64,000 nucleotides of DNA from Anaeromyxobacter paludicola (GTDB lineage: Bacteria; Myxococcota; Myxococcia; Myxococcales; Anaeromyxobacteraceae), in the NCBI RefSeq assembly GCF_023169965.1, contig NZ_AP025592.1, positions 2,108,001 through 2,172,000 of the forward strand. The letters are read 5' to 3'. Each line of letters starts with the position of its first letter. The stretch's first letter is position 1. The notes under the pieces are model-generated. The model saw only the letters and a program-made list of their open reading frames with translations, was not told where the DNA came from and made no database searches. A program made the position numbers and the translations under genes. This document shows positions 1 through 64,000 of this stretch, piece by piece.

Positions 1-1636
1 TCGCCACCTCCTCGCGCCGCGCCGCGTCGCCCTCGAGGAGCCGGACCGCCGTGAACGTCCGGCCGCCGGACACCCGCTTCTCCACCCGGTGGTGCCGGTC
101 GGCGAAGGCCGCCACCTGCGGCAGGTGGGTGACGCAGATCACCTGCCGGCCCCGGGAGACCTCGAGCAGCCGGCGCCCCACCGCCTCGGCGACGGCGCCG
201 CCGATCCCGGAGTCCACCTCGTCGAAGACGTAGGTGCGCATCGGGTCGGTGCGCGAGAGGGCGCGCTTCACCGCGAGCAGCACGCGGGAGAGCTCGCCGC
301 CCGAGGCGATGCGGGCGAGCGGGCGCGGCGCCTCCCCGGGGTTCGGGGCGATGAGCAGCTCCGCCTCCTCGGCGCCGCCCGGCGCGAGCCGCCGGCCGGC
401 CACCTCCACGCCCCCCTCCGGCGGCCGGAAGGCCACCTCGATCCGGCAGCGCCCCATGGCCAGGGCGCCGAGCTCCGCCTGCACCTCCGCGCAGAAGGCG
501 CGCGCCGCCGAGGCCCGGGCGCGCGTGAGCTCGGCGGCGCCGGCCGCGGCCCGGGCCGCGAGCGCCGGCTCGGCGGCGGCGAGCTCCTCGAGCCGCCCGG
601 CCCCGCCCGCGGCGGCGGCCAGCTCCGCCCGCATCTCCCCGGCCCGCTCGAGCGCGCGCGCGAGGCTCCCGCCGTGCTTGCGGGCGAGGGCGCGCAGCGC
701 ACCGAGCCGCTCGTCGAGCTCCGAGAGCCGCTCGGGGTCTCCGCCGAGGGCGGCGCCGTAGCGCGCCAGCGCCCGCCCCGCCTCGTCCACCTCGGCGGCG
801 GCGGAGCGCAGGAGCGCGACGACCGGCTCGAGCCGCGGATCGACGTGGGCCGCCGGCTCGAGCGCCCGGAGCGCGAGCCCCAGCCGCTCGGCCGCGCTCC
901 CCTCCTCGCCGTAGGCGCAGGCCTCGGCGCGAGCGGCCGCGTCGCGCAGCCGGGCGGCCTGGGCGAGGACCACCCGCTCCTGCTCGAGCCGCTGGTCCTC
1001 GCCGGCCTCGGGCGCGAGCGCGTCGATCTCGCGGAGCTGGAAGGCGAGGTAGTCGGCGCGGGCGGCCCGCTCGCTCTCCCCGCGCGCCAGCGCCTCGCGC
1101 TCCCGGACCGCCGCGGCGAGCGCGTCGAACCGCTCGCGGTAGCGCGCGAGCGCCCCCTGCGCCCCGGCGAAGGCGTCGAGCAGGCCGGTGTGCGACTCGG
1201 CGCGGAGCAGCGCCACGTGCTCGTGCTGGCCGCAGATGTCGAGCGCCCCGCGGAGCGCCGACTCGAGCATGCCGACGGTGCAGAGCGCGCCGTTCACGAA
1301 GGCCCGCCCCCGGCCGCCGCGGCTGGCCACGCGCCGCACGAGGAGCTCCGCGCCGCCCCCCTCCGCCGGCTCGGGCGCCGGGATCCCCGCCGCGGCCAGG
1401 CGCGCGAGGACGGGGTGGTCGGGCGGGAGCTCGAAGAGGGCCTCGACCACCGCCTCGTCGGCGCCGTCGCGCAGCACGTCGGCGCCCATGCGCCCCCCGA
1501 GCACGAGGTGGAGGGCGTTCACGAGGATCGACTTGCCGGCGCCGGTCTCGCCGGTGAGCACGTTCAGTCCCGGGCCGAAGCGCACCTCGGCGGCGTCCAC
1601 CACGGCGAGGCCGGAGATTCGGAGCGTCGTGAGCAT
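1..1636 (-). CDS. recN: DNA repair protein RecN, 3' end outside window
   Basis: RecN is an SMC-like ATPase that acts in double-strand break repair. The start is the ATG at 1636, and the N-terminus reads MLTTLRISGLAVVDAA followed by the Walker A region GETGAGKSILV. Near the window edge the protein shows the Walker B/D-loop region (DEVDSGIGGAVAEAVG) and the H-loop stretch VICVTHLPQVAAFADRH, both typical of RecN. The middle is rich in Ala, Arg, Leu and Glu, as expected for the coiled-coil arms. The reading frame is still open at base 1, so the last residues lie outside. It is transcribed away from the kinase gene at 1766. The 129-bp gap between them holds a comparatively AT-rich patch near 1668-1690, but I see no clear LexA box. 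The family call is secure. Confidence 0.95.
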   Translation of the reverse strand, partial: MLTTLRISGLAVVDAAEVRFGPGLNVLTGETGAGKSILVNALHLVLGGRMGADVLRDGADEAVVEALFELPPDHPVLARLAAAGIPAPEPAEGGGAELLVRRVASRGGRGRAFVNGALCTVGMLESALRGALDICGQHEHVALLRAESHTGLLDAFAGAQGALARYRERFDALAAAVREREALARGESERAARADYLAFQLREIDALAPEAGEDQRLEQERVVLAQAARLRDAAARAEACAYGEEGSAAERLGLALRALEPAAHVDPRLEPVVALLRSAAAEVDEAGRALARYGAALGGDPERLSELDERLGALRALARKHGGSLARALERAGEMRAELAAAAGGAGRLEELAAAEPALAARAAAGAAELTRARASAARAFCAEVQAELGALAMGRCRIEVAFRPPEGGVEVAGRRLAPGGAEEAELLIAPNPGEAPRPLARIASGGELSRVLLAVKRALSRTDPMRTYVFDEVDSGIGGAVAEAVGRRLLEVSRGRQVICVTHLPQVAAFADRHHRVEKRVSGGRTFTAVRLLEGDAARREEVA

Positions 1637-1765
1637 GCGGGGAGTCTGCCACCCGGCCCTGACACTGCGCAAATTTTCAGTAGTCTGGCGCCGGGCCCGG
1701 TCCCCCTCCTACTAGGCGACCAGTCAGGGGCTGGACCCGGCCGGTAGCTGGCGAGCGATATCGCG

Positions 1766-3058
1766 GTGGGCGTAAACGTCGGTGACCTGCTGCGAGGCTT
1801 GGGTGCGGGGGCGAAACTGGGCGACCGGATGCGATGGCGGCAGGGCGAGCACGAGGGGGGCCTCCTCTCGGAGTCCCCCGCCGCCCTCCGGGAGGCGCTG
1901 GTCGCGACCCAGGAGGCGCTGTCCCAGGCGGAGGCCGGGCTGCGCGACGCCCGGCGGCAGCGGGCCGAGTGGATGGCGCTGCTCGGCCACGAGCTGCGCA
2001 ACCCGCTCGCGCCGCTCCGCAACTGCGTGCAGCTGCTCCTGCGGGCCCACCACGATCCCGAGAAGCTCGGGCGCGCCACCGCCATCATGGAGCGGCAGCT
2101 CGGGCACCTCACGCAGCTCGTGGACGACCTCCTCGACGCCTCGCGGATCACGCGCGGCAAGATCGCGCTCCGGCGGGAGCGGCTCGACCTCTGCGGCGTG
2201 GTGCGCGGGGCCGCCGAGGACCACCGGGCGCTGGTGCACGAGGCGGGGCTCTCGCTGCGGCTCGAGCTGCCCGACGGCCCCGTGCTCGCCGACGCCGACG
2301 GCGCGCGGCTGGCGCAGGTGGTGGGGAGCCTCGTCGAGAACGCGGTCAAGTTCACCGACGCGGGCGGCTACGTGCAGCTCTCGCTCACCGCCTCCGGGGG
2401 GCAGGCGGTGCTCTCGGTCTCCGACAGCGGCATCGGCATGGAGCCCGGCACCGAGGAGCGGATGTTCGAGCCCTTCGCGCAGGCCGACGTGAGCCTCGCC
2501 CGGAGCCGCGGCGGGCTCGGCCTCGGGCTCGCGCTCGTGAAGGGGCTCGTCGAGCTGCACGGCGGCACCGTGAAGGCCCGCTCCGACGGGCCGGGGCTCG
2601 GGACCGCCGTGCGCGTCACCCTCCCCTGCCGGGCGCGCGCCGAGCGGCTCCCGCGCCAGGCCGGCCCGGCGGTCGCGGCCGTGCCGCGGCAGCGGCGCGT
2701 GCTGCTCGTGGACGACAACGTGGACGGCGTCGAGACGCTGGCCGAGCTCCTCCGGCTCGAGGGGCACGAGGTGGAGGTGGCCTACGACGGGCAGGCCGGG
2801 CTCGAGGCGGCGCACCGGTTCCACCCCGACGTCACCTTCTGCGACATCGGCATGCCGGGCGACCTCGACGGCTACGCGGTGGCGGCGCGGCTGCGGCACG
2901 ACGCGGCGCTGAAGCAGCTCTACCTCGTGGCCCTCACCGGCTACGCCAGCCCCGAGGACCGCGACCGCGCCCGGGACGCCGGCTTCGACCTGCACCTCGC
3001 GAAGCCGCCCGAGCTGTCGCAGCTGCGCGAGGTGATCGCGCGGGCGCCGGAGGCCTGA
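1766..3058 (+). CDS. Soluble hybrid histidine kinase with C-terminal receiver
   Basis: A 430-residue cytoplasmic kinase with no membrane segment or recognisable sensor domain. Residues 35-65 look like a coiled coil. The H-box is LLGHELRNPL with the phospho-accepting His at about 75, followed by an HATPase domain (N-box around VENAVKF, G boxes SDSGIGM and GLGLGLALVKG). A receiver domain runs from about 310 to the end, with phospho-Asp near 360 (CDIGMPG) and a conserved Lys in LAKPP. The start is a GTG. It stands alone, with no adjacent response regulator, so its partner is unknown. The architecture resembles the many orphan hybrid kinases of myxobacteria. The function is inferred from domains only. 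Confidence 0.9.
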   Translation: MGVNVGDLLRGLGAGAKLGDRMRWRQGEHEGGLLSESPAALREALVATQEALSQAEAGLRDARRQRAEWMALLGHELRNPLAPLRNCVQLLLRAHHDPEKLGRATAIMERQLGHLTQLVDDLLDASRITRGKIALRRERLDLCGVVRGAAEDHRALVHEAGLSLRLELPDGPVLADADGARLAQVVGSLVENAVKFTDAGGYVQLSLTASGGQAVLSVSDSGIGMEPGTEERMFEPFAQADVSLARSRGGLGLGLALVKGLVELHGGTVKARSDGPGLGTAVRVTLPCRARAERLPRQAGPAVAAVPRQRRVLLVDDNVDGVETLAELLRLEGHEVEVAYDGQAGLEAAHRFHPDVTFCDIGMPGDLDGYAVAARLRHDAALKQLYLVALTGYASPEDRDRARDAGFDLHLAKPPELSQLREVIARAPEA

Positions 3059-3173
3059 CGCCGCGGCGCTGACGCCGCGTGAACGCGGGAGTCCTCCGGG
3101 GCGCGGTTCGCGGTAGCATCGCATCAACCTCGACGGCGCGGACGCGCGCCGCCGCGGCCGAGGGAGCCATGCG

Positions 3174-3509
3174 ATGGGCTACACCATCCGCCCGCCCATG
3201 CCGGGAGTGAACGGGGAGACGTCGTCCGCCTCCGCCGAGGCGCGACGCGCGCAGATGACGCTCATCCAGGGCGAAGGCCGCAAGCGGCGGCCCGCGCCGG
3301 GCGACGCGCCGGTGGACACCGTGGCGCAGCTCCCGATCCTCCGGCGCGACGAGCCCGCGGCGCAGCAGGCGGTGCGGGTCCTCTGGGGAGGCGACCAGGC
3401 GGCGCCGCAGGCGGAGCGGGTGAAGGCGCTGCTCGCCGCGGAGCCGCAGGCGATCTCGGGGCTGCACCAGCTCTCCCCCGAGGTGGCGGCGAAGCTGCTG
3501 GGGGACTGA
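3174..3509 (+). CDS. Small hypothetical protein
   Basis: A 111-residue predicted soluble protein that I do not recognise. It starts MGYTIRPPMPGVNGE and has a charged, Ala/Glu/Arg-rich body with no signal peptide, membrane span or cysteine. Codon third positions are almost all G/C, as in the real genes around it, and the reading frame ends 18 nt before the convergent nadK stop. The C-terminal half (LLAAEPQAISGLHQLSPEVAAKLL) looks helical. A Shine-Dalgarno-like GAGGGAG lies just upstream of the ATG. No function can be proposed from sequence or context. Confidence 0.6.
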   Translation: MGYTIRPPMPGVNGETSSASAEARRAQMTLIQGEGRKRRPAPGDAPVDTVAQLPILRRDEPAAQQAVRVLWGGDQAAPQAERVKALLAAEPQAISGLHQLSPEVAAKLLGD

Positions 3510-3527
3510 CCCGGCGCACCCGACCCG

Positions 3528-4373
3528 CTAGCGCTCCCCCCAGCGCAGCTTGGCGCGGAGGATGCCGAAGTAGTCGATGTTCGGGTTCCGCACGAGCCGC
3601 ACCCGGTGGCTCGACGACTTCACCTGCACCCGATCGCCGCGCTCGAGCGGCACGCCCCGCTGGCCGTCGAGCGTGAGGTAGACCTCGCCCGAGTCGCTCA
3701 CGAGCACGATGTTGATGCTCTCGTCGTCGGGCACCACCAGCGGCCGCTGCGTCAGGGTGTGCGGGCAGATCGGCGCGATCACCACCCCCTGCATCGACGG
3801 GTAGACGAGCGGGCCGTTCGCGGCGAGCGCGTAGGCGGTGGAGCCGGTCGGGGTGGCGACGATGATCCCGTCGGCCTTGTAGGTGGTGACGTAGTGGGCG
3901 CCGTAGGAGGTGTCGAACTCCACCATCCGGGCGAGCGCCCCCTTGGCGATGACCACGTCGTTCATCACCTCGGTGTCGAGCTCGCGGGCGTTGCCCGCGC
4001 CGCCGCGGTGCAGGTGGACGCGCAGCTTCATCCGCTCGGAGACCTGCGCCTGCCCGGCGAGGACCGCGTCGAGCATGGGGTACATCTCGCTCTGCGGGAC
4101 CTCGGTCATGAACCCGAGGCTCCCCATGTTGATCCCGAGGATCGGGACCTGCCGCCCGTTCACCAGCGAGGCGGCGTGGATGAGGGTGCCGTCCCCGCCG
4201 AGCACCACCACCAGGTCCGCGGAGCGGGCGGTCTCGGCCTCGTCGGTGATCACCTCCACGCCCTTGGCGCGCAGGAACTGGGCCACGTAGACCGCGGTCT
4301 CGGCGGCCTCGGCCGAACTCACCTTGTGAACGATGCCGATCCGCTGCGGGATCGGGCAGGGGAAGCCGTCCAT
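3528..4373 (-). CDS. nadK: NAD kinase
   Basis: Phosphorylates NAD to NADP in the cytoplasm. The protein is 281 residues, normal for the family. It has the GGDGT nucleotide-binding motif (about residues 59-63), the NDVVIAKGA segment corresponding to the conserved NE/ND motif, and the TPTGSTAYALAANGP signature. The ATG at 4373 (MDGFPCPIPQRIG) is chosen over longer upstream extensions because it sits 6 nt after a TATATT -10-like hexamer on the same strand and matches the usual N-terminus. It is divergent from rarA, with only 42 bp between the two start codons. Confidence 0.95.
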   Translation of the reverse strand: MDGFPCPIPQRIGIVHKVSSAEAAETAVYVAQFLRAKGVEVITDEAETARSADLVVVLGGDGTLIHAASLVNGRQVPILGINMGSLGFMTEVPQSEMYPMLDAVLAGQAQVSERMKLRVHLHRGGAGNARELDTEVMNDVVIAKGALARMVEFDTSYGAHYVTTYKADGIIVATPTGSTAYALAANGPLVYPSMQGVVIAPICPHTLTQRPLVVPDDESINIVLVSDSGEVYLTLDGQRGVPLERGDRVQVKSSSHRVRLVRNPNIDYFGILRAKLRWGER

Positions 4374-4379
4374 CCGGCC

Positions 4380-4409
4380 AATATAGACCGGGCCGCGGGG
4401 CGCTATAAC
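4380..4409. promoter_or_regulatory. Overlapping divergent promoters of nadK and rarA
   Basis: Within the 42-bp intergenic region, TATATT on the minus strand (4380-4385) ends 6 nt before the nadK ATG, and TATAAC on the plus strand (4404-4409) ends 6 nt before the rarA ATG. A start site 6-7 nt after a -10 element would coincide with both ATGs, so both mRNAs would be leaderless. No good -35 hexamer is visible for either; the -35 region of each would overlap the -10 of the other. Inferred from sequence. Confidence 0.5.
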
Positions 4410-4415
4410 GCTTTC

Positions 4416-5729
4416 ATGGACCTGTTCGACCACGCCGCCGAGAAGGACCCGGCCGACAAGCCCCTCGCGGAGCGCCTGCGGCCGCGGCGGCTCGAGGACT
4501 ACGTCGGGCAGGAGCACGTGCTCGGCCCGGGCTCGGCGCTGCGCCGCGCCATCGAGGCCGACCAGATCCCGTCGCTCCTGCTCTGGGGGCCGCCCGGCAC
4601 CGGCAAGACCACCCTCGCCCGGATCATCGCCGAGCGGACCGGCTCCACCTTCGTCCCCTTCAGCGCGGTCCTGGGTGGGGTGAAGGAGATCCGCGAGATC
4701 GTCCAGCAGGCGAAGGACCGGCGCCGCATGCACCGGCAGCGCACCATCCTCTTCGTGGACGAGATCCACCGGTTCACGCGCGCGCAGCAGGACGCGTTCC
4801 TGCCGCACGTGGAGGCGGGCGTCCTCACGCTCGTCGGCGCCACCACCGAGAACCCGTCGTTCGAGATCAACGCCGCGCTCCTGTCGCGCTGCCGGGTGGT
4901 GACCCTGCGCGCGCTCACCGAGGAGGAGGTGGGGTCGCTCGTGGACCGGGCCGTCGCCGCGAAGGAGGGGCTCGCCGGCGCGGTGGCGGTGGCCCCCGAG
5001 GCGCGCGAGCTGCTCGGGCGGTTCGCCTACGGCGACGCGCGCCGCGCCCTCAACGCGCTCGAGGTGGCGGCCGCGGCGGTGCGGCTCGCCGGCCGGACCG
5101 TGGTCGCCCCCGCCGACGTCGAGGAGGCGATGCAGCACAAGGCGCTCCTCTACGACAAGGCGGGCGAGGAGCACTACAACGTGGTCTCCGCGTTCATCAA
5201 GTCGATGCGCGGCTCCGACCCGGACGCCGCGGTCTACTACATGGTCCGGATGCTCGAGGCGGGCGAGGACCCGCGCTTCGTCCTCCGGCGCATGGTCATC
5301 TTCGCGAGCGAGGACGTGGGCAACGCCGACCCCCAGGCGCTCCAGGTGGCGGTGAGCGCGCTGCAGGCGGTGGAGCTGGTGGGGCTCCCGGAGGGCGTCC
5401 TCCCCATGACGCAGGCGGCCATCTACCTCGCGCTCGCCCCCAAGTCGAACACCGCCATCGCCGCCTACGGCGCGGCGCGCCGGCTGGTGAAGGAGCGCGG
5501 CCCGGTGCCGGTCCCGCTCAAGCTGCGCAACGCCCCCACCAAGCTCATGGAGTCCCTCGGTTACGGGGGTGGATATCGCTACCCCCACAACTTCGAGGGG
5601 CATTACGTGGCCGAGGAGTACCTGCCCGACGCCCTCCGGGGTCAGCCCATCGTGAAATTGAGCGATAGCGGCCTGGAGAAGGCGCTCGGCGAAAGATGGG
5701 AGTCCACACGCCGGGGGGGAAAGGGCTAA
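4416..5729 (+). CDS. rarA: Replication-associated recombination protein A (AAA+ ATPase)
   Basis: A 437-residue AAA+ ATPase of the RarA/MgsA/WRNIP1 family that acts at stalled replication forks. The N-terminus (PLAERLRPRRLEDYVGQEH) is the family signature. Walker A is GPPGTGKTT (about 58-66), Walker B is ILFVDEIHRF, and sensor 1 is GATTENPSFEIN. The C-terminal MgsA tetramerisation region contains the MRGSDPDAAVYYM and FASEDVGNADP motifs. There is no Shine-Dalgarno before the ATG, consistent with the leaderless promoter placed there. It is a complete housekeeping gene with nothing missing. Confidence 0.95.
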   Translation: MDLFDHAAEKDPADKPLAERLRPRRLEDYVGQEHVLGPGSALRRAIEADQIPSLLLWGPPGTGKTTLARIIAERTGSTFVPFSAVLGGVKEIREIVQQAKDRRRMHRQRTILFVDEIHRFTRAQQDAFLPHVEAGVLTLVGATTENPSFEINAALLSRCRVVTLRALTEEEVGSLVDRAVAAKEGLAGAVAVAPEARELLGRFAYGDARRALNALEVAAAAVRLAGRTVVAPADVEEAMQHKALLYDKAGEEHYNVVSAFIKSMRGSDPDAAVYYMVRMLEAGEDPRFVLRRMVIFASEDVGNADPQALQVAVSALQAVELVGLPEGVLPMTQAAIYLALAPKSNTAIAAYGAARRLVKERGPVPVPLKLRNAPTKLMESLGYGGGYRYPHNFEGHYVAEEYLPDALRGQPIVKLSDSGLEKALGERWESTRRGGKG

Positions 5730-5778
5730 GCTCGGGGCGTTTCCGGCGCCGCAGGGGCGGCGCGGGGAGGTCCCTTCC

Positions 5779-7011
5779 ATGCACGCGCACCGGCCGTTCC
5801 GACGCACCGTCCTCGCCTGCGCCGCCGCCCTCGCCGGCTGCGCCACCGCCGGCGCCTCGCGCGCCCCGCTCGGCGGCCCGTCGCTCTCGCCCGCCGCCGA
5901 GGTCGGGGCTGCCCCGGCCGGCGCCCCGGCCCTCGCGGTCGAGCGCCGCGGGCCGAAGGCGTACCTCGCGCTCTGCGCCGGCGCTCCCCGGCGCGACCTC
6001 GCCGTCCGGCTCTGGGACGGGAGCGCCCTCGCGCCCCTCGGCGCGCCGCTTTCGGGCGCCGGGAGCTGCGCCGGCGCCGCGCTCCGGCTCGATCAGTCCG
6101 GCGCGCCGGTGGTGGCCGTCGAGGAGCAGGACGCCGCGGGCGGCGCCCGGGTCCGCGTGCTGCGCTGGGACGGCCGCGCCTGGCAGCCGCTCGGCGCCGA
6201 GCTGAACCAGGAGCCGCAGGAGCGGGCGGAGGCGCCGGCGCTGGCCCTCGGCCCCGACGGCGCGCTCTGGGCCGCCTGGCAGGAGTCGCGGGGCGACGCG
6301 GTGCTGGTGCTGGTGGCCCGCCACGACGGGACCGCGTGGCGGCAGGTGGGCCACGCCGTCAACGGCTCGCCCAGCCCGGCCGGCAGCGGCGCCCCGGCGA
6401 TCGTGATCGAGCCGCGCGGGCGGCCGGTGGTGGCGTGGCAGGAGGCGGGCGAGCTCGCGGTGCGCGTGGCCCGCCACGACGGCGACGAGTGGCGGGACCT
6501 CGGGCCGCTCCACGAGCGCGGCGCGACCGGCCGCGCGCCCACCCTGGCCCTCGACCCGGCCGGCCACGTGCTCGCCGCCTTCGTGCTGGAGCGGGGCGAC
6601 GAGCGCACCGTGCCGGTGCTGCGCTGGGACGGGCGGGGCTGGGGCGACGTCGGAGAGCCGCTCCCGGCGGGCCGGACGTCCCCGGCCGTCACCCGCCCGG
6701 CGATCGGGATCGACCGCTGGGGCATCCCGGCGGTGGTCGTCCCCCGCGGCGGGCCGTCCCCGGCGCTGCTCCTCGCCCGCTGGGGCGGCGACGGCTGGGG
6801 CGCGCCGGAGGCGCGGCTCGACGTGGAGGGCGGGGTGAGCCCGGCGCTCGGCGTGACCGGCGACGGCAACCTCGTCGCGGCCTGGCAGGAGCAGCCGGAG
6901 GACCCGGCGAGGTCCCGCGTGCTGTGGCGGCGCGGGCCGCCGCCGAGCGCCGCCCCGGCCGCGGCGAGCGAGCGGCCGGAGCCCGCCGAGGCGGGCGACG
7001 AGGGGCGATGA
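5779..7011 (+). CDS. Predicted lipoprotein with six WDG-type repeats
   Basis: A 410-residue exported protein. The N-terminus has Arg residues, a hydrophobic stretch and a lipobox LAGC at about residue 21, so it is probably an outer-membrane or periplasmic lipoprotein. The body contains about six repeats of the pattern V-x-R-W/H-D-G-x-x-W-x-x-L/V-G (for example LRWDGRAWQPLG, ARHDGTAWRQVG, LRWDGRGWGDVG), spaced roughly 50-60 residues apart. This spacing fits a six-bladed beta-propeller. The last 30 residues are Ala/Pro/Glu-rich and probably disordered. I do not recognise a named family. A binding or scaffold role is likely but unproven. Confidence 0.75.
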   Translation: MHAHRPFRRTVLACAAALAGCATAGASRAPLGGPSLSPAAEVGAAPAGAPALAVERRGPKAYLALCAGAPRRDLAVRLWDGSALAPLGAPLSGAGSCAGAALRLDQSGAPVVAVEEQDAAGGARVRVLRWDGRAWQPLGAELNQEPQERAEAPALALGPDGALWAAWQESRGDAVLVLVARHDGTAWRQVGHAVNGSPSPAGSGAPAIVIEPRGRPVVAWQEAGELAVRVARHDGDEWRDLGPLHERGATGRAPTLALDPAGHVLAAFVLERGDERTVPVLRWDGRGWGDVGEPLPAGRTSPAVTRPAIGIDRWGIPAVVVPRGGPSPALLLARWGGDGWGAPEARLDVEGGVSPALGVTGDGNLVAAWQEQPEDPARSRVLWRRGPPPSAAPAAASERPEPAEAGDEGR

Positions 7012-7055
7012 ACTCCTGCTGCGCGCGGCGCCGGTTCCCGGCAAGCTAGAGCGCC

Positions 7056-7439
7056 ATGCTCCGAGTGAAGACGCGCCTCGGCCCGAGCAGCATCCACGGC
7101 ACGGGGCTGTTCGCGGCAGAGGACGTCCCGGAGGGGACGGTGGTCTGGCGGCTCGATCCCGCGGTGGACCTCCGGCTCACCCGCGCGCAGCTCGAGTCGC
7201 TCGAGGGGCCCGGCGCCGAGCAGATCCGCAAGTACAGCTACAAGGACCTCGTGCTCGGCGAGTACATCCTCTGCGGCGACGACGCGCGCTTCTTCAACCA
7301 CTCGGACGCGCCCAACTGCCTCGACTATCCCGACGAGGACGGCGGCTCGACGGTGGCGGCGCGAGACATCCGCGAGGGCGAGGAGCTCACGAGCGACTAC
7401 GCCGCCTTCGACGCGGAGCACGTGCCGTACCGCCGGTGA
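7056..7439 (+). CDS. SET-domain protein
   Basis: A 127-residue protein that is essentially a bare SET domain, the fold of protein-lysine methyltransferases. It shows the N-terminal HGTGLFAAEDVPEGT segment, the pseudoknot motif RFFNHSDAPNC, and the C-terminal ELTSDYAAFD stretch corresponding to the ELxxDY catalytic/binding motif. There is no pre-SET or post-SET zinc cluster. Bacterial SET proteins of this size are widespread and their substrates are mostly unknown. A -10-like TAGAGC lies 3 nt before the ATG. The fold is well supported; the substrate is unknown. Confidence 0.85.
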   Translation: MLRVKTRLGPSSIHGTGLFAAEDVPEGTVVWRLDPAVDLRLTRAQLESLEGPGAEQIRKYSYKDLVLGEYILCGDDARFFNHSDAPNCLDYPDEDGGSTVAARDIREGEELTSDYAAFDAEHVPYRR

Positions 7440-7447
7440 GCCGCGCA

Positions 7448-7576
7448 CCCTCCCCCGCTGGCGCGGGAGAGGGGATCCCCGGGGGCGTGCGGTGTTCGAT
7501 GCCGCGCCTCCGACGCTCCCGCGAGTCCTCCCGCCGCACCCCCTCGCCGCTCGGGCGGGGGAGGGACGGGGAGGGG
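7448..7576. repeat. Two GC-rich palindromic intergenic elements
   Basis: Two imperfect hairpins, at 7448-7474 (CCCTC, CCCGC, short loop, GCGGG, GAGGG) and 7539-7576 (CCCCTCGCC, loop, GGGCGGGGGAGGG), fill most of the gap between the convergent SET and cytochrome genes. Related C-rich/G-rich palindromes occur near 9496-9536 and 61128-61146. They could act as bidirectional terminators or belong to a dispersed repeat family. The rest of the 200-bp gap holds nothing I can identify. Confidence 0.5.
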
Positions 7577-7640
7577 CGGCCAGCGGCTCCTCGCGTCTCG
7601 CTCTCTCCTCGCCGTCGCCGTCGACGCGTCGGCGCGCGCT

Positions 7641-8060
7641 TCACAGGTCGTGGCAGGCGAAGCAGAGCTGGCTGCCCCGCATCGGGAGCGCCGTGCTCGC
7701 GGGCAGCGTCGAGCGCGGATCGTGGCAGGTGGTGCACTCGAGCCGCCCCTCGACGAGCCGGATCTCCGGCGGGAGCTGCGCCGCGGGCCGGAGCCGCGGG
7801 TCGCGCTCCCGGGCCGCCTCGTAGTCGATCGCGACCGGGTGGTTCGAGAGCGGCTCGCCCGCCGCGGCCCGCGCCGGCAGGGCGGCGTGGGCGAGCGAGC
7901 CGTCGTGGCAGGAGAGGCAGGTCCGCGAGCCGGCGGCGCGCGACGACCACGAGAGCGTGCAGGTCCCGGCGCCGCGCGGCGAGGCCGCCGGCGCGGCCCA
8001 GCCCACGAGCAGCCACGCCGCCGCAAAGCCCGCCCCCGCCGCCGCCCGCGCCCTCCGCAT
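7641..8060 (-). CDS. Small triheme c-type cytochrome
   Basis: A 139-residue exported cytochrome. The ATG at 8060 gives a Sec signal peptide ([18 protein letters not shown]...), so it acts in the periplasm. Three haem c attachment motifs are present: CLSCH, CTTCH and CFACH. Between motifs 1 and 2 is a Pro/Ala-rich linker with NHPVAIDY, where the His may be a distal haem ligand. It resembles the short NapB/doubled-CXXCH-like cytochromes common in metal-reducing Deltaproteobacteria. The partner oxidoreductase is not adjacent. A much longer frame-continuous extension upstream lacks a signal sequence and was rejected. Confidence 0.85.
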   Translation of the reverse strand: MRRARAAAGAGFAAAWLLVGWAAPAASPRGAGTCTLSWSSRAAGSRTCLSCHDGSLAHAALPARAAAGEPLSNHPVAIDYEAARERDPRLRPAAQLPPEIRLVEGRLECTTCHDPRSTLPASTALPMRGSQLCFACHDL

Positions 8061-8118
8061 CGCTGGAAAGCTGCGCACCCGCGGCGGCGCGCGCGGAGGT
8101 GGGCGCCCGTCCGCCCGC

Positions 8119-8150
8119 CGGCGCGGCCCGCGCCCGCCGCGCCGCTTTTT
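8119..8150 (+). terminator. Terminator-like hairpin in the leader of the 8185 gene
   Basis: CGGCGCGG (8119-8126) can pair with CCGCGCCG (8137-8144) over 8 bp, followed by CTTTTT. This is the shape of an intrinsic terminator on the plus strand. It lies 35 nt upstream of the GTG at 8185 and after the divergent cytochrome start, so there is no plus-strand gene immediately before it to terminate. It could block read-through into the next gene or act as an attenuator. Confidence 0.4.
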
Positions 8151-8184
8151 CGTCCGCCCGGCGGGCTTGCGGTAGGCTTCGCGG

Positions 8185-9036
8185 GTGACGCACGGCGGAC
8201 AGCCCCCCAGCGACGAGGAGCTCCGCGCGCGCGGCGGGATCCTCGCGCTCGCCGCGCGGCTGCGGGCGATCCTCGACCTCTCGCAGGTCGACCTCGCCGC
8301 CGCGCTCGGCGCCGACCCGCGAGCGCTCGCCGCGGGGGAGCCCGCCGGCCCGGCCGCCGCGGCGCTGCGGCTCCTCGCCGAGGTGCCGCGCGGCCGCGCC
8401 CCTGCGGCGCTCGCCGCGCTGGCCCGGGCCAGCGGGGCCAGCGAGGCGGAGGCGGCGGCGCTCGAGGGGCACGTCGCGCGATCGCTCGAGGAGCTCGGCG
8501 GGAGAGGCGCCACCTTGCGCGAGCTCTGCGACGCCCCCGTGGAGTGGGCCTGGTGGGCCCCGGCCGACGCGGGCGCGATCCGGGCGCTCGCGGACGAGCT
8601 CGGGCTGCTCCCGCGATCGCTGCTGCGCGGCGGCGCCGCGGGGAGCGCGCCGGCGCTCGACGTGGACCTCTTCGCGCCGCGGGCCGGCGATCCCGTGCTG
8701 CTCTGCCTCGGCGGCGCCCCCGAGACCTGGTACCAGGTGGCGCAAGGCGAGACGTGGCCGCAGGGGCTGCGCACGCCGCACCCGGAGCGGCTCCGGCTCG
8801 CGCCGGCGCTCCCGCCCGTGCTCCGATACGTGCCGGCCTCGGGCCCCGCGGGCAAGGCGCTCGCTGCCGCCGGCTGCCGGCTCGCCGACGGACGGGCCGC
8901 CGCGGCGGGCGCCGGGGCGCACTTCGCCGGCCTCTCGGTGAAGCCGCTCGCCGCGCCCCTGCCCGCCGGCGAGCGCATCGCCCGACCGGCCCGATCCGCC
9001 GCGACGTCGCTCTCGCGACTCCGGGAGGCGCGGTAG
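8185..9036 (+). CDS. Hypothetical protein with HTH-like N-terminus
   Basis: A 283-residue soluble protein beginning at a GTG 6 nt after a TAGGCT -10-like hexamer (8173-8178). Residues about 20-55 (LAARLRAILDLSQVDLAAAL) resemble a helix-turn-helix of the Xre/HTH_3 type, with the Q-x-x-LAAALG pattern. The remaining 220 residues contain WYQVAQGETWPQG and several Leu/Ala-rich helical stretches that I cannot assign. The C-terminus is Arg-rich. GC3 is typical of the genome. If the HTH is real the protein may be a DNA-binding regulator, but that is a weak inference. Confidence 0.6.
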   Translation: MTHGGQPPSDEELRARGGILALAARLRAILDLSQVDLAAALGADPRALAAGEPAGPAAAALRLLAEVPRGRAPAALAALARASGASEAEAAALEGHVARSLEELGGRGATLRELCDAPVEWAWWAPADAGAIRALADELGLLPRSLLRGGAAGSAPALDVDLFAPRAGDPVLLCLGGAPETWYQVAQGETWPQGLRTPHPERLRLAPALPPVLRYVPASGPAGKALAAAGCRLADGRAAAAGAGAHFAGLSVKPLAAPLPAGERIARPARSAATSLSRLREAR

Positions 9037-9568
9037 CGGGGCTTGCGCGTCCTCGGGGTTCCGATCGACGGGCGGCTCCGCTGTCGCGCCGATCACGCGG
9101 ACGTACGCTTCACGATCGTTCCAGATCACGACCGCTCCGCAAGGCGCCCTCCGCCCACCCCGGCGTTCCGCTCCGCATCCGTGGCGGCGAACGGGGCTCT
9201 CGGCCGCGGGATGGAGGTCCGCCGATTCAAGAGCGGGTGCCGGTTCGTGGAGAGGACGGTGCGGGCACGTCGATGGTCGCGACGGCGTCAGGGGGCGGGC
9301 CCTGGCCGGCGTTCTCCTCCCGACCGGCCCGCCCTCGTCCGAACGTCGCCGGGACCGGCGACCTCCGGGCTGCCTCGTCCGACCGCGCCGAGCGCTCGGC
9401 GCCCAGGCCGGGCATCGGCGCCGGCGTTGCGCCCCGGCGCAGGAGCGCAGCCGGCGCAGGATCAGCGACTCGCCAGCGCAGGGCCCCCGCAGCGCCCCCT
9501 CCCCGGCCCTCCCCCGCCGCGCGGGAGAGAAACCCCGAAGCCCACCTCGAGCTCCGCCCTCTCCCCCG
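9037..9568. other. Intergenic region without a convincing gene
   Basis: About 530 bp between the gene ending at 9036 and the NtrC-type regulator. A 204-codon plus-strand frame crosses it, but its product is Arg/Pro/Ala low-complexity sequence that runs into the antisense of the regulator, so I do not call it. The segment 9496-9536 contains a C-rich then G-rich palindrome (CTCCCCCGC, GCGGGAGAG) like those at 7448 and 61128. The region may hold the terminator of the regulator operon. Confidence 0.5.
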
Positions 9569-11044
<1,476 letters not shown>

Positions 11045-11055
11045 GGTGTTCCCTC

Positions 11056-12588
11056 TCAGGCGGCCGCGCTCGCCGCCGGCAGCTCGACGACGAAGCAGGC
11101 GCCGCCCTCCGTCGGCGGGTCGAGGTGGATCGACCCGCCGAGCTCTTCGGCGATCTGGTAGCAGATGGAGAGCCCGAGGCCGGTCCCCTGGCCCTCGGGC
11201 TTGGTGGTGAAGAACGGCTCGAAGATCCGGTTCGCGAGCTCGGGCGGCACGCCCGGGCCGGTGTCGGCGACGGCCAGCTCGACCCGGCCGGGCTCGCCCG
11301 GCCCGCAGCGCACGGTGAGCCGGCCCCGGTCGCCCATGGCCTGCAGCGCGTTCACGACGAGGTTCACCGCCACCTGCGAGAGCAGGTTGGCGTTCCCCAC
11401 GCAGACGGCGGGCTGGAGCTGCCGGACCACCTCGACCTTGCCGCCCTTCATCTTCGACTGGAGCAGGAAGAGGGAGTCCTCGAGCACCTTCGCGAGGTCC
11501 ACGTCGCCCCGCTCGTCCTCGCGCGGGCGCCGGGAGAAGCGGAGCAGCGACTCCACGATGCGCTTGGCGCGCATGGCGGCGTCGGCGATGAGGTTCAGGC
11601 TCTCGAGGTCGCTCGCCGGGCGCTCCTCGCGGCTCATGAGCTGCGCGAAGGCGAGGATGCCGCCGAGCGGGTTGTTGATCTCGTGCGCCACGCCGCCCGC
11701 GAGCTGGCCCACCGCGCCCATCTTCTCGGCCTGGATGAGCCGGCGCGTCACCTCGCGCTCGTGGGTCACGTCCTTGAAGACCACCACCCGCGTGGCGTCG
11801 TCGAAGGGGAAGGAGCGCAGCAGCCAGTTGCGCTCGCCGAGCCGGGCCTCGCTCTCGCCCGCCTCGCCCGAGGGGTGGCTCGCGCCCGGGCACGGCAGGT
11901 CGCCGAAGGCGTGGGCGACGCAGCGGAGCCCCGGCAGCGCCGACACCGAGACGCCGGCGTGGCGCGCGAAGGCCTGGTTGGCCCGGACCACCTCGCAGCC
12001 GTCCCGCAGGATGGCGAGCGGGTCGCCGATGGCGTCGAAGCAGGTGCGCCACTCGTCGGCGGCCCGCACCAGCGCGGCCGAGCGGGCGGCGAGCTTCTCG
12101 TCGAGCTCGCGGTTCATCCGCTCGAGCTCGGCGTTGCGCCGCTCGAGCAGCGCCTGGAGCCGCCCGTTCTCCTCCACGAGCCGGTGCTGGTCCACCGCGC
12201 TCTGGACGGTGAGGAGGAGGTGGTTGTCGTCCCAGGGCTTCCAGATGAAGCGGAAGATCTCGGAGCGGTTGACCGCCTCCTCGATCGCGGTGGTGTCGGC
12301 CTGGCCGGTGAGGAGCACGCGCTGCACGAGCGGCCAGCGCTCCTTCACCACCCGCAGGAACTCGACGCCGGACATGCCCGGCATGCGGAAGTCGGAGACC
12401 ACCACCTGGACCGGCTCGCGCTCGAGCACGGCGATGCCGGCGGCGGCGTCGGCGGCCTCCAGGAGGCGCGTCGTGGCCCGCTTGAGCACGCGCCGGAGCG
12501 CGCGCCGCACGTGCTCGTCGTCGTCGACGATCAGGATGCCGGCGTCGGCGAGGGAGGGGCGCGGGCGGTTGAGCTCGGGGTCCGGCAT
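11056..12588 (-). CDS. REC-PAS-histidine kinase, partner of the NtrC-type regulator
   Basis: A 510-residue cytoplasmic kinase. The receiver is at about 15-130 (phospho-Asp near 66, SDFRMPG), followed by a coiled coil at 140-175, a PAS-like domain at about 180-280, a HisKA domain with His about 302 ([13 protein letters not shown]), and an HATPase domain (FFTTKPEGQGTGLGL). The ATG at 12588 was chosen, but an in-frame ATG at 12687 would add 33 unstructured residues; that site overlaps a candidate -10 (TATGAT), so the shorter form is preferred. An N-terminal receiver suggests this kinase is itself controlled by another kinase, a phosphorelay arrangement. It is co-transcribed with the downstream sigma-54 activator. 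Confidence 0.9.
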   Translation of the reverse strand: MPDPELNRPRPSLADAGILIVDDDEHVRRALRRVLKRATTRLLEAADAAAGIAVLEREPVQVVVSDFRMPGMSGVEFLRVVKERWPLVQRVLLTGQADTTAIEEAVNRSEIFRFIWKPWDDNHLLLTVQSAVDQHRLVEENGRLQALLERRNAELERMNRELDEKLAARSAALVRAADEWRTCFDAIGDPLAILRDGCEVVRANQAFARHAGVSVSALPGLRCVAHAFGDLPCPGASHPSGEAGESEARLGERNWLLRSFPFDDATRVVVFKDVTHEREVTRRLIQAEKMGAVGQLAGGVAHEINNPLGGILAFAQLMSREERPASDLESLNLIADAAMRAKRIVESLLRFSRRPREDERGDVDLAKVLEDSLFLLQSKMKGGKVEVVRQLQPAVCVGNANLLSQVAVNLVVNALQAMGDRGRLTVRCGPGEPGRVELAVADTGPGVPPELANRIFEPFFTTKPEGQGTGLGLSICYQIAEELGGSIHLDPPTEGGACFVVELPAASAAA

Positions 12589-12677
12589 GGGGCTGCTCGG
12601 GTCCTTTGCACGTGCCGGTCCACCGGAAACCCCCCACGGGTCTCCTCTAATCAAGTGGTTAGCACCCAACCCCAAGG

Positions 12678-12719
12678 GTCTTATCATACCCAGGGGTCGT
12701 AAGACACCCCAGCGGGTGT
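12678..12719 (-). promoter_or_regulatory. Promoter/operator region with two inverted repeats
   Basis: An unusually AT-rich patch for this genome, upstream of the REC-PAS kinase. On the minus strand TATGAT (12683-12688) is a fair -10. Arms GTCTTA (12678-12683) and TAAGAC (12700-12705) form a 6-bp inverted repeat with a 16-bp spacer. A second hairpin, ACACCC-CAGC-GGGTGT (12704-12719), could end the upstream diguanylate cyclase transcript. No good -35 is visible. Function is inferred. Confidence 0.35.
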
Positions 12720-12787
12720 TTGGGAAACCGCCCTGAGCGGGGGATCCGGCCGCGCGGACTGACGAAACCGGCGCGAGCCCGGAGAGG

Positions 12788-13771
12788 CTACGGGACCTTC
12801 TTGTCGACCTCGTAGCGGTAGGCCTGCGCCTGGTAGAGGCAGATGGTGTTCCGCCCCTCGTGCTTGGCCTTGTAGAGCGCCTCGTCGGCGTAGCGCACGA
12901 GGAGCTCCGAGCTGGTGACGTCCTTCGACGGGTAGAAGGAGATGCCGAGCGAGGCGGTGACGCGCAGCTCGCCGGCCCCCTCTCCCGGCTGCCCGTGGAT
13001 GGTGCCGGACACCGAGTAGACCTTCTGCCCCATCCCGCGCCAGATGCGCTCGGCCACCGTGAGCGCGCCGGAGAGGTGGGTCTTCGGCAGGATGACCGCG
13101 AACTCCTCGCCGCCGAACCGGGCGCTGATGTCCGGGTCGCGGATGGTCTCGCGCAGGAGGTCGGCGGTGCCCCGCAGCACCACGTCGCCGGTCTGGTGAC
13201 CGTACTGGTCGTTGACCCGCTTGAAGTGGTCGATGTCGATCATGATGAGCGACACCGGGTCCGAGTAGCGCTGGGCGCGCCGGAACTCCTCGTCGAGCCG
13301 CTCCTGGAAGAAGCGCCGGTTGAAGAGCCCGGTGAGACCGTCGGTGACGCTGAGCCGCTCGAGCTCCGCCTTCTGCGCGCGCACCGTGTCCTGCAGCGCC
13401 TTGATGCGCAGCATGGCGTTGGTGCGGGCGAGCAGCTCGGAGTCGGCGAAGGGCTTCGCGAGGAAGTCGTCGGCGCCGATGCGGAGCCCGGTGACGCGCG
13501 AGTCGAGGTCGCTCTTCACCGAGAGCAGGATCACCGGCACGAAGTGCTCGTCGGGCCGCGCCTTGATCATGCGCAGCACCTCGAGCCCCTCCATGTCGGG
13601 GAGGACCATGTCGAGCAGCACGAGGTCGGGCGTGGTGGTGCGGGCCTTGCGGATCGCCTCGCGGCCGTCGCTCGCGGTGTCGATCTGGTAGTCCTCGCGC
13701 GCGAGGACCTGGACCAGCCAGTCTTGCTGGGTCTTCGAGTCCTCGACCACCAGTATCCGGGGGCGCGCCAC
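12788..13771 (-). CDS. REC-GGDEF diguanylate cyclase (WspR/PleD-like)
   Basis: A 327-residue response regulator that should make cyclic di-GMP. The receiver has phospho-Asp at about 54 (LLDMVLPDMEG) and Lys in LAKPF. A short coiled-coil linker (KALQDTVRAQKAELERL) leads to a GGDEF domain with the intact active-site motif GGEEF at about 220-224. An RxxD inhibitory-site motif (RDPD, about 211-214) sits five residues before it, so product inhibition is likely. The start is a GTG 19 nt after the stop of the ATP-grasp-like gene, suggesting co-transcription. No kinase is adjacent. It is the kind of output the Wsp-like operon at 24-34 kb would be expected to have. Confidence 0.92.
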   Translation of the reverse strand: MARPRILVVEDSKTQQDWLVQVLAREDYQIDTASDGREAIRKARTTTPDLVLLDMVLPDMEGLEVLRMIKARPDEHFVPVILLSVKSDLDSRVTGLRIGADDFLAKPFADSELLARTNAMLRIKALQDTVRAQKAELERLSVTDGLTGLFNRRFFQERLDEEFRRAQRYSDPVSLIMIDIDHFKRVNDQYGHQTGDVVLRGTADLLRETIRDPDISARFGGEEFAVILPKTHLSGALTVAERIWRGMGQKVYSVSGTIHGQPGEGAGELRVTASLGISFYPSKDVTSSELLVRYADEALYKAKHEGRNTICLYQAQAYRYEVDKKVP

Positions 13772-13790
13772 CGACCGCGAGATTAGCAGA

Positions 13791-15125
13791 TCAGAGCCGG
13801 TGGTACACGGATTCGGGGATGAGCGGCGCGAGGCCGCCGCCTCCCAGGATGTTGACCACCGGGGAGGCGGCCGCCCGCACGACGCTGCCCCCCGGCGCGT
13901 CCTCGAGGAGGCCGGTGTAGGTCGAGAGGTCGCGGTAGAGCTCCCCCCGCGCCACCACCCCGGGCGCGATCCGGGTGGCGGGGCGCCGGGCGGCGAAGAT
14001 CCGCTCCTGGGCCACGAAGCCGCCGCCGCGCTGGTCCTCGGCCGCCGCGCGGACCACCTCGCCCCAGGCCGCGGGGGCGGTCTCGGCGCCGAGGTGGACG
14101 CTCTTGCCGCCGTAGTCCCAGCTCCGCTTCAGGACCCACCGCTCGCGCTCGGCGATCACCTGGGCCGCGAGCCGGGCGTCGAGCCGCCGGGTGAACGGGA
14201 GCCGGCCCGCCGCGGCCCGCTCCTCGGCGTCCAGCCCGGCGGCGCGCGCGAGGCGGGGCTCCTCGGCGCACTCGGAGAGCCGCGCGAAGAGCGCCTTCGC
14301 CTCGAGCAGCCCGTTCACCGGGTTCGCGAGCACGTGGCGCCCCGGCTCGCGGAGCGCGCGGGCGAAGGGGGCGGCGGGGTCGGTGTTGTGGGCCCAGACG
14401 TGCCGGTAGAGCACCTCCCAGGCCTCGGGCACGCACTCGGCCGGCGTGAGCACGTCGGCGCGGTGGCCCATCTGCCGGAAGTGCTCGGCGAGCCGCTGCA
14501 GCTCCCCCACCTGCGCGTCGCCGGGGCGGGCCACGAGGGCGATCGACGGGCGCGCGGCGGCGCCGCCCCGCGTCCGGTAGAAGCCGACGAGGGCGCGGCG
14601 CAGGTTCTCCATGTGGCTGCCGCAGGCCGCGACGAGCGCGGCCGCCTCCCGCGGCGAGCGGCCGCGGGCGCGGGCGGCGGCGCGCAGCCAGGCGTGCGCG
14701 GCGAGGTCGGCGTAGCCCGGCATGGCGGGGATGGTGGCGTTGAGCTCGAGCGCGCGCGGCGGGCCGCCGCCGGCCGGCAGGAGCCAGTCCACCCGGGCGA
14801 AGACGGCCGGGCACGGCGCCGCGAAGAGCTCCTGCATCGCCTCCCGCTCGAGCCCCTCGAAGGGCCCGAGCAGCGCCTCGCGATCGCGGGCGTCGCCCTC
14901 GGCGAGGAGCGCCCGCGCGAGCTTCACGGCGCCGGAGAGGACGAGGCGCGCCTCGCGCGCGGCGGCCTGGAGCACGGCGTCGGGCACGACCTCGGGCTCG
15001 GCGACCAGCGGGATGGGCACGGTGCTGCCGTCGGGCCGGCGCACGGTCATGCCCCCGGCCCAGGCGGCGCGCGCGGCCTCGAGGGCCACGCGGGAGAGTT
15101 CCTCTTGCGGGAAGGGCTCGCTCAT
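13791..15125 (-). CDS. ATP-grasp-like protein of unknown substrate
   Basis: A 444-residue soluble protein that looks like a ligase of the ATP-grasp or glutathionylspermidine-synthase-like type. Visible hints are the RALELNATIPAMPGYADLA segment, the Lys-containing WVLKRSWDYGGKSVHLG stretch (a nucleotide-binding Lys plus glycine-rich turn), and FVAQERIF near the C-terminus. There is no signal peptide. The ATG at 15125 lies only 17 bp from the divergent adenosyltransferase ATG, so its promoter must overlap the neighbour, or the true start is later (for example Met 26 at about 15050). It is probably transcribed with the downstream diguanylate cyclase. Substrate and pathway are unknown. Confidence 0.6.
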   Translation of the reverse strand: MSEPFPQEELSRVALEAARAAWAGGMTVRRPDGSTVPIPLVAEPEVVPDAVLQAAAREARLVLSGAVKLARALLAEGDARDREALLGPFEGLEREAMQELFAAPCPAVFARVDWLLPAGGGPPRALELNATIPAMPGYADLAAHAWLRAAARARGRSPREAAALVAACGSHMENLRRALVGFYRTRGGAAARPSIALVARPGDAQVGELQRLAEHFRQMGHRADVLTPAECVPEAWEVLYRHVWAHNTDPAAPFARALREPGRHVLANPVNGLLEAKALFARLSECAEEPRLARAAGLDAEERAAAGRLPFTRRLDARLAAQVIAERERWVLKRSWDYGGKSVHLGAETAPAAWGEVVRAAAEDQRGGGFVAQERIFAARRPATRIAPGVVARGELYRDLSTYTGLLEDAPGGSVVRAAASPVVNILGGGGLAPLIPESVYHRL

Positions 15126-15142
15126 GAAAGCAATCCGGAGGG

Positions 15143-15709
15143 ATGAAGATCTACACGAAGACGGGCGACGCCGGCGACACTGGACTCTTCGGCGGGCCGC
15201 GGGTCAAGAAGGACGATCCGCGGGTCGAGGCGTACGGCGCGGTGGACGAGCTCAACGCCGCGCTGGGGGTCGCCCGCGCCGCCGCGGCGGGCGCCTGGCC
15301 GGAGCTCGACGCCCTCCTCGAGGGGGCGCAGCACCGGCTCTTCAGCCTCGGGGCGGAGCTCGCCACCCCGCGCGAGAGCCGGGCGCACGGCGCCCTCCCG
15401 CCGGTGTCCCCGTCCTGGGCCGCCGAGCTGGAGGCCTCGATCGACGCGCTCGAGCTGGAGCTGCCCCCGCTCCGGCAGTTCGTCCTCCCCGGCGGGGCGC
15501 CGCTCGCGGCCGCCCTCCACCTGGCGCGCTGCGTCTGCCGCCGGGCGGAGCGCCGGGCGGTGACCGTGGCGGGCGAGGTGGAGGTGGCCCCCGCCGTCCT
15601 CGCCTACCTGAACCGGCTCTCCGATTGGCTCTTCGTCGCCGCCCGGGCCGCCAACCACCGCGCCGGGACGCCGGACGTGCCCTGGAAGCCGCCCGCCGGG
15701 GAGGGTTGA
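15143..15709 (+). CDS. Cob(I)alamin adenosyltransferase, PduO type
   Basis: Transfers adenosyl from ATP to cob(I)alamin, making coenzyme B12. The 188-residue protein begins with the family signature KIYTKTGDAGDTGLFGG and contains RRAERRAV and YLNRLSDWLF, which carry the ATP and corrin contacts of PduO-type enzymes. The length is normal. A GGAGGG sequence sits directly against the ATG, too close for ideal Shine-Dalgarno spacing, but the conserved N-terminus fixes this start. No adenosylcobalamin-dependent mutase is adjacent. A separate corrinoid-protein operon lies at 52.9 kb. Confidence 0.93.
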   Translation: MKIYTKTGDAGDTGLFGGPRVKKDDPRVEAYGAVDELNAALGVARAAAAGAWPELDALLEGAQHRLFSLGAELATPRESRAHGALPPVSPSWAAELEASIDALELELPPLRQFVLPGGAPLAAALHLARCVCRRAERRAVTVAGEVEVAPAVLAYLNRLSDWLFVAARAANHRAGTPDVPWKPPAGEG

Positions 15710-15779
15710 CCAGGACACCCGTCCCGTTCGCCGGCCAACGGTGCGCGTGGCCTCGCTCGCCTGGCTCGGCCCCGGGCTT

Positions 15780-15865
15780 CCAGGGCAACCCTATGAAGGG
15801 GGGCACCCTGGCAGGCGATTGCCTGCTGGTGCGTGACGTGCCCACATCCACCCTCCTGCGGGCAC
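15780..15865 (+). ncRNA. Candidate structured leader RNA upstream of the subtilase
   Basis: Three consecutive helices can form between the adenosyltransferase stop and the protease ATG. The first is CCAGGG (15780-15785) with CCCTGG (15806-15811), enclosing CCCT-ATGA-AGGG. The second is GCAGGC-GATT-GCCTGC (15811-15826). The third is GTGCCC (15838-15843) with GGGCAC (15860-15865). There is no U-run, so this is not a simple terminator. I cannot match it to a known riboswitch consensus; B12-box elements are not visible. Confidence 0.35.
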
Positions 15866-15895
15866 ACCTTCGCCCGCCCACTCCGGAGGGTCTCC

Positions 15896-17506
15896 ATGCG
15901 GCGATTGCTTCTCCTGGCGGCGGCGGGCTTGGTGGCCTGCGGCGGCACTGGCTCGAACGGCACCGGCACCACCACCCAGGCGGTCTCCTCCTCCACCGCG
16001 ACCCGGCGCGTGCTCGTCGGCTTCAAGTCGGGCATGAACACGGCGGCGGTGCTGCAGCGCGGCGGCAGCATCCGCAGCCGCTGGGACGCCCTCGACGCGG
16101 TGAGCGCCGAGGTGCCCTCGAGCGCGGTGGCGAAGCTCGCGGCCGATCCCTCGGTGGCCTTCGTCGAGAGCGACCGGGCCGTCTCGGCCGACGCGGCCAT
16201 CCAGGGCGCGGGCGAGGACCCCTGGGGCAACCTCGCCGTGCGCGCGGTGCAGGCGCGGGCGCAGGGCTTCACCGGCGACGCGGTCCACGTCTGCGTCATC
16301 GACACCGGCATCGACGACGGCCACCCCGAGTTCGCCCGCGGCGCCGGCACCGTGTTCGGCGCCGGCTACGACTTCGTGGACGCGGACGCCTTCCCGATCG
16401 ACGCCGGCTGCAACGTCGCGGGCGCCTGCGCCTGGGGCGAGGGGCACGGCACGCACGTGACCGGCACCATCGCGGCCCAGCTCGGCGCCGCGAGCGCCGC
16501 GAGCCCGGCGCGGCTCAACATGGCCGGCGTGGCGCCGGGGGTGGTGGTCCACGAGTACCGGGTGCTCGGGCTCGACGGCTACGGCACCACCGAGGCGGTC
16601 ATCAACGGCATCCTCTCCTGCGCCGACCTGCCGTTCGCGCGCCGGGTGGCGAACCTCTCGCTCGGCTCCGACGAGCCGTCGCAGGTGGAGCAGAAGGCCT
16701 TCCAGTACGCCTGGGCGAAGGGGGTGCTCACCTTCGCCGCCGCCGGCAACGCCGGCACCTCGGCGCTCCACTACCCGGCCTCCTATCCGAACGTCGTCTC
16801 GGTCGCGGCGGTGGACGCGAACCTGCAGCGCGCCTCGTTCTCCCAGTACAACCGGCAGGTGGAGCTCGCCGGACCGGGCGTGGACGTGCTCTCGGCGCTG
16901 CCGCGCGGTGTCGGCCGGCTCGCCGCGGTGACGGTGGGCGCCTCGACCTTCGCGGCCGAGCCGGTGACCTTCACCGCCGTCGGCTCGGTCACCGGGCCGG
17001 TGGTGCCCTGCGGCATCTGCGACGCGAGCACCGCCTGCGGCGCCCAGGCGGCCCCGTTCGTCGCCCTGTGCGACCGCGGGACCATCACCTTCGCCGAGAA
17101 GGTGCAGAACGCCCAGGCGGCCGGCGCCACGGCGGTGATCATCGCCAACAGCCTGCGCGACCCGCCCGACTCCGCGGGCAGCTTCACGCTCGGCGCCGCG
17201 AGCGCGACCTGGCCGCCGGTCGCGTCCATCTCCCACAACTCCGGCGTCGCTGCGAAGGCGCTCCTCCCGGCGGAGGGCACCGTCGCCATCACCACCGCCG
17301 ATTACGGCTTCCTCCAGGGCACCTCGATGGCCACGCCCCACGTCGCCGGCTGCGCCGCGGTGGCCTGGGCGGCCCACCCCGGGTACGCCAACAGCGACCT
17401 CCGCGACCTCCTCCGCGCCACGGCGCAGGATCTCGGCAAGCCGGGCCGCGACCCCGAGTTCGGCTTCGGCCTCGTCGATTGCCTCGCGGCGGCCACCGCG
17501 CCCTGA
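15896..17506 (+). CDS. Subtilisin-like serine protease, predicted lipoprotein
   Basis: A 536-residue S8-family protease. The ATG at 15896 is preceded by GGAGGG at 5 nt and opens a short lipoprotein signal with lipobox LVAC at about residue 15. An inhibitor-I9-like prodomain spans about 37-100. The catalytic triad is intact: Asp about 136 (VIDTGID), His about 184 (GHGTHVTG) and Ser about 477 (GTSMATPHVAG), with the oxyanion Asn in AAAGNAG. A protease-associated (PA) domain with four cysteines (CGICDASTACG) is inserted at about 335-445. It probably acts at the cell surface or in the periplasm in protein degradation. An in-frame GTG 63 nt upstream lacks a ribosome site and a signal sequence. Confidence 0.93.
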   Translation: MRRLLLLAAAGLVACGGTGSNGTGTTTQAVSSSTATRRVLVGFKSGMNTAAVLQRGGSIRSRWDALDAVSAEVPSSAVAKLAADPSVAFVESDRAVSADAAIQGAGEDPWGNLAVRAVQARAQGFTGDAVHVCVIDTGIDDGHPEFARGAGTVFGAGYDFVDADAFPIDAGCNVAGACAWGEGHGTHVTGTIAAQLGAASAASPARLNMAGVAPGVVVHEYRVLGLDGYGTTEAVINGILSCADLPFARRVANLSLGSDEPSQVEQKAFQYAWAKGVLTFAAAGNAGTSALHYPASYPNVVSVAAVDANLQRASFSQYNRQVELAGPGVDVLSALPRGVGRLAAVTVGASTFAAEPVTFTAVGSVTGPVVPCGICDASTACGAQAAPFVALCDRGTITFAEKVQNAQAAGATAVIIANSLRDPPDSAGSFTLGAASATWPPVASISHNSGVAAKALLPAEGTVAITTADYGFLQGTSMATPHVAGCAAVAWAAHPGYANSDLRDLLRATAQDLGKPGRDPEFGFGLVDCLAAATAP

Positions 17507-17537
17507 CGAGCCGCTTCCCTCGCGGGCCCCGCCCCCG

Positions 17538-17543
17538 TAACCT
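17538..17543 (+). promoter_or_regulatory. -10-like hexamer of the SDR gene
   Basis: TAACCT ends 7 nt before the ATG at 17551, the spacing expected for a leaderless transcript. There is no Shine-Dalgarno in between. Read-through from the protease gene 45 nt upstream is also possible. Confidence 0.35.
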
Positions 17544-17550
17544 CGGCGCC

Positions 17551-18255
17551 ATGCCGAAGAGAGAGCGCGTCGCGCTCGTCACCGGGGCCGGGGTCCGCGT
17601 CGGGCGCGTCATCGCGCAGGAGCTCTCGCGCGCCGGGTACACGGTGGCGGCCCACTACCACCGCCACCGCCCGCCGCGCGGGCTCGCGGCCTTCGCCGCC
17701 GACCTCTCCACGCCGGAGGGGCCGGCGGCGCTGGCCCGCGCCTTCCGCGCCCGCTTCTCCCGCCTCGACCTCCTCGTCAACAGCGCCGCCGGGTTCGAGC
17801 CGGCGCCCCTCGCCCGGCTCGACGCCGAGGGGTTCGACGCGCAGATGGACCTGAACGCCCGCGCGCCGCTCCTCCTCGCCCGGGCGCTCCTCCCCCTCCT
17901 CGGGCGGGCCCGCGGCTCGATCGTGAACGTGCTCGACGTGGGCGGCGCCTTCGTCCCCTGGAAGGGCTTCGCCGCCTACGTGAGCTCGAAGGCGGCCCTG
18001 GCGCGCGCGACCGAGTGCCTGGCGCTCGAGCTGGCGCCCCGGATCCGGGTGAACGGGGTCGCCCCCGGCACCGTGCTCTGGCCGGAGGAGTACCCGGCGT
18101 CCCTGCGGCGCGAGCTCACCCGCCGCATCCCCCTGCGCCGGGCCGGCCGGCCGGAGGACGTGGCCCAGGCCGTCCGCTACCTGGCCGAGGCGCCGTACGT
18201 CACCGGGGCGATCCTGCCCGTGGACGGCGGGCGCCGCCTCTTCGGCCGCGGCTGA
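17551..18255 (+). CDS. SDR-family oxidoreductase, pteridine-reductase-like
   Basis: A 234-residue short-chain dehydrogenase. The nucleotide-binding turn is TGAGVRVG; the Arg in this T-G-x-x-x-R-x-G form is typical of pteridine reductases (FolM/PTR1 type) and suggests NADPH use. LVNSAAG corresponds to the NNAG motif, and YVSSKAAL supplies the catalytic Tyr and Lys. The C-terminus PYVTGAILPVDGG is standard for the family. It could reduce dihydropterins, but substrate assignment within SDRs is unreliable. It follows the protease gene by 45 nt, with no functional link apparent. Confidence 0.85.
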   Translation: MPKRERVALVTGAGVRVGRVIAQELSRAGYTVAAHYHRHRPPRGLAAFAADLSTPEGPAALARAFRARFSRLDLLVNSAAGFEPAPLARLDAEGFDAQMDLNARAPLLLARALLPLLGRARGSIVNVLDVGGAFVPWKGFAAYVSSKAALARATECLALELAPRIRVNGVAPGTVLWPEEYPASLRRELTRRIPLRRAGRPEDVAQAVRYLAEAPYVTGAILPVDGGRRLFGRG

Positions 18256-18289
18256 CGGGGCGCCCGCCAGGGCCCCGGTGCACGACGGA

Positions 18290-18318
18290 TTGAAGGCGCC
18301 CGGGCCCGCTGTTACACT
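18290..18318 (+). promoter_or_regulatory. Sigma-70-type promoter of the Fe-S carrier gene
   Basis: TTGAAG (18290-18295), a 17-bp spacer, then TACACT (18313-18318). Each hexamer matches four of six consensus positions. Transcription would begin near 18325, giving a leader of about 45 nt with the AGGAG and GGAG ribosome sites before the ATG at 18369. Confidence 0.5.
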
Positions 18319-18368
18319 CCTTGGCCGAGATCAACTTACCGACCCGCGAACCAGGAGACGGAGACCCG

Positions 18369-18758
18369 ATGGACGCGACCACCACCACCCCCCAGACCAC
18401 CACCCCGCCCGTGGCGCCGCCCGCCGAGGCCAACTTCATCGTCCTCACCGACAAGGCCGTCGAGATGGTGAAGGCCGCCATGGCCCAGGAGAGCCTCGAC
18501 GGCTACGGCATCCGCGTCGGCGTCGTCGGCGGCGGCTGCTCGGGCTTCCAGTACTCGATGGACTTCGAGAAGGAGCAGAAGGACGGCGACGTGGCGCTCA
18601 CGCAGGACGGGATCACGGTCTTCGTCGACCCGATGAGCGCGATGTACCTGCAGGGCGTGACCGTGGACTACGTGACGGGGCTGCAGGGCGCTGGGTTCAA
18701 GTTCAACAACCCCAACGCCCGCAACACCTGCGGCTGCGGCCAGTCGTTCTCGTACTGA
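18369..18758 (+). CDS. A-type iron-sulfur cluster carrier (ErpA/IscA-like)
   Basis: Carries or inserts Fe-S clusters into apo-proteins. The 129-residue product has a disordered Thr/Pro-rich N-terminus, then the HesB fold with the three conserved cysteines at about 57 (GGGCSGF), 121 and 123 (TCGCGQSF). The ATG at 18369 was chosen because it follows AGGAG/GGAG at proper spacing; a TTG at 18321 would lie before the predicted transcription start. It has its own promoter and a strong terminator, so it is probably monocistronic. The large number of Fe-S proteins in the window (Hox, ferredoxin-like protein) gives it obvious clients, but it is likely general. Confidence 0.92.
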   Translation: MDATTTTPQTTTPPVAPPAEANFIVLTDKAVEMVKAAMAQESLDGYGIRVGVVGGGCSGFQYSMDFEKEQKDGDVALTQDGITVFVDPMSAMYLQGVTVDYVTGLQGAGFKFNNPNARNTCGCGQSFSY

Positions 18759-18805
18759 GAGACGCCCCCTCACCGCACGGGGGCAGGGCCGCGAGACGCC
18801 GCAGG

Positions 18806-18844
18806 GAGCCGGGGGCGAGCACCGCCTCCGGCTCGCTCTTTTTC
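18806..18844 (+). terminator. Strong rho-independent terminator after the Fe-S carrier gene
   Basis: A 12-bp stem (18806-18817 with 18823-18834, one G-U pair) and a 5-nt loop AGCAC, followed by CTCTTTTTC. It lies 48 nt after the stop codon, with a textbook shape and orientation. Confidence 0.85.
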
Positions 18845-18882
18845 GGACCTGCTTTTCTTCACCCCGAGCGGAAGCGGGCCCG

Positions 18883-18888
18883 TATCAT
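18883..18888 (+). promoter_or_regulatory. -10-like hexamer of the MBL hydrolase gene
   Basis: TATCAT, matching five of six consensus positions, ends 6 nt before the ATG at 18895 and just after the terminator at 18806-18844. This implies a separate, leaderless transcript for the hydrolase. No convincing -35 is visible. Confidence 0.45.
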
Positions 18889-18894
18889 CGCGCC

Positions 18895-19539
18895 ATGCTC
18901 GTGGTCCGCTCCGTCGCCGTCGGCCCGTTCGCCGAGAACACCTTCCTCGCCGGGTGCGACCGCACGGGCGAGGCGATCCTGATCGACCCGGGCGGGGAGC
19001 TGCCGCGGGTGCTCGCGCTCCGCGAGCCGGGCGGCTTCTCGGTGAAGCGCATCCTGCTCACGCACGGCCACATCGACCACGTGGCGGGCGCCGCCGAGGC
19101 GGCCGAGGCCACCGGCGCGCCGGTCGAGATCCACCCGGCCGACCTCGACTGGTTCGACGCCATCGAGGACCACGGCGAGATGTTCGGCTTCACCGGGGTG
19201 CGGGCGCCCCCCATCGCCCGCCACCTCGCCGGCGGCGACCGGCTCCAGGTGGGCGACGAGCAGCTCCGGGTGATCCACACGCCGGGGCACACCCGGGGCG
19301 GCTGCTCGCTCTTCTTCGAGGCGGCGCGCGTGCTCTTCACCGGGGACGCGCTCTTCGTGGGCTCGGTCGGCCGGACCGACCTGCCCGGCGGCGACTTCCG
19401 GGTGCTGGCGCGGTCGCTGCGCGAGAAGGTCTTCCCGCTCGGCGACGACGTCCGCTTCTACCCGGGGCACGGCGCGGCCGGGCTGCTCGGCGACGAGCGG
19501 CGCAACAACCCCTTCGTCGGCCAGGGGCGACAGCTGTAG
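18895..19539 (+). CDS. Metallo-beta-lactamase-fold hydrolase, glyoxalase II-like
   Basis: A 214-residue soluble hydrolase of the YcbL/glyoxalase II-like group. Zinc ligands are visible: THGHIDH (His 57, His 59, Asp 61, His 62), IHTPGHTRGG, FTGDALF and YPGHG. The length matches the short bacterial type without the C-terminal helical domain of classical glyoxalase II. It likely hydrolyses a thioester such as S-lactoylglutathione or an analogue. It is separated from the aldehyde dehydrogenase gene by 65 nt, and both could serve aldehyde detoxification. Confidence 0.88.
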   Translation: MLVVRSVAVGPFAENTFLAGCDRTGEAILIDPGGELPRVLALREPGGFSVKRILLTHGHIDHVAGAAEAAEATGAPVEIHPADLDWFDAIEDHGEMFGFTGVRAPPIARHLAGGDRLQVGDEQLRVIHTPGHTRGGCSLFFEAARVLFTGDALFVGSVGRTDLPGGDFRVLARSLREKVFPLGDDVRFYPGHGAAGLLGDERRNNPFVGQGRQL

Positions 19540-19604
19540 CGGCGCTCTCCCGGGCCTTGCCGCGCCCCGCCGGCCTCCTTACCCCCTCTCGCGGGAGGAG
19601 CGCC

Positions 19605-21068
19605 ATGCCGGCACTGAAGCTCCAGCTCGAGACGCAGCTCTTCGTCGGTGGCGAGTTCCGCGCGGCGCGGTCGGGCCGGCGGTTCGCCACCGTGAACCCC
19701 GCCACCGAGGAGGTGGTGGCCGAGATCGCCGAGGGCGGGGCGGACGACGTGGACGAGGCGGTCCGGGCGGCCCGCGCCGCCTTCGAGTCGGGCGACTGGC
19801 CGAAGCTGGGCGGCAAGGAGCGGGGCGAGCTCCTCTGGCGCATGGGCGAGCTCGTGAAGGGGCGCTGGCTCGAGCCGCTCTCCGAGGCGGAGACGGCCGA
19901 CACCGGCAAGACCCTCTTCGACTCGGGGCGGGTCGAGATCCCGCTCGCCGGCGACATCCTCCAGTACTACGCGGGCTGGGCCACCAAGCTCGAGGGGGCC
20001 ACCATCCCGGTCCGCGGGAACGCCTTCGCCTACACGCTGCGCCAGCCGGTGGGCGTGGCGGGGCTCGTGGTGCCGTGGAACTTCCCGCTCCTGCTCGCCT
20101 GCTGGAAGCTCGCCCCCGCGCTCGCGGCCGGCTGCACGGTGGTGCTGAAGCCCTCGTCCCAGACGCCGCTCACGGCGCTGCTCCTCGCGCGCGTGGCCGA
20201 GGAGGCGGGGCTGCCGCCGGGGGTGCTGAACGTGGTGCCGGGGCCCGGCGGCGCGGCCGGCCTGGCGCTGGTGCGCCACCCGGGCGTGGACAAGATCGCC
20301 TTCACCGGCTCGACGGAGGTGGGGCAGGAGGTGATGCGCGCCGCCGCGGGCGGCGTGAAGCGGGTCACGCTGGAGCTCGGCGGGAAGAGCCCCAACCTCG
20401 TCTTCGCCGACGCCCACCTGCGCGCGGCGGCCAAGGGGGCGCTGGGCGGCATCTTCTACAACAAGGGAGAGGTCTGCGCGGCCGGGTCCCGGCTCCTCGT
20501 GGAGCGCTCCGCCTTCGACGAGGTGGCGGGGCTGGTGGTCGAGGGGGCGAAGAAGCTCGTCCTCGGCGATCCGCGGAGGAAGGAGACCCGGCTCGGGCCG
20601 CTCGTCTCGGCGGCGCAGCGCGAGAAGGTGCTCTCGTACGTGAAGGCGGGGCACGAGGAGGGCGCCCCCATCCTCTGCGGCGGCGGGGCGGCGAGCGTGG
20701 AGGGCAAGGGGTTCTACGTGCAGCCCACCGTGCTCGGGCCCGTGCGGAACGACTCCCGCCTCGCGCGCGAGGAGGTGTTCGGCCCGGTGCTGGCCGTCGT
20801 CCCGTTCGACGACGAGGCGGACGCGATCCGGCTCGCGAACGAGACCGCGTACGGCCTCGCCGCGGGCGTCTGGACCGCCGACGTGAAGCGGGCCCACCGC
20901 GTCGCGAGGGCCCTGCGCGCCGGCACCGTCTGGGTGAACACCTACAACCTCTACGACCCCGCCCTCCCCTTCGGCGGCGTGAAGCAGTCCGGCTTCGGCC
21001 GGGAGCTCGGGGAGGCGGGGCTCGAGGCCTACACCGAGACGAAGAGCGTCTGGGTGGACCTCGGGTAA
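19605..21068 (+). CDS. NAD(P)-dependent aldehyde dehydrogenase
   Basis: A 487-residue aldehyde dehydrogenase that oxidises an aldehyde to the acid. The catalytic Cys is about 291 (GEVCAAGS), the general base Glu about 257 (LELGGKSP), and Asn about 159 is in PWNFPLL. The cofactor motif FTGSTEVG is present. A good GGGAGGAG ribosome site precedes the ATG. It is most like the broad-specificity betaine/phenylacetaldehyde dehydrogenase group; the exact substrate is not readable. It is convergent with fabI. Confidence 0.92.
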   Translation: MPALKLQLETQLFVGGEFRAARSGRRFATVNPATEEVVAEIAEGGADDVDEAVRAARAAFESGDWPKLGGKERGELLWRMGELVKGRWLEPLSEAETADTGKTLFDSGRVEIPLAGDILQYYAGWATKLEGATIPVRGNAFAYTLRQPVGVAGLVVPWNFPLLLACWKLAPALAAGCTVVLKPSSQTPLTALLLARVAEEAGLPPGVLNVVPGPGGAAGLALVRHPGVDKIAFTGSTEVGQEVMRAAAGGVKRVTLELGGKSPNLVFADAHLRAAAKGALGGIFYNKGEVCAAGSRLLVERSAFDEVAGLVVEGAKKLVLGDPRRKETRLGPLVSAAQREKVLSYVKAGHEEGAPILCGGGAASVEGKGFYVQPTVLGPVRNDSRLAREEVFGPVLAVVPFDDEADAIRLANETAYGLAAGVWTADVKRAHRVARALRAGTVWVNTYNLYDPALPFGGVKQSGFGRELGEAGLEAYTETKSVWVDLG

Positions 21069-21123
21069 AGGACAAGGCGCAGGAGCCCGCCCGAGATCGG
21101 CCGGGATCGCGCGCCGAGAGGCG

Positions 21124-21909
21124 CTACTCCATCGCGACGACGCCCACGATGTTCTGCCCGGCGTCCACGTGGAGCACCTCGCCGGTCACGCTCGAGGCGA
21201 GGTCCGAGCAGAGGTAGAGCGCCGCCTTGCCGCAGTCCGACTGGTCGATGTTGCGGCGGAGCGGGGTGCGGCTGGCGTTCTCGGCCAGCATGGTGCGCAT
21301 CCCCTTGATGCCGGCGGCGGCCAGCGTCTTGAGCGGGCCGGCGCTGATGGCGTTCACGCGGATGCCGTCCTGCCCGAGGTCGAAGGCGAGGTAGCGGACC
21401 GACGCCTCGAGCGCGGCCTTGGCGACGCCCATGACGTTGTAGTTCGAGACCACCTTCTCGGCGCCGTAGTACGAGAGCGTGAGGACGTTGGCGCCCTCGC
21501 GCAGCATGGGCCGGGCCGCCCGGGTGAGCCCGATGAGCGAGTAGGCCGAGACGTCGAGCGCGATGCGGAACACGTCGCGGCTCGTCACCTCGGTGAACCG
21601 CCCCTCGAGCGCCTCGCGCGGCGCGAAGCCGATCGAGTGCACGAGGACGTCGAAGCCCTCCGGCCAGACCTGCTTCAGCTGGGCGAAGGTGCGGTCGATG
21701 TCCTCGTCCTTGGAGACGTCGCAGTCGAGGATGGCGGCCGCGCCGATGCCCTCGGCGAGCGGGCGCACCCGCTTCTCCATTCCCTCGCCCGGGTAGGTGA
21801 AGGCGAGCTCCGCCCCCTCCGCCTGGAAGGCCTGGGCGATGGCCCAGGCGATGCTGCGATCGTTGGCGACCCCCGTGACGAGGGCGCGCTTACCGCTCAT
21901 GAGACCCAT
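21124..21909 (-). CDS. fabI: Enoyl-ACP reductase (NADH), FabI
   Basis: Catalyses the last reduction of each fatty-acid elongation cycle. The 261-residue protein has the FabI-specific cofactor motif TGVANDRSIAWAIA and the Y-x6-K active site (Tyr about 157, Lys about 164, in SNYNVMGVAKA). The C-terminal VTGEVLHVDAG motif is also present. The first ATG at 21909 follows GGGAAG at 7 nt; a second ATG three codons later is possible. It starts 3 nt after the stop of the TPR gene, so the two are co-transcribed. It is the presumed target for triclosan-type inhibitors. Confidence 0.96.
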   Translation of the reverse strand: MGLMSGKRALVTGVANDRSIAWAIAQAFQAEGAELAFTYPGEGMEKRVRPLAEGIGAAAILDCDVSKDEDIDRTFAQLKQVWPEGFDVLVHSIGFAPREALEGRFTEVTSRDVFRIALDVSAYSLIGLTRAARPMLREGANVLTLSYYGAEKVVSNYNVMGVAKAALEASVRYLAFDLGQDGIRVNAISAGPLKTLAAAGIKGMRTMLAENASRTPLRRNIDQSDCGKAALYLCSDLASSVTGEVLHVDAGQNIVGVVAME

Positions 21910-21912
21910 CGG

Positions 21913-22242
21913 CTACTTCCCTTCCGTTCGCAGCGCGTCGAGCGCCTGGGACAGCTCGCTGCGCGCGTGTTCGTCGTGAGCGCGGGCGGCGGCGGCGACT
22001 CCCGCCTCGTACGTCCGCGCGGCTTCCTCGCGCCGCGAGAGCGACTCGAGCACCTGGCCGAGCATGAGGTAGCTCGGGACGTACTCGGGCGCGCGGCGCA
22101 CCAGCTCCTCGAGCTCCCGCGCGGCGTCGTCCGCCCGGCCCAGGGACCGCAGGCCCATCGCGAACGCGTAGCGCGCGAACGGGTCGTCGGGCTTCTGCTC
22201 CAGGAACCTCTGGAGCTGGGCGAGGCGCTGCTCGGGAGTCAC
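21913..22242 (-). CDS. Small TPR-repeat protein
   Basis: A 109-residue soluble protein with about two and a half tetratricopeptide repeats (for example PFARYAFAMGLRSLGRADDAARELEEL and PSYLMLGQVLESLSRREEA). It starts at a GTG 9 nt after a TATTAG -10-like hexamer. It lies directly upstream of fabI with a 3-nt gap, so the two share an operon. It probably mediates protein-protein contact; a specific link to fatty-acid synthesis is not shown. Confidence 0.8.
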   Translation of the reverse strand: MTPEQRLAQLQRFLEQKPDDPFARYAFAMGLRSLGRADDAARELEELVRRAPEYVPSYLMLGQVLESLSRREEAARTYEAGVAAAARAHDEHARSELSQALDALRTEGK

Positions 22243-22251
22243 CCGCGTCTT

Positions 22252-22257
22252 CTAATA
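22252..22257 (-). promoter_or_regulatory. -10-like hexamer of the TPR-fabI operon
   Basis: TATTAG on the minus strand lies 9 nt before the GTG start at 22242, so the mRNA would have little or no leader. It lies in the 93-bp divergent gap shared with mobA, whose own candidate -10 (TAGACC, 22323-22328) ends 7 nt before the ATG at 22336. Confidence 0.35.
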
Positions 22258-22335
22258 CATCGCGGCGCGCCGTCAAAGCGCCGAGCGCCGCTCCCGCCCG
22301 GGCGAGACGCGCCGCGGCGTGGTAGACCGGGGCGC

Positions 22336-22941
22336 ATGACGGGGCTCATCGAGGGCGCGAGCGGCGCGCTCGTCGCCGGCGGGCGCGGCACCCGGCTGGG
22401 CGGCGCGGCCAAGGGACTGCTCCGGATCGACGGCCAGCCCATCGTGGCCCGCAGCCTGGCGCTGCTGCGCCGGCTCTTCGACGAGGCGCTGGTCGTCGCC
22501 AACGACCCCGCCCCCTACCTGCCCTTCGGCGCGCCGGTGATCCCGGACGTCGTCGCCGGGAAGGGCGCGCCGGGCGGCGTCCACGCCGCGCTGCGCGCCG
22601 CGAGCGCGGAGTGGGTGTTCGTCGCCGCCTGCGACATGCCCTTCGTCTCGGAGGCCGGCATCCGGCTCCTGGCCGCGCGCCGGGCCGGCGCCCCGGCGGT
22701 GGTGGTCCGGTTCGGCGGGCGGCTCGAGCCGCTCCACGCCTTCTGGTCGAAGGCCTGCCTCCCCGTGCTCGAGGCGGAGCTCGCGCGCGACGAGGTGCCC
22801 GGGCTGCAGCGGCTCGCCGTCGCCTGCGGGGCGGCCGTCGTGGAGGAGGAGGCGTGGCGGGCGGTGGATCCGCTCGGCCGCGCCTTCGAGAACGCCAACA
22901 CCCCGGACGACCTCGTCCGGCTCGGGCTCGAGCGCCCCTGA
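22336..22941 (+). CDS. mobA: Molybdenum cofactor guanylyltransferase
   Basis: Attaches GMP to molybdopterin to form the bis-MGD precursor used by DMSO-reductase-family enzymes. The 201-residue protein has the nucleotidyltransferase signature AGGRGTRLGG-x3-KGL (about 14-28), CDMPFVS for metal binding and the C-terminal NANTPDDL. The length is standard. No other Mo-cofactor gene is adjacent. The product implies the organism has molybdo- or tungsto-enzymes, consistent with anaerobic respiration. Confidence 0.9.
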   Translation: MTGLIEGASGALVAGGRGTRLGGAAKGLLRIDGQPIVARSLALLRRLFDEALVVANDPAPYLPFGAPVIPDVVAGKGAPGGVHAALRAASAEWVFVAACDMPFVSEAGIRLLAARRAGAPAVVVRFGGRLEPLHAFWSKACLPVLEAELARDEVPGLQRLAVACGAAVVEEEAWRAVDPLGRAFENANTPDDLVRLGLERP

Positions 22942-23028
22942 GCGGAGGCGCGGGTTTCGCCCACCGGCCCCGCGGCGCGCGGGACGGCGCCGGCGCGGCG
23001 GGGCTTCAGGGCCGGGCGATTCCAGGCG

Positions 23029-24210
23029 ATGATGCGACCCTCCATGCCCCGCCTCCTCGCCCTCCTGCTCCTCCTCGCGCTGGCCCTCCCCGCCGCGGCC
23101 GGCGACCGGCGCGACCTCGCGGCCCCCCTCGGCCTCGGCACCGACGGCACCATCCGCGAGCTCTTCCTCGACATGCCCATCGCCGACGCCCGGGCGCCCC
23201 GCGCCGGGCTCGACGTGCGCTGGTCGATGGCCAACGACTGGAGCGCGCCCACCTACGCGGCCTCCGGCGCGAAGCTCGTCGAGATCCAGACCGACGAGCA
23301 GTCGGACTCGCTCACCTTGTCGCTCCGGGCGCCCTGGTCCCGCCTGCTCGGGCCCGGTCCGGTGGTCTCGGGCCGGCCGCTCTTCGACCGGCTCTCCACC
23401 ACGCTCGACTGGCGCGTCACCCAGCACTGGGGCGGCTGGAGCGACGGGACCATCGAGTGGTGGCACGGGTTCGCCGGCTTCTACAACTTCGAGCGGAACC
23501 AGTACCCGCGGAACGCGGTGCACGTCACCCTGGGCGAGGTCGGAGGCAAGCAGACCCTCGACCTGCGCTCGGCGCAGGTCTCCTTCGGCGACCTCGCCGT
23601 CCGCACGCAGTACCTGCTCGCCGACGGCGGCGCGCCGCTCGTGCCGGGGCAGGGGCCGGACGCGACGCGCTGGGGCCTCTCGGCGCGGCTCGACCTGAAG
23701 GCGCCGGTGGGCCGGCTCTCGAACCTGGGCGGCTCGGGCGGCTTCGACGCCGGGGTGGGCCTCCTCGGCACCTACGAGCTCACCTCGTTCCTGGTGGCCC
23801 ACGCCATGGCGAGCGGCCAGTGGTGGTCGGGCTTCGCCGGCGAGCAGCCCCTGCAGCCGCTGAACTTCCACTGGACCGCCGAGGTCTCGCTGGCGCTCCT
23901 CCTCGGACCGGTGGCGCTGGTGGTCGAGGACCGCGTGGTCTCCGCCATGTTCGACGACGGCGGCTGGACGCGGGTGAACCCGCTGCCGCTCGCGCCGGGC
24001 CAGTCCCCGCCGAGCCTCGCCGCGTCGGCCTGGGCCGCCACCTTCCGCGCCCAGAACGGCATCACCGGCGGGCTGCGCTGGGGCCGGTTCACCGTCTGGT
24101 TCGCCGAGGACTGGACGCCCGGCTCGAACCCCACCGGCGTCTACAAGTGGTTCTACGACTCGAACGCGCCCGACGTGGAGATCGGGCTCGGCTACTCGCA
24201 GCCGCTGTAG
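23029..24210 (+). CDS. Exported beta-barrel-like protein, DUF3187-like
   Basis: A 393-residue protein with a clear Sec signal (MPRLLALLLLLALALPAAAG). The mature part has alternating aromatic and polar segments such as WSMANDWSA, IEWWHGFAGFYNFERNQYPRN and GLRWGRFTVWFAEDW, and ends in a -GYSQPL strand. This looks like an outer-membrane barrel and recalls the DUF3187 family; that assignment is from memory of the pattern and is uncertain. Two in-frame ATGs (23029, 23044) are possible starts. It is convergent with the chemosensory operon, 32 bp apart. Confidence 0.65.
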   Translation: MMRPSMPRLLALLLLLALALPAAAGDRRDLAAPLGLGTDGTIRELFLDMPIADARAPRAGLDVRWSMANDWSAPTYAASGAKLVEIQTDEQSDSLTLSLRAPWSRLLGPGPVVSGRPLFDRLSTTLDWRVTQHWGGWSDGTIEWWHGFAGFYNFERNQYPRNAVHVTLGEVGGKQTLDLRSAQVSFGDLAVRTQYLLADGGAPLVPGQGPDATRWGLSARLDLKAPVGRLSNLGGSGGFDAGVGLLGTYELTSFLVAHAMASGQWWSGFAGEQPLQPLNFHWTAEVSLALLLGPVALVVEDRVVSAMFDDGGWTRVNPLPLAPGQSPPSLAASAWAATFRAQNGITGGLRWGRFTVWFAEDWTPGSNPTGVYKWFYDSNAPDVEIGLGYSQPL

Positions 24211-24242
24211 CCCGCACGCGACGGCGCCGCGCCGCGCGCTCG

Positions 24243-26450
24243 TCAGGGCCGGCCGGCGCCCTCGCGCCGCGGGAGCGCGACGGTGAAGGTGGTCCCCCGC
24301 CCCTCCTCCGACTCGAGCGAGACCTCGCCCCCGTGGCCGCGGACGATCTCGCGGACGATGTAGAGCCCGAGCCCCACCCCGCCGCGCGGGTTCCCCTGCG
24401 CGTCGCCGCGCCGGAAGGGGGCGAAGATCTGCTCCTTCAGCCAGGGCTCGATCGGCGGCCCCTCGTTGTGCACCGAGAGGGTGACGCGCTCCGCGTCGCC
24501 GGCCCGCGTCACCGTCGCCGGGGTGCCCTCCGGGCTGTAGCGCAGCGCGTTCCCGAGCAGGTTGGCGAGCACCTGCTGGATCCGGCCGGCGTCCCACTCG
24601 CCGCGGCCGTCGCCCACCGGGACGAAGCGGATCTCCCGGCCCGGGTGCGCCGCCTTGATCTCCTGGATCACCTCGCGGCAGAGGTCGTCGAGATCGGCGG
24701 TGGAGGGGAAGACCGGGATGCCCTGGCCGAGCCGCGCCTGCGAGTAGTCGAGCAGGTCGGTGATGAGCCTTCGCATGCGGGCCCCCGCGCTCGAGATCCG
24801 CTCCAGCACCCGGCGGTGGTCGCCGGAGAGCGCCGGGTCGCGCAGGAGGAGGCCGGCCGAGGCGGCCACCACGGTGAGCGGGGTGCGCAGGTCGTGGCCC
24901 ACGATGCCGATGAGGTGCGCCTGCACCTCCTGCGCGCGCCGCCGGTCGGTGACGTCGCGCAGGTGGGCCGTGAGGCCGCCCTCGTGCGAGAAGGCCCGCA
25001 CCTCGAACCAGCGCTCGTCCGGCCAGCGCAGCTCGAAGGTGGCCGGCTCCCGGCCGGCGGCGACCCGCCGCAGCTCCGCCGCCGCCTCGTCGGCCGCGAG
25101 CCACGGGAGCGCCGACCAGAGCTCCTGGCCGAGCAGGTCGGCGCGCCGCGCCCCGAGCAGCTCCTCGAGCGCGTGGTTCACGTAGACGAAGCGCCAGGCG
25201 CGGTCCACGGCGAAGAAGGCGTCGGTGATGCTCTCGAGCACCGCGGCGTTCCGGGCGAACGCCTCCCGGCTGCGGTCCTCGTCCTCGAGCTGCTTGCGGC
25301 GGAGCTGGGCGCGCACCCGGGCGCGCAGGAGCTCGAGCCCGGCGGCGGTCGAGACGTAGTCGTCGGCGCCGGCGTCCACCGCCGCGGCCAGCCGCTCGCC
25401 CTCGGGCGCCTCCCCGAACACCAGCAGCGGCACCTGCCGCCGCTCGGGGCCGTCGCGGAGGGCGCGGCAGGCCTCCATGGCCCGCCCGAGCCCGCCGGTC
25501 CCGTCCACCAGGACCGCGTCCACCCGGTCCACGGCCAGGAGCGCGAGGGCCTCCGCCGCGGAGGAGGCGGCGGCCACGTCGTGCCCCTCCTGGCGCAGCA
25601 GCTCCGCCACCGGCTCGGGGGGCGCCCGCCCCGGCCCGACCAGGAGGACGCGCCGCGGCGAGAGGAAGGCCGGCCCGCGCGCCGCGCCGGTCGCCCCGCC
25701 GCGGAGGAGCGCGAGGAGGCGGGCCAGCACCACCGCCCTCCCCTCCTCGTCCTTGCGCACGTAGGCGTCGGCGCCGGCGTCGAGCGCCCCCAGCTCCCCG
25801 ATGGCGCCGGAGGCGGTGAGGAGGATGCAGGGCGTGGCGCGCAGGGCCGGATCGGCCCGGAGCTGCCGCACGAAGGAGGCGCCGTCCATGCCCGGCATCA
25901 CGCCGTCCACCACCACGGCGCGGGGGCGGCGCCCCGCCGCCACCCGGAGCCCCTCCTCGCCGGAGCCGGCGGTGACCACGTCGAGCCCGGCCCCCTCGAT
26001 GAGCTCGCGGAGCTGCTCCCGCGCGGTCAGGCTGTCGTCGACCACCAGCACCGGCGCGGCGCCCTCGGGCGCCTCGTCCGGCCGGGCCCGGCGGACCAGC
26101 TCGCGCGCCCGCGCCACCAGCTGCTCGACGGCGTAGGGCTTCCCGACGTACTCGTCGGCGCCGGTGCGCAGCCCGCGGACGCGCTGCGCCACCGCCGCCT
26201 CGGAGGAGAGGAGCATCACCGGCGTGGCGGCGTGCTCGGGCGAGCGCCGCAGCTCGGCGAGCAGGTCGACCCCGTCGCCGTCGGGCAGGAGCACGTCGAG
26301 CACGACGAGGTCCGTCGGCCCGCGCCGCAGCGCCTCGCGCGCGCACGCGAGGTCGGCGCAGAGCTCGGTGCCGAACCCGGCCCCCTCGAGCGCCTCCTGC
26401 AGGTCCATCCGGACCGTGAGGCTGTCGTCCACCACGAGGACCCGGATCAC
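24243..26450 (-). CDS. Triple-receiver PAS histidine kinase, last gene of the Wsp-like operon
   Basis: A 735-residue soluble hybrid kinase. REC1 (phospho-Asp about 52) and REC2 (about 182) are complete. REC3 (about 265-380) has VDG at the phosphorylation position but lacks the acidic pair (VLLVGPG instead of VDD) and the usual Lys, so it is probably a pseudo-receiver. A PAS domain (about 395-505) leads to HisKA with His about 519 (GIVGHDLRTPL) and an HATPase domain (about 620-730, GGVGLGLYIVREI). The GTG at 26450 overlaps the cheB stop as GTGA. It takes the place that a diguanylate cyclase (WspR) holds in Wsp operons, so CheA phosphate probably feeds REC1/REC2 and modulates this kinase. Its downstream target is unknown. 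Confidence 0.92.
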   Translation of the reverse strand: MIRVLVVDDSLTVRMDLQEALEGAGFGTELCADLACAREALRRGPTDLVVLDVLLPDGDGVDLLAELRRSPEHAATPVMLLSSEAAVAQRVRGLRTGADEYVGKPYAVEQLVARARELVRRARPDEAPEGAAPVLVVDDSLTAREQLRELIEGAGLDVVTAGSGEEGLRVAAGRRPRAVVVDGVMPGMDGASFVRQLRADPALRATPCILLTASGAIGELGALDAGADAYVRKDEEGRAVVLARLLALLRGGATGAARGPAFLSPRRVLLVGPGRAPPEPVAELLRQEGHDVAAASSAAEALALLAVDRVDAVLVDGTGGLGRAMEACRALRDGPERRQVPLLVFGEAPEGERLAAAVDAGADDYVSTAAGLELLRARVRAQLRRKQLEDEDRSREAFARNAAVLESITDAFFAVDRAWRFVYVNHALEELLGARRADLLGQELWSALPWLAADEAAAELRRVAAGREPATFELRWPDERWFEVRAFSHEGGLTAHLRDVTDRRRAQEVQAHLIGIVGHDLRTPLTVVAASAGLLLRDPALSGDHRRVLERISSAGARMRRLITDLLDYSQARLGQGIPVFPSTADLDDLCREVIQEIKAAHPGREIRFVPVGDGRGEWDAGRIQQVLANLLGNALRYSPEGTPATVTRAGDAERVTLSVHNEGPPIEPWLKEQIFAPFRRGDAQGNPRGGVGLGLYIVREIVRGHGGEVSLESEEGRGTTFTVALPRREGAGRP

Positions 26451-27517
26451 GGCAGCCCTCCGGCCTCGGCGGCGGCGAGGGCGTCGCCGATCTCCCCGAG
26501 CGGCAGCACCCGCTCCGCCGCGCCGAGGAGGATCGCCTCGCGCGGCATCCCGAAGACCACCGAGGTGGCCTCGTCCTGCGCGATGGTGCGCCCCCCGGCG
26601 CGCCGCACCGCGAGCATCCCGGCGGCGCCGTCCCGGCCCATGCCCGTGAGCAGGCAGGCGAGGCCGTCGGGCCCGAGCTCCCGCGCCACCGACTCGAAGA
26701 GCACGTCCACCGACGGCCGGCAGCTGTGCCGCTCCGGCCCCAGGTCGAGCCGCAGCAGCCCCCGCTCCAGGAACAGGTGCTGCCCCGGCGGCGCCATCAG
26801 CACCCCCGAGGCGGCCTCGAGCGGCTCGCGGTCGCGGGCGTAGCGCACCCGCAGCGGCGACTGGGTGTCGAGCCAGTCGGCGAAGGCGCGGCCGAAGGGC
26901 TCGTTGATGTGGACGACGAGGAGCACCGGGGCGGCGAACCGGCGCGGCAGGGCCTGCAGGATCTCGAGCACCGCGCCGGGCGATCCGGTGGAGCCGCCGA
27001 CGGCCACGGCCCGCAGGCGGCCGGCGCGCGCGGGCGCCGGCGGCGGGACCGGCGCGACCTCGAGCGGCGCGGAGGGCCGGGCGACCGCCAGCCGGCCGCG
27101 CAGGTGGGTGATGACCTTGATCCGGGAGACCAGCTTCACCGCCGCGCGGAGCCGCCCCTCCCACCCGTCGGCGAGCTCGTGCCCGCCCGGCTTCTCGAGC
27201 ACGTCGAGCGCGCCCGCGGCGAGCGCGTCGTAGGTCCGGAAGAGCTCGCCGCGGTTGGTGGAGGCCGAGACCACCAGGATCGGGGTCGGGCAGTAGGCCA
27301 TGATCTGCTCGGCCGCCTCCACCCCGGTCATCACCGGCATCATCATGTCGAGCGTGACCACGTCGGGGCGCAGCGCCCGGCACAGGTCCACGCCGCGCTG
27401 CCCGTCCTCCGCCTCGCCGACCACCTGCAGCTCGGGGTCCTCGCCCAGCACCTCGACGAGGCGCTTGCGGATGGTGAGGGAGTCCTCGACGACGAGCACG
27501 CGAATCGGCACGTTCAC
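26447..27517 (-). CDS. cheB: Chemoreceptor methylesterase/deamidase CheB
   Basis: Demethylates chemoreceptors and resets adaptation. The 356-residue protein has a receiver (phospho-Asp about 57, TLDMMMPVMTG) and a methylesterase domain with the full triad Ser about 176 (GGSTGSP), His about 203 (VVHINEPF) and Asp about 297 (GMGRDGAAGM). The linker at 150-165 is Pro/Ala-rich. The GTG start overlaps the cheA stop by 4 nt, and its own stop overlaps the next kinase's GTG. It corresponds to WspF in position. Confidence 0.96.
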   Translation of the reverse strand: MNVPIRVLVVEDSLTIRKRLVEVLGEDPELQVVGEAEDGQRGVDLCRALRPDVVTLDMMMPVMTGVEAAEQIMAYCPTPILVVSASTNRGELFRTYDALAAGALDVLEKPGGHELADGWEGRLRAAVKLVSRIKVITHLRGRLAVARPSAPLEVAPVPPPAPARAGRLRAVAVGGSTGSPGAVLEILQALPRRFAAPVLLVVHINEPFGRAFADWLDTQSPLRVRYARDREPLEAASGVLMAPPGQHLFLERGLLRLDLGPERHSCRPSVDVLFESVARELGPDGLACLLTGMGRDGAAGMLAVRRAGGRTIAQDEATSVVFGMPREAILLGAAERVLPLGEIGDALAAAEAGGLP

Positions 27518-29652
27518 CCCACCAGCTCCTGGATCGCGGCGAGCAGCCGGCCCTGGTCGAAGTCGCCCTTCACCACGTACCCGGCGGCGCCGGCGTCCAT
27601 CCCGCGCCGGCGGTCCTCCGGCGCCGACCGCGAGGTCACGAGGATGGCCGGGGTGGCCGCGGTGCGCGGATCGGCGCGCGTGACCCGGACGAACTCGAAC
27701 CCGTCCATGCCCGGCATCTCCACGTCCACGAGGAACAGCCCGTAGCGGCGCGCCCGCGCCTTCTCGAGCCCCTCCTCGGCCGAGACCGCCAGCTCCACCT
27801 CGTAGCCGGCCGACTCGAGGATGCTCTGCTCCAGCATGCGGGTGGTGAGCGAGTCGTCCACCACGAGGATGGGCAGCGGGGCCGGCGCCGGGGCCGGCTC
27901 CGCGGCCGGCCGCTCCCCGGCCGCCACCAGGAGCCCGGCGGGGTCGAGCGCCAGGACGGGCGTGCCCTCCGCGTCGAGCGCGGCTCCCGCCACGGCCGGC
28001 TCGGCGCCGACGCAGGCCGGCAGGGGGCGCACCACCACCTCCGCCGTCCCGGCGAGTCGCTCGGCGCCGAGCGCGAGCCGGGCCCCGCCCACCCGGACCA
28101 CGACCGCCGACCAGGCGCGCCGGCGCGAGGCGGGCTCGGGCCGGCGGAGCACGTCGGCGAGGGGCAGGAACGGGATCACCTGGCCGCGGTGCGAGATGCC
28201 GCGCCCCTCGCCGCGACGCACCACCCGGTCCGCGGGGAGCCAGAGGGTCTCCTCGACCGCGTCGAGGGGGAGCGACGCGTCGGCGCCGCCGGCCTGGAGC
28301 CGCAGCGCCACCATGGCGGTGATCGAGACCGGCACCAGCAGCTCGACCGTCAGCCCCGCCCCCGGCGCGCTCCGCACCCCGAGCTCGGCCTTGAGCCGGG
28401 CCGCCACGTCGCGCACCACGTCGAGCCCCAGCCCGCGCCCGGCCACCGCGTTCACGCCGGGGCTGGTGGAGAGGCCGCCCCGGAGCAGCAGCTCCACCGC
28501 GGCGGGCTCGTCGAGCGGGGGCGCGCCCGGGCCGAGGAGCCCCTTCGCCTCGGCGGCGGCGCGCACGCCGGGGAGGTCGAGCCCGCGCCCGTCGTCGCGG
28601 CAGCGGAAGAGGACCCGCCCGCCCCGGCGCTCCACCTCGAGCGTGATCCGCCCGCGCGAGGGCTTCCCGGCGGCCAGGCGCGCGGGCCCGGGCTCGATCC
28701 CGTGGGCAACGGCGTTGCGGACCACGTGCAGGAGCGCGTCGCGCGCCGCCGCGAGCACGTTCGCGTCCACCCGGACCTCGCCCCCGCTCGCCTCGAGGTC
28801 CACCTCGCGCCCGAGGGTGCGGGCGGCGTCCCGCGCCGCGCGCGTGAGCGGTCCGAAGAGCGCCCGCGCCGGGAGCAGCCGCAGCCGGTCGGCGGCGACG
28901 CGGACGGTGCGCACCTCGCGCTCCACCTGCTCGGCGCGGGCGGTCAGCGCGCGCTGCGCCTCGCCGAGGGCGCGCCGGAGCTCGTCCACGAGCGGCGCCA
29001 GCCGGCGGGCGGCCACCGGGCCCTCCCCGCGCGGCCCGGAGAGCTGATCCTGCAGGGCGCGCGCGACCTCGCCGGCGTGGTCGAGCCGGCCGAGCTGCCG
29101 CCGCAGGCCGGTGGCCTGGACGCCGGCCTCGAGCACCGAGGCGAGGAGCGCGTCGAGCTCCTGGACGTCCACGCGCAGGCTCTGGAACGCCTCGTCGGGC
29201 CGGACCGGCTCGGCCGCGGGGGCCCCGGCCTCGGCGGCGGGCGCGGCGGCCTCCTCCCCCGCGCCGGGCGCCGGGGAGGGCGGCGGCGAGGGCGAGGCCG
29301 ACGGCGCCGCGGGAACGGCGGCGGGGGCGGGCGGCGCCGGCGCGAGCGCCGCCACGCCGGACGAGATCCGGTCGAGGAGCGCCAGCGCCGCGTCCACCCG
29401 CTCGCGCGGCACCGGCGGCGCCCCCTCCTCGCGGTGGGGCGCGAGCGCCTCCTCGAGGCCGTGCGCGAGCTCCCCCAGCTCCTGCTGCTTCACCACCCGG
29501 GCCGCGCCCTTGAGCGTGTGGGCCTGCCGCAGGAGGGTCGAGACCAGCGCCCGGTCCGCCGGGGCGCGCTCGAGCGCGAGGAGCCCGCGCGAGAGCCCCT
29601 CGACGAGCTCGCGGGCCTCGATCCGGAAGTAGCGGTAGGGGTCGCGGGACAT
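27514..29652 (-). CDS. CheA-REC hybrid chemosensory kinase (WspE-like)
   Basis: A 712-residue kinase. The Hpt domain is at 1-105 with His about 45 (RQAHTLKGA), followed by an Ala/Pro-rich linker (105-165), a dimerisation region, and an HATPase domain (N-box VVRNAVAHGIEPG, GRGLGLDVVRD). A CheW-like regulatory domain spans about 440-560 and a C-terminal receiver has phospho-Asp about 643 (LVDVEMPGMDG). The fused receiver is the WspE/FrzE pattern and may act as a phosphate sink. There is no P2 (CheY-docking) domain. It sits between the receptor and cheB. No flagellar gene is nearby, so it is probably an alternative-cellular-function system, not flagellar chemotaxis. Confidence 0.94.
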   Translation of the reverse strand: MSRDPYRYFRIEARELVEGLSRGLLALERAPADRALVSTLLRQAHTLKGAARVVKQQELGELAHGLEEALAPHREEGAPPVPRERVDAALALLDRISSGVAALAPAPPAPAAVPAAPSASPSPPPSPAPGAGEEAAAPAAEAGAPAAEPVRPDEAFQSLRVDVQELDALLASVLEAGVQATGLRRQLGRLDHAGEVARALQDQLSGPRGEGPVAARRLAPLVDELRRALGEAQRALTARAEQVEREVRTVRVAADRLRLLPARALFGPLTRAARDAARTLGREVDLEASGGEVRVDANVLAAARDALLHVVRNAVAHGIEPGPARLAAGKPSRGRITLEVERRGGRVLFRCRDDGRGLDLPGVRAAAEAKGLLGPGAPPLDEPAAVELLLRGGLSTSPGVNAVAGRGLGLDVVRDVAARLKAELGVRSAPGAGLTVELLVPVSITAMVALRLQAGGADASLPLDAVEETLWLPADRVVRRGEGRGISHRGQVIPFLPLADVLRRPEPASRRRAWSAVVVRVGGARLALGAERLAGTAEVVVRPLPACVGAEPAVAGAALDAEGTPVLALDPAGLLVAAGERPAAEPAPAPAPLPILVVDDSLTTRMLEQSILESAGYEVELAVSAEEGLEKARARRYGLFLVDVEMPGMDGFEFVRVTRADPRTAATPAILVTSRSAPEDRRRGMDAGAAGYVVKGDFDQGRLLAAIQELVG

Positions 29653-29682
29653 GGAATGCCGGCCGGTCGGTGGCGCCGCGGG

Positions 29683-31155
29683 TCAGGCCGCCTCGCGGCT
29701 CTGCACCAGCCGCGCGAGCGCCGTGGACATGCCGGCGAGCTGGGAGGCGGTCTGGAGCGTCTGGCCGGAGCTCGCCTCCGCCTCGCGGGTGGCCTGGGCC
29801 ACGTTGGCGATGGCGAGGTTCACCTGCTCCACGGCGGTGGTCTGCTGCTTGGTGGAGAGCTCGATCTCGCGCGCCGCGTCGGTGGTGGTGCCCACCAGCC
29901 GGGCGATCTGCCCGAAGGCCGACGCCACCTCGGAGAACTGGCGCGCCCCGGTCTCCACCGCCTTCGAGCCGCTCTCGGTCGCCATCACCGTGGTGTTCAC
30001 CGCGGCCCGCACCTCGTCGATGAGGACCCGGATGTCCTTGGTGGAGCCGCCCACCCGGTCGGCGAGCTTGCGGATCTCCTCCGCGACCACGGCGAAGCGC
30101 CGCCCCGACTCGCCCGCGCCGGCCGCCTCGATGCTGGCGTTGATGGCGAGGATGTTGGTCTGCTCGGCCAGCTCGTTGATGATCTCGAGGATGCTCCCGA
30201 TCTGCTGCGACTTGCGGCCGAGGTCGAGCATGTGGCCGACGATCAGCTCCACCTGCCGGCGGATGGCGCCCACCGACTCCTGGCTGCGCTGCACGGTCTG
30301 GTCGCCGGCGCGGGCCGCCCCCGCGGTCTCGGCGGCGATGGCCGCCACCCGCTGGGCGCTCTCGGCGATCTGGCGGGAGGTGGCGAGCAGCTCGGTGATG
30401 GTGGTGGTGATCTCGGCCATGGCGGTCGCCTGCTGCTTGGCGCCGGTGGCCTGCTGCCCCGCGGCCGCCTGCAGCTCGGCCGACGAGCTCTGGACGTGGC
30501 GGACCGCGCTCGACACCTGGCGCGACAGCGCGCGCCCGAGGAGCACCGACACCGCCGCGGCCAGCGCCACGGCGAGCCCGGCGAGCCCGGCCACCTGCCG
30601 CGCGGCCCGGTTCGCCACCTCGGTGGAGGCGCGCCGGCCCTCCTGGAGCAGCCGGTCCTCCCGGGCCACCAGCGCGTCCACCGTGCCGTCGAGCTTCACG
30701 CGGATGGGGCGCACCTCGCGCTCGACGCGGTTGGCGAGCGCCTCGAAGGACGCGCCGGGCGTGCGCTGCGCCAGGATGCCGTCCATGACCCGGTTGTGCT
30801 CCTCCTCGAGCTGCCTCACCTCCCGGACGAGCTCCGACCCCTCGGCGGTCTGCACCTCCTTGCCGACGAGCTCGAGGGAGGTGTGGAACTGCTCGCGGCT
30901 GGCGCGCAGGGCCTCGAGGTACCGCGGCTCGCCGGTCATGAGGTAGGCCCGGGCGTCGGCCGCCTTCTGGGCGCTCGCCACGTGCAGCCGCTCGGTGTCC
31001 ACGAGCCGCTGGGCGGCGACGTCGAGCACCTGGTCCTTCAGGGCGACGACGTCCCGGAGCGCCAGCCAGGCCACCGCCGCCACCAGCACCGAGATGGCGG
31101 CGAGGAGGCCGAACCCTCCGGCGAGCTTCTGCGAGAACGTGAGGCTTCGAGCCAT
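29683..31155 (-). CDS. Methyl-accepting chemotaxis protein
   Basis: A 490-residue inner-membrane chemoreceptor. TM1 is at about 12-34 and TM2 at about 187-208, flanking a helical periplasmic domain of about 150 residues that looks like a four-helix-bundle sensor ([21 protein letters not shown]...). The cytoplasmic part is a long coiled coil with the signalling tip [21 protein letters not shown]. No clear HAMP consensus follows TM2. The ligand is unknown. It starts 12 nt after the second cheW and precedes cheA, filling the WspA role, although WspA is normally the first gene. Confidence 0.93.
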
Positions 31156-31167
31156 GTGCGCTCCGAT

Positions 31168-31662
31168 TCAGCGGCCCCCGAGGGCCTGGAGGAGGTGGGC
31201 GAGGTCGAGCACCGGGGCGGGCCGGTCCGGGAGGCGGGCGACCTCGGGCAGCGGGCCGCCGCCGGCCGCCGGCTGGAGGTCGGATGGGGCGACCTGGACG
31301 TAGCCGTCGAAGTCGTCGAAGGCGAGCCCCACCCGCTCGGCGCCGGCCAGCACCATCCAGCGGGGCGCGCCGCCGGCGGCGAGCCCGAGCAGGCGGCCCA
31401 GCTGGAAGACCGGCAGGATCTCGCCGCGCAGCCCGGCGATGCCGAGGAACTCGGGGCGGCGGCTCGGGACGGGCGTGACCGCGCCGAGCCGCACCAGCCC
31501 GCGCACGGCCTGGAGCCGGGCGGCGAGCCGCTGCCCGCCGGCGCGCAGCAGGAGCAGCGGGACCAGATCCCGCGAGGGCTCGGGCGGCGGGACGGCGAAG
31601 GAGGCGTCGAACTCGGCCCGGAGCCGCGCGGCGGCCTCCTGTTCCGGCGCGGGGACGCTCAC
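31168..31662 (-). CDS. cheW: CheW-type coupling protein (second of operon)
   Basis: A 164-residue adaptor that links receptor and CheA. After a 25-residue Ala/Glu-rich lead it has the CheW fold: LLRAGGQRLAARLQAVRGLVRLG, GIAGLRGEILPVFQLGRLLG and the C-terminal VLDLAHLLQ. The GTG start overlaps the cheR stop as GTGA. It matches WspD in position. Confidence 0.9.
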   Translation of the reverse strand: MSVPAPEQEAAARLRAEFDASFAVPPPEPSRDLVPLLLLRAGGQRLAARLQAVRGLVRLGAVTPVPSRRPEFLGIAGLRGEILPVFQLGRLLGLAAGGAPRWMVLAGAERVGLAFDDFDGYVQVAPSDLQPAAGGGPLPEVARLPDRPAPVLDLAHLLQALGGR

Positions 31663-33200
31663 GGCTCACCTCCGGCGGCGCGCAGCTCGGCCCGGCAGAG
31701 CTCGGAGAGCGCCTCGCGGCTGAAGCCGCCGCCCAGCAGCAGGACGCGCGACGCCTCCTCGGCGGCGAGCAGCACCCGGGCGCGCGCCAGCTCGCGCCGG
31801 GCCGGGTCGAGCTCCCCGGCCCGGCGGTGCATGAGGCCGAGGTGGAGCCGCGGCATGGCGAAGGTCGGGTCGAGGTAGGCGGCGTAGCGATCCTCGTCGG
31901 CGGCGCCGCCGGGATCGCCGGCGTGCTCCCGGCAGAGCGCCTTCACGTAGTGGGCCTCGGCGGAGAGCTCGTCCACGGCGAGCAGCCGCGCGCAGACCGC
32001 CTCCGCCTCGGCGTGCCGGCCGCCGCTCGCGAGGAGCACGGCCCGGAGCAGGAGCACGTCGGGGTCGCGCTCCGACTCGAGCGGCGGGCTCCCGAGCTCG
32101 GAGAGCGCGTCGGCGAACCGCTCCCGGCGCAGGAAGTCGAAGGCGCGCGTCACCTGGGCCGCGTCGGGCGCGGCCCCGCGGGGGCGCGCCGGGGGCGCGA
32201 GCGGCTTGCCGGTGAGCGCCGCGACCCGCGCGCTCGCCTGGGCGATGGCGTCCACCCAGCTCCCCTCGACGGGCGCGGGCTCGAGGTCCCCGCCCGCCTC
32301 CGGCGCGGGGACCGGCGCCGGGCGCGGCGGGCGCGGCGGGCGCGGCGGGGCCGCCGCGGCGGGCGCCGCCTCGTCCCCGGGCCCGTCGTCCTCGCGCCGC
32401 TGGTAGAAGAAGGTCCCGCGGGCCTGCCGCAGGTGGAACCGGCTCGAGACGCCGCGCAGGTTCTCGGCGTGGCCGAGGAAGAGGAAGCCGCCGGGGGCGA
32501 GCGCGGTGGCGAGCCGGTCCACGATCCGGCGCGTCACCTCCGGCGCCAGGTACATGAGCACGTTGCGGCAGAAGACGGCGTCCCAGGACCCCGGCGCGAA
32601 GAGCTCGCCGTCGTCGCGCGAGAGGTTGCGCACGTCGAGCGCGACGAGCGCGCGCACGTCGTCGTTCACCCGGTACTCGCGCCCCTCCTGGCGGAAGAAC
32701 CGCGCCCGCAGGTCGGCCGGGGTCTGGCGCAGCGACCACTCCCCGTACCGCGCCGAGCGCCCCCGCGCCACCGCCGCCGGGTTCACGTCCACCCCCCGGA
32801 CCGAGAGCTCCCACCCGCCGAGGAAGGGCATGCCGCGCAGCAGCATGGCGAGCGTGTAGGGCTCCTCGCCGCTGGCGCAGCCGGCCGAGAGGAAGCGGAG
32901 CCGGCGGTCGGCGCCGCGCGCGCGCACCCGCTCCGGGACCACCTCGCCCACGAAGGCCTTGAGGTCGTTCTCGTTGCGGAAGAAGTAGGTCTCGCCGACC
33001 GTGAGCCGGCGCGCCACCGCCCCCTCCTCCTCGGGCTCGCCCGCCTCGAGCCGCGCCAGCCACGCCTCGACGTCGGCGAGCCCGAGCGCGGTGCGGCGCT
33101 CCTCGGCGAGGTCCTCCAGGTCGGCGAGCCGGGAGGCGTCGAGCTGGAGCCCGAGGGTCTGCCGGGCGGCCTCGCGGAGCCGCTCGCGGAGCGGGGTCAC
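31659..33200 (-). CDS. cheR: CheR methyltransferase with C-terminal TPR (WspC-like)
   Basis: Methylates receptor glutamates using SAM. The 513-residue protein has the CheR N-terminal helical domain, the VGETYFFRN motif, SAM motif FLSAGCASGEEPYTLAM and AVFCRNVLMYL. A Pro/Ala-rich linker (about 280-340) leads to a C-terminal tetratricopeptide region (about 345-490, LLRAVLLASGGRHAEAEAV). CheR-TPR fusions are typical of Wsp and Frz-type systems. The GTG start overlaps the preceding cheW stop. Confidence 0.95.
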   Translation of the reverse strand: MTPLRERLREAARQTLGLQLDASRLADLEDLAEERRTALGLADVEAWLARLEAGEPEEEGAVARRLTVGETYFFRNENDLKAFVGEVVPERVRARGADRRLRFLSAGCASGEEPYTLAMLLRGMPFLGGWELSVRGVDVNPAAVARGRSARYGEWSLRQTPADLRARFFRQEGREYRVNDDVRALVALDVRNLSRDDGELFAPGSWDAVFCRNVLMYLAPEVTRRIVDRLATALAPGGFLFLGHAENLRGVSSRFHLRQARGTFFYQRREDDGPGDEAAPAAAAPPRPPRPPRPAPVPAPEAGGDLEPAPVEGSWVDAIAQASARVAALTGKPLAPPARPRGAAPDAAQVTRAFDFLRRERFADALSELGSPPLESERDPDVLLLRAVLLASGGRHAEAEAVCARLLAVDELSAEAHYVKALCREHAGDPGGAADEDRYAAYLDPTFAMPRLHLGLMHRRAGELDPARRELARARVLLAAEEASRVLLLGGGFSREALSELCRAELRAAGGEP

Positions 33201-33649
33201 CGTGCCCTCCCGGCCCCGGAGAGCGCGCGCCAGACCTCCTCCGGCACGAGCCGGGCCGCCCGCAGAGAGAAGACCAGCTCCCGGCCCACCTGGCCGGTAC
33301 CCTCGAGCGCGCCGCCCGCCGCCTGCTCGAGGGCCGGCCGCGCCAGCGCGTCGGCCGGCAGGGCGGCGACCCCCAGCACCTCCTCCACGGCGAGCGCGGC
33401 CAGGGCCCCTCCGCAGCGGAGCGAGACCCAGCGCGCCGGCGGCGGGGGCGGCTCGCCCGTGAGGAGGTGGCCGAGGGAGATCACCGGCGCGGCCGCGCCG
33501 CGGAGCAGCGCCGTCCCGGCCACGCAGTCCGGCGTGCCGGCGAGCGGCGAGACGGCGGCGGGGCGCGACGTCTCGACCACGTCGCCGACCGGGAGCGCGC
33601 AGACGCGCCCTCCCGCCCGGACCAGCAGCACCTGGCGCTCCTCCGTCAC
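33197..33649 (-). CDS. cheW: CheW-type coupling protein (first of operon)
   Basis: A 150-residue CheW-like adaptor and the first gene of the operon. The GTG at 33649 is preceded by AGGAGG at 7 nt, a strong ribosome site, which rules out the longer upstream frame. Visible features are VLLVRAGGRVCALPVGDVVETSRP and VSLRCGGALAALAVEEVLGV. It matches WspB in position. The 74 bp between it and hoxH (33650-33723) show no clear promoter hexamers. Confidence 0.9.
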   Translation of the reverse strand: MTEERQVLLVRAGGRVCALPVGDVVETSRPAAVSPLAGTPDCVAGTALLRGAAAPVISLGHLLTGEPPPPPARWVSLRCGGALAALAVEEVLGVAALPADALARPALEQAAGGALEGTGQVGRELVFSLRAARLVPEEVWRALSGAGRAR

Positions 33650-33723
33650 CGATCCCTCCTGCGACGACTCCCTCCCATAGGGGAGGAGGCCGGGTCCGCG
33701 CAAGGATCCCGTTGACTGCGGGT

Positions 33724-35166
33724 TCATCCCCCGGTGGGGCCTTCCCCGCGCACCGCGGCGTCGATCAGCTCGCCGCCCGGCCCCCGCAGCTCCACCCGCA
33801 GCGGCAGCTGCCCGACGGCGTGCGTGGAGCAGCTCAGGCACGGGTCGTAGGCGCGCACGCCGGCCTCGACCCGGTTGAGGAGCCCGTCGGTGATCTTCCG
33901 CCCGTCGAGGAAGTGCCGGGCGATCTGGGTGATGGTGCGGTTCATGGCGAGGTTGTTCTGCCCGGTGGCGATCACCAGGTTCACCTCGGTCACGATGCCG
34001 CCCTTGAGCACGCGGTAGTGGTGGAAGAGCGTGCCCCGCGGCGCCTCGCAGGCGCCGACCCCCTCGAGCCGGTTCCGCCGCGCCACCGCCAGCACGTCGC
34101 GGGAGAGGATGGCGGGGTCGTCGAGGAGCCGCTGGACCTTCTCGAGCGCGTGCAGGATCTCGACGAGGCGGGCCAGGTGGTAGTGGAACGAGGCGTGGAC
34201 CGGGCCCCGCGCCAGGTCGCGGAAGAAGAGCAGCTCCTGGTCCGCCCGCGGCGTGCCGCAGCGCGCGGCGGCGTTGAGGCGCGAGAGGGGGCCGACGCGG
34301 TAGATGCCGGCCGGGTAGCCCCAGGGCCGGTAGTACGGGAACTTGAGGTAGCTCCAGGGCTCGACCGCCTCGCCGATGAGCTCCTCGAAGCGCGCCGGGT
34401 CCACCTGGTCCGCGAGCACCTCGCCGCTCGCCGAGACGAGCCGGAGCCGGCCGTCGTAGTGCTCGAGCGTGCCGTCCGGATCGACCATGCCCATGTGCAG
34501 GGTCTCGAAGTCGCCGAAGGTGGCGGCCTCCTCGGCCCGCTCCGGCAGCGCCCGCTTGAAGCGCGCCAGCGTCCGCTCGGCGATGGCGAGGGCCTCGGGC
34601 AGCGCGGCGAGGAGCGCCTCGCGCGCCTCGGGGGCGAGCGGGGCCGCCACGCCGCCCGGCACCGCCCAGGCCGGGTGGATCCGCTTGCCGGTGACGGCCG
34701 CGATCACCTGCTGGCCGAAGGCGCGCAGCCGGATGCCGTCGCGCGCGAGCTCGGGCTCGCGCCGGAAGAGCCCCACCACGCTCCGCTCCTCCGGCGGCGC
34801 GTCGTAGCCCACGATCCAGTCGGGCGCGGAGAGGTGGAAGAAGGAGAGCGCGTGCGACTGCACGAGCTGCCCCAGGTTGACGATGCGCCGGAGGTCCTTG
34901 GCGGTGGCCGGCACCTCGACGGCGAGGAGCGCGTCGCCGGCCTTCACCGAGGCGAGCATGTGCGACACCGGGCAGATGCCGCAGATGCGCGAGGTGATCA
35001 CCGGCAGCTCGCGGAAGCTCCGGCCCTCGCAGAAGCGCTCGAAGCCGCGGAACTCGGCGATGTGGAGCCGGGCGTCCTCCACCCTCCCCGCGTCGTCGAG
35101 GTGGATCGAGATCTTGGCGTGCCCCTCGATGCGGGTCACGGGGTCGATGACGATGCGCTGGCTCAT
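33724..35166 (-). CDS. hoxH: Bidirectional NiFe hydrogenase large subunit
   Basis: Carries the NiFe active site of the NAD(P)-linked Hox hydrogenase. The 480-residue protein has the N-terminal L1 motif [10 protein letters not shown] and the C-terminal L2 motif [10 protein letters not shown], giving the four Ni-binding cysteines. About 30 residues follow the L2 His and should be removed by a HoxW-type endopeptidase during maturation; no such gene is in the window. There is no Tat signal, so it is cytoplasmic. It is the last gene of the hox operon, 4 nt after hoxY. Confidence 0.96.
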
Positions 35167-35170
35167 GGGC

Positions 35171-35713
35171 TCATCCGAAGCGAGGGGCGGCGGCCGGCGG
35201 CGTTCCGGCGGGGAGCTCGAGGAGCTCGAGGAGGACGGCGTGGATGGCGTCGGCCGAGGGCGGGCAGCCGGGCAGGAAGCGATCGACCGGCACGTGCGCG
35301 TGGAGCGGCGCCACGCGGTCGAGGAGCGGCGGCACGAGCCCGGGCTCGCAGGGGATGCGCGGGGTGACGTCGGCGAGCTCGAGGTAGGCCCGGTCGAGCA
35401 CCTCCCGGGCGCCGCCGAGGCAGTTGCGCAGGGCGGTGACGTTGCCGGTCACCGCGCAGTCGCCGAAGGCCACGAGGATCCGCGTCCGGGCGCGGACGGC
35501 GCGCAGCGTCTCGAGGTGCTCCTCGTTCGCCACCGCGCCCTCCACCAGGCACACGTCCACGCCCTCCGGGTAGCGCTTCACGTCCATCACCGGCGAGTGG
35601 ACGAGGTCGGCCGCGGCCACGAGCTCGAGCAGCCGCTCGTCCTGGTCGAGGAACGACATGTGGCAGCCCGAGCAGCCCCCGAGCCAGACCGTCGCGAACC
35701 GCTTGCGGCTCAT
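35171..35713 (-). CDS. hoxY: Bidirectional NiFe hydrogenase small subunit
   Basis: A 180-residue subunit holding the proximal [4Fe-4S] cluster. Ligand cysteines lie in [20 protein letters not shown] and PGCPPSAD, the short HoxY pattern without medial or distal clusters. No Tat signal is present. The ATG overlaps the hoxU stop as ATGA. It passes electrons between HoxH and the HoxEFU diaphorase module. Confidence 0.95.
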
Positions 35714-36429
35714 CGCAGCCACTCCTTCTTCTCGCGCGCGTTCTTGAGGTAGGTGAGGAAGTCGCGGTGCTTCGAGAGCATGCCGCCCGCCGCCTGCTCC
35801 TTCTCGAAGAGCGCGCCGGTGGGGCAGACCTGCACGCACTTGCCGCAGCCGGTGCACGAGGCCGACTCGCCCCAGGGCGCGGCGAGGTCGGTCACCACCT
35901 GGCACCCGGCGGCGCGGCCGGCCACGTCCCAGGTGTGCGCCCCCTCGATCTCGTCGCAGACCCGGACGCAGCGGGTGCAGAGCACGCACCGGTCGTGGTC
36001 CGCCACGAAGCGGGGGTGGGAGGCGTCGAGCCGCAGCGCCGGGTGCTGGTAGGCGTAGCGGACGTGGTCGATCCCGAGCGAGGCCGCGAGCCGCTGCAGG
36101 TCGCAGTGGCCGTTGGCGACGCAGACCGCGCAGACGTGGTTCCGCTCGGCGAAGAGCAGCTCCACGATCTGCCGCCGGTAGCGCACGAGCCGCTCGGAGC
36201 CGGTGGTGATCTCCATCCCCTCCTGCGCCTGGGTCACGCAGGCGGCGGCGAGCTTCCGCTGCCCGGCCACCTCCACCAGGCAGAGGCGGCAGGCGCCGAC
36301 GTCGGAGAGGCCGTCGAGGTGGCAGAGCGTCGGGAGCGCCACGCCGCTCTCCTGGCAGACCTCGAGCAGGGTGGCGCCCTCGCGCGCGCTCACGGGCCGG
36401 CCGTCGAGGGTGAGGGTGACGACGCTCAT
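35710..36429 (-). CDS. hoxU: Hox hydrogenase diaphorase Fe-S subunit
   Basis: A 239-residue NuoG-N-terminus-like electron carrier. The ferredoxin-type [2Fe-2S] domain has its cysteines in [18 protein letters not shown] and AACVTQ. A His/Cys cluster follows ([12 protein letters not shown]), then two [4Fe-4S] motifs, [11 protein letters not shown] and [12 protein letters not shown]. It overlaps hoxF by 4 nt upstream and hoxY by 4 nt downstream. Confidence 0.95.
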
Positions 36430-38102
36430 GCCCGGACCTCCTCCGCCCGCGCCCCGGCGCCGCAGACGCCGGCGGGGCAGCGCCGCTCCTCGATGTGGGC
36501 CAGGTACTCGTCCTTGAAGTGGCGCAGGGTCGAGAGCACCGGGTTGGGGGCGGTCTGGCCCAGGCCGCAGAGGCTGGCCGCGCCGAGCAGGTCGGCGAGC
36601 TCCTCGAGCCGGCCGAGGTCGTCGAGCTCGCCCCGCCCGGCCGCGATCTTCCCGAGCAGCTCGTGCATCTGCACGGTGCCGGCGCGGCACGGGATGCACT
36701 TGCCGCAGGACTCCTCGCGGCAGAAGCCCATGAAGTACCGGGCCACGTCCACCATGCAGGAGGTCTCGTCCATCACGATGAGGCCGCCCGAGCCCATGAT
36801 CGAGCCGACCGCGGCGAGCGACTCGTAGTCCACCGGCAGGTCGAGGTGGGACGCCGGGATGCAGCCGCCGGACGGGCCGCCGGTCTGGGCGGCCTTGAAG
36901 GCCCGGCCGCCGGGGATCCCCCCGCCGACCTCGAAGATGATCTCGCGCAGCGTGGTGCCCATCGGCACCTCGATGAGCCCGGTGTGCCGCACCTTGCCGG
37001 CGAGCGCGAAGACCTTCGTCCCCTTGCTCTTCGCGGTCCCGATGCCGGCGAACCAGGCCCCGCCACGGCGGACGATGGCCGGCACGTTCGCGAGGGTCTC
37101 CACGTTGTTGATGAGGGTGGGCTGGCCGAAGAGGCCGCGCTGCGCGGGCCAGGGCGGCCGCGGGCGCGGCGAGCCCCGCTTGCCCTCCACCGAGGCCATC
37201 AGCGCGGTCTCCTCGCCGCAGACGAAGGCGCCGGCGCCGATGCGGATGTCCACCCGGAAGTTGAAGCCGGAGTCGAAGATCCGGTTGCCGAGGAGCTGCA
37301 GCCGCTCCGCCTGCTTGATGGCGATCTTGAGCCGCTTGACCGCGAGCGGGTACTCGGCGCGCACGTAGACGTACCCCTGCTCGGCGCCGACCGCGTACCC
37401 CGCGAGCGCCATCCCCTCGAGCACCCGGTGCGGGTCGCCGTCGAGCACGCTGCGGTCCATGAAGGCGCCGGGGTCGCCCTCGTCGCCGTTGCAGATGACG
37501 TACTTGCGGTCGCCGGCGGCCTTGGCGACGGTGCTCCACTTGAGGCCGGTCGGGTAGCCGGCGCCGCCGCGGCCGCGCAGCCCGCTCGCCGTCACCTCGG
37601 CGAGCACCTCGGCCGGCGTCATCTCGGAGACCGCCTTCTCGAGCGCGGCGTAGGCGCCGGCGGCGAGGCAGCTCTCGAGGTCCTCCGGGTCGATCCGGCC
37701 GGCGCTCTCGAGCACGATCCGCTGCTGCCGCGCGAAGAACGGGTCGGACGGGTCGGCGTGGTGCTCCGAGAGGGGCCGCCCGTCCACGAGGTGCTCGCGC
37801 GCGATGCGGACCGCCACCTCCGGATCCACGCCCACGTAGAGGTGGCGCTCGGCGCCGTCGGCCGGCCCCGACTCGACCTCCACCAGCGTCCCGGCCGCGC
37901 AGAGCCCGCGGCAGCCGCTGGCGTGCACCTGCACCTCGCGGGTGAGCCCGGCGGCGCCCACCTCGCCCTTCAGGGTCGCGAGCACCTGCTCGGCGCCCAT
38001 GGAGTGGCACCCGGAGCCGCAGCAGACGCTCACGCGGTGCCAGCGCTCCCCGTCCGCCGCGCGGCGGCGCGCCGCCAGCGCCTCGAGCTCTTCCCGGTTC
38101 AT
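36426..38102 (-). CDS. hoxF: Hox hydrogenase diaphorase flavoprotein subunit
   Basis: Binds FMN and NAD(P)H in the diaphorase module. The roughly 558-residue protein has an N-terminal thioredoxin-like [2Fe-2S] domain (CCGSGC and CRGLC), the nucleotide/FMN motifs [16 protein letters not shown] and [11 protein letters not shown], and the C-terminal [4Fe-4S] site [10 protein letters not shown] with a final Cys in SLCGLGQ. I prefer the ATG at 38102, which overlaps the hoxE stop as ATGA and has GGAGG at 5 nt, over the GTG two codons upstream (38108). Confidence 0.95.
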
Positions 38103-38590
38103 CGCCACCTCCGCACGCGCTCCAGCACCGTGACCGCCGTCTGGCCGCCCGCCACCTCGCCGTCGAAGACCACCGCGGGCGCGATGCCGCAGGCGCCCAC
38201 GCAGCGCGCCTCCACCACCGAGAGCTTCCCGTCGGCGGTGGTGTCGCCGGCCTTCACCCCCGCCTCGCGCTCGACCGCGGCGAGGATGCCGCCGGCCCCC
38301 TTCACGTAGCAGGCGGTGCCGGTGCAGACGGTGCAGGTGTGCTCGCCCTTCGGCTCGAGGCTGAAGAAGTTGTAGAAGGTGGCGACCCCGTAGACCCGGC
38401 TCGGCGGGAGCTTGAGGCAGCGCGCCACGTAGAGGAGCACGTCGTCGGCGAGGAAGCCGAAGAGCTCCTGCGCCTGGTGCAGGATCTCGAGCAGCGCGTC
38501 GGGCTGGAAGCGGTGCCGCTTCATGGCGGCGTCGAGCATCTTGAAGCGCTTGTCGCCGCTCGGGTGCGGGGGGGACGCGACGGGCATCAT
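38099..38590 (-). CDS. hoxE: Hox hydrogenase diaphorase subunit, NuoE-like
   Basis: A 163-residue thioredoxin-like [2Fe-2S] protein. Cluster cysteines are in [13 protein letters not shown] and [12 protein letters not shown]. The ATG overlaps the stop of the upstream PAS kinase as ATGA; a second ATG one codon later is possible. Having hoxE together with FUYH defines a five-subunit group 3d-type Hox enzyme. Confidence 0.94.
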
Positions 38591-39693
38591 GGGGCGGGGG
38601 CCTCGGGGAAGACGACGCGGAAGGTGGTGCCGCGGCCGGGCTCGCTCTCCACCGAGATGCTGCCGCGCAGCTCAGCCACGATCCGCTGGCAGATGAAGAG
38701 GCCGAGCCCGGTGCCCACCCCCACCGGCTTGGTGGTGAAGAACGGGTCGAAGATGCGGGCCTGCACCTCGGGCGGCATGCCGCTCCCGGTGTCGCGCACG
38801 GTGAGCTCCACGCCCTCCGGCACGCGGCGCGTGGAGACCCGGATCTCGTTCTCGGCGGCGCTGCCGCGGGCGATGGCCTGCGCGGCGTTCACGAGCAGGT
38901 TGAGCGCCACCTGGCCGACGCGCGCCTCGTTGCCCCAGGCGAGGACGCCCTCGCCGAGGTCGCGGACCAGCTTCGCGCGGTGCCGGAGCTCGTTGGAGGC
39001 GAGGCTGATCGCCCCCTCGACCACGCGCTTCAGGTCCACCGGGCCGTGCCGCTCGTCGTCCGGGCGCGAGAAGGCGCGGATGTCGCGCACGATGCGCCGG
39101 ACCCGCTCCGCCCCCTCCGCCGCCTCGCGCAGGGCCGAGTGGACCTCGTCGGGCAGGCCGGGCTGCCCCGCGAGCGCCTCCGCCAGGTAGGAGAGGTTCG
39201 AGATCACGTAGGAGAGCGGGTTGTTGATCTCGTGGGCCACCCCGGCCGCGAGCGAGCCGACCGAGGCGATCCGATCGGTGAAGGCGAGGCGCGACTCCAT
39301 CAGCCGGCGCTCGGTCACGTCGCGGACGCTGGTCACCACGGCCGCGAGCTCCGGGTCGGCGAGGTGGTCCACCGAGACCGTCTCGGCGTGGCGCCAGCTC
39401 CCGTCGTAGTGGCGGTACCGGAAGCTCGCCGGCACCGGCTCGCCGGGGCGCTCCAGGCAGCGGCGCCAGGCGCCGGCGAGCACCTTCTCGTCCTCGGGGT
39501 GCGCCAGCGCGCGCAGCTCCCGGCCCAGCAGCAGCTCCGGCCGGTACCCGGTCACGCGCTCCACCGACGGGCTCGCGTAGAGGATCTCTCCGCCCGCCCC
39601 GAGCAGGAGCAGCGCGTCGCCGCTCTGCTCGACGAGCGCCTGGAAGATCTTCTCGGGTGCGCGGACCGCGCGCGGTGCTGCGCCTTCCGACAT
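38587..39693 (-). CDS. PAS histidine kinase coupled to the hox operon
   Basis: A 368-residue soluble kinase. The PAS domain (about 15-130, with [20 protein letters not shown] typical of PAS) leads to HisKA with His about 155 ([15 protein letters not shown]) and an HATPase domain ([15 protein letters not shown]). No membrane span or receiver is present. Its stop overlaps the hoxE start, so it is the first gene of the hox operon. This suggests it senses redox or H2 status linked to the hydrogenase, as the PAS kinase HoxJ does for regulatory hydrogenases. HoxJ partners are HoxBC, not HoxEFUYH, so this is only an analogy. No response regulator is adjacent. Confidence 0.92.
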
Positions 39694-39779
39694 CGTTCGC
39701 TCCCCCGCCGCCCCCGGCGGCTCCGGGGAGTGTAGCCGCAGCCGGGCGCGGGGCCGGGCCGAAAAGGTGGCCGCGAACG

Positions 39780-39811
39780 GAGAGGGCCCCCGGCCTCCCG
39801 GGGGCCCTCTC
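39780..39811 (-). terminator. Perfect 14-bp hairpin after the tetraheme cytochrome gene
   Basis: Bases 39780-39793 pair perfectly with 39798-39811 around a 4-nt loop (GAGAGGGCCCCCGG and its complement). It lies 25 nt past the cytochrome stop on the minus strand. There is no U-run after the stem, so it is either a non-canonical terminator or an mRNA-stabilising hairpin. Confidence 0.6.
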
Positions 39812-39835
39812 GAGGAGCGGGCGAGGGACCCGAGG

Positions 39836-40519
39836 CTACTGGGCCGGCTGCGCGGCGGGGGCGGCGGCCGGCTCGGCGGCGGCCGCCGGGGCCTTCGCCG
39901 CCTTGGCGGCCTTCTTCGCCTTCTTGGCCGGCAGCTTCGACGCCTTGGCGGGCGCCTTCACCGCCTTGCGGGCCGGCGCGGCGCCGTCCGCCGGGCCGAG
40001 CACGCGGTTGCCGGTCTCGTCCATGGAGGTGAAGAGCGCGACCTTGGCGCTGGCGGTGGCGTCGTCCGCCTTGTTCGGGTGGCAGACGGCGCAGAACTGC
40101 TCCATCTTCTGGCCCTTGGCGGTGTCGACGCGCAGGTACTTGTGGTACGGGTTCGAGGGGTGCGGGTCGTGGCAGCCGAGGCACTCGAAGCGCCCGTCCC
40201 GCATCAGCTCGCCCGGCACCTTCGCGACCTTGGCGTTCACGTGGTCGAGGCCGTACGGGTGGCTCATGTGCGACGAGATCGAGGTCGCCATCCCGCCGTC
40301 CTTGTGGCAGGCGAGGCAGAGCGCCGACGAGCCGCTCACCGGCTGGTTGGCGCGGGTGGTGGCCGACTTGTTCGCCTCGACGGCGAAGATGAGCTCGCCC
40401 TTGGCGGCGTGGATCGAGTGGCAGCCCGAGCAGCTCAGGGCGTCGTGGCCGCCGGCGGCGAGGGCGGCGAGCGGAGCGGTGCAGGCCGCGAGGACGGCGG
40501 CGAGACGGACGAGTCGCAT
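39836..40519 (-). CDS. Tetraheme c-type cytochrome with Lys/Ala-rich tail
   Basis: A 227-residue exported protein with a Sec signal (MRLVRLAAVLAACTAPLAALA) and four CXXCH motifs: CSGCH, CLACH, CLGCH and CAVCH. HMSHPYG and CHDPHPSNPYHK supply extra His residues for bis-His haem ligation. It resembles the NrfH/doubled-CXXCH cytochrome group. Unusually, the last 55 residues are almost only Lys, Ala and Pro (KAPAKASKLPAKKAKKAAK...), like a histone H1 tail, then acidic-neutral Ala/Pro/Gln. The tail may bind an anionic partner or the outer-membrane surface. The gene has its own hairpin terminator. Confidence 0.88.
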   Translation of the reverse strand: MRLVRLAAVLAACTAPLAALAAGGHDALSCSGCHSIHAAKGELIFAVEANKSATTRANQPVSGSSALCLACHKDGGMATSISSHMSHPYGLDHVNAKVAKVPGELMRDGRFECLGCHDPHPSNPYHKYLRVDTAKGQKMEQFCAVCHPNKADDATASAKVALFTSMDETGNRVLGPADGAAPARKAVKAPAKASKLPAKKAKKAAKAAKAPAAAAEPAAAPAAQPAQ

Positions 40520-40641
40520 GGTCGAGTTCCCCTGGAGCGAGTTGGTCGCCCGGCCGGAAGGCGGGCGAGCGGACGATGGCACGCACCCCGCCGCACCGTC
40601 AACGACACGGTGCGCGGCGTTCGCACCTCCCTTGACGGCGG

Positions 40642-43248
40642 TCACCCCGCGCGCCGCTGCCGCGGCACCGTGACGACGAACTCGGCCCCCTCGCCCGGCG
40701 GGCTCACGAGCTGGAGGGAGCCGCCCAGGCTCTGCACCACGCGGCGCGCGATGGTGAGGCCGAGGCCGGTCCCGCGCCCCGGGCCCTTGGTGGTGAAGAA
40801 CGGCGTGAACAGGCGCGCGCGCGCCTCCGCGGAGACGCCGGGGCCGTTGTCCTTCACCGAGAGCCTGAGCGAGGCCGGGTCCCCGTCGCCGCGGACCACC
40901 ACCCGCCCCCCCGCCTCCGGCGCCGCCTCGATGGCGTTCTGCACGAGGTTGGTGAGCACCTGGTTGAACTCCTCGGCCACGCACTCGACGACGCCGTCGC
41001 CGCGGAGGTCGCAGCGGACCTCGGCGCGGCGGCCGGTGGCGGGCAGCACCACGTCCACCACCGTCCGCACCGCCTCCCAGGCGTCGAGCGGGACCACCTC
41101 GCGCCGGAAGCCGCCCCGGCCGTAGCGGCCCATCAGCTCGACGGTGCCGCCGATGCGGCGCAGCCCCGACTCGGCGACGCCGAGCATCTCGCCGAGCCGG
41201 CCGGCGAGCGCCTCGAGCCGCCCCTGCGCCTCCTCCCCGAGCGCGCCGCCGCGGGCGAGCGCCAGCGCCTGCTCCAGGTCGAGCCGCACGCGGCCCAGGG
41301 CGTTGCGGGCGTAGTTGAGCGGGTTGTTCATCTCGTGCGCCAGGCCGGCGGCCACGATCTCGAGCGACTCCATGCGCTGGCTGAGCACGAGGTCGGCGGT
41401 CTCCTCCTCCGCCTGCACCAGCTGCCGGGCGCAGGTGACGAGCTCCTTCGGCGAGAAGGGCTTCGTGAGGTAGGCGCTCACGCCGGTCTCGAGCCCCCGG
41501 ACGCGGTCGTCCACCTCGCCGCGGGCGGTGAGCATGAGCACCGGGATCTGGCGCGTGGCCGGGTCCTCGCGCAGCCGCCGCGTGAGCTCGAGGCCGTCGA
41601 TGCCGGGCATCATGAGGTCGGTGACCACCAGGCTCGGCCGCTCGCGGCGGATCATCTCCAGCCCCTTGAGGCCGTCCGGCGCCGCCAGCACCTTGAACTG
41701 CCGCCGCAGCGCCATGTGCACCAGGCGGACGATCTGCGGGCTGTCCTCCACCACCACCGCGCTGTAGGGCCGGTCCCCCTCGTCGAGGTCGCGGTCCACC
41801 ACCCGGCGCTCCGAGGCCTCCTCGATGTCGAGGAGCCGGAACTCGCGGCGCGAGGAGAGCTGCACCGCCCAGTCGAGGCCGGCGTCGCCCGCCGCCGCGG
41901 GCGCGAGCGCGTCCGCCCGCAGGTGATCGCGCCCCTTCCGCAGCGTCACGGTGAAGCGCGCCCCGCTGCGGCCGTCGCTCTCGGCCCGGATGGCGCCGCC
42001 GTGCAGCGCCACCAGCTCGCGGGCCAGCGCCAGCCCGATGCCGGCGCCGCCGAACTGGCGGGTGCCGGCCATGTCCACCTGGTAGAAGCGCTCGAAGATC
42101 CGGGTCGCCTGGTCGGGCGGGAAGCCCGGCCCGTCGTCCGCCACCTCCACCTCCACCGCGCCCTCGAGGTCGCGCACCGCCACGGTGACGTGCCCGCCCG
42201 GCGGGGTGAACTTGATGGCGTTCGAGAGCAGGTTCACGAAGACCCGCTCCATCCGCTCGAGGTCGTAGACCACCGGCGCCGCGGCCGGGCCGGGCGCCAG
42301 GGCGAGCGCGATCGACTTGCGCCGCGCCAGCACCTGCGACTGCTCGGTGAGGGTCCGCAGCTGCTCGACGAGGTCGTGCTCGGCCGCCTCGAGCCGGAGC
42401 CGGCTCTCCTCGAGGCGCGACAGGTCGAGCAGGTCGTTCACGATCTTGAGGAGCTTGAGCGCGCTCCTGAACATCGCCTGGAAGGCGCCGCGCTGCGCCT
42501 CGGTGAACTCGCCCACCTCCCCCTGCAGCATGAGCTCGAGCGGCGCGAGCACCATGGCGAGCGGGGTGCGCAGCTCGTGGGTCATGTTGGCCGAGAACCG
42601 CGACTTGAACTGGTCGAGCTTCTTCAGCTCGGCGTGGGCGCGCTCGAGCCGGGCGGTGGCCTGCTCGAGCTGGACGCGCTGCAGGAGCTGCTCCCGCTGG
42701 GTGCGGAAGGCGAGGATCTGGCCGACCGCCGCGGCGAGCGCCGTGGCCGAGAGGAAGGCCAGGTTGGAGAGGGCCGCGGTCCCGCGCCCGAGCGTCCCGG
42801 CGAGCGCGTTGGCGCCCAGGAACGAGCCGGCGATCCCCGCGTGCGTGGCGACCACCACCGCCGGCGGCCAGACGAAGAGCAGCCCCGCCGCGACGATGGT
42901 GAGGGTGAGCCCGGCGTAGTAGGGCGAGGCGAGCCCGCCCATGTACGGGGTCATCATGCTGATCCCCGCGGCGACGAGGCAGGCGAACGCCGCGGTGACG
43001 AGCTGCCAGTGCCGGTCGAACCAGGAGGTGCGCAGGAGCCGGAAGAGCGCCAGCGTGAGCGCGGCGATGACCCCGCGGGTGGCGAGGAGCGCCGGGAGCG
43101 CCGGCCGCGGCGCCAGCATCACGTCGAGCAGCCCGAAGGCCGGGTACAGGGTGATGGTGATGAGCAGCCCGATGCGGAGCCCGCGCCGGTTCCGCGCCGC
43201 CAGCCAGCGCGCCCAGCGGCGCTCGCCCTCCGTGCCCGGGGCCGACAC
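40642..43248 (-). CDS. Membrane hybrid kinase with two kinase cores (HK-REC-HK)
   Basis: An 868-residue protein. About six transmembrane helices occupy residues 25-185, with no large periplasmic domain. A coiled coil (185-215) leads to kinase core 1, with His about 224 (ANMTHELRTPL) and HATPase about 335-440 (GGAGIGLALAREL). A receiver spans about 495-610 (phospho-Asp about 544, TDLMMPGIDG). Kinase core 2 has His about 638 (AAGLAHEMNNPL) and HATPase about 755-865 (FFTTKGPGRGTGLGL). The GTG start at 43248 overlaps the last base of the methyltransferase stop (TAGTG), so the genes are coupled. The multi-TM sensor plus methyltransferase neighbour resembles PhcS/LqsS-type autoinducer kinases; the receiver and second core are additions. 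The ligand is unknown. Confidence 0.9.
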   Translation of the reverse strand: MSAPGTEGERRWARWLAARNRRGLRIGLLITITLYPAFGLLDVMLAPRPALPALLATRGVIAALTLALFRLLRTSWFDRHWQLVTAAFACLVAAGISMMTPYMGGLASPYYAGLTLTIVAAGLLFVWPPAVVVATHAGIAGSFLGANALAGTLGRGTAALSNLAFLSATALAAAVGQILAFRTQREQLLQRVQLEQATARLERAHAELKKLDQFKSRFSANMTHELRTPLAMVLAPLELMLQGEVGEFTEAQRGAFQAMFRSALKLLKIVNDLLDLSRLEESRLRLEAAEHDLVEQLRTLTEQSQVLARRKSIALALAPGPAAAPVVYDLERMERVFVNLLSNAIKFTPPGGHVTVAVRDLEGAVEVEVADDGPGFPPDQATRIFERFYQVDMAGTRQFGGAGIGLALARELVALHGGAIRAESDGRSGARFTVTLRKGRDHLRADALAPAAAGDAGLDWAVQLSSRREFRLLDIEEASERRVVDRDLDEGDRPYSAVVVEDSPQIVRLVHMALRRQFKVLAAPDGLKGLEMIRRERPSLVVTDLMMPGIDGLELTRRLREDPATRQIPVLMLTARGEVDDRVRGLETGVSAYLTKPFSPKELVTCARQLVQAEEETADLVLSQRMESLEIVAAGLAHEMNNPLNYARNALGRVRLDLEQALALARGGALGEEAQGRLEALAGRLGEMLGVAESGLRRIGGTVELMGRYGRGGFRREVVPLDAWEAVRTVVDVVLPATGRRAEVRCDLRGDGVVECVAEEFNQVLTNLVQNAIEAAPEAGGRVVVRGDGDPASLRLSVKDNGPGVSAEARARLFTPFFTTKGPGRGTGLGLTIARRVVQSLGGSLQLVSPPGEGAEFVVTVPRQRRAG

Positions 43249-44843
43249 TAGGCCCGCACCACCTCGAAGAACGGGTTGGCCCCGCTCTCCTCCTCGAGCA
43301 GCCGGACTCGCGCCCCCGGCACCGCGCGCCGCCCGAGCGCGAGCAGCTCCTCGCGGGTGCGGTAGATGAGCGGCCAGTCGAGGTGGTGCTCCATGAGCCA
43401 GCGGGTCGGGTGGTCCACCATGTTGGCGACGAGGAGCTGCCCGCCCTCGGCGGTGCACTCGGCGAGGCGCCGCGTCAGCACCACCGCGGTGCGCGGGGCG
43501 AGGTAGTCGTAGAGCCCGCAGGAGTAGACGAGGTCGAACTTCCCGAACGGCTCGAACAGCGCGCCGTCGCGCAGGAGCCGCTTGATCGAGTCGTGCAGGA
43601 AGGTGAGCCGCACCTCGCCCGGCGCGCGGGCCTCCACCCGCGCCTGCAGCCGGCGCCAGGCGTGGGCGAGCGCGTTCTTGTCCTGCTCGAAGAGCACCAC
43701 CTCGAGCGGCACCGGCAGCTCCGGGGTCTCCTCGAGGAGCTCGAAGAGCTCCTGCGCCGGCCCGGCGGCGATGGAGAGGACGCGCACCGGCGGGGAGGCC
43801 CGGCCGCGGTTGGCGAGCAGCGCCGCGAGCTGCCGCTTCACGAGGTCCTTGCGGAAGCGCACCGCCTGGGCGGCCCGGCTGCTCGTGAAGGCGAGGCCGA
43901 CGGCGCGCGCGAAGAGCGTCGCCCCCTCGAAGTTCTTCTCGTAGATGAAGTTCATCACCTCGTAGTCGCCCGGGTAGCCGAAGGGCTTGTGGCGGGCGCG
44001 GTGGCAGCAGGGCGCCTGCATGAGGAACCCGTGCACCTGCCGCAGCGACCACTCCTTGGCGGCCAGGCTGGCGTGCCCCTCCGGCAGCTCGCGCAGCGCG
44101 GCGTCGATCTCCTCGGTCATCCGGACCACCTCGGCGGCGAAGCCGGCGCGCAGCCGCGACACCAGCGCCACGCGGGCCGGGTGCTCGGGGCCGTGCAGCA
44201 CGTGCCAGGGGAGCTCGCGCTCGAGCCGCCCGAGCTCCTCCTCGGCGTCCTCGAGGTGGAGGCGCAGCTCGGAGACGAGCGACTTGAACCGCTCGCCGCC
44301 CGCGAGCCGCCAGGCCGGCGCCCCGGGCGTGGGGCCGCCGGCGGCGCGGCCGGACCAGCTCCGCACCACCCGCAGCTCGAGGAGCTCGTCCACGTCGAGG
44401 AGGAAGTTCTGGAAGGAGACCCCGGCCACCTGCGCGCCGTCCTGCTCGCGGACCGAGCCCACCTGCCCCTCGCCGCGGAAGGCCTCGTGCGCGTCGAAGC
44501 GGAGCGAGAGCCGCACCCGCTGGCCGGGGTGGACCGGCTCCCCCTCGGGCCAGGGGAAGGCCACGCCGCTCTGCGACACGTCGCGGACGGGGCAGACCCG
44601 CTGGCGGCCGCCGAGCGCGAGCGTCACCGTCCCGCGCAGCGGGGCGAGGTCGGCGGCGGTGAAGCGCTGCGGGCGGAAGAAGACGCCGCGCCCCTCGGCG
44701 CCGTCGAGCTCCTCGTAGGTGCGGATCCGCGGCGCCGCCGAGGGCGAGTCGTTCGCGGCCGGGCCGAGCGGCGCCGCCTCCGCCTCCGGGCCGCCGCCGA
44801 GCGGCAGCCCCTCCACGCCTTCGCTCCGCTCCTGGAGATCCAT
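43248..44843 (-). CDS. PilZ-domain SAM-dependent methyltransferase, PhcB-like
   Basis: A 531-residue soluble protein. A PilZ-like domain lies at about 55-155, with the D-x-S-x-x-G motif in RDVSQSGVAF (Asp about 88). The upstream Arg motif is FRPQR and not a clean RxxxR, so cyclic di-GMP binding is uncertain. Residues about 185-265 are helical. The C-terminal class I methyltransferase has SAM motif I VRVLSIAAGPAQE (about 353-365). It is preceded by the distinctive HKPFGYPGDYEVMN stretch, which I associate with proteins annotated as 3-hydroxypalmitate methyl ester synthases (PhcB). It lies between a REC-kinase and a membrane kinase in one operon. The substrate is inferred, not shown. Confidence 0.75.
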   Translation of the reverse strand: MDLQERSEGVEGLPLGGGPEAEAAPLGPAANDSPSAAPRIRTYEELDGAEGRGVFFRPQRFTAADLAPLRGTVTLALGGRQRVCPVRDVSQSGVAFPWPEGEPVHPGQRVRLSLRFDAHEAFRGEGQVGSVREQDGAQVAGVSFQNFLLDVDELLELRVVRSWSGRAAGGPTPGAPAWRLAGGERFKSLVSELRLHLEDAEEELGRLERELPWHVLHGPEHPARVALVSRLRAGFAAEVVRMTEEIDAALRELPEGHASLAAKEWSLRQVHGFLMQAPCCHRARHKPFGYPGDYEVMNFIYEKNFEGATLFARAVGLAFTSSRAAQAVRFRKDLVKRQLAALLANRGRASPPVRVLSIAAGPAQELFELLEETPELPVPLEVVLFEQDKNALAHAWRRLQARVEARAPGEVRLTFLHDSIKRLLRDGALFEPFGKFDLVYSCGLYDYLAPRTAVVLTRRLAECTAEGGQLLVANMVDHPTRWLMEHHLDWPLIYRTREELLALGRRAVPGARVRLLEEESGANPFFEVVRA

Positions 44844-44867
44844 GATCGTCCCCTCTCCCTTCGGCCC

Positions 44868-46064
44868 TCAGGCCTCGGTCACCACCGGCAACGACACCTC
44901 GAAGCGCGCCCCGCCGCCCGGCCGCTCGGACACGCCGATGCGGCCCTGGTGCGACTCGACGATGAGCCGCGCCATGTAGAGGCCGAGCCCGAGCCCCTCC
45001 TGCCCCTTGCTGGAGGCGAAGGGCTGGAAGAGCCGCTCCCGCAGCTCGGGCGCGACCCCCGGCCCCTGGTCCTCGACCGCGAGCTCGACCCCGCCGTCGC
45101 GGCGCTGGGCGAGCACGCGGACCTGGGCCCGGCCCTGGGTGGCCTGCAGGGCGTTGCGGACGAGGTTCACGAGCACCTGCGTCAGCTTCTGCCGGTCGGC
45201 CCGCACCGGCGGGAGCCCCGGCGCCACCTCGGACACGACGTCGCGCAGCCGGTAGAGCCGGTCCATGCGGGCGATGGCGAGCGCGTCGCTCACCACCTGG
45301 CCGGGGTCGAGCGGGGCGAGCTGCACGCCGAGCCCGCCGCGGGCGTAGCCGTGGAGCGACGAGAGGGTGCGCGACAGGTCGTCCACTCCGGCCAGGCAGG
45401 CGGTGAGCGTCTCGCGCAGCTCGGGGGAGACGGTGGTCTGGGACATCTCCCACTCCGCCGCCCGCAGCCCCACGATGACGTTCTTGAGGTCGTGGGTGAC
45501 GCCGGCGGTGAGCTGGCCGATGGTGCCGAGCCGCTCCAGGTCGAGCAGCATCCGCTGCTGCTCGCCGAGCCGGTCGAGCGAGGCCTGCAGCTCGTCGCTG
45601 CGCCGCGCCAGCAGCTCCACCAGCTTGGAGATGGTCCGCCGCTGCGCCACCTGGTCGGCGGCCTGCTCCACCGCCTGGAGCACGTCGGCCGGCTCCCAGG
45701 GCTTGCGCAGGAACCGGAAGGCCCGGGCGCGGTTGATGGCGCGCTCGAGGGCCTGCATGTCGGCGAAGCCGGTGATGACCACGCCGGCGGCGTCGTGGCC
45801 GCGCTCGCGGAGCCGCTCGAGGAGCTCCACCCCGGTCATGCCGGGCATCCGCTGGTCGGTGACCACGACGTCGAGCGGGACCCGCTCCGAGATCCGCAGC
45901 GCCTCCTCGCCGGACGCGGCGGCGTGCACGACCCAGCGGTCCTCGAGCAGGACCCTCAGGACTTGGACGTTGAACGGCTCGTCGTCCACGACCAGGACCC
46001 CGCGGGAGCGCGAGGTCCCCACACCGAACCGCTCTACGAGGACCGCGACGCTCCGTTCGTCCAC
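44868..46064 (-). CDS. Response regulator-histidine kinase (REC-HK), PhcR-like
   Basis: A 398-residue soluble protein. The receiver is at about 20-135 (phospho-Asp about 70, VVTDQRMPGMTG; Lys in FLRKPW). A coiled coil at 140-180 leads to a HisKA-like region with His about 191 (TAGVTHDLKNVIVG) and an HATPase domain (about 290-398, QEGLGLGLYMARL). The GTG at 46064 was chosen: GGAGG precedes it at 9 nt and a near-consensus promoter lies just upstream, whereas the longer frame from 46145 would begin upstream of that promoter. It is the first gene of the operon, followed 24 nt later by the PilZ-methyltransferase. REC-HK order is that of PhcR/PhcQ-type regulators. Confidence 0.88.
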   Translation of the reverse strand: MDERSVAVLVERFGVGTSRSRGVLVVDDEPFNVQVLRVLLEDRWVVHAAASGEEALRISERVPLDVVVTDQRMPGMTGVELLERLRERGHDAAGVVITGFADMQALERAINRARAFRFLRKPWEPADVLQAVEQAADQVAQRRTISKLVELLARRSDELQASLDRLGEQQRMLLDLERLGTIGQLTAGVTHDLKNVIVGLRAAEWEMSQTTVSPELRETLTACLAGVDDLSRTLSSLHGYARGGLGVQLAPLDPGQVVSDALAIARMDRLYRLRDVVSEVAPGLPPVRADRQKLTQVLVNLVRNALQATQGRAQVRVLAQRRDGGVELAVEDQGPGVAPELRERLFQPFASSKGQEGLGLGLYMARLIVESHQGRIGVSERPGGGARFEVSLPVVTEA

Positions 46065-46094
46065 ACGCCCACACCTCCGCCGGGGGAGTGGTCG

Positions 46095-46123
46095 AGTATA
46101 GGCAACGCTCTCCCGGGTGTAAA
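46095..46123 (-). promoter_or_regulatory. Near-consensus sigma-70 promoter of the REC-HK operon
   Basis: On the minus strand: TTTACA (46123-46118), a 17-bp spacer, then TATACT (46100-46095). Each hexamer matches five of six consensus bases, the best promoter seen in this window. The start site would be near 46088, leaving a leader of about 24 nt with GGAGG before the GTG at 46064. Confidence 0.75.
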
Positions 46124-46158
46124 AAACCCGGTCCGAAAGCGTCAATTTCGACCCAGGG

Positions 46159-47550
46159 TCAGGCTTGCTGCTTGATCTCGGTCACGAGCCGGGCGAGCGA
46201 GGCCTTCGCGTCGCCGAAGAGCATCGAGGTCTTCGGGTCGTAGAACAGCTCGTTCTCGATGCCGGCGAACCCCGGGCTCATCGAGCGCTTCATCACGATG
46301 ATGCTCTTCGCGTCCTGCACCGCGAGGATGGGCATCCCGTAGATGGGGCTCCCCTTGTCGTGCTTGGCGGCCGGGTTCACCACGTCGTTGGCGCCGATGA
46401 CCAGGGCCACGTCGGCGTTCTGGAACTCGTGGTTGACCTCCTCCATGTCCTTGAGCTTGTCGTAGGGGACGTCGGCCTCGGCGAGGAGCACGTTCATGTG
46501 GCCCGGCATGCGGCCGGCCACCGGGTGGATGGCGTAGAGCACCTCGCCCCCGTTCTTCTCGACGAGGTCGGCCAGCTCGCGGACCTGGTGCTGCGCCTGC
46601 GCCACCGCCATCCCGTACCCCGGCACGACGATGACCTTGCGGGCGTAGGCGAGCTGGATGGCGGCGTCCTCCGCGGTGACCGCGTGCACCGTGAGCCCCT
46701 CGGCCAGCTTCTTCGCGGACTCGACCGGCGCGCCGAAGGCGCCGAAGAGCACGTTCCCGAAGGAGCGGTTCATCGCCTTCGACATGGCGATGGAGAGGAT
46801 GAAGCCGGAGGCGCCGTCGAGCGCGCCGGCGATGATGAGGACGTTGTTGCCGATGGCGAAGCCGGTCGCGCTCGAGGCGAGGCCGGCGTAGCTGTTGAGG
46901 AGCGACAGCACCACCGGCATGTCGGCGCCGCCGATGGGCACGACGAGCGACACGCCGACCGCGAAGGCGAGCGCCGCCATGAGGTAGAAGGCCCACGGGG
47001 TGGCCGGCTCGACCACCAGCCAGACGAAGAGCGCCACGGTGACGAGGAACAGCACCCCGTTGGCCGCGTTCTGGCCCTTGAAGGTGAGCGGGCGGCCCGG
47101 GAGGAGCTCCTGCAGCTTGCCGAAGGCGATGAAGCTGCCGGTCACGGTGAGCGCGCCGAAGAGCACCTCGAACCCGAGCGCGGCCATGCGGGCGTGGCCG
47201 ACCGCGCCGCCGTTCCCGGCGTTGTAGAACTCCGAGATGCCGACCAGCGTCGCCGCGAGCGCGCCGAACATGTGGCTGATGGCGATCCGCTGCGGCATGG
47301 CGGTCATCGGCACGAACATGCCGAGCGGGTAGCCGATGGCCGAGCCGAGCGCGAGCCCGAGCAGGATGAACCGGAAGTCCACGATCTGCTCGTGGAGCAG
47401 CGTGCCGACGATGGCGAGCAGCATGCCCACCGCCGCCTGCTGCATGCCGCGGCGGGCGGTGGCGGGCGCGGTGAGCGAGCGCAGGCCGAGGATGAACAGG
47501 ACCGAGGCGACGAGGTAGGTCGCCTGGATGAGGAGCTCGCGGGTGGTCAC
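46159..47550 (-). CDS. pntB: NAD(P) transhydrogenase beta subunit
   Basis: The membrane and NADP-binding subunit of proton-translocating transhydrogenase, which couples hydride transfer between NADH and NADP to the proton gradient. The 463-residue protein has about eight to nine transmembrane helices up to residue 260, then a soluble NADP domain with VVPGYGMAVAQAQHQVREL, HPVAGRMPGHMNVLLAEA and GANDVVNPAA, all family hallmarks. The GTG start overlaps the pntAB stop as GTGA. The length is standard. Confidence 0.96.
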   Translation of the reverse strand: MTTRELLIQATYLVASVLFILGLRSLTAPATARRGMQQAAVGMLLAIVGTLLHEQIVDFRFILLGLALGSAIGYPLGMFVPMTAMPQRIAISHMFGALAATLVGISEFYNAGNGGAVGHARMAALGFEVLFGALTVTGSFIAFGKLQELLPGRPLTFKGQNAANGVLFLVTVALFVWLVVEPATPWAFYLMAALAFAVGVSLVVPIGGADMPVVLSLLNSYAGLASSATGFAIGNNVLIIAGALDGASGFILSIAMSKAMNRSFGNVLFGAFGAPVESAKKLAEGLTVHAVTAEDAAIQLAYARKVIVVPGYGMAVAQAQHQVRELADLVEKNGGEVLYAIHPVAGRMPGHMNVLLAEADVPYDKLKDMEEVNHEFQNADVALVIGANDVVNPAAKHDKGSPIYGMPILAVQDAKSIIVMKRSMSPGFAGIENELFYDPKTSMLFGDAKASLARLVTEIKQQA

Positions 47551-47846
47551 TTCCGCTCCTCCGCCTTCGGCTTCTCGCGGGTGTGGAACATCTTGAGCAT
47601 GCGGTCGGTGATGAGGAACCCGCCCACCACGTTGATGGTGGCGCAGGTGACGGCGACGGTGCCGAGGACCGTGGCGACCGTGCTCTCGCGCGCGCCGGCG
47701 GCGACGATGGAGCCGACGAGCGAGATGCCGCTGATGGCGTTGGTGGCGCTCATGAGCGGGGTGTGGAGCAGCGTCGGCACCCGGGTGATGACCTGGTAGC
47801 CGACGAACCCGGCCAGCACGAAGACGTAGAGCGAGAGAATGGTCAC
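47547..47846 (-). CDS. pntAB: NAD(P) transhydrogenase alpha subunit, membrane part
   Basis: A 99-residue subunit with three predicted transmembrane helices (LSLYVFVLAGFVGYQVI, a middle segment from ISGISLVGSIVAAGA, and TVAVTCATINVVGGFLI). It contains the conserved TPLMSATNAISGI stretch. A separate small subunit is the three-gene arrangement known from Rhodospirillum. The GTG overlaps the pntAA stop by 4 nt. Confidence 0.95.
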   Translation of the reverse strand: MTILSLYVFVLAGFVGYQVITRVPTLLHTPLMSATNAISGISLVGSIVAAGARESTVATVLGTVAVTCATINVVGGFLITDRMLKMFHTREKPKAEERK

Positions 47847-48946
47847 GGCTTCCTCACCTCCCCCTGGTGCACCACCGCCATGGCCCCGGTGATCTCGTCG
47901 GCGACGTCGAGGGCCAGCGCGCCGTCCCTCACGAGGTGCTGCGCGAGCGCGAGCAGGTTGCGGGCGTACATCTGGCTCGCGTGGAGCGGCAGCGTCGCGG
48001 GCAGGTTGAGCGGCCCGAGCACCGTCACCCCCGCCTCCTGCACCGTCTCGCCCGCCCGGGTGAGCTCGCAGTTGCCGCCGCTCTCCGCGGCGAGATCCAC
48101 GATCACCGCGCCGGGCCGCATCGCCCGGACCATGTCGCGGGTGAGGAGGCGCGGCGCCGGCCGGCCCGGGACCTGGGCGGTGGTGATGACGAGGTCCTGG
48201 TCGACGACGTGCTTGCCCACCGCCTCGAGCACCAGCCGCTGCTGCTCCTCGGCGAGCTCCCTGGCGTAGCCGCCCTGCCCCTCCGCCTGGACCTGCGCCG
48301 CCGCGACGAAGGTGGCCCCGAGCGACTGGACCTGCTCCTTCACCGCCGGGCGCACGTCGAAGGCCGAGACCACCGCGCCGAGCCGCCGCGCCGTGGCGAT
48401 GGCCTGGAGCCCGGCCACCCCGGCGCCGAGGATGAACGCCTTCGCCGGCGCGAGCGTCCCGGCCGCGGTGGTGAGCATGGGCAGGATCTTGCCCATGGCG
48501 GAGGCGCCGAGGAGCACCGCCTTGTAGCCCGCGAGCGTGGCCTGGGAGGAGAGCGCGTCCATCGACTGGGCCCGCGTGATCCGGGGGACGAGCTCCATGG
48601 CGAGGGCGCTGGCCCGACGGCGCGAGAGGACGGGCAGCAGCCCCGGCCGCGCCGCCGCGGGCAGGAACGAGACGAGCGTGGCGCCCTCGGCGAGCGGCTC
48701 GGCCTCCTCCGGCCGGGGCGGCTGGACCTTGAGCCAGAGCGCGGCGCCGGCGAGCGCCTCGGCCGGGCCGGCGGCCAGCATCGCCCCCGCCGCCGCGTAG
48801 GCCTCGTCGGGGAAGCCGGCGGAGAGCCCCGCCCCGCGCTCCACCGCGACCTCGAGCTTCAGCCGGGCGAGGCGGGTCACCACCTCCGGCACCACCGCCA
48901 CACGCCGTTCCCCCGGCGCCGTCTCCCGGACCACCGCGATGCGCAT
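47843..48946 (-). CDS. pntAA: NAD(P) transhydrogenase alpha subunit, NAD-binding part
   Basis: A 367-residue soluble NAD(H)-binding subunit related to alanine dehydrogenase. It shows the N-terminal RIAVVRETAPGERRVAVVPE, the RITRAQSMDALSSQATLAGYKAVL segment and the NAD-binding turn LGAGVAGLQAIATA. The loop RPAPRLLTRDMV and DLAAESGGNCELT are typical of PntA. It heads the pntAA-pntAB-pntB operon and is divergent from the gene at 49148 across 200 bp. Confidence 0.95.
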   Translation of the reverse strand: MRIAVVRETAPGERRVAVVPEVVTRLARLKLEVAVERGAGLSAGFPDEAYAAAGAMLAAGPAEALAGAALWLKVQPPRPEEAEPLAEGATLVSFLPAAARPGLLPVLSRRRASALAMELVPRITRAQSMDALSSQATLAGYKAVLLGASAMGKILPMLTTAAGTLAPAKAFILGAGVAGLQAIATARRLGAVVSAFDVRPAVKEQVQSLGATFVAAAQVQAEGQGGYARELAEEQQRLVLEAVGKHVVDQDLVITTAQVPGRPAPRLLTRDMVRAMRPGAVIVDLAAESGGNCELTRAGETVQEAGVTVLGPLNLPATLPLHASQMYARNLLALAQHLVRDGALALDVADEITGAMAVVHQGEVRKP

Positions 48947-49147
48947 CGGCCGACGCTCCTCCCGCGCCCCTTCGCGGGCGCCGTCCCAGGGATGTTATGC
49001 CGGGACGGGCCCGGAGGGGGTCCGAAATGGGTGCCAGCATTGACGCACGGTGAAGACCGGCCGGCGGGCACCGCGTCCGCGACCCGGTTAGATCCCGCGC
49101 CAGATGTGGCCCACGCGGAACCAGCGCGAGGACGCGGCGGAGGCGCC
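48947..49147. other. Divergent intergenic region, pntAA and 49148 gene
   Basis: About 200 bp separate the pntAA start and the GTG at 49148. A TTAGAT sequence at 49089-49094 is a weak plus-strand -10 candidate. I see no clear -35, operator or hairpin. Confidence 0.3.
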
Positions 49148-49693
49148 GTGACCTTCCGGCGCGCCATCCTCGCCGTCCTGGTGCTCGCGCTCGGCGGCGG
49201 CGCGAGCGTGGTGGGCGCGGTGCTGGCGCGCCACCCGAGCCGGCTCTTCGCCGGCCGCGCCTACCGCTCGCCCGAGGCCCGCGCCGCGCTCCGGCGCGCG
49301 CTCGAGGGGCGCCGCGAGGCGCTGGCCCGCGCGGCCGAGGGCGCGGGGCGCGCCGTCGAGGCGGCCGCCGGCGGCGATCCCCGCGCGCCCATCCGGGCGC
49401 TCGCGGCGGGGCAGGCGCTCGCGCACGCCACCTCGGCGCTCCTGCCGCTCGTGGAGCCTCCCGCCCGGCCCGAGCTGGAGCGGCAGTTCGCCCTGCTCCA
49501 CCGCTCGCTCGCCGACCTCGACCGGCGCAGCGCCGCCGGCGCGTGGGCCGAGGCCGCCGGAACCCCGGCCGTCGCCTGCGCCGCGGCCTGCCTCGCCCCC
49601 CGCGACCGCTGCTGGGCCGCCGCCGGCCCTCACGCCCCCCGGTGCGAGGGGCTGGGGCTGGAGGCGGCCGCCTGCGCGATCCGCTGTCGCTGA
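49148..49693 (+). CDS. Hypothetical membrane-anchored Cys-rich protein
   Basis: A 181-residue protein. A hydrophobic N-terminal segment (AILAVLVLALGGGASVVGAVLA) is a signal anchor or signal peptide. The middle is Ala/Arg/Glu-rich and helical. The last 40 residues hold six cysteines in the order CxxxC, C, C, CxxxC, ending AACAIRCR, which suggests disulfides or a metal site outside the cytoplasm. Codon third positions are nearly all G/C in this frame. I do not recognise a family. Confidence 0.6.
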   Translation: MTFRRAILAVLVLALGGGASVVGAVLARHPSRLFAGRAYRSPEARAALRRALEGRREALARAAEGAGRAVEAAAGGDPRAPIRALAAGQALAHATSALLPLVEPPARPELERQFALLHRSLADLDRRSAAGAWAEAAGTPAVACAAACLAPRDRCWAAAGPHAPRCEGLGLEAAACAIRCR

Positions 49694-49733
49694 CCCGGCC
49701 GGGACCCGGCGTCGCCGGCGCGACGCCAGAAAC

Positions 49734-49761
49734 CTGACATTCGCGCGTCCCCGGCTATCCT
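49734..49761 (+). promoter_or_regulatory. Candidate promoter of the DUF1643 gene
   Basis: CTGACA (49734-49739), a 16-bp spacer, then TATCCT (49756-49761). The -35 matches five and the -10 four consensus positions. The start site would be near 49768, with GGAG at 49794-49797 before the GTG at 49806. Confidence 0.45.
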
Positions 49762-49805
49762 GCAGGCGATGGCGGACGGTATCGCGTCCGCCCGGAGCCG
49801 GACGC

Positions 49806-50372
49806 GTGAACGCGCGAGCCCACCCGCTGGTGGCCCTGAGAGAGGCCGAGGACCCGCCCGAGCCGCGCTGGCTGGCGCAGGATGCGGAGCTCTCGCCCTG
49901 CGGCCGCTACCGCTACCGGCTCACGCGGGTCTGGGACCGGGCGCGCCCGCGCTGCCTCTGGGTGATGCTCAACCCGAGCGCCGCCGACGCCGAGCGGCTC
50001 GATCCCACCACCCGGCGCTGCTTCGCCTTCTCGGCGTCGTGGGGCTGCGGCGGGCTCGAGGTGGCGAACCTCTTCGCGCTGCGCTCGAGCGACCCGGCCG
50101 CGCTCTACCGGGAGCCGCCGGTGGACGCGCCCGGCGAGGAGGGGCGCAACGACCGCACGCTGCTCGCGCTCGCTCGCGAGGCCGACCTGGTGGTCGCCGC
50201 CTGGGGCGCGCACGGCCGGCTCGCCGGCCGCGGCGAGGAGGTGGCGCGGCTCCTGGCGCGGGCCGGGCCGGTGCACGTGGTCCGCTTCACCGCCGACGGC
50301 AGCCCGGGCCACCCGCTCTACCTGCCCGCCTCGGCCACCCCCCAGCTCTGGCTCGGCGGCACGGGCGAGTGA
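49806..50372 (+). CDS. DUF1643 domain protein
   Basis: A 188-residue soluble protein of the DUF1643 family, recognised by the succession YRYRLTRVWD, LWVMLNPSAADAERLDPTTRR, LEVANLFALRS and VVAAWGAHG. The family is widespread and of unknown function, often near phage or DNA-related genes, but here it stands alone. The GTG start has GGAG at 8 nt. There is no membrane segment. Family assignment is strong and function unknown. Confidence 0.85.
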   Translation: MNARAHPLVALREAEDPPEPRWLAQDAELSPCGRYRYRLTRVWDRARPRCLWVMLNPSAADAERLDPTTRRCFAFSASWGCGGLEVANLFALRSSDPAALYREPPVDAPGEEGRNDRTLLALAREADLVVAAWGAHGRLAGRGEEVARLLARAGPVHVVRFTADGSPGHPLYLPASATPQLWLGGTGE

Positions 50373-50423
50373 CCCCGGCCGGCCACCTCGCGCGGCGGCC
50401 GCTCCCCCGGCGCCGGCGCGCGG

Positions 50424-50873
50424 CTAGGCCGCTGGCTCGCGCCCGGCGGCGCGCGCCTCGAGCTCCTTGAGCCGCTTCCCGAGCTCCTTCTCGCGCTGGA
50501 AGCGCCGGGTGACGTCGCGGATGACCGCCGCCGGCCCGAGGATGGCGCCGGCCTCGTCGCGCAGCATCTGGATGGTGAACTCGATGGAGAGGGTCCGGCC
50601 GTCCTTGGCGAGGGCCGGCACCGCCAGGAGCTCGCCCTTGCCGTAGCGCGACTGGCCCGTCGCCATCACCCGGTCGTAGCCGTCCCAGTGCCGGGCCCGC
50701 AGCCGCTCCGGGATGATGAGGTCCATCGACTGGCCCACCGCCTCGGCGGCGGTGTAGCCGAAGATCGCCTCGGCGCCGGCGTTCCAGAGCCGGATGACGC
50801 CCTGGGCGTCGCCCAGGATGATCGCGTCGGGAGAGCCCTCCACGATCTCGCGACAGATCCGATCGAGGTCCAT
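50424..50873 (-). CDS. Stand-alone PAS-domain protein
   Basis: A 149-residue protein consisting of one PAS domain (about 8-125) and a short C-terminal coiled coil (REKELGKRLKELEARAA). It has the typical IVEGSPDAIILGDAQGVIRLWN and ILGPAAVIRDVTRR segments. The ATG at 50873 is preceded by GGAGGAG at 6 nt, so an upstream in-frame ATG at 50939 is not preferred. With no output domain it must signal by binding a partner, perhaps one of the many soluble kinases. No cofactor residue is identifiable. Confidence 0.85.
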   Translation of the reverse strand: MDLDRICREIVEGSPDAIILGDAQGVIRLWNAGAEAIFGYTAAEAVGQSMDLIIPERLRARHWDGYDRVMATGQSRYGKGELLAVPALAKDGRTLSIEFTIQMLRDEAGAILGPAAVIRDVTRRFQREKELGKRLKELEARAAGREPAA

Positions 50874-51022
50874 GTCGGCCTCCTCCGCGCCGGGGGTCGG
50901 CGGCACCCCTTCCTTCGCCGGGCGGGAGCCCGTCCGCAAGCCGAAGGGGCAGCCCGCACCCTCCCGGGCGACCCGGCGCGCGCGGCGCCGGATGGTGCTA
51001 GCTTCGGCTTCGAGGACACCTC

Positions 51023-51640
51023 TTGGAGAGCGCCATCTCCACCTCGGCCCTCCAGGCCGCCTACGGGATCGCCACGCGCGACGACCCGCGCCTCGCCGCG
51101 CCCGCGGCGGACGTGGCCACGCTCGCCGCGCCCACCGATCGCGTCACCCTCTCCGACGAGGCCCGCGCGGCCGCGGCGCGGAAGGACCCCAACCCGCAGC
51201 GCGGCGGCGACCTCGGGAAGGGCGACGGGCGGTCGCTCACGCCGGAGCAGCAGGCGGAGGTGCTCAAGCTCTCGGCGCGCGACGCGCACGTGCGGCAGCA
51301 CGAGGCGGCGCACCAGGCCGCGGGCGCCGGGCTGACGGGCGGCGCCTCCTTCAGCTACCAGACCGGCCCGGACGGCCGGAGCTACGCCGTCGGCGGCGAG
51401 GTCCCCATCCGGCTCGCCGCCGGGCGCACGCCGAGCGAGACCATCGCCAACGCGCGCCGGGTCCGGGCCGCCGCGCTGGCCCCCAGCGACCCCTCCGGCG
51501 CCGACCTCTCGATCGCCTCGGCGGCGTCCCAGCTGGAGCAGGAGGCCGAGGCGCAGGAGCGGAGCGACGCCGCGCAGGGGGCGAGCGGCAAGGCCCGCGC
51601 CGCCACCGACGCCTACGCGCGCGTGGCCACGGCTGCCTGA
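51023..51640 (+). CDS. SprA-family putative metalloprotease
   Basis: A 205-residue protein of the SprA/CJM1_0395-type putative metalloprotease family. It contains the zinc-protease motif HEAAH within VRQHEAAHQAAGAG, then SYQTGPDGRSYAVGGEVPI and the TIANARRVRAAALAPSDPSGADLSIA stretch, the family core. The N-terminal 75 residues are polar and probably flexible. The start is a TTG with GAGG at 8 nt. No signal peptide is seen. Biological substrates of this family are not known to me. Confidence 0.82.
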   Translation: MESAISTSALQAAYGIATRDDPRLAAPAADVATLAAPTDRVTLSDEARAAAARKDPNPQRGGDLGKGDGRSLTPEQQAEVLKLSARDAHVRQHEAAHQAAGAGLTGGASFSYQTGPDGRSYAVGGEVPIRLAAGRTPSETIANARRVRAAALAPSDPSGADLSIASAASQLEQEAEAQERSDAAQGASGKARAATDAYARVATAA

Positions 51641-51720
51641 CGGGCGGGCGGGCCGCAGGGCCCGCCTCCCCCGGCGGGCAGCTCTGGCGCTCCGCTCTAG
51701 GACCACGGCCGGCCCGAGCC

Positions 51721-51726
51721 TAAGCT
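51721..51726 (+). promoter_or_regulatory. -10-like hexamer of the REC gene
   Basis: TAAGCT ends exactly 6 nt before the ATG at 51733, fitting a leaderless transcript. No Shine-Dalgarno is present between them. Confidence 0.35.
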
Positions 51727-51732
51727 GCGGGC

Positions 51733-52134
51733 ATGGGGTGCCCCAGGGTGCTGGTCGTCGAGTCGGACGCGGCGATCCGCGAGGTGCTGCGCGAGTGCCT
51801 CGAAGCCGAGGGGTACCCGGTCTGCCCCGCCGCCGACTACGGGGAGGCCCGCAGGATGGTCGAGGCCGGCTGCTCGCCGGTGGCGGTGATCCTCGACGTC
51901 GCCTTCCCGCTCGACGGGGCGCTCGGCACGCTGCGCCTGCTGCGCGAGACCGAGTGGGTCCACGAGGCGCCGCTGCTCCTCACCACCGCCTTCCCGGTGC
52001 CCGCCGGCGCGCGCGCCACGGCGCCGGTGCTCGAGAAGCCCTACGAGCTCGCCACGCTGCTCGCGACGCTCCGGGCGGTCCTCGCCGCCCCGCGGCGCGA
52101 CGCGTCGCTCGGCCTCCCCGCCCTGCCCGCCTGA
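51733..52134 (+). CDS. Single-domain response regulator
   Basis: A 133-residue receiver-only protein. The acidic pocket is ESD (VLVVESDAAIRE), the phospho-Asp is in VILDVAFPLDG, the switch Thr in LLLTTAF and the Lys in VLEKPYE. All functional positions are filled, although ESD replaces the usual DD pair. The C-terminal 15 residues are a Pro/Ala/Leu tail. It could be a phosphate shuttle or sink for the orphan kinases in the region, but no kinase is adjacent. Confidence 0.85.
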   Translation: MGCPRVLVVESDAAIREVLRECLEAEGYPVCPAADYGEARRMVEAGCSPVAVILDVAFPLDGALGTLRLLRETEWVHEAPLLLTTAFPVPAGARATAPVLEKPYELATLLATLRAVLAAPRRDASLGLPALPA

Positions 52135-52156
52135 CGTCCGGACGCCGCGCCCCTCG

Positions 52157-52738
52157 CTAGCCCGCGAGCCCCGCGAGCGCCGCGGCGAGCCCGCCCAGGC
52201 CGAGCGCCAGCGAGACGCGCCAGACCAGCCGGCTGCGCGCCAGCGCCGCCACCGCGCCGAGCGCGATGGCGACCTGGAACAGCGCCACCCCGAGGGCGAA
52301 CCGGTGGTGGAGGTGCATGAGGTGGCCCGCCTCGGCGGTCCGCTCGTCGCGGGCCCGCTCCTTCTCCCGGGCCTTCGCGGCCAGCTCCTCCTGCTCGTCG
52401 GCGTAGCGCATCCGGGCGTCGGCGGCGGCGGGGGGCGGGGTCTTGCCGGCGGCGAGCCAGGCGGCCGCGACGGCGTCCTGCACCGCCCCCTTCACGCCCT
52501 TGGCCTGGAAGTGGGCCCAGCCGTCGGAGGCCTCGGCCTGCAGCCGCGTGGCCTCGGTCTCCAGCCGGAGCGCCTCGTTGACCGTGGCGCCGGCGCGCAG
52601 CGAGGTGATGGCGGCGAGCGCCGCCAGGATCGCCGTGGTGAGGGCGATGCGGCGCAAGAGCCCGCCGCCCTCCCGCTCCAGCTCCTCGTCGATCCTCTCG
52701 CGGAGGGCGTCGGTGTCGATCTCGGGCTCGTCCGGCAT
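52157..52738 (-). CDS. DUF4337-like membrane protein
   Basis: A 193-residue inner-membrane protein. An acidic N-terminus (DALRERIDEELERE) is followed by TM1 at about 30-48, a soluble helical loop with QAKGVKGAVQDAVAAAW and an Arg/Glu-rich coiled coil, and two closely spaced C-terminal TM helices. The layout and the short segments around the loop match the DUF4337 family as I remember it. Function is unknown. Confidence 0.72.
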   Translation of the reverse strand: MPDEPEIDTDALRERIDEELEREGGGLLRRIALTTAILAALAAITSLRAGATVNEALRLETEATRLQAEASDGWAHFQAKGVKGAVQDAVAAAWLAAGKTPPPAAADARMRYADEQEELAAKAREKERARDERTAEAGHLMHLHHRFALGVALFQVAIALGAVAALARSRLVWRVSLALGLGGLAAALAGLAG

Positions 52739-52896
52739 GGGGCGCGACCGTAGCCGCTCCGGCGGGGGCCGGGCAAGCGCCGCGGCGGCCCGCGGACGCG
52801 CCCTCCCCGACGGCCGTCCCACGCTCGCTCCCACCTTTCCCCACCGGCCGTGCGACCGGCGTGGAGTGGTATCCTCGCAGGCACAGGAGCCGCTCC

Positions 52897-53562
52897 ATGG
52901 ACATCCGCCAGGCCCTCGTGGACGCCGTCCGGCGCGCCGACCGCGCTGGCGCCAACGCGCTCCTCGAGGAGTGGGAGCGGGAGCACGGGCACGCGCGGCT
53001 CCTGGGCGAGGTGCTCGAGCCGACGCTCCGCGCCATCGGCGAGGAGTGGAGCACCGCCGACACCTTCACCGTCGCGCAGGTCTACGTGGCCGCCAAGGTG
53101 GCCGGCGACGCCCTGCAGCGGATCGCCGAGCGCGCGCCGCGCAGCGCCGCACCGGCGTCCCGGGGCGCGGTGATCATCGGGAACGTCGAGGAGGACTTCC
53201 ACTCGCTCGGCCGGCGCCTCCTCGGGACGTTCCTCTCCACCGAGGGCTGGTCGGTGCGCGACCTCGGGAACGACGTCCCGGCCGGCACCTTCGTGGACGA
53301 GGCGCTGGCGGCGGGGGCCCGGGTGATCGGCGTGTCCGCCATGATGCTCACCACCGCGCGCAACATCGCCCGCGTCCGCGAGGAGATCGACCGGCGGGGG
53401 CTCCGGGGCCGGCTGCAGCTCGCGGTGGGCGGCGCGGTGTTCCTGGTCCGGCCCGGCCTCGTCGAGGAGGTGGGCGGCGACGGCACCGCCTCCAACGCGC
53501 TCGGCGCCGCGGAGCTGTTCGAGCGGCTCTGGGCCCGGTCGCTCGCGGCGGAGGGCGCGTGA
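52897..53562 (+). CDS. Corrinoid (cobalamin-binding) protein
   Basis: A 221-residue soluble protein with an N-terminal B12-binding helical cap (about 1-80, like MtaC/MtbC and methionine synthase) and a Rossmann-type cobalamin domain. The Co-ligating motif D-x-H-x-x-G is present as DFHSLG (Asp 100, His 102, Gly 105), with GVSAMMLTT and AVGGAVF matching the SxL and GG corrinoid contacts. The ATG follows AGGAG at 8 nt. It is the first gene of a four-gene operon with 4-nt overlaps (UroD-like, DUF1638, hybrid kinase). Classical relatives carry methyl groups. No cognate substrate methyltransferase (MtaB-type) is present in the window. Confidence 0.9.
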   Translation: MDIRQALVDAVRRADRAGANALLEEWEREHGHARLLGEVLEPTLRAIGEEWSTADTFTVAQVYVAAKVAGDALQRIAERAPRSAAPASRGAVIIGNVEEDFHSLGRRLLGTFLSTEGWSVRDLGNDVPAGTFVDEALAAGARVIGVSAMMLTTARNIARVREEIDRRGLRGRLQLAVGGAVFLVRPGLVEEVGGDGTASNALGAAELFERLWARSLAAEGA

Positions 53563-54581
53563 CGGGGCTCGAGCGGGTCCTCGCCACGCTCGCCGGCCAG
53601 CCGCGCGACCGGCACGCCTTCGCGCCGGTGCTGAGCCTGTACGGCGCCCGGCTCGCGGGGACGCCCCTCCCCGTCCACTACCGCGACGCGGCGGCCTACG
53701 CCCGGGGGCAGGCGGCGGTGCGGGAGGCCTTCGATCCCGACGTCCTCTTCGCCCCGTTCTCGTTCGCGGGGCTCGCCGAGGCGCTCGGGAGCGAGCTGCG
53801 CTTCTTCGACGCGCAGCCCCCCAACGTGCGCCGCCCGGCGCTCCGCGACGCCCATTCCTGGGACCCGCGGGCGCTGCCCGACCCCGACGCCCACCCCTCC
53901 CTCCTCTTCCTGCGCGAGGCGGTGCGCCGCATGGCGGCCGAGCACGGGCGCGAGGTGCCGGTTGCGGTGGCGCTGCCGCCGCCCGCGGACCTGCCGGCGC
54001 TCGCGATGGGGCTCGAGGCCTGGATGGACGCGGTGCTGTTCGACCGCCCGCGGGCCGAGGCGATCCTCGAGGACGTGATCCCGTTCCTGGCCCGCCTCGC
54101 GAACGCCCTCTTCGCCGACGGCGCCGCCCTGCTCGTGCTCCCGGGCGGCTTCACCGCGCAGAACGTGGTGACGCGGGAGATCGTCGAGGGCTTCTCGCGG
54201 CCGGCGCTGGCGCGGGCGCTGGCGCTCCTGCGCGGCCCGGCCATCCTGCACCACGTCGGCGCGCCGCTGCTCGGCCACCTCGACCTCCTCACCGGGCTGC
54301 CGGCGGTGGCCGGGTACGCCATCGACGAGCGCGACTCGCCGGAGCGGGCCCGGGCGGCGATCGGCCCGGACCCGGTGCTCCTCACCGGTCCCGCCTCCAC
54401 CCGCCTCCCGGGCCTCGCGCCGGCGCAGGCCGCGGCCGAGGTGCGGGCGCTGCTCGCCTCGCGCCGCGGCGATCCCCGCTTCCTGCCCTGCACCACCGGC
54501 GCCGACGTGCCCTGGGACGTCGAGCCGGCGGCGATCGCGGCCATGTCGGCCGAGGTGGCGCGGTCCGGAGGCGTCCCGTGA
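53559..54581 (+). CDS. UroD-family methyltransferase-like protein (MtaA/MtbA-like)
   Basis: A 340-residue TIM-barrel protein of the uroporphyrinogen-decarboxylase superfamily, in the branch that transfers methyl groups from corrinoid proteins to thiols. The N-terminus GLERVLATLAGQPRDR and the VLFAPFSFAGLAEALG region fit. In MtaA/MtbA the zinc site is H-x-C plus a later Cys; here the first motif reads LHHVGAP, so the Cys appears replaced by Val, while a Cys remains near the C-terminus (LPCTTGADVPWDVEP). Zinc-dependent thiol methylation may be altered or lost. The GTG start overlaps the corrinoid-protein stop. Confidence 0.8.
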   Translation: MTGLERVLATLAGQPRDRHAFAPVLSLYGARLAGTPLPVHYRDAAAYARGQAAVREAFDPDVLFAPFSFAGLAEALGSELRFFDAQPPNVRRPALRDAHSWDPRALPDPDAHPSLLFLREAVRRMAAEHGREVPVAVALPPPADLPALAMGLEAWMDAVLFDRPRAEAILEDVIPFLARLANALFADGAALLVLPGGFTAQNVVTREIVEGFSRPALARALALLRGPAILHHVGAPLLGHLDLLTGLPAVAGYAIDERDSPERARAAIGPDPVLLTGPASTRLPGLAPAQAAAEVRALLASRRGDPRFLPCTTGADVPWDVEPAAIAAMSAEVARSGGVP

Positions 54582-55174
54582 GCGCGCCCGCGACGATGCT
54601 CGTCACCTGCTCGGTCTACGAGCGCGAGGTCGAGGCCCTCCGGCAGGTCCGCTGGCCCTGGGCCGTCCACCGGCGCGTGAGCTCGATGCTCCACATGCGG
54701 CCGCAGAAGCTCGAGCGCCACCTCGCGGCGGCCCTCGACGACGCGCGCGCCGGGAGCCGGGTGGTGCTCGTCTACGGCGACTGCTGCCCCGCGATGGCCT
54801 CGCTCGAGGGCCGCCCCGGGGTGGCGCGCACGCGGGCCCTCAACTGCTGCGAGCTCCTGCTCGGCGCGGACGCCTACCGCCAGCTCTCGCGCGAGGGGGC
54901 CTTCTTCCTCCTGCACGAGTGGGCCGAGCGCTGGCCCGAGGTCTTCCAGCAGGAGCTCGGGCTCGACCTCGCGCAGGCGCGCGAGCTCATGACCGACCTC
55001 CACCGGAAGCTCGTCTACCTCGACACCGGGCTGGCGCCGGTCCCGGAGGCGGTCCTCGCCGCGTGCGCCGCCTTCGCCGGCCTGCCGTGCGAGGTGCGCC
55101 CCACCCCTCTCGACCACCTGGCCGGGCGGATCGACGACGCGCTGCGCCGGCTCGGCGCCGGGGAGGCGGCATGA
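54578..55174 (+). CDS. DUF1638-like protein
   Basis: A 198-residue soluble protein. It has a conserved-looking VVLVYGDCCPAM segment and another cysteine pair in ALNCCELLLGADAY, so a metal, Fe-S or corrinoid link is plausible. I associate this pattern and the neighbourhood (corrinoid protein and UroD-type methyltransferase) with DUF1638, a family often found beside one-carbon corrinoid genes. The family assignment is from memory and moderate. The GTG start overlaps the UroD-like stop, and its own stop overlaps the kinase ATG. Confidence 0.7.
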   Translation: MSAPATMLVTCSVYEREVEALRQVRWPWAVHRRVSSMLHMRPQKLERHLAAALDDARAGSRVVLVYGDCCPAMASLEGRPGVARTRALNCCELLLGADAYRQLSREGAFFLLHEWAERWPEVFQQELGLDLAQARELMTDLHRKLVYLDTGLAPVPEAVLAACAAFAGLPCEVRPTPLDHLAGRIDDALRRLGAGEAA

Positions 55175-57252
55175 GCGCCGGACCGCGCCCCGACCCGGCC
55201 TTCTCGGCGATGGCGTTCGACATGGTCGGCAACGTCCTCGGCCGCGCGGACAACCCGGGCGAGCTGTCGCGCTACCTCGCGGAGGAGATCCGGGAGCTGA
55301 CCGGGGCGCAGTGCGTGATCCTCCTGCAGTGCCCGGCGCCGGGCGAGGCCGCCCCGCACCGGCTGCTCGACGTGAACCCGGCGCGGCGGCGGGCGTGGGC
55401 GGAGTCGGCGGCGGCGCACCGGATCTACGGCCTCGCGCACGAGGTGCGGCGCCCCTGCCTCTGGCGGGCCGAGGCCGGCGGCGAGCCCGAGCGGCTCCTC
55501 GCCGGGAGCGGCTTCGCGCTGTCGCTCGTGGTCCCGCTGCAGGTGGGGCCGTTCCGCGTCGGCGCGCTCCTCGTCCTCGGGGACCCCGACGAGGCGCACG
55601 CGGAGCAGGTGCTCGAGCTGCTGGGCACGCTCTCCACCGTGGTGGCCCTGGTGCTCCGGAGCGGCTTCCTCTACGAGCGCCAGGAGCAGGTCATCGCCGA
55701 GCGGACGCGGGCGCTCACCGAGGCCAACCAGGCCCTGCGCGAGCACCGCGACCGCTTCGAGCTGGCGCTCTCCGGGACGCACTTCGTCTGGGACTGGGAC
55801 CTCGAGGCCAGGCGGCTCACCATCTCCGAGGAGTGGGTGCGGGCGCGCGGCGGGACCGAGCACGCCTTCGCCGGCGCGCCCCGGGTGCTGCTCTCCGCGA
55901 TCGTGCACCCGGACGACCTCCCCGACACCCTGGCCCGGATCGAGCCGCTCGCCCGGGGTGAGGTGCCGGAGCTGGAGGCCGAGTTCCGCAGCACCTTCCC
56001 CGACGGCGAGCTGCGCTGGATCCTGGTGCGCGGGCGGACCAGCCGGCGGGCGCCGGACGGGCGCGCGCTCCGGGCCACCGGCGTCTTCACCGACGTCACG
56101 CGTCGGCGCGAGCAGCAGGCCCAGCTCGAGCGGACCGAGCGCATGGCCAGCCTGGGCACGCTCGCGGCCGGGGTGGCGCACGAGATCAACAACCCGCTCG
56201 CCTACGTCACCGGCAACCTCGAGTTCGTGGCCGGACGGCTGCGCGCCGGCGCCGCCGTGACGAGCGACGTGCTCGCGGCGATCGACGAGGCGCGCGAGGG
56301 GTCCTCGCGCGTCCGCGAGGTGGTGCGGAGCCTGAAGGCCTTCTCGGCCCCGGCGACCGGGCGGCGCGCCCCGGTGGACGTGGCGGGCGAGCTCCAGGCG
56401 GCCCTGCGGCTCGCCCGCAACGAGATCAAGCACCGGGCCCGGCTCACCGTCGAGCTCGGCCCCATGCCGCCGGTGGAGTGCGGCCAGCACGAGCTCGGGC
56501 AGGCCTTCCTCAACCTGCTCGTGAACGCCGCGCAGGCGATGCCGGAGGGTCGCGCCGGCGAGAACGAGATCCGGGTGTCGGCCGGGACCGACGCGCTCGG
56601 CCGGGCGCGGGTGACCATCCGCGACACCGGCGTCGGGATCCCGGCGGCGCTCCTCCCCCGCATCTTCCAGCCGTTCTTCACCACCAAGCCGCAGGGCGTC
56701 GGCACCGGCCTCGGGCTCGCCATCTGCCACGGCATCGTGCAGGCGGCGGGCGGCACCATCGAGGTGCAGAGCGCGGTCGGCGTGGGCTCCACCTTCCACG
56801 TCGTGCTCCCGCCGGCGCCGCCGGCCGCCGGCGCCGAGCCCCGCGAGCCGGCCCCCCCGCCGCCGTCCCGCGCCCGCGTGCTGGTGGTGGACGACGAGCC
56901 GCTCGTGGCCCGGGTGGCGAGCCGGCTGCTCTCGCCGGCCCACGAGGTGACGGTGGCCCACTCCGGGACGCAGGCGCTGGCGCGCGTCGAGGGTGGCGAG
57001 CGGTTCGACGTGGTGCTCTGCGACCTCATGATGCCCGACGTGAGCGGGATGGAGCTCTACGAGCGGCTCGGCCGGTGCGCGCCGGAGCTCCGCGAGCGGC
57101 TGGTCTTCATCACCGGCGGCGCCTTCACCGCCACCGCCCGCGACTTCCTCGCGAGCGTGGGCAACCGCTGCCTCGAGAAGCCGTTCGACGCCGAGGCGAT
57201 CCGGGCGGCGGTGGCTGAGGTGATCCGGAAGGGCGGCGCGCGCTCCGGGTAG
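55171..57252 (+). CDS. GAF-PAS hybrid histidine kinase of the corrinoid operon
   Basis: A 693-residue soluble kinase. A GAF-like domain (about 15-165) contains several cysteines (AQCVILLQC, RRPCLW), then a coiled coil, a PAS domain (about 190-315, WDWDLEARRLTISEEW) and HisKA with His about 337 ([15 protein letters not shown]). An HATPase domain ([15 protein letters not shown]) and a C-terminal receiver with phospho-Asp near 612 (LCDLMMPDVSG) follow. The ATG overlaps the DUF1638 stop as ATGA. Being translationally coupled to corrinoid genes, it may sense their state or substrate. No DNA-binding regulator follows. Confidence 0.92.
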   Translation: MSAGPRPDPAFSAMAFDMVGNVLGRADNPGELSRYLAEEIRELTGAQCVILLQCPAPGEAAPHRLLDVNPARRRAWAESAAAHRIYGLAHEVRRPCLWRAEAGGEPERLLAGSGFALSLVVPLQVGPFRVGALLVLGDPDEAHAEQVLELLGTLSTVVALVLRSGFLYERQEQVIAERTRALTEANQALREHRDRFELALSGTHFVWDWDLEARRLTISEEWVRARGGTEHAFAGAPRVLLSAIVHPDDLPDTLARIEPLARGEVPELEAEFRSTFPDGELRWILVRGRTSRRAPDGRALRATGVFTDVTRRREQQAQLERTERMASLGTLAAGVAHEINNPLAYVTGNLEFVAGRLRAGAAVTSDVLAAIDEAREGSSRVREVVRSLKAFSAPATGRRAPVDVAGELQAALRLARNEIKHRARLTVELGPMPPVECGQHELGQAFLNLLVNAAQAMPEGRAGENEIRVSAGTDALGRARVTIRDTGVGIPAALLPRIFQPFFTTKPQGVGTGLGLAICHGIVQAAGGTIEVQSAVGVGSTFHVVLPPAPPAAGAEPREPAPPPPSRARVLVVDDEPLVARVASRLLSPAHEVTVAHSGTQALARVEGGERFDVVLCDLMMPDVSGMELYERLGRCAPELRERLVFITGGAFTATARDFLASVGNRCLEKPFDAEAIRAAVAEVIRKGGARSG

Positions 57253-57266
57253 CCGCCGCGCTCTCC

Positions 57267-58625
57267 TCAGAAGTGCAGGTGGAGGCGGCCGGCCAGGGCG
57301 AGGGCCGGGCCGCGGTCGGCGTTCATGCCGGGGTTCCAGATGCCCTGCACGTCGGCCGAGAGCTCCGCCTGCTCCGTGACGCGGAGCGCGTAGTAGCCCT
57401 CGGCCACCACCTCCCAGGCGTAGGAGAGCCGCCCGTCGCCGAGCTGGAAGCCCTTGCCGCCGCGGGCGAGGTAGGCGGCGTGGTCGGCCGAGAGGCCGCT
57501 CGCGGCGACGGCCAGGCCGACGCGGTCGCCGGCGCGCCCCCAGAGCGCGCCCGGCAGCTCCGCCCCGCCGCTCACGGCGCGGTCGATCTCGGTGAAGGCG
57601 AAGGTCTCGTTCGCGCCGTCGTCGAAGCTCGCCCGCAGGAAGACGGAGGCCGGCCCGGCCTGCTGATCCACGAGGAGCCCGAGCCCGTACTTGGTCGCGC
57701 CCCGGCGGCGGGTCCCGTCGAGCGAGGGCACGCCCCCGGCGCCGGCCGCGAGCGCGGCGGCGTAGCTGCCCATCCGGGCGTGGTTCAGGAACCCGAGCAG
57801 CTTCACCGCCCCCGGCCGGCCGAGGAGGTCGTGGCGCCACTCGAGCTCCACCACCTCGCTCCTCGCGTGGGCGAGGTCGCCGTCGAGCTCGGGGCCGTTC
57901 GGCACGGTCGGCATGAGCGCCACGGCGGCGCGGACCGCGAACCGCGGCTGCTCGAGCCCGACCGCCGCCCCCCAGGTGTAGCCGCGGGTGTCGGCGGCGA
58001 AGTCCCAGGCGCCGTTCGTCATGAGCGCCCAGTTCATGAAGCGGTGGCGCGGATCGCCGGAGGCGCTCGCCGCGTCGAAGAAGTCGTTCAGGGCGAACTT
58101 GCCCACCGTGACCTCGACGCGCGAGGCGGGGCGCGCCCGGCGGAGCGCCAGCGGGCCGGTGGGCGCGAAGCGCGACTCGGGCGCGTCGGCGGCCGGCGCC
58201 GGACCCTCCTCGCGCGGCCCGAGCGCGAGGTCCTGGTGGAGGAAGGCGCGGGCCACGTAGGGCGAGGCGCCGACCCTCACCACCCGGATCATGTTGGCGT
58301 CCGGGTAGCCGGAGATCCCGCTCACGTTCGGGACGCCGCTGCCGTTGGCGTACTCGGGCTCGACCACCGCCGTGGCGCCCTCCCAGAGCCGCAGGCCGCC
58401 GAAGAGGGTCACGACGGAGGACCAGCCCGCGTGCCCCGTCGCGCCGCCGAAGCTGAGCGCCGGGTCGCCGTAGGGCGAGCGGAGCCCCGGGACGAGCAGC
58501 CCGACGAGGGTGGCCTGGCCGCCCACGAGCCACGGCGCGTCGTCCCCCTCCGAGGCGGCGCGCGCGGGCGCGGCGGCGAGCGCCAGCGCGAGGGTGACCG
58601 GGAGGACGGGGACGAGGCGGCGCAC
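57267..58625 (-). CDS. OprB-like outer-membrane porin
   Basis: A 452-residue exported protein with a Sec signal (MRRLVPVLPVTLALALAAAPARA). The mature protein has beta-barrel-type alternation and OprB-like features: FALNDFFD, a FMNWALMTNGAWDF-type strand, EVVAEGYYALRV, and the C-terminal LSADVQGIWNPGMNADRGP followed by a strand ending in Phe (HLHF), the usual outer-membrane insertion signal. Likely a carbohydrate-selective or general porin. It is convergent with the corrinoid operon. Confidence 0.82.
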   Translation of the reverse strand: MRRLVPVLPVTLALALAAAPARAASEGDDAPWLVGGQATLVGLLVPGLRSPYGDPALSFGGATGHAGWSSVVTLFGGLRLWEGATAVVEPEYANGSGVPNVSGISGYPDANMIRVVRVGASPYVARAFLHQDLALGPREEGPAPAADAPESRFAPTGPLALRRARPASRVEVTVGKFALNDFFDAASASGDPRHRFMNWALMTNGAWDFAADTRGYTWGAAVGLEQPRFAVRAAVALMPTVPNGPELDGDLAHARSEVVELEWRHDLLGRPGAVKLLGFLNHARMGSYAAALAAGAGGVPSLDGTRRRGATKYGLGLLVDQQAGPASVFLRASFDDGANETFAFTEIDRAVSGGAELPGALWGRAGDRVGLAVAASGLSADHAAYLARGGKGFQLGDGRLSYAWEVVAEGYYALRVTEQAELSADVQGIWNPGMNADRGPALALAGRLHLHF

Positions 58626-58801
58626 GGGAGGCGGGACGCCTACCCGCTCCCAGGCGCCCGGTCAAGCCGGGCGGTGCCCCCAGGTCTCCCGGGTCCCCTC
58701 CGCCGCGGAGGGACCCCGAGGGTCCGGGCCCGCCCGCACCCAAACGGTGCGCGTTGACGCGCCGCTTCCGGGAAATGATGGGCGTCTCACAGGAGACACC
58801 C
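58626..58801 (+). other. Intergenic region upstream of malate synthase
   Basis: About 175 bp between the divergent porin and malate synthase starts. It holds a plus-strand TTGACG (58754-58759, five of six for a -35), but no matching -10 at 16-18 bp; the nearest candidate AATGAT is only 14 bp away. AGGAG at 58791-58795 is the ribosome site of the downstream gene. Confidence 0.4.
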
Positions 58802-61099
58802 ATGGTCCGAGCGGACATCCTCCAGCAGTTCCCCGAGCTCTTCGGGACCCGGCAGGTGAACGGACGGCAGGTGAACGTCGAGGAGACGATCGCCGCCCTC
58901 ACCCGCGAGCTGCGCCCGGCCATCGCCGAGGCGCTCAACGCCCGCCGCGAGCTGCTCGCCGAGAACGTGCCGGTGACGCGCAAGTACGCCTGGGCCGGGT
59001 GGGACGAGACGTTCGAGGATCCCGCCGGCGGGAAGCCGTGGACCTTCCGCCAGATCGTGCAGGGCATGCTCGACAACGCCGCCGGCCGCGAGAGCCCGTG
59101 GCGCTGGCGGCTCAACGACGAGGTGCCGATCCCGGAGCACGTCCACCCCTCGCGCAACCCCGGGCTCGAGCTGACCGGCCCGTGGCACCCGCTCGACATG
59201 GCCTTCAACGCGCTCAACAGCCCGGCGCCGATGAACATGCCGGACTTCGAGGACGCCTCGCCCTCGCACTTCACGCCCGAGGGCGCCGCCGCCGGCGAGC
59301 CGGTGGGCGTCTTCGCCGCGCTCCGGAACGCGCGGGAGATCTTCGAGGGCAAGTGGAACGACCGGCCCTACGAGGTGGAGAAGAAGGGGAAGACCCGCCA
59401 GTACCGGATCTCGAAGCCGCCCGCGCGGTGGCCGACGCGGCTGGCGCGCCCGCCGAGCCTCCACGTGCTGTACGAGCACGTGCAGGTGGACGGGGCGCCG
59501 GCGCCGGGCCTGGTGGTGGTCGCGACGCTCTGGGCGCTCGGCAACTTCGACGCCCTGCGGAGGAGCGGCAGCGGGGTCTACTTCTACATCCCCAAGCTCC
59601 AGTCCCCGCGCGAGGCGCTGGTGGTCGAGCGGCTCCTCTCGCGGCTCGAGGAGACCCTCGGCGTCCCCGCGGGCACGCTCAAGGCGAAGATGCTCTACGA
59701 GGAGGGGAACGCCGGGCGCGTCCTGCCGGCCATCGTCTGGACGCTGCGGCGGCGCCTGCTCGGCACCAACGTGGGCCGCTGGGACTACCTCGGCAGCCTC
59801 ATCGAGATGTGGAAGGACGACCCCGAGGGCGTCTTCCCCGATCCGCAGTCGATCGGCATGGCGACGCCCAACATGATCGCCTACCAGCGCTACAACGCGC
59901 AGCTCATGCTGATGGCCGGCATGAAGGACGGCGCCCTCTCGAACGGCGCGCCCATCGGCGGCATGGCCGCGGTCATGATCTACCAGCCGTCCGATCCCTA
60001 CGGCCGCTCGCGCTACAACCCGCTCGCGCTCCGGGCCATGGCCATCGACAAGCTGCGCGAGCGGATCCTCGGGCTGCAGCTCGTGCCGGAGGGACCGCTC
60101 CCCGGCGCCGCCCCCACGCTCGCCGGGATCCTCGCCGGGGAGGCGAAGGGGACGCTCCACGACGCCTACCGCCAGAGCTGGGTGGCGAGCCCGGAGCCGG
60201 AGTACGTGGCGGCCGGCAACGCGCCCCTGCGCGCGCCCATCGGCGAGCTGCAGGCGCTCCTCGACGCCCCGCGCCAGACGGTGGAGGTGGCGGGGAAGCC
60301 GGTGCCCACGGTGGCGAGCGGGCTCTCCGACGCGGAGCGCAGCCTGCTCCAGTCGCGCGGGCTCCTCGACGCGGAGGGCCGGATCACCCCGGCGGTGATC
60401 CGCCCCGAGGCGCTCGCCTCGCCCGAGGCGTTCCTCACGCCGGAGCTCTGGAGCGCCATCTACCGGGTGCCGAAGGGGGACGTGACCATCGCCCACGTGC
60501 AGCACGCCTTCTACATGGCGGCCAACTACGGCTTCCAGATCCTGAACGGCAACTTCGCGGCGGCCATCGACGACTACGAGCTCAAGCTCCGCTTCATGAA
60601 CGACCTCGCCACCTACCGCATCAACGTGTCCTGGCTCTGGACGCTGGTGCGGCACGAGGCGCGGATCACCAGGGACGGCCACCTGCTGCGGCAGGCGCTC
60701 ACCGAGGACGGCGTGGTGCTGGCCGCGCCCGCCGAGGAGGTGAAGGCCGGGAGCCGCTTCACCCGGGCGCTCTTCGACAAGGTCTTCGCCTACCACGACG
60801 AGTGGACGGCGGCCTTCTTCGCCGAGCAGGATCGCAAGGGCGCGGCCGGCCGGTTCGACCGCTCCAAGGCGCCGGTGATCATGGAGCTCCTCAAGCGGCA
60901 GCTCCTCTCGCCGCGCTACATCCAGCACAGCGCCCGCGTGCTCTTCGTGGTGGGCGAGGCGCCTGCGGCGGAGCGGGAGCCGATCCTCGAGGCGGTGTTC
61001 GACCTCGGGCGCGAGGAGCTGCTCGCGAAGGTCCGCGCGGGGGAGCGGACGGAGCGGCTGCTGAAGCTGCGCGACTACGTGTACGACGTCTGCCTGTAG
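58802..61099 (+). CDS. Elongated malate synthase-family protein
   Basis: A 765-residue enzyme related to malate synthase, which condenses glyoxylate with acetyl-CoA. Family motifs are clear: PDFEDASPSHF (compare DFEDxxxPTW), FYIPKLQSPREALVVERL, GTNVGRWDYLGS, and IGGMAAVMI. The MNDLATYRIN segment aligns with the MEDxATAEISR motif that carries the catalytic Asp. It is about 230 residues longer than typical malate synthase A; the extra sequence includes an N-terminal lead and an insert at about 455-570. The ATG follows AGGAG at 6 nt; an upstream in-frame TTG lies in the putative -35. No isocitrate lyase gene is in the window. Confidence 0.85.
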   Translation: MVRADILQQFPELFGTRQVNGRQVNVEETIAALTRELRPAIAEALNARRELLAENVPVTRKYAWAGWDETFEDPAGGKPWTFRQIVQGMLDNAAGRESPWRWRLNDEVPIPEHVHPSRNPGLELTGPWHPLDMAFNALNSPAPMNMPDFEDASPSHFTPEGAAAGEPVGVFAALRNAREIFEGKWNDRPYEVEKKGKTRQYRISKPPARWPTRLARPPSLHVLYEHVQVDGAPAPGLVVVATLWALGNFDALRRSGSGVYFYIPKLQSPREALVVERLLSRLEETLGVPAGTLKAKMLYEEGNAGRVLPAIVWTLRRRLLGTNVGRWDYLGSLIEMWKDDPEGVFPDPQSIGMATPNMIAYQRYNAQLMLMAGMKDGALSNGAPIGGMAAVMIYQPSDPYGRSRYNPLALRAMAIDKLRERILGLQLVPEGPLPGAAPTLAGILAGEAKGTLHDAYRQSWVASPEPEYVAAGNAPLRAPIGELQALLDAPRQTVEVAGKPVPTVASGLSDAERSLLQSRGLLDAEGRITPAVIRPEALASPEAFLTPELWSAIYRVPKGDVTIAHVQHAFYMAANYGFQILNGNFAAAIDDYELKLRFMNDLATYRINVSWLWTLVRHEARITRDGHLLRQALTEDGVVLAAPAEEVKAGSRFTRALFDKVFAYHDEWTAAFFAEQDRKGAAGRFDRSKAPVIMELLKRQLLSPRYIQHSARVLFVVGEAPAAEREPILEAVFDLGREELLAKVRAGERTERLLKLRDYVYDVCL

Positions 61100-61127
61100 C
61101 GCGGCGATTCGGCTAGACTCCGCCCGC

Positions 61128-61146
61128 CCCTCCCCGTCGGGGAGGG
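61128..61146. repeat. Perfect GC-rich palindrome
   Basis: CCCTCCCC (61128-61135) and GGGGAGGG (61139-61146) form an 8-bp perfect stem with a GTC loop, in the 64-bp gap between malate synthase and the CDF transporter. It resembles the palindromes at 7448-7576 and 9496-9536. It may be a terminator or dispersed repeat. Confidence 0.5.
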
Positions 61147-61163
61147 ACAGGGGAGCAGCGCAC

Positions 61164-62159
61164 ATGGGAGAGCTGGGGCGCGAGGAGCTCGCGGAGGCCG
61201 GGCGGGGCTCCGCCGTGGACCAGGAGGCCCTCGCCGAGCAGGAGAAGCGGCGGGTCGCCTCGAGCTCGGTCGCGGCGGCGGTCCTGCTCACCGGCATGAA
61301 GATCGCCGTCGGGATCGCCACCGGCTCGATCGGCATCCTCTCCGAGGCGGCCCACTCCGGCCTCGACCTCGTCGCGGCCGCCGTGACGCTCTGGGCGGTG
61401 CGCGCCTCCTCGGCGCCGGCCGATCGGCGCCACCCCTACGGACACGGGAAGATCGAGAACTTCTCGGCGCTCTTCGAGACCGGGCTGCTCCTCGCCACCT
61501 GCGCCTGGATCGTCTACGAGGCGGCGAAGCGGCTCCTCTTCGAGGAGGCCCACGTGGCCGCGACGCCGTGGGCGTTCGCCGTGATGGGGATCTCGATCGT
61601 CGTGGACGTCTCCCGCTCGCGGGCCCTGGCGCGGGCGGCCCGGAAGCACCGGAGCCAGGCCCTCGAGGCCGACGCGCTCCACTTCTCCACCGACGTCTGG
61701 TCCTCGTGCGTGGTCATCGGCGGCCTGGCGCTGGTCTGGGCCGGGCAGCGCTTCGGGGTGGCCTGGCTCGCCCGCGCCGACGCGGTCGCCGCCGTCGGCG
61801 TGGCCGGGGTGGCGCTCGTGGTGAGCCTCCGCCTCGGCAAGAAGTCGGTGGACGACCTCCTCGACGCCGCGCCCACCGGCCTCCTCGAGCGGGTGGCCCA
61901 CGCCGCCGCCGTGGACGGCGTGCGGTCGGTGCTGCAGGCGCGGGTGCGCCAGTCCGGCCCCTACGCCTTCGCCGACGTCACGGTGCAGGTGTCGCCGGGG
62001 CTGAGCCTCGCCGAGGCCCATGCCCTGGCGCACGCCGTCGAGGCCGCCGTCCGCGCCCGGGTGCCGGGCGTGGACGTGGTGGTGCACGCCGAGCCCGAGG
62101 CGGCGGTCACGGGTGCTGCCGCTTCCGCGCCTTCCGGACCGGCCGGTCATCGCCGGTAG
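61164..62159 (+). CDS. Cation diffusion facilitator metal transporter
   Basis: A 331-residue inner-membrane antiporter that exports divalent metals. Six transmembrane helices are followed by a cytoplasmic ferredoxin-like domain. The metal site residues are in TM2 (SEAAHSGLD) and TM5 (HFSTDVWSS), the pairs H-x3-D and H-x3-D, a pattern common in Zn/Cd-type CDFs. RRHPYGHGKIE is the family loop. The C-terminal tail after residue 310 is Ala/Pro-rich. GGGGAG precedes the ATG at about 9 nt. Confidence 0.93.
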   Translation: MGELGREELAEAGRGSAVDQEALAEQEKRRVASSSVAAAVLLTGMKIAVGIATGSIGILSEAAHSGLDLVAAAVTLWAVRASSAPADRRHPYGHGKIENFSALFETGLLLATCAWIVYEAAKRLLFEEAHVAATPWAFAVMGISIVVDVSRSRALARAARKHRSQALEADALHFSTDVWSSCVVIGGLALVWAGQRFGVAWLARADAVAAVGVAGVALVVSLRLGKKSVDDLLDAAPTGLLERVAHAAAVDGVRSVLQARVRQSGPYAFADVTVQVSPGLSLAEAHALAHAVEAAVRARVPGVDVVVHAEPEAAVTGAAASAPSGPAGHRR

Positions 62160-62208
62160 CGAACCCCGGGGCACCTGGACGGGAGCGGGGCGCGGCACGG
62201 TTCTTCCA

Positions 62209-62222
62209 TTGACGACGGTCAA
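62209..62222. promoter_or_regulatory. Palindromic operator-like site upstream of the STAS gene
   Basis: TTGAC-GACG-GTCAA, a perfect 5-bp inverted repeat with a 4-bp spacer, 30 bp before the STAS-gene ATG. It could bind a dimeric regulator or contain a -35 (TTGACG). No matching -10 is seen at the right distance. Confidence 0.35.
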
Positions 62223-62252
62223 GTACGACCGCTCGCTCCAGGAGAACGCCCC

Positions 62253-62573
62253 ATGCCCCACGACGCCCCGGCCCCCCTCCACATCCTCCGGCTGAGCGAT
62301 CTCTTCGACGGCGTCGCCGCGCGCCGCCTGGAGGCGTGGCTCGCCGCGCTCCAGCCGGCGACGCAGGTGCGCATCGACCTCTCGAAGGTCCGGGAGTTCC
62401 ACGACTTCGGCCTCGCCGTGCTCGCGCAGGCCCTCTCCCGCTGCCGGGCGGAGGTGACGGTGGTCGGGCTGCGCCAGCACCAGGTCCGGATGCTGCGCTA
62501 CTTCGGCGTGGAGGCCTCACGGCTCGAGCCGGCGCCCGGCGCCGCCGCCGGCCTGGGCGGGCCGCAGGCATGA
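62253..62573 (+). CDS. STAS-domain protein (anti-sigma antagonist-like)
   Basis: A 106-residue single STAS domain. The pattern RIDLSKVREFHDFGLAVLAQAL matches the central strand-loop-helix of SpoIIAA-like proteins, but the usual phosphorylatable Ser in the D-S-S/T-G motif is replaced by DFG, so switching by serine phosphorylation is doubtful. AGGAG precedes the ATG at about 9 nt. No anti-sigma factor is adjacent. Confidence 0.82.
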   Translation: MPHDAPAPLHILRLSDLFDGVAARRLEAWLAALQPATQVRIDLSKVREFHDFGLAVLAQALSRCRAEVTVVGLRQHQVRMLRYFGVEASRLEPAPGAAAGLGGPQA

Positions 62574-62630
62574 CGCAGCCCGCCATCCGGGCAGCGGGCC
62601 GGTGACTCGCCGCCTTCCGGCGCCGGGCCG

Positions 62631-63908
62631 TCAGGGGACGCGGCGGAGCAGCGCCTCGAGGTAGCGCGACCGGACCTGCTCGGTGGCGAGCAGGCGGCGC
62701 GCGGGCGGGAGCTTCAGGACGGCGCCGAGGAACGCCGCCAGCGCCCGGTGGCTGAAGAGCAGCCGGTTGTCGAAGACGAGGTCCTGCAGCTTGCCCCGCT
62801 CGAGCGCCATCAGCACCGCCCGGTGCGCCCCGTTCACCGGCGTGAGCCGGCGCGCGCCCCGCTCGCGCAGCGAGAGCGCCGCCTCGCGGCAGGCCCGGAC
62901 GCAGACGCCGCAGCCGAGGCAGCGCTCCTCGTCCACGCGCGCCACCGTCCGCTTGGGCCGGCGCGCGTCGTTGGCCGACACCGCGCTCATCGCCTCCACC
63001 GGGCAGGCCCGGACGCAGCGCTCGCAGCCCGTGCAGGCCGCCGCGTCCACCGCCGGCAGGAACGCGGTGGTGTGGACCGGGTGGGCGGCGGCGAAGCGGC
63101 GGGAGGCGATCATCGCCTCGCAGCAGCAGCCGCAGCAGTTGCAGATGAAGTTCACGCCCTCCCGCACGTTCTCGCCGAACTGCACCAGCCCGCGCTCGTG
63201 CGCCTGGTGGAGGAGCTCGAGCCCCTCCACCGCGTCGATGGCCCGGGCGTGCCCGTGCCGGACCAGCGAGGCGGCGGTCGCGGAGAAGGTCATGCAGATC
63301 TCCTGCGGCGCGTCGCAGGCGCGCCCCAGGTGCTCCATCTTGTGGCGGCAGTAGCAGCGGCTCACGCCGCGGTGGCGCGCCGTCCGGATCACCTCGCTCG
63401 CGCGCTCGAAGTCGAGGACGTGGAGCGCGTTCTCGTCCGAGAGGGCCGGCTCGTGCACGAAGGTCCGGCCGAGCTGCGTCTCCCCGCCCGTGAAGAGCGC
63501 CCGGACGAAGTCCTCCTCCACGTTGAGGTACTGGTGGAAGAGCTCGGCGAGCGCCTTCTGGTCGAGGTCGGAGCGCACCCGCATCATCGAGAACTCGAAG
63601 AAGCCGGCCATCGGCGGCGGCAGCACCCACCGGGTGCCCTCCCGCGTCTCGAGGTCCACGAGCAGCGCCCGCGAGGCGAGCGCGTCGAGGGTCTTGCGGG
63701 CCTCCGCCTCGCTCGTCTTCCAGATCCCGGCCGCCTTGGCCGCCGAGAAGGGCTTGAGCGGGAGGACCGAGACGAGGCCGGCCTCGCGCTCGCTGAACAG
63801 GAGCGCCAGGATCGCGTGGAGGCTCTCCGAGGGCGGCGCGCCCTGGGCGGCGCGGTTCAGCCGCTCGGTGAGCCGCTGGTACGCTGGGACGGACGCGTGG
63901 TGGGCCAT
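62631..63908 (-). CDS. 4Fe-4S ferredoxin-type protein with CNCCGCCC motif
   Basis: A 425-residue soluble protein. The first ~110 residues look like a winged-helix-type domain (AAGIWKTSEAEARKTLDALASRALLVDLE). A Cys/His-rich segment follows (SRCYCRHKMEHLGRACD, about 205-220), then the striking CNCCGCCC motif (about 275-282), then two [4Fe-4S] motifs, CTGCERCVRACP and CLGCGVCVRACR. It resembles Fe-S proteins in anaerobes often annotated only as 4Fe-4S binding. It may transfer electrons or regulate in response to redox. The partner is unknown. It ends 57 bp from the STAS gene, convergently. Confidence 0.8.
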   Translation of the reverse strand: MAHHASVPAYQRLTERLNRAAQGAPPSESLHAILALLFSEREAGLVSVLPLKPFSAAKAAGIWKTSEAEARKTLDALASRALLVDLETREGTRWVLPPPMAGFFEFSMMRVRSDLDQKALAELFHQYLNVEEDFVRALFTGGETQLGRTFVHEPALSDENALHVLDFERASEVIRTARHRGVSRCYCRHKMEHLGRACDAPQEICMTFSATAASLVRHGHARAIDAVEGLELLHQAHERGLVQFGENVREGVNFICNCCGCCCEAMIASRRFAAAHPVHTTAFLPAVDAAACTGCERCVRACPVEAMSAVSANDARRPKRTVARVDEERCLGCGVCVRACREAALSLRERGARRLTPVNGAHRAVLMALERGKLQDLVFDNRLLFSHRALAAFLGAVLKLPPARRLLATEQVRSRYLEALLRRVP

Positions 63909-64000
63909 GGCGAGCTCCCGGTCGAGGTCGCGCGAACCGTACCGCTTCGACGCGGCGCGGGCCAGGGGGCGCCCGGCCGGGGCTCACGCGCCGCCGGCGG

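Follow-up and report, generated by a model that had tools for sequence, protein, structure and literature searches.

A seven-gene chemosensory operon ending in a kinase

The window (the whole stretch of 64,000 nucleotides of Anaeromyxobacter paludicola that we analysed) contains seven minus-strand genes arranged head to tail between positions 24243 and 33649, in the order cheW, cheR-TPR, cheW, mcp, cheA-REC, cheB, and a gene encoding a REC-REC-REC-PAS-HisKA-HATPase kinase (Table 1). Open reading frames and Pfam matches (CheW twice, CheR, MCPsignal, Hpt-HATPase-CheW-REC, REC-CheB_methylest, and three REC stretches followed by PAS_4, HisKA and HATPase_c) confirmed all the genes and domains that an earlier note on this DNA had listed, at the same coordinates. 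The receptor, which that note had placed fifth from last, is the fourth of the seven genes and hence fourth from last.

Table 1. Genes of the chemosensory operon, in operon order (coordinates in the window).
Gene and product	Coordinates	Strand	Evidence
cheW1, first gene of the operon (150 aa)	33197..33649	-	Pfam CheW, 73 bits; 4-bp overlap with cheR
cheR with C-terminal TPR-like region (513 aa)	31659..33200	-	Pfam CheR, 147 bits; TPR_19 weak, 18.4 bits, under its cut-off
cheW2 (164 aa)	31168..31662	-	Pfam CheW, 66.8 bits
mcp, CHASE3/4HB-type sensor and signalling domain (490 aa)	29683..31155	-	Pfam MCPsignal, 128.9 bits; CHASE3, 31.9 bits
cheA-REC: Hpt H45, HATPase, CheW, C-terminal REC D643 (712 aa)	27514..29652	-	Pfam; conserved over six homologues
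cheB: REC D57, methylesterase S176 (356 aa)	26447..27517	-	Pfam CheB_methylest, 185 bits; NCBIfam NF001965 above cut-off
Output kinase: REC1 D52, REC2 D182, degenerate REC3, PAS, HisKA H519, HATPase (735 aa)	24243..26450	-	Pfam, key residues, alignment

The genes are tightly packed: 4-bp overlaps also join cheR to cheW2, cheA to cheB, and cheB to the kinase gene (GTGA at 26447-26450), and the other gaps measure 12 and 30 bp. We placed the start of the kinase gene at 26450; a longer reading frame, to 27383, overruns into cheB. A hydropathy scan of the receptor revealed two hydrophobic segments (about residues 10-40 and 184-212), and Pfam gave no HAMP match in this protein and neither P2 nor H-kinase_dim in CheA-REC. 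CheB exceeds the cut-off of one NCBIfam subfamily; among the matches listed for the output kinase and CheA (25 families), none is above its own cut-off.

Distribution of the operon

The complete seven-gene order was found in four further genomes of the same family (L029-L032) and once outside it, in L034. Hence, the arrangement is far beyond chance. The triple-receiver-kinase chemosensory operon is a widespread type: of the 33 related loci compared (L035-L065, L076 and L080), which come from several phyla, 25 have a REC-REC-REC-kinase gene after cheB. Strains of Duganella and Sphingomonas are among the carriers. The proposal that the output of the pathway is another kinase is thus supported by anatomy, since this gene is the last of a packed operon and occupies the same place in those 25 loci.

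Variants exist. Three loci carry a REC-REC protein devoid of kinase (L043, L052 and L053, the latter at a contig end), as does L202; a REC-REC protein with no kinase is the form retained in Archangium-type relatives. One locus lacks such a tail protein altogether (L060), another has two N-terminal RECs (L038), many relatives have extra C-terminal RECs, and in L049 a REC-GGDEF gene comes directly after the kinase. A search of plasmids with the output kinase as query gave no match at 1e-50.

Phylogeny of CheA

The CheA of the window belongs to a clade of its own (34 rows, SH-aLRT 99), outside the clade formed by the WspE homologues L153, L154, L155 and L204 (SH-aLRT 100). The AU test does not reject their union (p 0.608), and the tree constrained to join them is better by 6.8 log units. 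One Duganella genome (G062) carries both a Wsp operon (L204) and a triple-receiver-kinase operon (L042). The CheA of L201, which was labelled Frz from its gene layout, also falls outside the clade of the window. Two Che3-like proxies for R. centenum CheA3 (L115 and L116, from Indioceanicola and Azospirillum plasmids) join this clade with a support of 8.7. The earlier note had named a grouping of CheA with flagellar classes as what would refute its reading: the window's CheA is separate from them in the tree, although the AU test does not reject joining them (p 0.247).

A constant receiver block in front of changing kinases

We compared 40 tail proteins. The acidic residues, Asp, Ser and Lys of REC1 are kept in all 39 that cover this domain. 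REC2 retains them in 36 out of 37 aligned proteins, the exception being L061, with D-P at the acidic pair. REC3 has lost its acidic pair in L061 and in all seven proteins from the window's family, and the loss is partial in L062, L052 and L053; this was established by key-residue comparison, and the remaining positions were read off the alignment. An AlphaFold2 model retains alternating strands and helices for REC3, and predicts a long helix (372-411) leading out of the domain, with low confidence at its end. The REC3 of this family is a pseudo-receiver, probably acting only as a structural coupler.

In a receiver tree of 30 loci, REC1, REC2 and REC3 sort into one clade per position, and the triple-receiver layout is therefore old. 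The REC of CheA itself is most alike to REC2 (mean identity of 38.5% vs 31.6% for REC1); in the tree, REC1, not REC2, groups with it (0.805).

The kinship of the cassette and that of the kinase module do not match. The identity of the triple-REC block to members outside the window's family is mostly 45-53%. The kinase module has 23-38% identity to the kinases outside the family that bear the block, and 43-51% to 15 out of 15 kinases without it, a comparison biased in favour of the latter since they were picked as the best matches to the window's kinase. At least five H-box types are found behind the cassette, with at least seven changes of type on the CheA tree (types assigned manually). Among the members whose sequence extends to H519 and the N-box, only the kinase-less L052 does not have them intact.

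Since the block is constant across phyla and the attached kinase is variable, these results suggest that the receiver block works as a plug that can be reused to connect chemosensory arrays with other signalling pathways. The wider reading, for which we see even chances, is that the triple-REC block would be a conserved portable adaptor: an old cassette with interchangeable kinase modules, through which one chemosensory core could drive any attached histidine kinase, in at least Myxococcota, Acidobacteriota, Planctomycetota, Actinomycetota, and Pseudomonadota.

Genes around the operon

In agreement with the earlier note, we found no flagellar or pilus genes in the neighbourhood (33 predicted genes searched with Pfam, four of them without any match). 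Neither in the window nor in L029-L032 is there a response-regulator gene next to the kinase, which leaves the last step of the kinase without a candidate partner, and in the window no single-domain cheY adjoins the kinase end of the operon. The window does encode a REC-GGDEF cyclase (12788-13771), kept near the operon in L028, of the same genus (95% identity). We set it aside as the obvious output, given that it sits beside a REC-kinase gene of its own (11056-12687) and was not found in the examined stretches of L029-L032. We also set aside a functional connection to the hydrogenase genes that lie upstream, since the large subunit had no match above the score cut beside orthologous operons, in a comparison that did not cover the upstream side of L028 and L033.

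Proposed signalling route and alternatives

We think it likely that the operon belongs to a widespread, non-flagellar and ACF-like type of chemosensory system, in which a soluble histidine kinase with an N-terminal triple-receiver block would be the dedicated output. The transmembrane receptor, the two CheW, and adaptation by CheR and CheB would set the autophosphorylation of CheA at H45. From CheA~P the phosphate would move on to the REC of CheA itself, acting as a sink, as well as to CheB and to REC1 and/or REC2 of the output kinase. Once phosphorylated, these kinase receivers may switch the PAS-HisKA-HATPase kinase up or down, with REC3 and the helix beyond it relaying the change, and the kinase would in turn phosphorylate a response regulator encoded elsewhere in the genome. 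The receiver block would be the constant interface to CheA and the kinase behind it the exchangeable part.

The operon could instead be a true Wsp system, in which a kinase took the place of WspR, as in Burkholderia WspH, and which still controls surface sensing, c-di-GMP or exopolysaccharide. The component list is that of Wsp, the AU test does not reject a single clade with WspE, WspH is a kinase output (PMC8552884), and REC-GGDEF genes occur in the window, in L028 and directly after the kinase in L049. However, the gene order and the output differ, the two CheA clades are distinct, Duganella has both systems, and the cyclase of the window has its own REC-kinase neighbour and was not found in the examined L029-L032 stretches. 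We therefore rejected the view of the earlier note that WspR was simply replaced, and consider a true Wsp system unlikely.

The last gene might also be only a phosphate sink or a scaffold, with REC1 and REC2 draining CheA~P and an incidental kinase activity. This we find quite improbable: even if three receivers precede the kinase, Archangium-type relatives keep REC-REC alone, and the kinase parts were apparently exchanged repeatedly, 25 of the 33 loci do have a kinase, and of the members that extend to H519 and the N-box, only the kinase-less L052 does not have them intact. A reverse flow, where the kinase would phosphorylate its own receivers in the style of hybrid kinases and CheA would tune only CheB and its own REC, could be imagined from the presence of kinase and receivers in one chain and from the extra C-terminal RECs of many relatives. 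Yet the block is constant while the kinase changes, and REC1 and REC2 resemble the REC of CheA, which fits better with an interface facing CheA. In addition, R. centenum CheS3 did not transfer phosphate to the REC1 that it carries itself (PMC3868531). A reverse flow is thus very doubtful.

The operon shows that chemosensory systems with a kinase as output are both common and old, and it singles out the receiver cassette as the part facing CheA. The different kinases behind one cassette offer a natural set for testing modular rewiring, and the operon itself is a direct test case of how chemosensory arrays plug into two-component networks.

Comparison with known systems

In the Frz system of Myxococcus, CheA-REC passes the signal to further receivers, a likeness to the system described here. 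In L201, however, cheB has no detected REC and there is a divergent REC gene, whereas the CheB of the window has a REC. Pseudomonas-type Wsp systems share with the window one receptor, two CheW, CheR-TPR, CheA-REC and CheB, and differ in their REC-GGDEF output and in the clade of their CheA. The earlier note was right that the order also differs: the receptor comes first in wspABCDEFR (PMC8552884) and fourth here.

Burkholderia also combines a Wsp-type gene set with a kinase output, the hybrid kinase WspH (WspHRR), which acts via a separate regulator, reported as RowR (PMC8552884). There, wspH forms a separate unit upstream, and the CheA (L154) belongs to the WspE clade, unlike that of the window. 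The window's last gene, which has no GGDEF match in Pfam, is set apart from WspH by description, not by sequence.

Che3 of Rhodospirillum centenum also has, in one che cluster, a CheA-REC and a second kinase with N-terminal RECs and PAS, and the first REC of this kinase, CheS3, is intact and a later one degenerate, as in the kinase of the window (PMC3868531). The same paper reports that CheA3~P phosphorylates REC1 of CheS3, which is modelled to inhibit CheS3. The differences are that CheS3 has two RECs and an HWE kinase (REC-REC-PAS-HWE) in place of three RECs and HisKA, and that its cluster contains cheY3, whereas the operon of the window has no single-domain cheY. Pfam confirms the contrast in kinase type: the window's kinase matches HisKA and not HWE, and the Che3-like L115 matches HWE_HK.

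Our search of the open PubMed Central literature, with subscription papers outside its scope, retrieved no paper on a triple-REC kinase as the output of a che operon. In the accessible portions of this literature, R. centenum Che3 and Burkholderia WspH are the only kinase-output chemosensory systems described. Relative to them, what appears to be new, as judged from sequence comparisons, is a triple-REC block that is conserved while the kinase behind it differs.

A conserved chemosensory operon with a kinase output

The seven genes follow the order cheW1, cheR-TPR, cheW2, mcp, cheA-REC, cheB and kinase. Pfam recovered all the domains named in the earlier note, whose placing of the receptor fifth from last was wrong, as mcp is gene 4 of 7. 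Four gene junctions have 4-bp overlaps and the remaining ones measure 12 and 30 bp, which makes a single operon likely. As had been claimed, adjacent flagellar or pilus genes are absent (none among 33 neighbouring predicted genes analyzed with Pfam, 4 of them without any match). The genome, one contig of 4.59 Mb, encodes four more CheA proteins with an H-kinase_dim match, and among its CheAs only that of the operon matches the whole CheA profile including REC (alignment A1).

The operon lies 74 bp downstream of a same-strand cluster resembling NAD-type [NiFe] hydrogenases (large and small subunit-like, NuoF-like and 2Fe-2S thioredoxin-like genes), which is headed by a PAS kinase gene. The hydrogenase large subunit had no match above the score cut beside the orthologous operons. 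Elsewhere in the window, a REC...HisKA-HATPase gene adjoins a REC-GGDEF cyclase gene in a separate two-component/c-di-GMP pair; this cyclase is 95% identical to its counterpart in a same-genus locus (L028).

Coordinates of the operon and of other features in the window and in related loci
Feature	Location	Positions	Strand
Seven-gene operon, cheW1 to kinase	window	33649-24243	-
Output kinase gene (735 aa)	window	26450-24243	-
Hydrogenase-like cluster	window	33724-38590	-
PAS kinase gene	window	38587-39693	
Two-component/c-di-GMP pair	window	11056-13771	-
Two triple-REC kinases flanking a REC-GGDEF gene	L049	5311-13633	
REC fused to class III adenylate/guanylate cyclase	L038	9123-10316	
REC-SpoIIE phosphatase output of Wsp-type operon	L155	11953-13140	

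We queried 60 genomes, that of the window among them and the rest its relatives, with the kinase; the receiver block is present in eight (G000, G001, G004, G008, G013, G020, G023, G040). The operon is complete in G004, G013, G020 and G008, of the window's family, and, with the same gene order, in G040, which belongs to another family of the same taxonomic order; the copies in G001 and G023 are interrupted by contig ends. The neighbouring genes tested are not common to loci beyond the genus, which is the behaviour of a self-contained module.

A genome-collection scan with the CheA alignment, of which the best 80 of 452 relatives were examined, gave close operon relatives at 33 loci (L035-L065, L076, L080; L036 and L034 denote one locus). 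At the other 47, where CheA scores are lower, no triple-REC gene follows cheB. A REC-REC-REC-kinase gene lies downstream of cheB in 25 of the 33. Contigs end within the output gene in L080 and L056, L076 has the three RECs and the kinase in different frames, L038 has a kinase with two visible N-terminal RECs, L043, L052 and L053 (the last at a contig end) have REC-REC without kinase, and L060 has no such REC gene after cheB. The receptor gene is placed after the kinase in L042 and L064. Judged by record titles, the sources, some of which are metagenome bins and perhaps misassigned, are Myxococcota, Acidobacteriota, Planctomycetota, Actinomycetota, and alpha-, beta- and gammaproteobacteria; isolates include Duganella, Undibacterium, Sphingomonas, Virgisporangium and Pseudomarimonas. 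The operon is real and conserved, a chemosensory core with a kinase output, and the earlier reading that the pathway ends in another kinase stands.

In Archangium-/Minicystis-type relatives (L052, L053, L202, L043), a REC-REC protein without kinase replaces the triple-REC kinase, with a REC-kinase-REC gene after it in L202.

A conserved receiver cassette joined to differing kinases

We compared receiver residues across 40 tail proteins. The acidic residues, phospho-Asp, Ser and Lys of REC1 are preserved without exception in the 39 proteins covering it, and REC2 is intact in 36 of 37 aligning proteins, the exception (L061) having D-P at the acidic pair. In REC3 the pair is lost in L061 and in 7/7 members of the window's family, where Thr and Lys are likewise lost and three members have Glu for Asp; it is partly lost in L062, L052 and L053. 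AlphaFold2 predicts that REC3 of the window kinase retains alternating strands and helices (pLDDT mostly in the 80s) and that a long helix (372-411), of low confidence at its end, exits it; overall, a mean pLDDT of 76.5 and pTM of 0.41 make the domain packing unreliable. Across 30 loci (L034/L036 counted twice), REC1, REC2 and REC3 each form their own clade. Mean identity to the CheA REC is highest for REC2 (38.5%; REC1, 31.6%; REC3, 30.3%), and yet it is REC1 that groups with it in FastTree (0.805).

The two halves of the protein differ in conservation. Against nine members beyond its family, the window protein shows 52-66% identity in REC1, 55-61% in REC2 and 33-42% in REC3, but just 22-30% in the kinase module. 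By BLAST, this module is closer to cassette-free kinases (43-51% identity, 160-213 bits, 15/15), i.e., loci from the 60-genome search not aligning over the cassette and selected for likeness to the window kinase, than to cassette-bearing kinases beyond the family (23-38%, at most 92 bits), with which the cassette itself shares mostly 45-53% (39-57% at the extremes, which come from shorter aligned segments or from L061 and L038). Cassette kinases have at least five H-box types and, with types assigned by hand, at least seven changes are needed over 27 rows of the CheA tree. Joint vertical descent of cassette and kinase would hardly explain this identity gap, even with the 15 kinases selected for likeness.

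Kinship of the CheA

In a quick IQ-TREE of 75 CheA cores (354 columns), the operon CheA falls within a 34-row clade (SH-aLRT 99) comprising all the cassette-type and REC-REC-type members entered, and no others. The WspE rows, recognized by the arrangement of their operons (L153 Cupriavidus and L204 Duganella, GGDEF output; L154 Burkholderia; L155, REC-SpoIIE output), form a separate clade (SH-aLRT 100). The Frz-like L201 and the four other CheAs of A. paludicola also lie outside. Deeper joints are weak: forcing the 34-row clade together with WspE improves the tree slightly (p-AU 0.608), and Che3-like rows attach to the 34-row clade at a support of 8.7. A grouping with flagellar classes, the outcome that the earlier note named as refuting its reading, is not seen in the tree, but the AU test does not reject a topology uniting the clade with flagellar-type and Chp rows (p-AU 0.247). 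Hence, the operon CheA lies outside the WspE clade, to which it may still be sister. The Wsp label is not supported. In Duganella G062, a Wsp operon (L204) and a distinct window-type operon (L042) coexist.

The Wsp-type L155 (G072, order of Alcanivorax) has its REC-SpoIIE phosphatase in place of REC-GGDEF.

Putative mechanism and known systems

The CheA Hpt His and REC Asp are conserved, and the CheB active-site and REC residues, the REC1/REC2 sites, and the kinase His and N-box are present. Phosphorylated CheA would transfer phosphate to REC1 and/or REC2, gating the kinase via REC3-PAS helices, and the kinase may then pass phosphate to an unlinked regulator. Gene content hints that endpoints may vary between related loci: a REC-GGDEF gene lies downstream of the kinase in L049, single REC genes are present in L042, L048, L064 and L065, additional hybrid kinases occur in L040 and L048, and the L038 cyclase fusion is directly 3' of the output kinase.

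In the open-access literature searched, we found no report of the triple-REC cassette, its spread or the kinase exchange. The cassette may be an adaptor that faces CheA. In R. centenum, PMC3868531 describes CheS3 as a REC-REC-PAS-HWE kinase, with Asp absent from the second REC, whose REC1 is phosphorylated by CheA3 and which phosphorylates CheY3, in a model where phosphorylated REC1 inhibits CheS3. In Burkholderia, according to PMC8552884, the place of WspR is taken by WspH, a hybrid kinase without cyclase domain. Given these precedents, a kinase as chemosensory output is an already known principle.

Follow-up and report, generated by a model that had tools for sequence, protein, structure and literature searches.

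A probable Phc-type signalling cassette in Anaeromyxobacter paludicola

PhcB makes a diffusible ester which is sensed by PhcS (PMC8578825, PMC11960443). The published phosphorylation site of PhcS is histidine 230 (PMC11960443), and the protein of Ralstonia pickettii SSH4 has a histidine at this residue. Signal synthesis is affected by an R22C substitution in the N-terminal part of PhcB, outside the methyltransferase domain (PMC6989110). Profile searches of genome contigs place phcB, phcS, phcR and phcQ in this order in most of the reference loci of Ralstonia, Cupriavidus and Paraburkholderia. In the literature found, Phc-type communication is described only from Ralstonia and its Burkholderiales relatives. 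An earlier note on the DNA described here had stated that no such system was known from Myxococcota; our search of open-licence papers agrees with it, having returned neither a Phc-type system from this phylum nor a quorum-sensing enzyme in which a PilZ domain and a methyltransferase are combined, although absence from a literature limited in this way is weak evidence.

The window, that is, the whole stretch analysed, comprises 64,000 nucleotides of the A. paludicola genome. On its minus strand, from 46064 to 40642, three adjacent open reading frames encode a receiver–histidine kinase (REC-HK), a PilZ-methyltransferase and a membrane protein of 6TM-HK-REC-HK architecture. The features referred to below are:

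46095..46123, minus strand: promoter-like site of the cassette, TTTACA-17-TATACT, upstream of gene 1
44868..46064, minus strand: gene 1, soluble REC-HK of PhcR-like architecture (Pfam REC and HATPase)
43248..44843, minus strand: gene 2, PilZ domain and PhcB-type SAM methyltransferase, 531 aa (Pfam PilZ; hhalign to PhcB)
44397..44675, minus strand: PilZ domain of gene 2, residues ~57-149 (Pfam and alignment of 18 sequences), with invariant R57, R60 and D88xS90xxG93
43251..44303, minus strand: methyltransferase domain and helical N-terminal region, residues ~181-531 of gene 2 (hhalign; AlphaFold model)
40642..43248, minus strand: gene 3, 6TM sensor, HisKA/HATPase, REC and second HisKA/HATPase (Pfam), with a GTG start overlapping the TAG of gene 2
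42607..43221, minus strand: PhcS-type membrane sensor domain, residues 11-215 of translation P0003, with the motif GGxxSPYYAGLxL (hhalign to PhcS)

One clear promoter-like site precedes the three genes; it is the only sigma-70-like site in 40000-46400, where shuffled sequences gave an expectation of 0.0, and in five relatives (L035-L039) gene 1 is likewise preceded by a TATACT at a comparable distance. For gene 1 the most likely start codon is the GTG at 46064, which follows a GGAGG at 46078; the alternative is a TTG at 46145. A gap of 24 bases separates this gene from gene 2, whilst gene 2 runs into gene 3 at TAGTG, the GTG start of the latter overlapping the TAG stop of the former (translation P0003 begins one codon early, at CTA, whereas gene 3 itself starts with the GTG at 43248). 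An Rfam search of the cassette region gave no match. The cassette is present once in this genome, and its three genes are found together in approximately 17 loci from two families, some truncated by contig ends, in which the flanking genes differ. The earlier proposal that the three are coupled is thus borne out by their adjacency on one strand, the single promoter site, the overlap and the conservation of their order as a unit.

Like the Phc system of Ralstonia and Cupriavidus, the cassette has a gene for a PhcB-type methyltransferase followed directly by one for a PhcS-type six-TM sensor kinase, together with a soluble REC-HK of PhcR-like architecture within the same operon. The genes are, however, ordered R-B-S rather than B-S-R-Q, and neither PhcQ nor a fourth REC gene is adjacent. 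The sensor has an additional REC and a second kinase, unlike PhcS, and the methyltransferase has a recognisable PilZ domain with DxSxxG, unlike PhcB. The two systems also belong to different phyla and to separate methyltransferase clades. The earlier description of a Phc-like operon therefore stands as regards homology to PhcB and PhcS and the PhcR-like architecture, but not as regards gene order or an adjacent PhcQ; judged from its sequence, the cassette is a Phc-like variant and not a strict Phc operon. The product of gene 1 matches Pfam REC (2e-23) and HATPase (9e-26) and has no transmembrane segment by simple hydropathy. Its REC domain is 36% identical to that of PhcR (E 6e-20) and its kinase 30%, similarities which are generic for receivers and kinases and prove little; its likeness to PhcR, also drawn in the earlier note, is one of REC-HK architecture, the position in the operon being different.

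Homology of the methyltransferase and sensor to PhcB and PhcS

Searches of Pfam, NCBIfam and the PDB assigned neither the methyltransferase nor the sensor domain to a specific family. Within gene 2, Pfam detects PilZ (1.4e-9, residues 67-149) and only weak methyltransferase matches. Foldseek with a PhcB model recovered generic methyltransferases and nothing on the N-terminal barrel of that protein. In a direct comparison of profiles, which had been suggested as a check, hhalign aligns the cassette methyltransferase with PhcB at 100% probability (E 3.6e-50), at an identity of only 24-28%. The stretch GYPGDYEVMN (residues 289-298), previously associated with PhcB, corresponds to a family motif, GYxGDYxM, which PhcB does indeed share. 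The enzyme is thus a homologue of PhcB. An unrelated protein methyltransferase was also considered, and was dropped because the homology to PhcB is too strong.

The membrane domain of gene 3, which no Pfam model covers in any of the proteins scanned, is aligned by hhalign with PhcS at 98.3% (E 1.9e-14) over 197 columns, with an identity of approximately 20%, and HisKA/HATPase come after it; it is homologous to the PhcS sensor domain. Six transmembrane segments had been claimed for it. A membrane domain is present, and simple hydropathy gives a count of five to six. Pfam detects HisKA, HATPase, REC and a second HATPase, with candidate phosphorylation sites at H225, D545 and H639 (P0003 numbering). 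The extra receiver and second kinase core previously described are hence found here as a PhcS-type sensor extended by a REC-HK. With two homologous parts occurring together, inference from PhcB and PhcS to the cassette is stronger than it would be from either alone.

Phylogeny and pairing of synthase and sensor

A quick tree of the methyltransferases left the deep order open. A more careful tree, with 46 rows, unites the cassette with PhcB, L051 and a cyanobacterial relative, L071 (98/92), apart from the outgroup and from a clade coupled to SpoIIE-type outputs (100/98). Clustering among non-PhcB families would have contradicted the earlier note; the enzyme instead falls in the kinase-coupled clade that holds PhcB. 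Within this clade the cassette stands apart from PhcB, and the branching order of the members is weakly supported (85/56). One clade of cassette and PhcB was not rejected by an AU test (p 0.28), a non-rejection which does not demonstrate such a clade. L071 and L051 have long branches, and long branches also separate the cassette methyltransferase from PhcB. The cassette enzymes form a clade of their own, beside PhcB in the kinase-coupled group. A further Myxococcota methyltransferase, L170 (G193:C36), groups with PhcB in the quick tree (100) and has no detectable sensor domain within 10 kb.

The association of enzyme and sensor was surveyed in 195 Myxococcota genomes. A sensor gene lies directly downstream, on the same strand, of 41 of the 46 methyltransferase relatives scoring at least 95 bits, and a methyltransferase lies upstream of 38 of the 45 strong sensor matches, three of the seven exceptions beginning at a contig end. 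Approximately 17 sensor matches of lower score have no methyltransferase beside them, and sensors living elsewhere may be under-counted, since the search alignment was built from sensors beside methyltransferases. A search of plasmids for the sensor domain found nothing. The outputs attached to the sensor vary: a SpoIIE-type phosphatase, a nucleotide cyclase (L053), a hybrid kinase (L051) and a kinase (L071). The Myxococcota sensor-SpoIIE pairs (L052, L054-L058, L155-L168) resemble the cassette in that the gene for a related methyltransferase precedes, on one strand, a gene with the same sensor domain, but their output is a phosphatase rather than a kinase, they have no recognisable PilZ domain and they form the separate clade noted above. 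In two rhizobial plasmid loci (L073, L074), a distant methyltransferase relative is divergent to a GGDEF-EAL gene with a weak sensor match (3e-5, 7e-7), and GGDEF-EAL is perhaps a further output in rhizobia.

The PilZ domain and cyclic di-GMP

The PilZ domain of gene 2 scores 38.6 bits against a Pfam cut-off of 22.5, and its profile aligns with other PilZ domains of the same genome (86%). All 18 cassette sequences compared, which come from two families, have R57, R60, D88, S90 and G93, DxSxxG thus being kept; the idea of a PilZ fusion confined to this genome was dropped on finding it across these sequences. The domain resembles the PilZ effectors which act as c-di-GMP receptors in its Pfam match, its DxSxxG and its upstream arginines, whereas it differs from them in an RxxR spacing of the arginines in place of the canonical RxxxR and in its fusion to a signal-synthase-like methyltransferase. 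The genome contains 12 PilZ matches as well as seven GGDEF matches, the latter indicating that c-di-GMP could be made; one of the GGDEF matches lies in the window (12848-13348, minus strand; G000:C1:2120848-2121348).

Since DxSxxG and the two arginines are invariant, gating of the cassette methyltransferase by c-di-GMP is plausible. It is also quite possible that the PilZ domain is no more than a structural remnant, as seems to be the case in PhcB, and that the enzyme functions without c-di-GMP control; this would replace the gating step alone. The non-canonical arginine spacing would fit such a remnant, as would the absence of the ligand motif from PhcB and from the SpoIIE-type relatives, all of which keep an N-terminal domain; in the SpoIIE-type enzymes this domain has no significant similarity to PilZ. 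A remnant is harder to reconcile with the invariance of all five residues in two families, and with the retention of DxSxxG in the more distant L051, which likewise has a hybrid-kinase partner.

The earlier note held that the cassette methyltransferase had gained its PilZ domain. PhcB gives no Pfam PilZ match; its first 90 residues are nonetheless predicted to form six strands, as in a six-stranded barrel, and its N-terminal profile aligns in register with that of PilZ (E 7e-4 versus 0.45 for the reversed control), albeit at a low probability of 26%. The N-terminus of PhcB thus resembles a degenerate PilZ-like barrel, and the notion of a gain is probably backwards: loss of the ligand motif in PhcB seems at least as likely as gain of PilZ in the cassette. 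The six strands, the in-register alignment and the effect of R22C together suggest that a PilZ-like domain is old in the methyltransferase family and that PhcB has lost its ligand motif. The PilZ half of an AlphaFold model of gene 2 (P0002) was unusable, with pLDDT mostly below 60; the alignment comprised PhcB relatives only.

A model for the cassette

We consider it probable that the cassette is a self-contained chemical-signalling module of the Phc type. The basis for this reading is the gene order, the conservation of the three genes as a unit, the homology to PhcB and PhcS, the pairing of synthase and sensor, and the conservation of the PilZ motif. The signal made by the PhcB-type methyltransferase would be small, hydrophobic and methylated, a fatty-acid or 3-hydroxy fatty-acid methyl ester being the likeliest candidate, and the PhcS-type membrane domain of gene 3 would sense it. 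Sensing would control the attached HK-REC-HK phosphorelay, and phosphate may in turn pass between this relay and the soluble REC-HK encoded by gene 1. Binding of c-di-GMP by the PilZ domain would allow the cellular level of this nucleotide to set signal production. We infer the product, its sensing, the direction of phosphotransfer, c-di-GMP binding and the downstream targets.

The substrate may differ from that of PhcB, because the cassette enzymes form their own clade at 24-28% identity and the sensor is only some 20% identical. A module of the same design could thus employ another signal, the methyltransferase acting on a different small molecule (another acid, a quinone or a ketone) sensed by the membrane domain. 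The low identity, the long separating branches and the diversity of sensor outputs across the wider family are compatible with this; we regard it as rather unlikely, given that KPxGYxGD, GLxDYL and GGxxSPYYAGL, from synthase and sensor, are invariant in the cassette, Phc and SpoIIE lineages and therefore suggest a similar class of product. A CheR-kind adaptation device without a diffusible signal, whose methyltransferase would act on the membrane sensor itself or on the surrounding lipid, would suit the constant adjacency of enzyme and sensor whatever the output domain and the weak CheR-like Pfam matches in methyltransferase relatives, but is improbable in view of the diffusible ester made by the homologous PhcB.

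If the cassette is a Phc-type module, its synthase and receptor domain extend to Myxococcota a design described from Burkholderiales. It is quite possible, if not the likelier case, that PhcB/PhcS is one branch of a much larger synthase–receptor family. In such a family, an enzyme combining a PilZ-like domain with a methyltransferase would produce a methylated lipid as a private signal, to be read by a dedicated membrane domain that Pfam lacks and that drives interchangeable outputs (kinase, hybrid kinase, SpoIIE phosphatase, nucleotide cyclase and possibly GGDEF-EAL), with c-di-GMP directly gating the synthase in the cassette lineage. The recurrence of synthase and receptor with several outputs predicts many unrecognised cell-to-cell signals, for which the sensor domain beside a methyltransferase could serve as a marker. 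Furthermore, the fusion of PilZ to the synthase allows a direct connection of c-di-GMP with autoinducer production to be tested; through this probable c-di-GMP-binding domain the cassette may couple a private chemical signal with the internal lifestyle switch of the cell.

Distribution and genomic neighbourhood

Amongst 60 relatives compared, the full PilZ-methyltransferase was found in members of two families. Its distribution is patchy, the gene being absent from several genomes of the same family. All but one of the cassette-type methyltransferases for which flanking sequence is available have the membrane kinase with them, so that homologous operons lacking this kinase, which would have counted against the earlier note, are not the pattern observed. 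A paralogous PilZ-methyltransferase of the cassette clade (L047, G009:C133) stands alone, with neither a sensor kinase nor a REC-HK adjoining it.

Beyond the three genes, none is a neighbour of the cassette in more than a handful of relatives, and synteny therefore reveals no output target. Common open frames recur directly downstream of gene 3 in L040, L043, L044 and L045. In A. paludicola, the product of the gene directly downstream of the cassette (~39836-40580, minus strand) is a small protein in which CxxCH occurs four times (CSGCH, CLACH, CLGCH and CAVCH), likely a tetraheme cytochrome, and this gene adjoins the cassette in a genome of the same genus (L031) too.
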